Part shown: piece by piece, positions 1 through 21,733 of the stretch
Position numbering within the stretch: position 1 is the first letter of the stretch
How the letters are laid out: every line of letters begins with the position of its first letter
IMG/VR virus record: IMGVR_UViG_3300020371_000069
Location: 1 to 21,733 of that record
DNA length: 21,733 nucleotides
Source: a virus
Reading direction: 5' to 3' (one strand)
Translations under genes and position numbers: made by a program
The notes under the pieces: model-generated
Databases searched by the model: none
What the model saw: only the letters and a program-made list of their open reading frames with translations
What the model was told of the DNA's origin: nothing

Positions 1-449
1 AGGTTCAACTCTCTTGCTTTCTCAAGAATCTCGTATTCTTTTGCTTCCTTCTGTACAATTACAACAGCATTGATAACGTCACGAATTCTTTTTACATCCG
101 CAACGTCACCATCAGTGTAATTGTATGTTACCCAGTAAGTTGACTCTGTTGCAAAATCATATTTGATTTTCTTTCGTTGGCACAAATACTTGTCATTGTT
201 ATAGAGAAGTAAGTGTTCAATTTCATCTTTACCTGGGTCGTGCCACTCTGAAGAGATTGCAGGTAGCACAACATCTTCCCATGCTTTTTCATCAACAAAA
301 GTAGTTTTACCACCAAGAGCAACACCACCAAGGGTAACAGCTTTTTCGGCAAAATTTAACTCCATGACAGATTCTTTTGGTCTAATAGTATTAGCCCAAA
401 ATTCTCTTACCTCATCCTCGGTTGGTTGTTGATAGAAATATTCTGCCAT
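1..449 (-). CDS. Unrecognised phage protein, partial (C-terminus beyond the left edge)
   Basis: This open frame begins with ATG at 449 and runs off the left edge after 149 codons without a stop. The product begins MAEYFYQQPTEDEVREFW. It is soluble-looking, rich in acidic and aromatic residues, and has no signal peptide or membrane segment. A central stretch contains SSEWHDPGKDEIEHLLLYNN. The last visible 40 residues are charged and look helical, possibly a short coiled coil (KEAKEYEILEKARELN). The start codon overlaps the stop of the upstream oxygenase gene by one base (TAATG), so translation is probably coupled. I do not recognise the family. Its place at the end of a tail-gene run suggests a late virion or accessory protein, but that is inference from context only. 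A candidate late promoter lies about 35 bases upstream, inside the oxygenase gene. Confidence 0.8.
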   Translation of the reverse strand, partial: MAEYFYQQPTEDEVREFWANTIRPKESVMELNFAEKAVTLGGVALGGKTTFVDEKAWEDVVLPAISSEWHDPGKDEIEHLLLYNNDKYLCQRKKIKYDFATESTYWVTYNYTDGDVADVKRIRDVINAVVIVQKEAKEYEILEKARELN

Positions 450-1102
450 TATGGAACCCTGATATACCAGCCAGTCAAAATATATTTATCTTGAGTAAAG
501 ACTGTGTTGCCTTTATGCACATGTGTCATAGATGCAGGCCAAACAACAACAGTACCTGCAGTAGGTTGAATTCTTCTACGTTGATACAAAAATTCAGTCT
601 CTGCCTCACCCTCTGGCATATCATTCAAATAGATTGCCCATACAAGTTCTCTCGCATGATGTCCAAATCCAGAGTTTTCATAATGCCACATGTGATAACC
701 ACCGCCAGGTGGTGTCTTTTGCATCTTACAATCTTCAGAGATAAACTTACCAGTCTTCAACTGATCATACTTTTTAATGTAATGCTGCACACATGCAGTT
801 AAATACTGGTTTGCTTCATAATTTAATGATGCATCAGAATAATTCAACAACAAAGATTCGTCCCTTCTGCCAAGACTTCCTTGATTAAATTGAGTTGTCC
901 CATCCATAAGTTCTTGTTCTTTTGGATCGGGATGCTCAACAACAGAACCATGCGATCTAATCTGCTCAAAGTGCTCAATAAACTTATCACAACGCACTTT
1001 TGGCATAAAGTTTTTCCAAACACCAATAAAATCTTTAAATTCAGACTGCGTAATATTTTCGTCCTCCATCAATTCGATGGGACGAATAGGTTGCACCGCC
1101 AT
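449..1102 (-). CDS. 2-oxoglutarate/Fe(II)-dependent oxygenase, prolyl-4-hydroxylase-like
   Basis: The 217-residue product has the double-stranded beta-helix signature of 2OG-Fe(II) dioxygenases in its C-terminal half. The likely first metal ligands are in WHYE (H140, E142, an HxE variant of HxD). The GEAETEFL stretch (165-172) matches the usual GGETEF strand. The segment IQPTAGTVVVWPASMTHVHKG (178-198) supplies the distal histidine, H194 or H196. K206 before the final strand (YILTGWYI) could bind the 2OG carboxylate. Family members hydroxylate prolyl or other residues, or small molecules, using O2 and 2-oxoglutarate; the substrate here cannot be read from sequence. This gene has the clearest ribosome-binding site in the window: GAGGT overlapping the stop of the upstream collar gene, five bases before ATG. 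Such oxygenases are known in T4-like cyanophages near structural genes. Family assignment is strong; role in tail modification is speculation. Confidence 0.85.
   Translation of the reverse strand: MAVQPIRPIELMEDENITQSEFKDFIGVWKNFMPKVRCDKFIEHFEQIRSHGSVVEHPDPKEQELMDGTTQFNQGSLGRRDESLLLNYSDASLNYEANQYLTACVQHYIKKYDQLKTGKFISEDCKMQKTPPGGGYHMWHYENSGFGHHARELVWAIYLNDMPEGEAETEFLYQRRRIQPTAGTVVVWPASMTHVHKGNTVFTQDKYILTGWYIRVP
483..490 (-). promoter_or_regulatory. Candidate T4-type late promoter element
   Basis: The minus strand reads GATAAATA, one base from the T4 late consensus TATAAATA. It lies about 35 bases upstream of the ATG at 449 and inside the end of the oxygenase gene. It also encodes ordinary codons (Asp-Lys-Tyr), so chance is a real alternative. 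Confidence 0.3.
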
Positions 1103-1110
1103 AATCTACC

Positions 1111-2391
1111 TCAGTATGCTTTAATAATATACTTGACTCGATAGTATTTAGTCAATAGGGAAATATTGTCTTGTGGAACTAAAGATGGTGTTGGGATAAC
1201 TTGTTTTGATAAATTTAATGCAAAAGTTGCCTCGTTTGCTGTTAATGCAAGTTCAGTTTGTGAGAAATTAATAGTGGTTGTTGTATTTGTAGCAAGACCA
1301 CCTGCTGCAGTTCCCGCACCAGTAGTATTTCCCCATCCATATACATTTGCGCCATCACCAAAGTCAGATCCCTCTTGAATATAATGCGAGTGAGATAATA
1401 GTGTGCCTGGGTTAAACACGCTAACGTTAGCAGATACATTATTACATAAAACACCAGCAGTATATCTGTTACCTCCAGGAAGACCAGGAACACCATTTTG
1501 TGGATCACCTGGCCAATAGTTGTTAAAAGATGCGTTAAATTCTCCACCAGGAGCAACAACACTATTGTAACCAATTTGAGGATATGTTGTAGATCCAATT
1601 TCACCAGTTCCAATAGCATAGAATGCACCACCAGTAGGAGGAGAACCCCAAGGAACCCAACCAACAGGCACCTGATCTGCTTGTCCACTAATAATCACAT
1701 GTTCATGCTGTGGAACATTAACAATAATATCTTTTACTGGTCCAATATCTGCTTGAATATTTCCAACAATATTATAATTTACTTCTCCACTAATTCCTTC
1801 TGCACCAGTAGTTACTAGAGTGCCTAGTTTAAAGAACTTACTGTCACTTTGACCAGTTCCACTATATACTTGCTCATCTGGTGGGTCACCTTGAGCATCA
1901 ATCTTATCAATGTACCAGTTTCCTCCACCAGAACCAGCAGTAAATGCATCACCAGTACCAGAAGAACTTAAATCTGGTGCATTATATGTAATGAGTGTTG
2001 GTGATGATCCTGTATTACCATCCACATTACCAGTACCATGCAATCTTCTATTTTTATAGTTGGGAAGATTAAATGATCCTGAATATGTTTTAGTGTTGCC
2101 CGTTTTAACGACCTGAGCATTACCACCATATGTGTTACCAATAACATCCCATAGATCTGGATAGTCTGCTGCCTGCAAAGTATCACCCTCACAAACAATC
2201 CAACCAGGAAATCTAGATGACAAAGAACCACTAAGATCTCCCCAGTTTCCATTCTTATCTCTAAAGATAGTCATGACAGTTCCTAGAGCCATGCCATCTT
2301 CTTTCTTATTCCTAACACTGTACCAATGTCCAGGTTGGATATTATCAGCACTATCATACGTAGTGACTGTCCAAGAAGTATTATATGCCAT
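1111..2391 (-). CDS. Tail-collar (gp12-like) fibre protein, 426 aa
   Basis: Residues 37-118 carry a phage tail-collar domain: GTVMTIF, then FPGWIVCEGDTLQAADYPDL, an IGNTYGG turn and FNLPNYKNRRLHG. This is the pattern of short tail fibre and collar proteins such as T4 gp12. About 35 extra residues precede it. The rest is Gly/Ser/Thr/Asn-rich beta sequence with two HxH motifs, HEH at 229-231 and HSH at 334-336. In T4 fibre tips such motifs bind metal ions on the trimer axis. It ends in YYRVKYIIKAY, a tail shared in style with the two other collar proteins here. It starts one base after the stop of the upstream adhesin gene and ends just before the oxygenase gene, whose SD overlaps its TGA stop. 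It probably forms a trimeric receptor-contacting fibre or baseplate appendage. Collar assignment is firm; exact virion position is not. Confidence 0.85.
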   Translation of the reverse strand: MAYNTSWTVTTYDSADNIQPGHWYSVRNKKEDGMALGTVMTIFRDKNGNWGDLSGSLSSRFPGWIVCEGDTLQAADYPDLWDVIGNTYGGNAQVVKTGNTKTYSGSFNLPNYKNRRLHGTGNVDGNTGSSPTLITYNAPDLSSSGTGDAFTAGSGGGNWYIDKIDAQGDPPDEQVYSGTGQSDSKFFKLGTLVTTGAEGISGEVNYNIVGNIQADIGPVKDIIVNVPQHEHVIISGQADQVPVGWVPWGSPPTGGAFYAIGTGEIGSTTYPQIGYNSVVAPGGEFNASFNNYWPGDPQNGVPGLPGGNRYTAGVLCNNVSANVSVFNPGTLLSHSHYIQEGSDFGDGANVYGWGNTTGAGTAAGGLATNTTTTINFSQTELALTANEATFALNLSKQVIPTPSLVPQDNISLLTKYYRVKYIIKAY

Positions 2392-2392
2392 G

Positions 2393-5300
2393 TTATCCGA
2401 CTGTTATTGAAATAGAAACAGGAGTACCAAGAGATGCGCTAGTTGTTATTCTGAGTCGCAGTGTCTCACCATTATTTATTGATCCCGATGTAACCCATGG
2501 TCCACCATTGATCTGCATTTCACCGCCACTAATAGCAATTGGAGATGGAGATGTGATACCAAATATTTGAACCACATTACTATTCACAAGAGTATTTGGT
2601 GGTTGATTGTCTTTATCAATGAAACTAAATGCATCTGGGTCAATATCACCAGCAGTTGTAGTAACCACTTTCCAATCATCCGATAGTTGATTCAGCGGAA
2701 GATTTCCAATAGTAACAGTAGTTTCTACTTCACCTCCAGGTTCTGTGCTAGACAACAAACGTAACTGCAAAGTGTCATTAACACTGATATTTCCACTGGT
2801 TACCCATGCTCCACCATTAATTCGGAAATCTCCATTAGTTACGGTAACAGCAGCAGGAACATTTAATCCTGTAATTGTTAAGATGTCACTAGTAATATAA
2901 GTATTTGCTGTTACATCTAACTTATCAGTAAAATCAAAGAAGTCTGGGTTATCATCAGCAGTAGTAACATTAGTGACATTCCATGTAACAACTGGTCCAC
3001 TACCAACAGATACACCAGTTTGTACAGAGTCACCTAACGCATCGCTAGTCAAAACTCGCAACGCTAAAGTTTCTCCATTATTAATTAACTTTACCGCAGT
3101 GCTAAAAGGTCCACCATTTACAGAAGATTCAGCACCACTCAGTGGGGTACTAACTGTACCAATAACATTGAGTCCACTAATTGTAACCAGATTACTAGTA
3201 ACATATGAACTAAGTGGGGCATCAACTACATCATTGAATGAAAAAGCATTTGGTACGTTTACTGGTTCTTGTTTTGTAAATATACTCCAAGTTGTATTTG
3301 TAACACCAACAGAAATTGATGATTCTTTTTCAGTGCCATATAGTGACGAAGAATCCATCCTAACTCGTATGGTATCGCCATTGCTAACAGTTTGCATAGC
3401 ACTTGAATAAGCACCACCATTTACAGACAACTCAGCACCATTAGTGACAAAAGCATTTACACTTATACCAAGTCCACTAATAGTAACAATTTCTGTCTCA
3501 TACATTGTTGATAATTCTGCATTTTGAATACTAGAAAATGCAAATGTATCTGCAACATCATCTGGTCCAGTAACATTTACCGTAACAGTTTGCTGAGCAA
3601 AAGCACCACCACCAGATACTGTTAGAGTATATGTGGTTGTTTCTGCAGGACTGACAATAGATGTAAACTGTTGTCCTACAGGAACAACACCAACTCCTTG
3701 GTCAATTTCTGCTGCTGTAGCAGTTTCATTACCATTGAATAATGTACTCCATGATAAAACTACAGCTTCTCCTTCCAAAATATCTGTATCTGGTGAATCA
3801 TCATTTGCTCTAAAATAAGCAATAGTAGGAGGAATTGTAAAACTCACAATCGCATAACCATTATTATTGTTAGTAGATTGAGAATCTAAACTAAAGATAG
3901 TATTGTTATATGCAGATCCTCCACCACCACCAGAAGATCCACCAAAAGAATTATCTACACCAGCACCACCACCGCTGCCAGCGGAACTACCGCCACCACC
4001 GCCGCCGCCTCCGCCGCCGTCACCACCACAATTAGCTCCACCATTTCCAGTTGCTACACCAACGGCACCAGCACCTATACCACCACCAGCAGATGCTCCA
4101 TTAGTACAACTACGGTTCCAGGAACCGCCACCGCCGCCACCTCCACCGCCGAGGTTACAAATCCACTGATTAAGTCCTACATCAAATACACCAGAAGCAG
4201 CGCCACCGCCACCACCTGATCCAGACCATCCACCACCTAAACTATCTCTTCCACCCGCTCCACCGTTTCCAGCAACAGATACCCCACCAACGCCGCCTGG
4301 TTTGTTTCCAGGAGATCCAGAAGCACCATTAGATCCTTGAGTGCCAGCATAAATGGTAAGTTGTCTACCCTCAGAAGATGGTAAAATTTCAAAAACTCCA
4401 ACTCTACCACCTGCACCTCCACATCCTCCACCACCAGCATCAGATCCACCAGATCCTCCACGACCAGCAGCAAGAGTTAAGTATGCTGTTACATTGGGAG
4501 GAATACCAACGGCATGAGTGCCAGTTCCATATACAGTTGTAGTTCCTGCTCCAGTTCCAGCATCAGGGGCAATAACAATGACTCTAATAGTATCAGTAGT
4601 TGTACCACCAGCACCAGTAGCAACAATTGTATAATCAGTGGAAACTGTAGGAGAAACTACTTGAGTATCGATAGCAGAAACTGCAACACCATTCAACGTT
4701 ATACTGGTTGGATTGTCTGCAGGAACACCAGCAGTAACTTCCCATGATAATGTTGTGCTTCCCCCAGTTACAACTACTGCAGGATTAGAACTGAATTGTA
4801 CGTTTGGTGGATCACCTGAGTCAAATGTAATATAAAAATAACCATCATTTCTATTATTAGGAATAGATGCTTCAGCAGTAATAGCACACGTAGGAACTGC
4901 TAGAGAATTATAATATCCTCCACCACCATTTCCTGCTCGTCCAGGAATGTGGTTACCTGCAGATGACGCGCCACCACCACTTCCTCTAGGCACTCCGCCA
5001 CCGCCTCCACCAGATCCTCCATTAGACTGAATACCACTACCACCATTTAATCCATTTCCAGCGTTGGTAAAATTAGTAGTAAGATTGGTGTTGTATGTAG
5101 GAACTTGTCCACCATAATCAACCGCACATCCACCACATCCACCACTTCCTCCAGCGACAGCAAGAACGGAACCAAGACCAACAGCAACTAGAGCAGATGC
5201 TCCACCACCACCAGAACCACCACCGTCAGTTACCCAAGTCTCGCCGCCTGCACCGTATCCACCAGATCCACCAGAATAATAACCAGATCCACCACCAACA

Positions 5301-5584
5301 CCAGCACTAAATCCAAAATTATTACTTGCAATATTTCCATTATCACCAAGATAAACAGTAATAGTTTGACCACCGACAACTGCAGGATCCAAACTCCCAG
5401 TCATATATTGACCTTGAGGTGCAGTTTGATATGGAGATGGAGTTAACACTCCCCTTAGATCTATAGCACCGAGAGCATCACCACCTTTTGCACCACGAAG
5501 TATAAAACTTACGTTTGTAGCATTTGCTGGAAAGTCAAATGTATGAGTTCCTGGTGTAGTGAATTCGTATGTCTGAGTTGCCAT
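2393..5584 (-). CDS. Glycine-rich, Ig-like and repeat-containing fibre or adhesin protein, 1063 aa
   Basis: The N-terminal part holds two copies of one module: a beta leader (residues 5-31 and about 353-375), a glycine-rich core (about 93-225 and 374-557), a closing strand with NN..GY, then an Ig-like domain (about 260-337 and 587-674). The second core includes runs of nine and ten consecutive glycines (479-487, 523-532). Residues 677-1063 are four degenerate repeats (about 677-772, 773-874, 875-980, 981-1063) of the form F.F.D, SN.VTI.GI, NGG.w, nGdtl.lR, VG. The last 490 residues are homologous to the ends of the two upstream genes. Similar repeats and Ig-like folds occur in bacterial and phage surface proteins, and glycine-rich sandwiches form receptor-binding tips in some T4-like adhesins. 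No enzyme motif was seen. The start is an ATG overlapping the upstream stop as TAATG. Likely a virion adhesin; a capsid-decorating role is an alternative. Confidence 0.82.
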   Translation of the reverse strand: MATQTYEFTTPGTHTFDFPANATNVSFILRGAKGGDALGAIDLRGVLTPSPYQTAPQGQYMTGSLDPAVVGGQTITVYLGDNGNIASNNFGFSAGVGGGSGYYSGGSGGYGAGGETWVTDGGGSGGGGASALVAVGLGSVLAVAGGSGGCGGCAVDYGGQVPTYNTNLTTNFTNAGNGLNGGSGIQSNGGSGGGGGGVPRGSGGGASSAGNHIPGRAGNGGGGYYNSLAVPTCAITAEASIPNNRNDGYFYITFDSGDPPNVQFSSNPAVVVTGGSTTLSWEVTAGVPADNPTSITLNGVAVSAIDTQVVSPTVSTDYTIVATGAGGTTTDTIRVIVIAPDAGTGAGTTTVYGTGTHAVGIPPNVTAYLTLAAGRGGSGGSDAGGGGCGGAGGRVGVFEILPSSEGRQLTIYAGTQGSNGASGSPGNKPGGVGGVSVAGNGGAGGRDSLGGGWSGSGGGGGAASGVFDVGLNQWICNLGGGGGGGGGSWNRSCTNGASAGGGIGAGAVGVATGNGGANCGGDGGGGGGGGGGSSAGSGGGAGVDNSFGGSSGGGGGSAYNNTIFSLDSQSTNNNNGYAIVSFTIPPTIAYFRANDDSPDTDILEGEAVVLSWSTLFNGNETATAAEIDQGVGVVPVGQQFTSIVSPAETTTYTLTVSGGGAFAQQTVTVNVTGPDDVADTFAFSSIQNAELSTMYETEIVTISGLGISVNAFVTNGAELSVNGGAYSSAMQTVSNGDTIRVRMDSSSLYGTEKESSISVGVTNTTWSIFTKQEPVNVPNAFSFNDVVDAPLSSYVTSNLVTISGLNVIGTVSTPLSGAESSVNGGPFSTAVKLINNGETLALRVLTSDALGDSVQTGVSVGSGPVVTWNVTNVTTADDNPDFFDFTDKLDVTANTYITSDILTITGLNVPAAVTVTNGDFRINGGAWVTSGNISVNDTLQLRLLSSTEPGGEVETTVTIGNLPLNQLSDDWKVVTTTAGDIDPDAFSFIDKDNQPPNTLVNSNVVQIFGITSPSPIAISGGEMQINGGPWVTSGSINNGETLRLRITTSASLGTPVSISITVG
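2396..3556 (-). repeat. Four-repeat C-terminal block of the 1063-residue paralogue
   Basis: Encodes residues 677-1063. Units begin at about ADTFAFSSIQ, PNAFSFNDVV, PDFFDFTDKL and PDAFSFIDKD. Unit 3 contains TEPGGEVETTVTIGN and unit 4 GITSPSPIAISGGEMQINGG. The block ends SISITVG. Confidence 0.85.
2473..2480 (-). promoter_or_regulatory. Candidate T4-type late promoter element
   Basis: The minus strand reads AATAAATA, one base from TATAAATA. It is about 80 bases upstream of the collar gene that starts at 2391 and inside the preceding adhesin gene. It falls in a Ser-Ile-Asn-Asn stretch, so it may be coincidental. Confidence 0.2.
3914..4465 (-). repeat. Glycine-rich region 2 of the 1063-residue paralogue, with polyglycine runs
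   Basis: Encodes residues about 374-557. It contains nine consecutive glycines (4124-4150) and ten (3989-4018). These runs use many GGC codons, giving short GC-rich islands in an AT-rich window. Most other glycines nearby use GGT or GGA. Confidence 0.82.
4910..5308 (-). repeat. Glycine-rich region 1 of the 1063-residue paralogue
   Basis: Encodes residues about 93-225, dominated by GG.GG and GGSGG patterns with interspersed Tyr, Asn and Ser. It follows the beta leader TPGTHTFDFPANATNVSFIL, which is typical of phage glycine-rich tip domains. Confidence 0.8.
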
Positions 5585-7641
5585 TATCCTATCGTAATAC
5601 TCATGGTCTTTGCTGTTGATAATGTAGGAGCAGTCAAAATTCTAAGTTGTAATGTATCACCATTGTTTAAATTACCAGTTGATACCCAATTGCCACCATT
5701 TAATCTAAATTCACCATTCGTGATACTGATTGGTGATGGACTAGTAATGCCAGAAATAAGAACTGTATTACTAAGTACAAGAGTATTTGGTGGTTGATTA
5801 TCTTTGCCAACAAAATAAAATGCATCTGGTATCAAGTCACCAGCAGTTGTGGTAAATACTCGCCAGATGTCAGTAAGTTGTGTGAGTGGAGAATTCCCAA
5901 TCGTTACATTAGTATTTACCTCACCACCAGGGTCAGAACTAGATGTCAACCTAATTTTTACTTGCTGATTATTAACAATTGTGGTAGCAGATCCATATGA
6001 TGTAGTATTACCACTAGTTGGATCATATACAACAATGCTAGCATTTGAATTAGAACATGAAATATTTGTTGGTACGTTAATACCAGTAATAGTTACATAC
6101 TCACTCTCGATTAATGTATTAGGTTGTTGATTAATTTTATCTAAGAAATCAAAAAAGTCTGGACTATTATCAGCAACTGCTACATTAGTCACGTTCCAAG
6201 TTCTAGCAGCACCATCACCAACAGTTATTTGTGTGCTTTTTAATTCACCAAGAACATTACTAGTAAACACCCGTAACTGTATAGTTTCTCCATTCGCTAT
6301 TGTTTGTGGTAGATTAGTCCATGAACCTTGATTTACTCTACATTCAAAATCAGTATTACTAGGAGAACTTACAACTCCCTGTGTAATACCAGTAATAGTT
6401 ACAGCGTTACTTTCAACATAAGATAAAATTGGTGCATCAGTTACATCATCAAATTCAAATGGATTTGGTAATGTTGCAGGTTCTGTCTTTGTAGTAATAT
6501 TCCATGTTGATGAAGTATCGCCAATACTAATAGATGCTGTTTTCTTTGTTGCAAAAAGACTAGATGCAGGCATCCTTACTTGTAGTGTGTCTCCATTATC
6601 AATACCTGTAATAGTTCCAGAAGTCCAAGCACCACCATTTAACCTAATTTCAGAATCATTTGTTGAAAATGCATCAACCAACGTTTCTATACCAGTAACG
6701 GTGATAAAATTAGACTCATAAAGAGTAGATACTTCGGCATTTGAAACAGAATTAAATGCATATGCATCTGGTGTGTCATCGTATTCCAATAAAGTTACAT
6801 CCACTGTTGCATTCAACGTAGTTCCATCTATACCAGTAGAAGTTAACGTATATGTTGTATCCGTCAGTGGAGCACTAATAACTTTTTGTCCAACGCCAAT
6901 AGGAACAGTTCCAACACCATTGTCTATACTAACACCAGTAGAAGTTTCAATACTATTAAATAAAGTGCTCCATGAAAAAACTACAGCTTCGTCTAGATAA
7001 ACAGGACAAGTTGGTGACTTATCATTAGCCCTAAAATATGATATTGTATGTGGAACAGGGATTACATCAATAGTAACAAAAGAAGTCGCAGATTGTCCAC
7101 ATAAATTAGTAACTGTGAGTGTATAAGTTGTTTGTACTGTTGGTGCTACAACTAATTGAGAAAGAGATGCTACATTGGTGCCATTAATCGATATGCCTGT
7201 TATATTATCACCACCATAAGTCCATGTTAAAATGGCACTATCAGATCCTGTATTTACAACAGAATCTTTATTTGTACTTAAAGACGCAGAAATTGGACTG
7301 CACACTGGAGGACAGAATCCAGTTCCTCCCCAAACATGCTTCAAACTTAAATTATCTCTAGCAATTCGATCCGTTCCTACAGCATTAGTATAAATCTGAT
7401 TGCGGATATAAGTAGAGGTTCTATTATTAGCTACCCAGTCATAAACATAAAATTCTACACCAGTTAGTCCACCATCCCATTCACCATATCTACCAAAAAG
7501 AGAATAATAATATCCAGATACGGTATTACGCTTAGTATCATTACCATCAATAGGAGCACCAACGCCAGGAATCCAAAAGTTTGGATGATATTGGCAAGTG
7601 CTTCCCCCATTTACATAAAAGTGTCCTGTATTATATCCCAT
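5584..7641 (-). CDS. Ig-like and tetra-repeat fibre or adhesin protein, 685 aa
   Basis: Residues 1-112 form an N-terminal domain rich in Tyr, Trp and Gly (for example SGYYYSLFGRYGEWDGG) that I do not recognise and that has no counterpart in the two neighbours. Residues 113-196 are an Ig-like domain that matches the first Ig-like domain of the 1063-residue neighbour (VV.PTV.T.YTLT pattern). Residues 199-288 are a second Ig-like domain starting SYFRANDKSP, which is shared by all three paralogues. Residues 289-685 are four degenerate repeats ending in SITIG. There is no signal peptide, transmembrane segment or catalytic motif. It starts with ATG one base after the upstream stop (TAAGATG) with no clear SD, so coupling to the upstream gene is likely. 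The role is probably cell-surface binding as part of the tail or a virion decoration. Structure type is clear; function is inferred. Confidence 0.8.
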   Translation of the reverse strand: MGYNTGHFYVNGGSTCQYHPNFWIPGVGAPIDGNDTKRNTVSGYYYSLFGRYGEWDGGLTGVEFYVYDWVANNRTSTYIRNQIYTNAVGTDRIARDNLSLKHVWGGTGFCPPVCSPISASLSTNKDSVVNTGSDSAILTWTYGGDNITGISINGTNVASLSQLVVAPTVQTTYTLTVTNLCGQSATSFVTIDVIPVPHTISYFRANDKSPTCPVYLDEAVVFSWSTLFNSIETSTGVSIDNGVGTVPIGVGQKVISAPLTDTTYTLTSTGIDGTTLNATVDVTLLEYDDTPDAYAFNSVSNAEVSTLYESNFITVTGIETLVDAFSTNDSEIRLNGGAWTSGTITGIDNGDTLQVRMPASSLFATKKTASISIGDTSSTWNITTKTEPATLPNPFEFDDVTDAPILSYVESNAVTITGITQGVVSSPSNTDFECRVNQGSWTNLPQTIANGETIQLRVFTSNVLGELKSTQITVGDGAARTWNVTNVAVADNSPDFFDFLDKINQQPNTLIESEYVTITGINVPTNISCSNSNASIVVYDPTSGNTTSYGSATTIVNNQQVKIRLTSSSDPGGEVNTNVTIGNSPLTQLTDIWRVFTTTAGDLIPDAFYFVGKDNQPPNTLVLSNTVLISGITSPSPISITNGEFRLNGGNWVSTGNLNNGDTLQLRILTAPTLSTAKTMSITIG
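5587..6777 (-). repeat. Four-repeat C-terminal block of the 685-residue paralogue
   Basis: Encodes residues 289-685. Units begin at about PDAYAFNSVS, PNPFEFDDVT, PDFFDFLDKI and PDAFYFVGKD. Unit 3 contains SDPGGEVNTNVTIGN and unit 4 GITSPSPISITNGEFRLNGG, as in the paralogues. Unit 3 has a short insertion around VVYDPTSGNTTSYG in place of the usual NGG.W segment. Confidence 0.85.
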
Positions 7642-7642
7642 C

Positions 7643-9727
7643 TTATCCTATCGTTATACTAACGCTTTTATTTGTGCTTACAGTAGATGGAGTAAGCATT
7701 CTAAGTTTTACAGTATCGCCATTACTTACATTACCTGTAAATGCCCAAGGACCATTATTAATAGATGCTTGACCATTAGTAACAGTAAATGGAGATGGTG
7801 ATGTAATACCTTGAATTAAAACAGTGTTACTCTCAACATATGTATTTGGGACTTGATCGTCTTTATTAATAAAATAAAAAGGATCTGGTATGATATCACC
7901 AGCGGTTGTAGTAATAACTTTCCATGTTGTTGTCAATTGTTCTAGTGGAAGATTTCCTACAGTAACATCAGTTTCCACTTCACCGCCAGGGTCAGGACTA
8001 GATGTTAAACGAACAGACAAAGATTGTCCGTTTGTTATAGTTTGAGGACTACTATTATAAGCACCACCTGCAATAGAGATTAATGCACCATTTGTAGTAG
8101 TAACAGTAGTAGGAACATTAATACCTGTGATAGTAACCGTATTACTATTAATTGGTGTAGAAGCAGCTTGATCTACAGCATCCGTAAACTCAAAATAATT
8201 AGGACTACCATCAGCAGTGGTTTTATTTGTGACACTCCAGTTAACTGCTGCACCTGCACCCACACCGATTGATGTAGTTTTAGTATCACCAAGTGCAGAA
8301 GTAGTAGTATTTAACCTCAACCGCAACTTTCCACCATTTGTAATAGTCTTTGCATTACCACTCCATGCACCACCATTAACTTGACTTTCAAATCCATCTG
8401 CAGCTCCTGATGGAGCAGACACTGCAACAGTTTGTGTAATACCAGTAATCGTTACTTCATTACTAGTCACAATGCTGTTTGGATCAGCACCTGTAACATC
8501 ATTAAAACTAAATGTATTTGGAATCTGCGCTGGTTCCGACTTCGTAGTAATACTCCAAGATGCACTAGCAGAACCAACACTCACAGAAGTTGTTTTTTTA
8601 GTTATATAATTGCCAGAGGATGTCATCCTCACTCGCACTGTGTCACTATTGTTAATTGTTTTATTTGATGTACTAAAACCACCACCATTTTTCGATGTTT
8701 CAGCACCATTTGTTGCACTAAGAGTTACAGATGTCTCAAGACCAGTAATAGTTACAGTATTACTAGTGTATGAAGTAGAAAGTTCTGCATTAGATACACT
8801 GTCAAATGCAAAAGTATCTGGATCACTATCTGGAACCAGCATTTTGACTACAAAATCTTCAAAAGCTTCTCCAGTAGCACCATTTACCTTCAATCTATAT
8901 TGTTGTTCTGATGTTGGACCAGGGTTTACAGTATAAGTGCCATTTAATAGATTTCCACTAGGAATTGTATAAAAAAGATTTTCCCCTGGCATCGTATAAA
9001 TTGCACCAGATGTAGCAGTTGCAAAACTGCCCAATGCAGTGCTCCAAGAAAAAGTTACTGGATCTCCAGGAAAAATATCAGTATCAGCTGACTCATCATT
9101 TCCTCTAAAATATTGAATATTTGTAGGAACCTCGCCATAAACTCTTATTCGTGAAATGCCATATCTATCTCCAGCGTTTACATTACTAGAATAGATACCA
9201 CCACTTCCTGCAAATTCTGGTTGCTGAATACTAAATGCATACAACTGCCAAAGGAACAATCCGCGATTTGCAGGAGGAATTTGCACAGTTACGCTAAACC
9301 AACCTCCCCCACCTTGAACATCTGGGAATGTATATCCACCATCCTTACCAGAATATGCAACCAATGTTGCTCCTGTACTACCTCCAGTAGAGCACTTAAT
9401 ATAGAGGGATTCTCCAAAGTTATTAGGTCTTTCTCCACCGTTAAAGTCACTACCAACAATAACATCAATGATCATATACTCCATAGAGGTAGTATTCATG
9501 AGCCATTGAGCTGTGCGGTTAACAACATAGAAAGAACTATTAAATGTACCAATACTTAAACAGTTTCCTCCAGTATTAGTAGCAAATCCACCCAATTCAC
9601 CTGTTCCACAAGCACCAGAAACACCATAACAATTGCCATAAATGGCACATCCATCCAGATAATCATTGACTCCAGTGAAATCCCACCCTGTGTTTCCTGG
9701 TATAAGAGTATAGATTAGTTGTGCCAT
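7643..9727 (-). CDS. Jelly-roll, Ig-like and tetra-repeat fibre or adhesin protein, 694 aa
   Basis: I place the start at the ATG at 9727 (MAQLIYTLIPG), one base after the stop of the upstream collar gene. The frame extends 24 bases further to a TTG at 9751, but that would overlap the upstream gene and has no SD. Residues 1-200 form a unique N-terminal domain with several cysteines (DGCAIYGNCYGVSGACG) followed by strands resembling a reelin-type jelly-roll: ESLYIKCSTGG, WFSVTVQIPP, YAFSIQQPEF and YGISRIRVYG. Residues 202-300 are the Ig-like domain shared with both downstream paralogues (YFRGNDESADTDI...FSWST). Residues 301-694 are four degenerate repeats (301-398, 399-502, 503-611, 612-694) ending SITIG. 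It lacks the extra Ig-like domain seen in the other two. Likely a virion surface adhesin; the N-terminal domain is the best candidate for ligand binding. Confidence 0.8.
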   Translation of the reverse strand: MAQLIYTLIPGNTGWDFTGVNDYLDGCAIYGNCYGVSGACGTGELGGFATNTGGNCLSIGTFNSSFYVVNRTAQWLMNTTSMEYMIIDVIVGSDFNGGERPNNFGESLYIKCSTGGSTGATLVAYSGKDGGYTFPDVQGGGGWFSVTVQIPPANRGLFLWQLYAFSIQQPEFAGSGGIYSSNVNAGDRYGISRIRVYGEVPTNIQYFRGNDESADTDIFPGDPVTFSWSTALGSFATATSGAIYTMPGENLFYTIPSGNLLNGTYTVNPGPTSEQQYRLKVNGATGEAFEDFVVKMLVPDSDPDTFAFDSVSNAELSTSYTSNTVTITGLETSVTLSATNGAETSKNGGGFSTSNKTINNSDTVRVRMTSSGNYITKKTTSVSVGSASASWSITTKSEPAQIPNTFSFNDVTGADPNSIVTSNEVTITGITQTVAVSAPSGAADGFESQVNGGAWSGNAKTITNGGKLRLRLNTTTSALGDTKTTSIGVGAGAAVNWSVTNKTTADGSPNYFEFTDAVDQAASTPINSNTVTITGINVPTTVTTTNGALISIAGGAYNSSPQTITNGQSLSVRLTSSPDPGGEVETDVTVGNLPLEQLTTTWKVITTTAGDIIPDPFYFINKDDQVPNTYVESNTVLIQGITSPSPFTVTNGQASINNGPWAFTGNVSNGDTVKLRMLTPSTVSTNKSVSITIG
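7646..8827 (-). repeat. Four-repeat C-terminal block of the 694-residue paralogue
   Basis: Encodes residues 301-694, four degenerate units of about 83-109 residues. Unit hallmarks are F.F.D at the start, SNTVTITGI, a central NGG.W or GG.F, nGd.l.lR, and VG before a Trp-containing strand. Unit 3 has PDPGGEVETDVTVGN and unit 4 has GITSPSPF. Both are mirrored at the same positions in the other two paralogues. Confidence 0.85.
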
Positions 9728-9728
9728 C

Positions 9729-10601
9729 TTAGAATTTAATAATATACTCAACCAAAATAAAAGGTTGAATACTTTCTGGTAGTTCTGTTACTGTCTTTGT
9801 TGATACGTTAATAGTAGTTTGTATATTATCTGCTGGTACGTTAAATGTTGGGAAAGAAAAAGCAAAATTATTACTGTAATCTGTAGAAATAGGCCATTCT
9901 AATTTATGAGCGTGATTCGATGAGGCAGTATTTGTAGGATTTCCAGAACCTTCAAGAGAATGCCCAGCAAATACATTTTGCGTTCCATCTCCTTTACCAT
10001 CTGCACCAACTTTAAAGTTTCCTGTATAGTTCAAAACTTTTTGGTTTGCAGCATGACCATGTGCTTGGAATGCCTGTTGATCAAGAATAGTTTCTGCCGT
10101 TAACTTATCTTCTGGGGGTGTGAATTTCGAGTTACCCAACAAATCAATATTATTTTGTCCAGTAACTGTAAAATTTCCAGTATAACCAATAGTATCAGAA
10201 GTTCCAATATTTGAAGTAACAACAACTTCGGCACCAACTCTGGGTTTACCAGCAAAGTTTTCTGTTGCTGTTTGAAGCAAAGTTAGGTCTGTATATGTAC
10301 CAGTTGCGAGTCCAGGTTTTAAATACTTAGATCCAAGATCAGGCAACTGGAATTGATCTTCTGTTAAAGTTTGATCTGGTTTTCTAAATTTGCAAGCGTC
10401 TCCCACTCCTATAACAGCAGCAAGTTCTGGATATAAAGCTGCTGCTATAATTGATCCATCACATCGTAAAAAACCTGCAGGAATTTTTGATTTCCAAGTG
10501 GTATCGCCAGGATCATTTGCTAATGGCAATGTTGTAGTGAAGACTTGAATACTCCCCACAATTCCACCATATTTTCCTCTTTCTCTTGCGTAATTTGCCA
10601 T
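9729..10601 (-). CDS. Tail-collar (gp12-like) fibre protein, 290 aa
   Basis: Residues about 12-95 match a tail-collar domain: YGGIVGSIQVF, then KIPAGFLRCDGS, LYPELAAVIG and FQLPDLGSKYL. A beta-rich, Asn/Gly/Thr-rich tail follows, with two HxH motifs: HGH at 181-183 and HAH at 230-232. It ends PFILVEYIIKF, like the two other collar proteins of the window. This is the shortest of the three and lacks the large inserted segments of the other two. It starts with ATG overlapping the stop of the 414-residue collar gene (TAATG), with no clear SD, so expression is probably coupled. It ends one base before the first adhesin paralogue. Probably a trimeric short fibre or fibre tip of the distal tail. Family call is strong; host receptor and attachment site are unknown. 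Confidence 0.85.
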   Translation of the reverse strand: MANYARERGKYGGIVGSIQVFTTTLPLANDPGDTTWKSKIPAGFLRCDGSIIAAALYPELAAVIGVGDACKFRKPDQTLTEDQFQLPDLGSKYLKPGLATGTYTDLTLLQTATENFAGKPRVGAEVVVTSNIGTSDTIGYTGNFTVTGQNNIDLLGNSKFTPPEDKLTAETILDQQAFQAHGHAANQKVLNYTGNFKVGADGKGDGTQNVFAGHSLEGSGNPTNTASSNHAHKLEWPISTDYSNNFAFSFPTFNVPADNIQTTINVSTKTVTELPESIQPFILVEYIIKF

Positions 10602-11845
10602 TAGTATGCTCTGATAATGTACAAACAGATTAGTGATGGTGTTGCTGGAGCAACATTAATATTAAATGCATCGGGAATATTGTCTGGAACAACGTTAGAG
10701 ATAACATTAACATTAACAGTATTTGGTAGTCTTAAATTTGCTAGATCAAAGAAAACCTCAAATGGTTCATGTGAGTGAGATTGAATGATAAGATCCTGAC
10801 CAGCGGGAGTTGTAGTTTGGTTAAAATCAATCGCGTCTCTATTAAACAAAGTTTTAGTAAAAGCAACAGCGTCTCCGCTGTTAGCACCACCAGGATCCCA
10901 GTTTCTTTGTGGAATATTTGAAGTGCCACCACCACTCATATACAATAATGTATCGCCATTTTGGAACTGTTCGTCCATACTATATGATGGAGGATTTCCT
11001 TGGTTTTTTCTAATCAAATAACTATCATCACCAAACCAGTTTGCAATTGGAGAACCTTGCACTTCGTTTGCTTTCAAGTTATATGTTGGGTTTTCACCAC
11101 CAACATTACAGATAAAAACTCCAGGTTGTCCACCACCAAATCCTTGCTGGTTTGTATATTGAATTTCTAACTGTGCTTGGACCTTACCATAATCAAGTTC
11201 GTCAAAGTCAGCACGAGAAATACGATAATTGACTTCACCCCAAGTAGCAACACCTGCTCCAGGTTTTGTTCCACTAGAACCACCCTGGTAAATTGTATCA
11301 AATGTTGTGGTGTGACTATGAATTCCTGTATGTTTTCTTCCTAATTTTCTAGATGAAATATATACCGTCTTGGCACCAAATGTATCATTTAACTCAGCAC
11401 CAGTTAATTTTCCACTAAAATCATTTTCTGGTGTATAGGCAAATTCAATATCTGTATAAACACTAGGTCCATCATCTGTACCATTATCAAAATTTTGACC
11501 GATCAAACTTTGACTACTGCCAGTCTCAACCAAAGCAGCAAGTGCCTCTGTAGTATCAGTATCATTACTATTATCAAAATATGATGCTTCAATATCTACC
11601 AAAGCACGCTGATTGATGTTAGGTAAGAAAATACCACCACCATAATTTGGAAACGTTCCTGTAAGGTTATCATCACCATAATTTCCACCAATCATCTGAG
11701 TAAGAAGTGGATAATCACCCGCTTCTAGTCTCTGACCATTACAAATCAACCACCCTGCAGGAATAGCGGTCAAGTCGCCGCCCCATGGCATGATAGTGCC
11801 AATGGCGGCGGCTTTCATCGTTTTTAGTAGTCCGTAAGTTGCCAT
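10601..11845 (-). CDS. Tail-collar (gp12-like) fibre protein, 414 aa
   Basis: The collar domain lies at residues about 15-90: IGTIMPWGGDL, IPAGWLICNGQRL, DYPLLTQMIGGNYG and FLPNINQRALV, the classic PAGWL.CNG signature. The rest is beta-rich with aromatic and Gly-rich insertions. Two HxH motifs are visible, HSH at 176-178 (IHSHTT) and HSH at 357-359 (IQSHSHEPFEV). Similar motifs in T4 gp12 and gp37 coordinate metal along the trimer axis. The C-terminus is PSLICLYIIRAY. It is the first gene after the giant structural gene and is separated from it by 48 bases, the only real gap in the window. No SD is evident; an A-rich stretch (GAAAAAAG) directly precedes ATG. It probably forms a trimeric collar or short tail fibre attached near the baseplate. 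Confidence 0.86.
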   Translation of the reverse strand: MATYGLLKTMKAAAIGTIMPWGGDLTAIPAGWLICNGQRLEAGDYPLLTQMIGGNYGDDNLTGTFPNYGGGIFLPNINQRALVDIEASYFDNSNDTDTTEALAALVETGSSQSLIGQNFDNGTDDGPSVYTDIEFAYTPENDFSGKLTGAELNDTFGAKTVYISSRKLGRKHTGIHSHTTTFDTIYQGGSSGTKPGAGVATWGEVNYRISRADFDELDYGKVQAQLEIQYTNQQGFGGGQPGVFICNVGGENPTYNLKANEVQGSPIANWFGDDSYLIRKNQGNPPSYSMDEQFQNGDTLLYMSGGGTSNIPQRNWDPGGANSGDAVAFTKTLFNRDAIDFNQTTTPAGQDLIIQSHSHEPFEVFFDLANLRLPNTVNVNVISNVVPDNIPDAFNINVAPATPSLICLYIIRAY

Positions 11846-11887
11846 CTTTTTTCGTCTATTTTCCGTGGAAAAATTTTTTCAGAATAT

Positions 11888-11905
11888 ATGGAATTAGATT
11901 TCCAT
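11888..11905 (-). other. Perfect 6-bp inverted repeat spanning the giant gene's stop codon
   Basis: Arms ATGGAA and TTCCAT flank a six-base loop that contains the last codon and TAA stop of the giant gene. No U-run follows the stem directly, although an A/T-rich stretch (GAAAAAATTTTTC) lies about ten bases beyond it. The hairpin is real as sequence. A role in 3'-end formation or mRNA stability is possible but weakly supported. Confidence 0.3.
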
Positions 11906-14900
11906 TAACCACCAACCTTGTAGGTTGCTTGGGATGCCAGATGGTTGACCACTGTTGAGTGTTGCTCCAGCATATACAAGACCAAATGCAGCATTTGGTG
12001 TAGTAACAATCAATTCACCACCATCATAACCAGAGAGGTTTACACCAGCAATTGCATTAGATGTATTGGTAGAATCACCAGCGATGGGGATACCATCAGG
12101 TGCTCTAAAGATCATTCTAACATTATACGTTAGAGCGCCACCAATATCAACAACTCTGATCATATCACCAGTTACCGCATTGGTAGGTAACTTAAGAACG
12201 AGGTTGGAAGATGCCTTGACAAAGAGGTTAATGTTAGGTGCAACTACACCAGCATCACCAGAAACTGTTGAGACATACTCCCATCTTCTAGCGCCAGTAG
12301 CACCGAAGTAACCATCGATTCCACCTAGATCAATTGTTCCATTGTTATTTACACCGAATCTCAAAGTGGTTCCGTCGTTGACGGTAAGATCACCACCATT
12401 CAACTGAACATCACCCGAGAAGAGATTAGTTCCAGTTCCCTGAGTCTCAATGACACCAGCAATTGTTAGATTGCCGTTACCATTAACAAACTGCAATCTG
12501 TTATTAGCACCCGTGTCATCCTTAACAAGGATATCACCACCCTTCATTGTTAGGGTTCCAGTATCACCATTGACTACGAACTCATCAAAGTCAGAACCAA
12601 CAGATAGATCACCAGCAAGTTTAGTGTCACCATCAGAAGAATCAACTTCAAATGTTACGTTGGTGCCGTCAGTAATAGTTAGTTTTCTATCTTCATTTGA
12701 CGAAGTACCAGTAAGTAGAATGTCATTTCTAACTTCAGTTGGACCTTCAATTGTAGTCTGACCAGTAGTGGATAGAACTTCAAATACTGTGAATGCAGTT
12801 GGTTCTGCACCATCATTAATTCTCAATCCCTGAACGTTCTGTGAATCAGAAGAAACAGCGGTAACATCAAAGAGTTCAGTATCAGAGAGTCTTAAGATGT
12901 CAGTAACATTAATCGATCCACCAAATTCAGCAGTCGTAATAGTTACTGAGTCACCAGCAGTTCCATTGGGAACAACAGATGTTGTGAAACTGACGTTCTC
13001 TTGCTTAGTTAGTTTGACGAGTGGGCAGTTATCTGGATGATCAAGTTTAAGAGTTGTGCCCTCTTGTGCTCTCTCAACCTCAACTCTAATACCCTCAGGA
13101 TCAGTAACAAGAGATGGGTTAATGATGTCAACAACTCTTAGAATTTCAGAATTGACTTGATCATCAACCTGTGCTCTGTCAACCAAAATTAAATCGCCAA
13201 TTGCCAGATCAGCAGTACCAATTGGTTGATTGAGTGGTAGGTAATATGTACCTGCTGTTGCATCTTCCACGAAAGAAGCACCACCCCAGTTTGCAGCACC
13301 TTGAGCATCGACAGTCTTATTGATTTCAACACGCTTGTAGATGTCAATGTTTAGATCATCTAGTCCACCAAGTGGGTGTTGCTGAACGGTAGTACCAAAG
13401 ATACCTCTGGTTGCTGTTAGTTCACCAGCAGAAAGACCACCAAACAGTGTAATGTTTCCATCAACTCTCTCAGATGCCTTAACATAGAGACTATTGTTAA
13501 TGGTTGTGGTTCCTGCGTCAGCACCGATGCTTAGGATCGAACCAGTACGGCAAAGGTCAATCTCGTTAGAACCACCAGATGCACTGAAGATCTCCAGTTT
13601 TGGTGTAAAGGAGTACATCTTGGTAACACCAGTAGAAGGTGTACCGAGTTGAATATCACCATCAACTTTCAGTCTTGCGTTGCGGATATTGAATAGTGAG
13701 TTTGGATTAGCAAACGCACCACCCATAAAGATCTGTGAGTTGTATGCAACATCGCTTGCAACAGTACCAATATCAATTACAGAGTTCTGAGACTTGCTGT
13801 GGATATAAAGTAAACTGGTAGTTGCTTCGTCACCAAACTTAAGAATCTGAGAAGGAGCATTGTTACCAATGTTGATGGATTGCTGTGGTGCATCATCATA
13901 TGAATTAGCAATAGACAGTGTAACTGCTTCTGGGAATAGATCAACCGTTGCAGTTGATGGTGCTAAAGTAAATGTACTGCTTGGAGTATCAATAACACCA
14001 TTGTCAATAGTTAATGTTTGAGTAAATCTTACATCACCATCTACAACAAACGTTTTGTTGAGTATAGCATCAGAAGATGAGACATTAACACCAACTCTCT
14101 GTAGATCGGTTGCAACTCTGAGTGTTGCAATAGCATCAGGGTTATCTCTATCACCACCAACCCAGAAAGCATTACGCTCACCTGTTGCAGTTTTATTAAT
14201 TAGAGAACCAGATGGTTCGTTGAGATAGTTGTTAATAGTTCTACCAGTAATCCAAGTAGTACCAACAACATCCAAGTTTGCCTTTGGATCAGTATGTACA
14301 TCAACAAATGCTGTCTCGTATGCAGTATGTGCAGAAGCAGCAACAGTGTTGATACCCAGTCTGTAATCACCAATGGTCTCAGTCTTAGTTCTTAGTGTCT
14401 CACCACCAAGAACACCAACTTCCTTCCAGTTAGCAGTAGAGAACTGCATAGTGGGAGCAGCAGTGCTACCGTTGATTGGAGTACCAGCGTTAGATACAAG
14501 GTTTGCCCATGTTGGATTGGTAGTAGGAGAATCTAATACACCATCACCATCATTGTCATAAGATACACCAGAGATAGACTCACCAACAGTAATGTAGCAG
14601 AAGCTATCACTTGGATCGAATGGAATTTGATTGCCACCAATAACTACATTGGTAGCAATATTGAATGTACCATTCAGTGTACCAACTGGATAGAAGTTTT
14701 CAATTCTGATAGCAGAAGTTTCTCTGAGTCCAAGAGAAGCATTGGTTATTTGTACACTGTTTACAATGTTCCAAGTAATCTTGACCGTAGTGGTTCCATT
14801 GAACTCAATGTTAAAGATCTCTCCATTAGGAATAGGAGTGAAGTAGTTTGCATAGATCCAACCAAGGGAACCAGACCTCTCAACAGAAGCACCCTTAAGT

Positions 14901-17900
14901 AGAACATCGCCATCTTGTGGTAATACAAATGAACCAGAACTACCATACTTGACATTCTGCTTGGAAGATAGTGCAGTACCACCCAATCCAGCACTGTACA
15001 AGGATGATTGGTTAGGAGTTACGTTTGTAGGTGTAGGACCACCTAACTCAAGTGTAGTATGTGTCTGGAATTTGTAAGACTGACCATTCTTTCTAGCATT
15101 GAGATGGAATATTGCTGCCTTAACTTCATTCTTACCAATGTAAATATCTCCACTCTGGCGTGGTACAAATGTAGTTCTATCAAGGGTAGGATCGTTCTTA
15201 GATCCATCAGGGTTCTCATTATCTACATTAGAAAGAATAACAAGTGGTGTATCTTGTAGGGTCAGATCACTGTTATTAACATTAATAGTAACTGGTGAGT
15301 TGAAGTTACTTACTAGTTCTCCGTCACCACCGTTGACTGTAATATTCTGATTGAATGTTACAGGAACCTCGAAGGTGGTAACGAGTGAACTGATATCATC
15401 CTCATCATCATCAGAGTCAATCAGTGCTGCTCTCTCTAGGAACTCTTCCTCACCAGTAATAGCATTGATCTTACGGTTACCAATGTATAGTTCACCATTA
15501 GAGTTAATACCAGTGTAGAAGACGATACCGCCGTCTTGGCGCTTCGCTTGAGCATAGTAGTCCTGAGTCGCCGTTAAGACGATCTCCTGACGTGCTGGGA
15601 GACCTGTGGAGTAGTTACCAGGACCGAAACCAAGGTATTCAAACGTGTGGTTACCAGCACGAGCGATAGATGGTCTGCGAAGTTCAACGTACCACTTCTG
15701 GTCAACAAATACCTGACTGTCACCAGCAAGAGGAATCTGTCTGTCTTCAGCACCAGCAGAAGCATTACCTTCCTGTGCAACAATAGCATTGTCACCAGTG
15801 TAGCTGTTACGATTAAATGCTGGTGTATCAATTAGATCAACGATTGCTTCCTTAGTCATTGAAGACTTAGAATCGTTGGTTCTAACTAGACCATGTACAT
15901 AGTTATCAGCAGCAGAATATGTTGCTGGTGGATCGATTAGACCCTGTGCAAATGCTTTCTCACTGTTGGTTGTACCAGCGTGTGTGAACCAGTAAGGATC
16001 GTTCTTATAGTTCTGTGGATACAGATAAGAAATTGGTTGTGAGAACTTAAAGTTACGGAAGTTATTTTGGTTGCCAGCACCTAGAGGTAGTGGTGAAATG
16101 TTACCACGGATAGCGGTTAGATAGTAGATACCATCTTGCTGGTTAGGAATTCTTCTCTGTAGTGTCTCAATGTCAAAGATGTAGAAGGTGTTATCAATTT
16201 CACCAGCATCCTCAACAGAAGCAACAACGTATCTGTTCTCAGATCCATCTTCCTTGATAATATCACCAGGAGTAACAGTATATACAGGTGCTCCATTCTG
16301 CTTGTAGAATAGGTCATTCTCACCCTTTTCAATCAGTCTCTTGAGTGGTAGAGACTTACCCATATCTGGATCATCTAGAAGGTCAGCATAGATGCCACCC
16401 TGTTCAAATCTAGTGTTAGTATATGGGGAGTAGATTAGGTTACCATCAATAGTGTCACCCTTGATGATTAGGTAATGATCAGAACCAATCTGAGTATATG
16501 CATGAACATATGCCGAACCAGAGCTGTAACCAGACCACTGAATGTAGTGAGGATCACTAGGAACACCACTTCCAATTGCCTTATTAACTTCAAAAAGTCC
16601 ACCCTGAGGAGCAGTAATCTTGACAGTTCTAAAGGAAGAACCGTTTAGTGCTGGAATCTCTGGGTTTGGTTCATAATCATATACGTTGAGTTCTAGGTAA
16701 CGGTCACCATCGATATCTCTTAGTCTACCAGACTGTACAGTCATGGTGACGTTATTGTCAGTAGTAATTCTCTTTCTGTAATCAATACCAGCACCAGTAG
16801 TATCTCTACGATATGGATCGTAGGCGTTATTGATAGTTCCTAGATTTTGGATGATCTCACTACTAGTCCAACCAATTCTCTCACCTGGGTTTCTATCATT
16901 CTGGAAGAATGCATCTGACTTGAAGTTGCCAGGTGCAGGCTTCAGTAGGATTTTCTGAGGTCTTAGTCTACGTGTAGAGTCAGTCCTTGTCTTAAGAACA
17001 AATCCATTGATAGGATCTCTAACACCCTCAAGATAGTTAGGAATGACATAACGAATCTTATACGTTCTGTCATCAGCTTCTCTCTTATCTTCCTGACGTT
17101 GATAGAAGGAATCATTAGTCTTAGGATCAGGAGATGTGCGGTAATCGCTATTGCGTCCAATTCTCCAAAGGATACTCTCTCTATAGATTGCTTGGTCATT
17201 GGTGCTGGATGTATCCTTGACCTTGATATACCATCTGCCAGTCTCACTATTAGAATATGCTAAACCTCTTGGGTCGAATGCAAATGGAGTTTGTGCCTTA
17301 TTAGCATAAGCAACAAACTGTGCATCACTTAATTGCTGGAAGGTAATTCTATTTGTATCGTTAATAGCATCTCCGTGTGTCTTATAGATGCAGAATACCT
17401 TGTTTGGTTTATCTAGACTTACAACGTAACGAGTGTAGAATTCAAACTCAGGGTTGATTCTTCCATTCTCATCTGCGATACCAGCGGTAGAATCATTGCT
17501 GTTTTGAGGATGATTTACATTGTCACTTTGTAGGTTTGCTGCAAGAAGTGGTAGTGGTGTGGCATCATTAATTTGTCTAAAGAATACTCTTTGTGGAGTT
17601 GTGCTTGCATTAGGAACATCAAAGATGTGTGCAACATTAGCAACAATACCACCAGTAACTGCTGTTCCACCAGCAACAGCAACGTCTAGTTGACACTTAT
17701 AAGTATCAAGATCGTACTTCTCATCGAGTACAAACTTGTACATATCAATTTCTACATTCTCATCAATCGTATCAGATTCAGATGAGTAGAGGTAGATACC
17801 AGCAGCAGCATTTGCTCTGGTTTCTGCAAGCATCAATTTAGTCTGATCACTACCATTGAATAGAGCAGCAGTAGAATAATCATATGGAGCAGTCTTTCTA

Positions 17901-20900
17901 CCAGGAGCAATTACATAGTAAGTTCTGTTGGTTTCAAATCCATTAGGCAGTCTTACCAAACGCTTATCAACCTCAACATACTTCTGTGCTTCTGCATCCC
18001 AACGTGGACGTGGAACCAGTCTTACTGCAGTACCAGTCTCAAACTTGTGGGGGTTAGCACCACCAGTTCCATCAATATCAATAGTAAAGACAGTTGCTCT
18101 TGTAGCATAATCAGAAGAAGTTGCAGTTGCTTCTACGAGGTCAACAGAACCAATACCGTTATTAATGATAGTGGTGATATTATCGATTAAGGTATCAACA
18201 GCAGATGCTACACTATCACACTCAGGATAACCTGCGTTGCTAGTAGAAATAGTAGGATCAGTTGTAGGTAGAGTATCTGCCCACTGTCCTTTTTCTAGAG
18301 TAAAGTAGAGAGTGATGTTGCTTCCACCAGGACCCTGTACAGGAACAGTAGCACCACTGTTTAGTCTAGCATTCTCTACACCAAGTTCAATCTGTGTGCT
18401 ACCAATCTTTCTCTTAATGAAAGTATTTTCAGGAATGTTGGTGGTGATTGGTGTGGAACCAGCAATCAATTGAGCATCAGAAGTAAAGTCATTAGGATCA
18501 TACTGCTGAACTCTCATACCAATCGTTAGACCAGTATTGCTACCAACATCAACAATAGCACTACCGTTTGTTAATGCACAACCATTTACCTGAGTGGTGT
18601 GATTACGTAGAGAAGAGATAGCAAGATGTCTGATTGCATCCCATGCATCTAGAGTCTCGTTCTTCTCACCATCAATGTACTCTAGGTTGTTACCAATGAA
18701 ATATGCTTCACCAGCTTGGATGGTGTTAAGGTTACCACCAAAGCGCAAGTCATTGATAACTGCATCAGTAATAATACCAACGTCTCTATAGCACTTAGAG
18801 ATCTGTGCATTAGTAGTGAAATCTCCAGAAGATACATCTGGTAGTCCAGACAGAGAACCTGCATCGATAGCATCTACAATGATATCAGTTAAGGTATGGA
18901 TTGTTCCTCTTACGTTAGCACAATCCCAGTTGCCATTATTGACTGCAGGGACGCCATCTAGGTTACCAGCATACAACGCATCGATCATTAGACCGACTAA
19001 GGTATCAATAGTATTAAGAACATCAGAGCAGTTACCCTCAACATAGGTTGTTGGTTGTGCAGGTACAGTTCTTGTAATGCCACTAAGATTTCCTACACCA
19101 GCATCAGTTCCAATAGCCTGAGTGATAATACCGAAGAGGCTATCAAGTGCTGCTTCAATATTAGAACAGGTTGGATTGTTTGTGTCAAGGATAATTGTAA
19201 GGTCTCTGGTCTGTGCTTCATCGCCAGAAGGAGTCCAGTTAGTTGGGATTACTACGATGTTACGCATTACATCAATAGCAATATCCCTTGCCTCAGCAAA
19301 GACTCTTGCTGCCTCATCACGCTCTTCATCTAGGAATGAAGTGATTGCCTGACCATTAAAGATGTTAGTTACATAAATTTCACCACAGTCATATGCTTTA
19401 TGGTTACCACCAAACTTGAGGTTGTATAGTAATTCATCTAATACGTTATAAACATCATCTAAACAATCTTGCTCAGTCTGACCAGGGCGAGGTGTCCAAC
19501 CAAGAGTTCCAACAGGATTCCAACTATACTGAGTGTTGGAATATACATCCTTCATGCGCTCATATGCTTCCTTAGCAATGAACTTCTTATTTGCTGTAAT
19601 CAAGTTGAATGCATCAGCATGACTATCAGAAACAATAGCAGGATCACCTGCAGCATCTAGGGTGATAGTTAGATCAGTCGATGCCAACTGGTTGTTAACT
19701 GCAAGGTTCATCTGATCCTGCAGTTTATTCAATGCAATGATAGTCTCTGATACTTCACCATCAACACCACCAGCAGTGAGTGCGTTGTTGTTAAAGTATT
19801 CTTCGATAGCAGCAATAGAATATTCATTACCACCAAACCAGAGATCTTGTGCAACAGCATCAACAATCAATCCTAGGTCTCTGCGACACTTGGTATCACT
19901 ACCACCTGGGTACACAAAAGTAGGATTATATGCGTTGATAGCAGCAATTGCAGCATCAATCATGTCTGACTTGTTTGCCAGAATTAGGTTGCGAGCATCT
20001 TTATAGCGACCAGCAAGATTATCTGATGCACCACCAGTAACTCTCATTGCATTAGGTGCAGCTGCAATGAATGTGTGAGCAGACTGTGGCAGATGCTGTA
20101 CCGCATCCGCAGTAGCACTTACAAATGTATGTGCGCTTCCTGATGCAGTACCACCATCACCAACGTTAATAGTAATTGTAGTAGCAGTTACTGAGTCAAT
20201 AGTAATTGATCTACCTGCCCAAGGATCCTGACCAGGGCGAGGATAAGTATGCTGAGTTGCGTTACCATCTTGATCACATGTAAATGTGAAAGAATTATCA
20301 GCAAGAACAACACCCTCACCAGCAGTTAATGTATGGGCACCAATAGTGATTTCCATATCACCTGTTGCTGCATTATAGTTTGCAGCAGATGGTTGCCATA
20401 CTTGATTAGCAGCGGAAGCACCAACATTTACAGTAATTGTAGTATCAGTTACACTAACAACAGACAGTGTTGTATTTGCTGCAGGGTCAGTTGCACGAGG
20501 ATATGTCTTTTGTGACTGGTTGTTATCCATGTCACAAGTAAAGGTAAATCCATTTACAGTCAACTCAACTTCATTAGAAGTTGTGAAGTTATGGTTACCA
20601 ATAGTTGCAGTGAACAGACCAGTTGCAGGATCATATGTTGCAGCACTAGGAGTATAATATGAATCCTGACTATTTGCAGGGTCAATGGTAACAGTAGAAT
20701 CGGTTACTGTCAATAGGTTAGCAATTGCTAGTTTGCAGAGGTCACGAGCTCTCTTGAATGCAAAGATAGCAAATCTTTCTTCACCAACTAGACCATTTGC
20801 CAGTGGTGTACCATCAGGATTGAAATACTTTTTGGTTACTTCAATGATATTGCTGTTACCACCGTCTCTGAGATCTTCTGCAATAGCGTCAACAATATGT

Positions 20901-21733
20901 CCGATGTCACGCTTACACTTGGTCTCGTCGTTACCAGCAAGGAACTGAGCATTGTTCTCACCAGCAGGACCAAATGCAGTATACATTGAGTCGTATGCTG
21001 TGTTGATAATCTCATCTCTGTTGGAGAGAATTAGATTACGAGCATCTTGATAACGGTTAGAGTCAGGATTTAGACCAGGGTTGACATAAGAAATATTTTG
21101 TAGATATGGGTACTTCTCTAAAACATATCCAAAGACTTCTTCTTGGAAGAAAGTTCTATTTGCTTCAATTAGATTAGCAGCATCTAGAGAAAGGTTATCA
21201 ATTGTGCCACCAGTAGGTGCAAGAATATCTGGTTTAGCAATATACTTGACAAAACCTGCAGGTTCGATCTCTGCACTATACTCTTGATCATCACCATCGT
21301 ATGCTTTTTCTAGCTTAACGAAGATCTTTTCGTTCTGTCTAGCACCAAGTCTGTATCCATCAATAGATACAGCAGGACGCTTAGATGGTAGTAGCGCATC
21401 ATCATTAGAATCTAGATACAATCTAGTGTCGTTATATACTAGGTTACCGAAAGATTCTGTCTGGATACCCTCAACACCAGTGAGTGATGCAGGGATATTA
21501 AATGGATAGTAGTTGATCTTCTTATCAGTCGTCTCAATTTGCTGAGGAGGAATGATAGAATCAATATAACCACCTTTGTCACTGTTGAATGCAAATCCTT
21601 TGTGACCAATTGCATGTAGTGAAGTGTTACCAAAGTTGGAGTTCGAGTTGGTGATAGACATGTCACCACCTGACTCCATCAGGAAGTGATCAGCGAAACC
21701 AACAGCGAAGATCGAAACGTTCTGGATGAATGC
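11894..21733 (-). CDS. Giant virion structural protein, at least 3279 aa, N-terminus beyond the right edge
   Basis: The frame is open to the right edge. Eighteen codons lie upstream of the first internal ATG (21679) and read AFIQNVSIFAVGFADHFL, so the true start is outside. Numbering from that ATG, residues 165-1028 hold four helical modules of the type C.RD.G.I.DA...DL..GGN....A..YF. Two tandem beta repeats (341-426, 428-512) sit between modules 1 and 2, and short Cys-led repeats (838-948) lie before module 4. The middle is long beta-rich sequence without recognisable catalytic motifs. From about 2100 onward there are fibre-like beta repeats (VTFNQNITVNGG, FVVDGDVRFTQTLTID, GGDLTVNDGTTLRFG). 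The last 130 residues form a compact domain (RRWEYVST ... LPTNAVTGDMIRVVDIGG ... GWWLMEI). Such giant proteins with GGN modules are typical unassigned structural proteins of T4-like cyanophages. Tail fibre, whisker or baseplate-associated roles are all possible. Confidence 0.83.
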   Translation of the reverse strand, partial: AFIQNVSIFAVGFADHFLMESGGDMSITNSNSNFGNTSLHAIGHKGFAFNSDKGGYIDSIIPPQQIETTDKKINYYPFNIPASLTGVEGIQTESFGNLVYNDTRLYLDSNDDALLPSKRPAVSIDGYRLGARQNEKIFVKLEKAYDGDDQEYSAEIEPAGFVKYIAKPDILAPTGGTIDNLSLDAANLIEANRTFFQEEVFGYVLEKYPYLQNISYVNPGLNPDSNRYQDARNLILSNRDEIINTAYDSMYTAFGPAGENNAQFLAGNDETKCKRDIGHIVDAIAEDLRDGGNSNIIEVTKKYFNPDGTPLANGLVGEERFAIFAFKRARDLCKLAIANLLTVTDSTVTIDPANSQDSYYTPSAATYDPATGLFTATIGNHNFTTSNEVELTVNGFTFTCDMDNNQSQKTYPRATDPAANTTLSVVSVTDTTITVNVGASAANQVWQPSAANYNAATGDMEITIGAHTLTAGEGVVLADNSFTFTCDQDGNATQHTYPRPGQDPWAGRSITIDSVTATTITINVGDGGTASGSAHTFVSATADAVQHLPQSAHTFIAAAPNAMRVTGGASDNLAGRYKDARNLILANKSDMIDAAIAAINAYNPTFVYPGGSDTKCRRDLGLIVDAVAQDLWFGGNEYSIAAIEEYFNNNALTAGGVDGEVSETIIALNKLQDQMNLAVNNQLASTDLTITLDAAGDPAIVSDSHADAFNLITANKKFIAKEAYERMKDVYSNTQYSWNPVGTLGWTPRPGQTEQDCLDDVYNVLDELLYNLKFGGNHKAYDCGEIYVTNIFNGQAITSFLDEERDEAARVFAEARDIAIDVMRNIVVIPTNWTPSGDEAQTRDLTIILDTNNPTCSNIEAALDSLFGIITQAIGTDAGVGNLSGITRTVPAQPTTYVEGNCSDVLNTIDTLVGLMIDALYAGNLDGVPAVNNGNWDCANVRGTIHTLTDIIVDAIDAGSLSGLPDVSSGDFTTNAQISKCYRDVGIITDAVINDLRFGGNLNTIQAGEAYFIGNNLEYIDGEKNETLDAWDAIRHLAISSLRNHTTQVNGCALTNGSAIVDVGSNTGLTIGMRVQQYDPNDFTSDAQLIAGSTPITTNIPENTFIKRKIGSTQIELGVENARLNSGATVPVQGPGGSNITLYFTLEKGQWADTLPTTDPTISTSNAGYPECDSVASAVDTLIDNITTIINNGIGSVDLVEATATSSDYATRATVFTIDIDGTGGANPHKFETGTAVRLVPRPRWDAEAQKYVEVDKRLVRLPNGFETNRTYYVIAPGRKTAPYDYSTAALFNGSDQTKLMLAETRANAAAGIYLYSSESDTIDENVEIDMYKFVLDEKYDLDTYKCQLDVAVAGGTAVTGGIVANVAHIFDVPNASTTPQRVFFRQINDATPLPLLAANLQSDNVNHPQNSNDSTAGIADENGRINPEFEFYTRYVVSLDKPNKVFCIYKTHGDAINDTNRITFQQLSDAQFVAYANKAQTPFAFDPRGLAYSNSETGRWYIKVKDTSSTNDQAIYRESILWRIGRNSDYRTSPDPKTNDSFYQRQEDKREADDRTYKIRYVIPNYLEGVRDPINGFVLKTRTDSTRRLRPQKILLKPAPGNFKSDAFFQNDRNPGERIGWTSSEIIQNLGTINNAYDPYRRDTTGAGIDYRKRITTDNNVTMTVQSGRLRDIDGDRYLELNVYDYEPNPEIPALNGSSFRTVKITAPQGGLFEVNKAIGSGVPSDPHYIQWSGYSSGSAYVHAYTQIGSDHYLIIKGDTIDGNLIYSPYTNTRFEQGGIYADLLDDPDMGKSLPLKRLIEKGENDLFYKQNGAPVYTVTPGDIIKEDGSENRYVVASVEDAGEIDNTFYIFDIETLQRRIPNQQDGIYYLTAIRGNISPLPLGAGNQNNFRNFKFSQPISYLYPQNYKNDPYWFTHAGTTNSEKAFAQGLIDPPATYSAADNYVHGLVRTNDSKSSMTKEAIVDLIDTPAFNRNSYTGDNAIVAQEGNASAGAEDRQIPLAGDSQVFVDQKWYVELRRPSIARAGNHTFEYLGFGPGNYSTGLPARQEIVLTATQDYYAQAKRQDGGIVFYTGINSNGELYIGNRKINAITGEEEFLERAALIDSDDDEDDISSLVTTFEVPVTFNQNITVNGGDGELVSNFNSPVTINVNNSDLTLQDTPLVILSNVDNENPDGSKNDPTLDRTTFVPRQSGDIYIGKNEVKAAIFHLNARKNGQSYKFQTHTTLELGGPTPTNVTPNQSSLYSAGLGGTALSSKQNVKYGSSGSFVLPQDGDVLLKGASVERSGSLGWIYANYFTPIPNGEIFNIEFNGTTTVKITWNIVNSVQITNASLGLRETSAIRIENFYPVGTLNGTFNIATNVVIGGNQIPFDPSDSFCYITVGESISGVSYDNDGDGVLDSPTTNPTWANLVSNAGTPINGSTAAPTMQFSTANWKEVGVLGGETLRTKTETIGDYRLGINTVAASAHTAYETAFVDVHTDPKANLDVVGTTWITGRTINNYLNEPSGSLINKTATGERNAFWVGGDRDNPDAIATLRVATDLQRVGVNVSSSDAILNKTFVVDGDVRFTQTLTIDNGVIDTPSSTFTLAPSTATVDLFPEAVTLSIANSYDDAPQQSINIGNNAPSQILKFGDEATTSLLYIHSKSQNSVIDIGTVASDVAYNSQIFMGGAFANPNSLFNIRNARLKVDGDIQLGTPSTGVTKMYSFTPKLEIFSASGGSNEIDLCRTGSILSIGADAGTTTINNSLYVKASERVDGNITLFGGLSAGELTATRGIFGTTVQQHPLGGLDDLNIDIYKRVEINKTVDAQGAANWGGASFVEDATAGTYYLPLNQPIGTADLAIGDLILVDRAQVDDQVNSEILRVVDIINPSLVTDPEGIRVEVERAQEGTTLKLDHPDNCPLVKLTKQENVSFTTSVVPNGTAGDSVTITTAEFGGSINVTDILRLSDTELFDVTAVSSDSQNVQGLRINDGAEPTAFTVFEVLSTTGQTTIEGPTEVRNDILLTGTSSNEDRKLTITDGTNVTFEVDSSDGDTKLAGDLSVGSDFDEFVVNGDTGTLTMKGGDILVKDDTGANNRLQFVNGNGNLTIAGVIETQGTGTNLFSGDVQLNGGDLTVNDGTTLRFGVNNNGTIDLGGIDGYFGATGARRWEYVSTVSGDAGVVAPNINLFVKASSNLVLKLPTNAVTGDMIRVVDIGGALTYNVRMIFRAPDGIPIAGDSTNTSNAIAGVNLSGYDGGELIVTTPNAAFGLVYAGATLNSGQPSGIPSNLQGWWLMEI
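18596..18808 (-). repeat. Helical GGN module 4 of the giant structural protein
   Basis: Encodes residues about 958-1028. The core is CYRDVGIITDAVINDLRFGGN, then GEAYFIGNNLEYIDGEKNET and IRHLAISSLRNH. It follows the three short Cys-led repeats. Confidence 0.78.
18836..19168 (-). repeat. Three short Cys-led helical repeats in the giant structural protein
   Basis: Encodes residues about 838-948. The units begin CSNIEAALDSLFGIITQAIG, CSDVLNTIDTLVGLMIDAL and CANVRGTIHTLTDIIVDAI, each followed by a G.L.G.P-type linker. A related unit (CDSVASAVDTLIDNITTII) recurs further downstream at about 18160-18225. Confidence 0.72.
19250..19630 (-). repeat. Helical GGN module 3 of the giant structural protein
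   Basis: Encodes residues about 684-810. The core is CLDDVYNVLDELLYNLKFGGN, then GEIYVTNIF, EERDEAARVFAEARDIAI and MRNIVV. It is more diverged than modules 1, 2 and 4 but keeps the Cys, the paired acids and the GGN. Confidence 0.72.
19676..20026 (-). repeat. Helical GGN module 2 of the giant structural protein
   Basis: Encodes residues about 552-668. The core is CRRDLGLIVDAVAQDLWFGGN followed by EEYFNNNAL, a GEVSETIIALNKL helix and MNLAVNNQL. It is the copy closest to module 1. Confidence 0.8.
20144..20398 (-). repeat. Tandem beta repeat, copy 2, inside the giant structural protein
   Basis: Encodes residues about 428-512 (QPSAANYNAATGDMEITIG ... TFTCDQDGNATQHTYPR ... TTITINVG). It matches copy 1 along its whole length, with a conserved TFTCD.D.N....TYPR core. 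Confidence 0.8.
20402..20659 (-). repeat. Tandem beta repeat, copy 1, inside the giant structural protein
   Basis: Encodes residues about 341-426 (YTPSAATYDPATGLFTATIG ... TFTCDMDNNQSQKTYPR ... TTITVNVG). It is followed directly by a second copy. The loop CDMDNN resembles an acidic cation-binding loop, which is inference only. It interrupts the series of helical modules. Confidence 0.8.
20711..21187 (-). repeat. Helical GGN module 1 of the giant structural protein
   Basis: Encodes residues about 165-323. The core is CKRDIGHIVDAIAEDLRDGGN, then a KKYF segment, a GEERFAIFAF helix and RDLCKLAIANLL. It is preceded by RYQDARNLILSNRDEIINTAY, a helix also found before module 2 (RYKDARNLILANKSDMIDAA). 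Confidence 0.8.

Follow-up and report, generated by a model that had tools for sequence, protein, structure and literature searches.

The three tandem head genes of a T4-like marine cyanophage were found to encode proteins whose last Ig-like repeat, as read from the sequence, stops after strand F and lacks its final G strand, and the missing piece was found at the start of the gp12-like collar fibre protein encoded downstream. What the sequence comparisons show directly is that the repeat is truncated, that a complementary piece exists, is conserved and co-occurs with it, and that the heads are swapped. The heads probably dock non-covalently on the gp12 N-terminus by completing this split Ig domain, the three paralogues being exchangeable adhesin heads. 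The head end would bind the gp12 strand physically, and the heads would be displayed outward and would bind the host surface or a receptor.

Gene arrangement of the tail cluster

The window (the whole stretch of 21,733 nucleotides that was analysed) is a 21.7 kb virus record and was found to be part of the genome of a T4-like marine cyanophage of Kyanoviridae type. Its genes were found in the order known from cultured Kyanoviridae, with the large fibre first, then two collar proteins, the heads, the gp12-like collar fibre and the 2OG oxygenase, which is the order of a T4-like cyanophage tail cluster of this type. Synechococcus phage Sf-CH1b was the nearest cultured relative found. An assembly artefact was ruled out, since the arrangement recurs in cultured phages and in many contigs. 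All features described below for the window are on the minus strand.

The head cluster was found to be preceded by a 3261-aa tail-fibre-like protein (phrog_4527, 11894-21679), and the sub-threshold match of this protein to a Pfam phycobilisome family is probably due to chance. The 2OG-Fe(II) oxygenase gene (449-1102) was found directly after gp12, a position conserved across cyanophages, and its product possibly acts on virion proteins.

Shared C-terminal block and its missing strand

The head proteins P0001 (694 aa, 7643..9727), P0002 (685 aa, 5584..7641) and P0003 (1063 aa, 2393..5584) had been described in the earlier note as tandem paralogues with a common C-terminal block, and their last ~477-495 residues were indeed found to align across all three. 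The block was found to contain one Ig-like domain (YFR.ND.S) followed by four repeats, beginning at about residue 201 in P0001, 199 in P0002 and 587 in P0003, with a pairwise identity of about 50% (51% to P0001).

The repeats were scored with a profile of 101 positions that was trained on complete repeats only, with neither terminal half included. All 12 repeats of the window were found with E values of 1e-19 to 5e-39, by which chance is excluded for them. Repeats 1-3 were found to reach model position 99-101, and repeat 4 was found to stop at position 83 in all three paralogues (model 1-83 of 101; 7646..7888 in P0001, 5587..5829 in P0002 and 2396..2638 in P0003). The same end was found throughout the clade, that is, in the window, Sf-CH1b and the IMG/VR loci, where the final head repeat of reading frames not cut by contig ends was found to terminate at 81-84 except in one case, which was called at 77. 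An end at 81-84 of 101 is that of an acceptor Ig domain short of one strand, as in donor-strand complementation.

Complementary strand at the start of the collar fibre protein

P0004 (1111..2391), the proposed socket of the three heads, was found to contain a Phage tail collar domain (PF07484, 2113..2208, 1.8e-9) and to match the short tail fibre family phrog_4924 (3e-86), and it was found by tblastn to be homologous to the proteins annotated as gp12 in S-PM2 and Syn1. It is, by its collar domain and by this homology, a gp12-like collar fibre protein.

The protein was found to open with MAYNTSWTVTTYDSADN, which is the piece absent from repeat 4 of the heads, and the missing last strand was located in it as MAYNTSWTVTTYDS. 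The proposed donor strand comprises residues 4-18 (NTSWTVTTYDSADNI, 2338..2382), corresponding to repeat-model positions 90-104. When the opening residues of P0004 were appended to a head, the repeat gained 9 to 14 bits and was completed as far as position 100. Of the 547 cyanophage N-termini compared, the gp12 orthologue of Sf-CH1b alone was found to equal P0004 in completing repeat 4. P0004 was thus found to have an N-terminal extension that holds the strand lacking in the heads, as is the case for the partner in donor-strand complementation.

Position of the cut in other cyanophages

In S-PM2-type genomes the four repeats were found on the gp12 side, whereas in the window they are on the head side. 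The repeats were found on the gp12 side in S-PM2, Syn1, S-RIM32, S-RIM44, S-H9-2, S-CAM1, S-CAM3 and S-CAM4, as well as in ACG-2014e/i/j, Sf-FP1 and Sf-CH11. The S-PM2-type heads were found to terminate in the first half of an Ig repeat (SDPIEVTDIDIPVEIKADKPIQVRFD), followed by the second half at the opening of gp12, which starts at repeat-model position 52-58 (E 6e-4 to 4e-9; hhalign E 2e-10). The head half alone was found to match the repeat profile weakly (E 0.005). When the head tail was joined to its own gp12, the pair outscored all 371 random C-termini in 32 of the 39 heads and was within about the top 1% of them in 36 of the 39, the Sf-FR1 heads being excluded from this count. In Sf-FR1 the gp12 half was found to be present and the docking half was undetected in the head genes. 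The Sf-FR1 gp12 (L004 7250-12811) was also found to contain a Gly-rich head-like domain within its repeat array, at about residues 640-900.

The head half was found in 49 of 50,697 phage records, at 147 places, and the gp12 half was found in the same 49 records, at 49 places with one copy each. The usual number of head halves per genome was three among these 49 records, and three was also the most frequent number of heads per gp12; two heads were found in S-CAM4, two in Sf-CH1b and six in S-CAM3. In genomes without heads (S-H9-1, ACG-2014h and S-RSM4), the docking half was absent from the gp12-like proteins. The strongest argument that the two pieces meet is that two lineages with different cuts were always found to have complementary leftovers.

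The identity among S-PM2-type paralogues was found to peak in the last 50 residues, which are the docking half (65% mean vs 15-49% upstream), and no sharp C-terminal peak was found among the paralogues of window-type genomes. The long heads of ACG-2014e (L002 4472-9841) and ACG-2014j (L018 4846-10431) were found to be two-head fusions that keep an internal docking half, and each of these genomes has two head genes yet three docking halves.

Diversity and exchange of the head domains

The N-termini of the three paralogues, claimed earlier to be unrelated, were found by phmmer to belong to three separate sequence families, with a profile-profile probability below 1% for every pair. Homologous N-termini were ruled out by this profile comparison; a common beta-sandwich fold may still be shared. 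The head domain of P0001 (aa 1-200, 9128..9727) was predicted to be a jelly-roll beta-sandwich, that of P0002 (aa 1-116, 7294..7641) was also found in S-H9-2 and in locus L028, and P0003 was found to contain two Gly-rich head domains, the first (aa 1-255, 4820..5584) recognised from its sequence and head family cluster and the second (aa 345-583, 3836..4552) from its sequence and its relation to phrog_2155/phrog_29022. Nothing informative was gained from the names that PHROG and Pfam give to the heads.

The expectation that the same block would occur with other heads in related genomes was borne out by three loci (L023-L025), in which a different head 2 was found and head 1, head 3 and gp12 were mostly 80-98% identical to those of the window. 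Compared with head 2 of the window, that of L024 was found to be 4-26% identical up to residue 200, 36-48% identical across the Ig domain and repeat 1, and 72-94% identical in repeats 2-4. The P0002 head domain was found to recur in S-H9-2 (63% identity over aa 1-129) on a different C-terminal block, and the P0002 block was found to match the S-H9-2 gp12 and not the S-H9-2 head. Head families recur across both types of block. These alignments show heads that are swapped naturally between close relatives.

A PA14 domain was found in the head of a relative (E 5.8e-6). A part of the ACG-2014e head (L002 4472-9841) was found to contain a VWA-like motif (IWIDVSGSM), and related head starts of the form RTQCIS(V/I)IDE were found in S-RIM32, S-RIM44, Syn1 and S-H9-2.

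Predicted structures

In the AlphaFold2 model, the first 200 residues of P0001 form a jelly-roll sandwich (pLDDT 71) with an Ig domain after it, and residues 1-198 were found by VIA-align to resemble reelin, MAM, CBM35/CBM6 and gingipain adhesin domains (Z 9-12). This predicted fold is by itself no proof of function. The viral model structures that resemble the P0001 head were mainly cyanophage structural proteins without known function, and no solved relatives were found by sequence. No pilus family was found among the Pfam matches of the window; FimA/FimC and LpfD were found among the structure matches with modest Z values of 5.5-6.1.

The junction was modelled at the orthologous locus L048, where the head and gp12 share one reading frame; the stop codon between them was read as one residue. 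Repeats 3 and 4 were found to fold with pLDDT mostly 80-93, and the gp12 residues were found to form a strand at 188-196, matching the place of strand 88-96 in repeat 3, with a confidence of about 69 at the donor strand. Repeat 4 together with the donor strand was modelled as an Ig-like domain, to which solved Ig domains were found to align through 197-199 (Z 5-7.6). The gp12 body had no usable fold (pLDDT under 30). Since a joined chain favours strand pairing, this model is a consistency check and not a proof.

Proposed docking and alternative explanations

Each head ends in an Ig-like repeat short of its final (G) strand. In the proposed mechanism, the gp12-like collar fibre encoded downstream would supply this strand with its N-terminus, and the heads would attach to gp12 non-covalently through donor-strand-like, intermolecular completion of the Ig fold. 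Since the heads share the same end, several different ones could fit one kind of fibre and could be exchanged by recombination. The earlier note had proposed that the C-terminus docks on the virion and the N-terminus displays. The C-terminal block as common docking part and the N-termini as exchangeable heads were upheld by the head swap on a conserved block, the P0002 head on a different block in S-H9-2, the top paralogue identity in the S-PM2-type docking half, the jelly-roll head and the PA14 domain in the head of a relative, whereas the docking partner was revised from the virion in general to the gp12 N-terminus.

The gp12-like fibre is, by analogy with gp12 of T4, presumably a trimer. 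It is a tentative extension of the docking model that the usual three heads fill the three docking strands of one gp12 trimer, which might then form a three-headed, multi-specific fibre with cassette-exchangeable specificities; marine cyanophages would in that case have a modular adhesin system peculiar to them.

It is less likely that the split-Ig docking holds with the heads acting as spacers or decoration on the virion-proximal side of gp12 rather than as receptor-binding tips. The gp12 of T4 is anchored by its N-terminus, which lies on the baseplate side, so that in a T4-like orientation the heads would point inward unless the orientation differs here, and the receptor for the heads is not known; against this, diversity and swapping are found in the heads, which include a jelly-roll and a PA14 domain. 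Somewhat more doubtful is the explanation that an ancestral long fibre was split into genes, the half-domains being vestigial and the heads attached to the virion otherwise. A composite order of head, Ig domain, repeats and collar does span the genes, and the cut position shifts between lineages, but precise conservation of both halves was found in all 49 of the 49 records as well as in the IMG/VR clade, the S-PM2-type paralogues are most alike in the docking half, and the fused heads of ACG-2014j retain the internal half. That programmed frameshifting or stop-codon readthrough yields a single chain of head and gp12, as suggested by the 1 nt between the last head and gp12 in the window, is scarcely credible and was rejected, because the spacing in relatives (-1, 0, 1, 2 or 3 nt, and 34-43 nt in S-PM2-type genomes) covers all frames, both TAA and TGA stops occur, and gp12 is adjoined by only one of the heads.

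Comparison with known systems and significance

The proposed docking of the heads on gp12 resembles the chaperone-usher pili (FimA/FimH, Lpf), in which an incomplete Ig-like subunit is completed by the N-terminal strand of the next subunit. It differs in that several alternative adhesins would receive their strand from a phage fibre and in that most cyanophages would supply half a domain and not one strand; a sequence relation is not claimed. The short tail fibre gp12 of T4 likewise has the tail-collar domain, and its homologues are annotated as gp12 in S-PM2 and Syn1, whereas the phage described here has an N-terminal docking strand or half Ig domain together with separate head genes, and its gp12 N-terminus appears to carry the heads. 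In the branched multi-tailspike phages (CBA120/ViI-like), several receptor-binding proteins are joined by common docking modules, with N-termini that dock and C-termini that vary; the order is reversed here and the dock would be a split Ig domain.

The 'virion structural proteins' T4-GC 737-739 and the gp12 T4-GC 740 of Kyanoviridae (S-PM2 p223-p226) were found to have the same gene position and the same head/gp12 arrangement. The main text of PMC3037559 does not mention T4-GC 737-740 by name, so that the presence of the heads in the virion is a matter of annotation only. No description of split-Ig docking of heads on gp12, and none of docking in Kyanoviridae, was found in the open literature. 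Donor-strand complementation in pili, collar fibres of the gp12 type and phages with several adhesins are each already known; what appears new is their combination, in which the proposed docking is C-terminal and uses an Ig domain whose split moves between lineages.

Marine T4-like cyanophages are among the most abundant ocean viruses. Their host-recognition proteins are largely unassigned and are called 'missing' tail fibre proteins in a review (PMC2984593). In coevolution with Synechococcus WH7803, S-PM2d224 is reported to be one of the genes mutated, in parallel, within 39 days (PMC9910659), and this gene (L022 6195-9308) was found to be the S-PM2d gp12 that carries the docking half. If the proposed docking is true, the candidate adhesins, the socket and the docking code of these cyanophages would be named, the presence of several head paralogues before one gp12 would be accounted for, and there would be a direct route to testing which head sets the host range. 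It would also mean that phages use split-Ig, donor-strand-like docking, by which one fibre accepts many adhesins.
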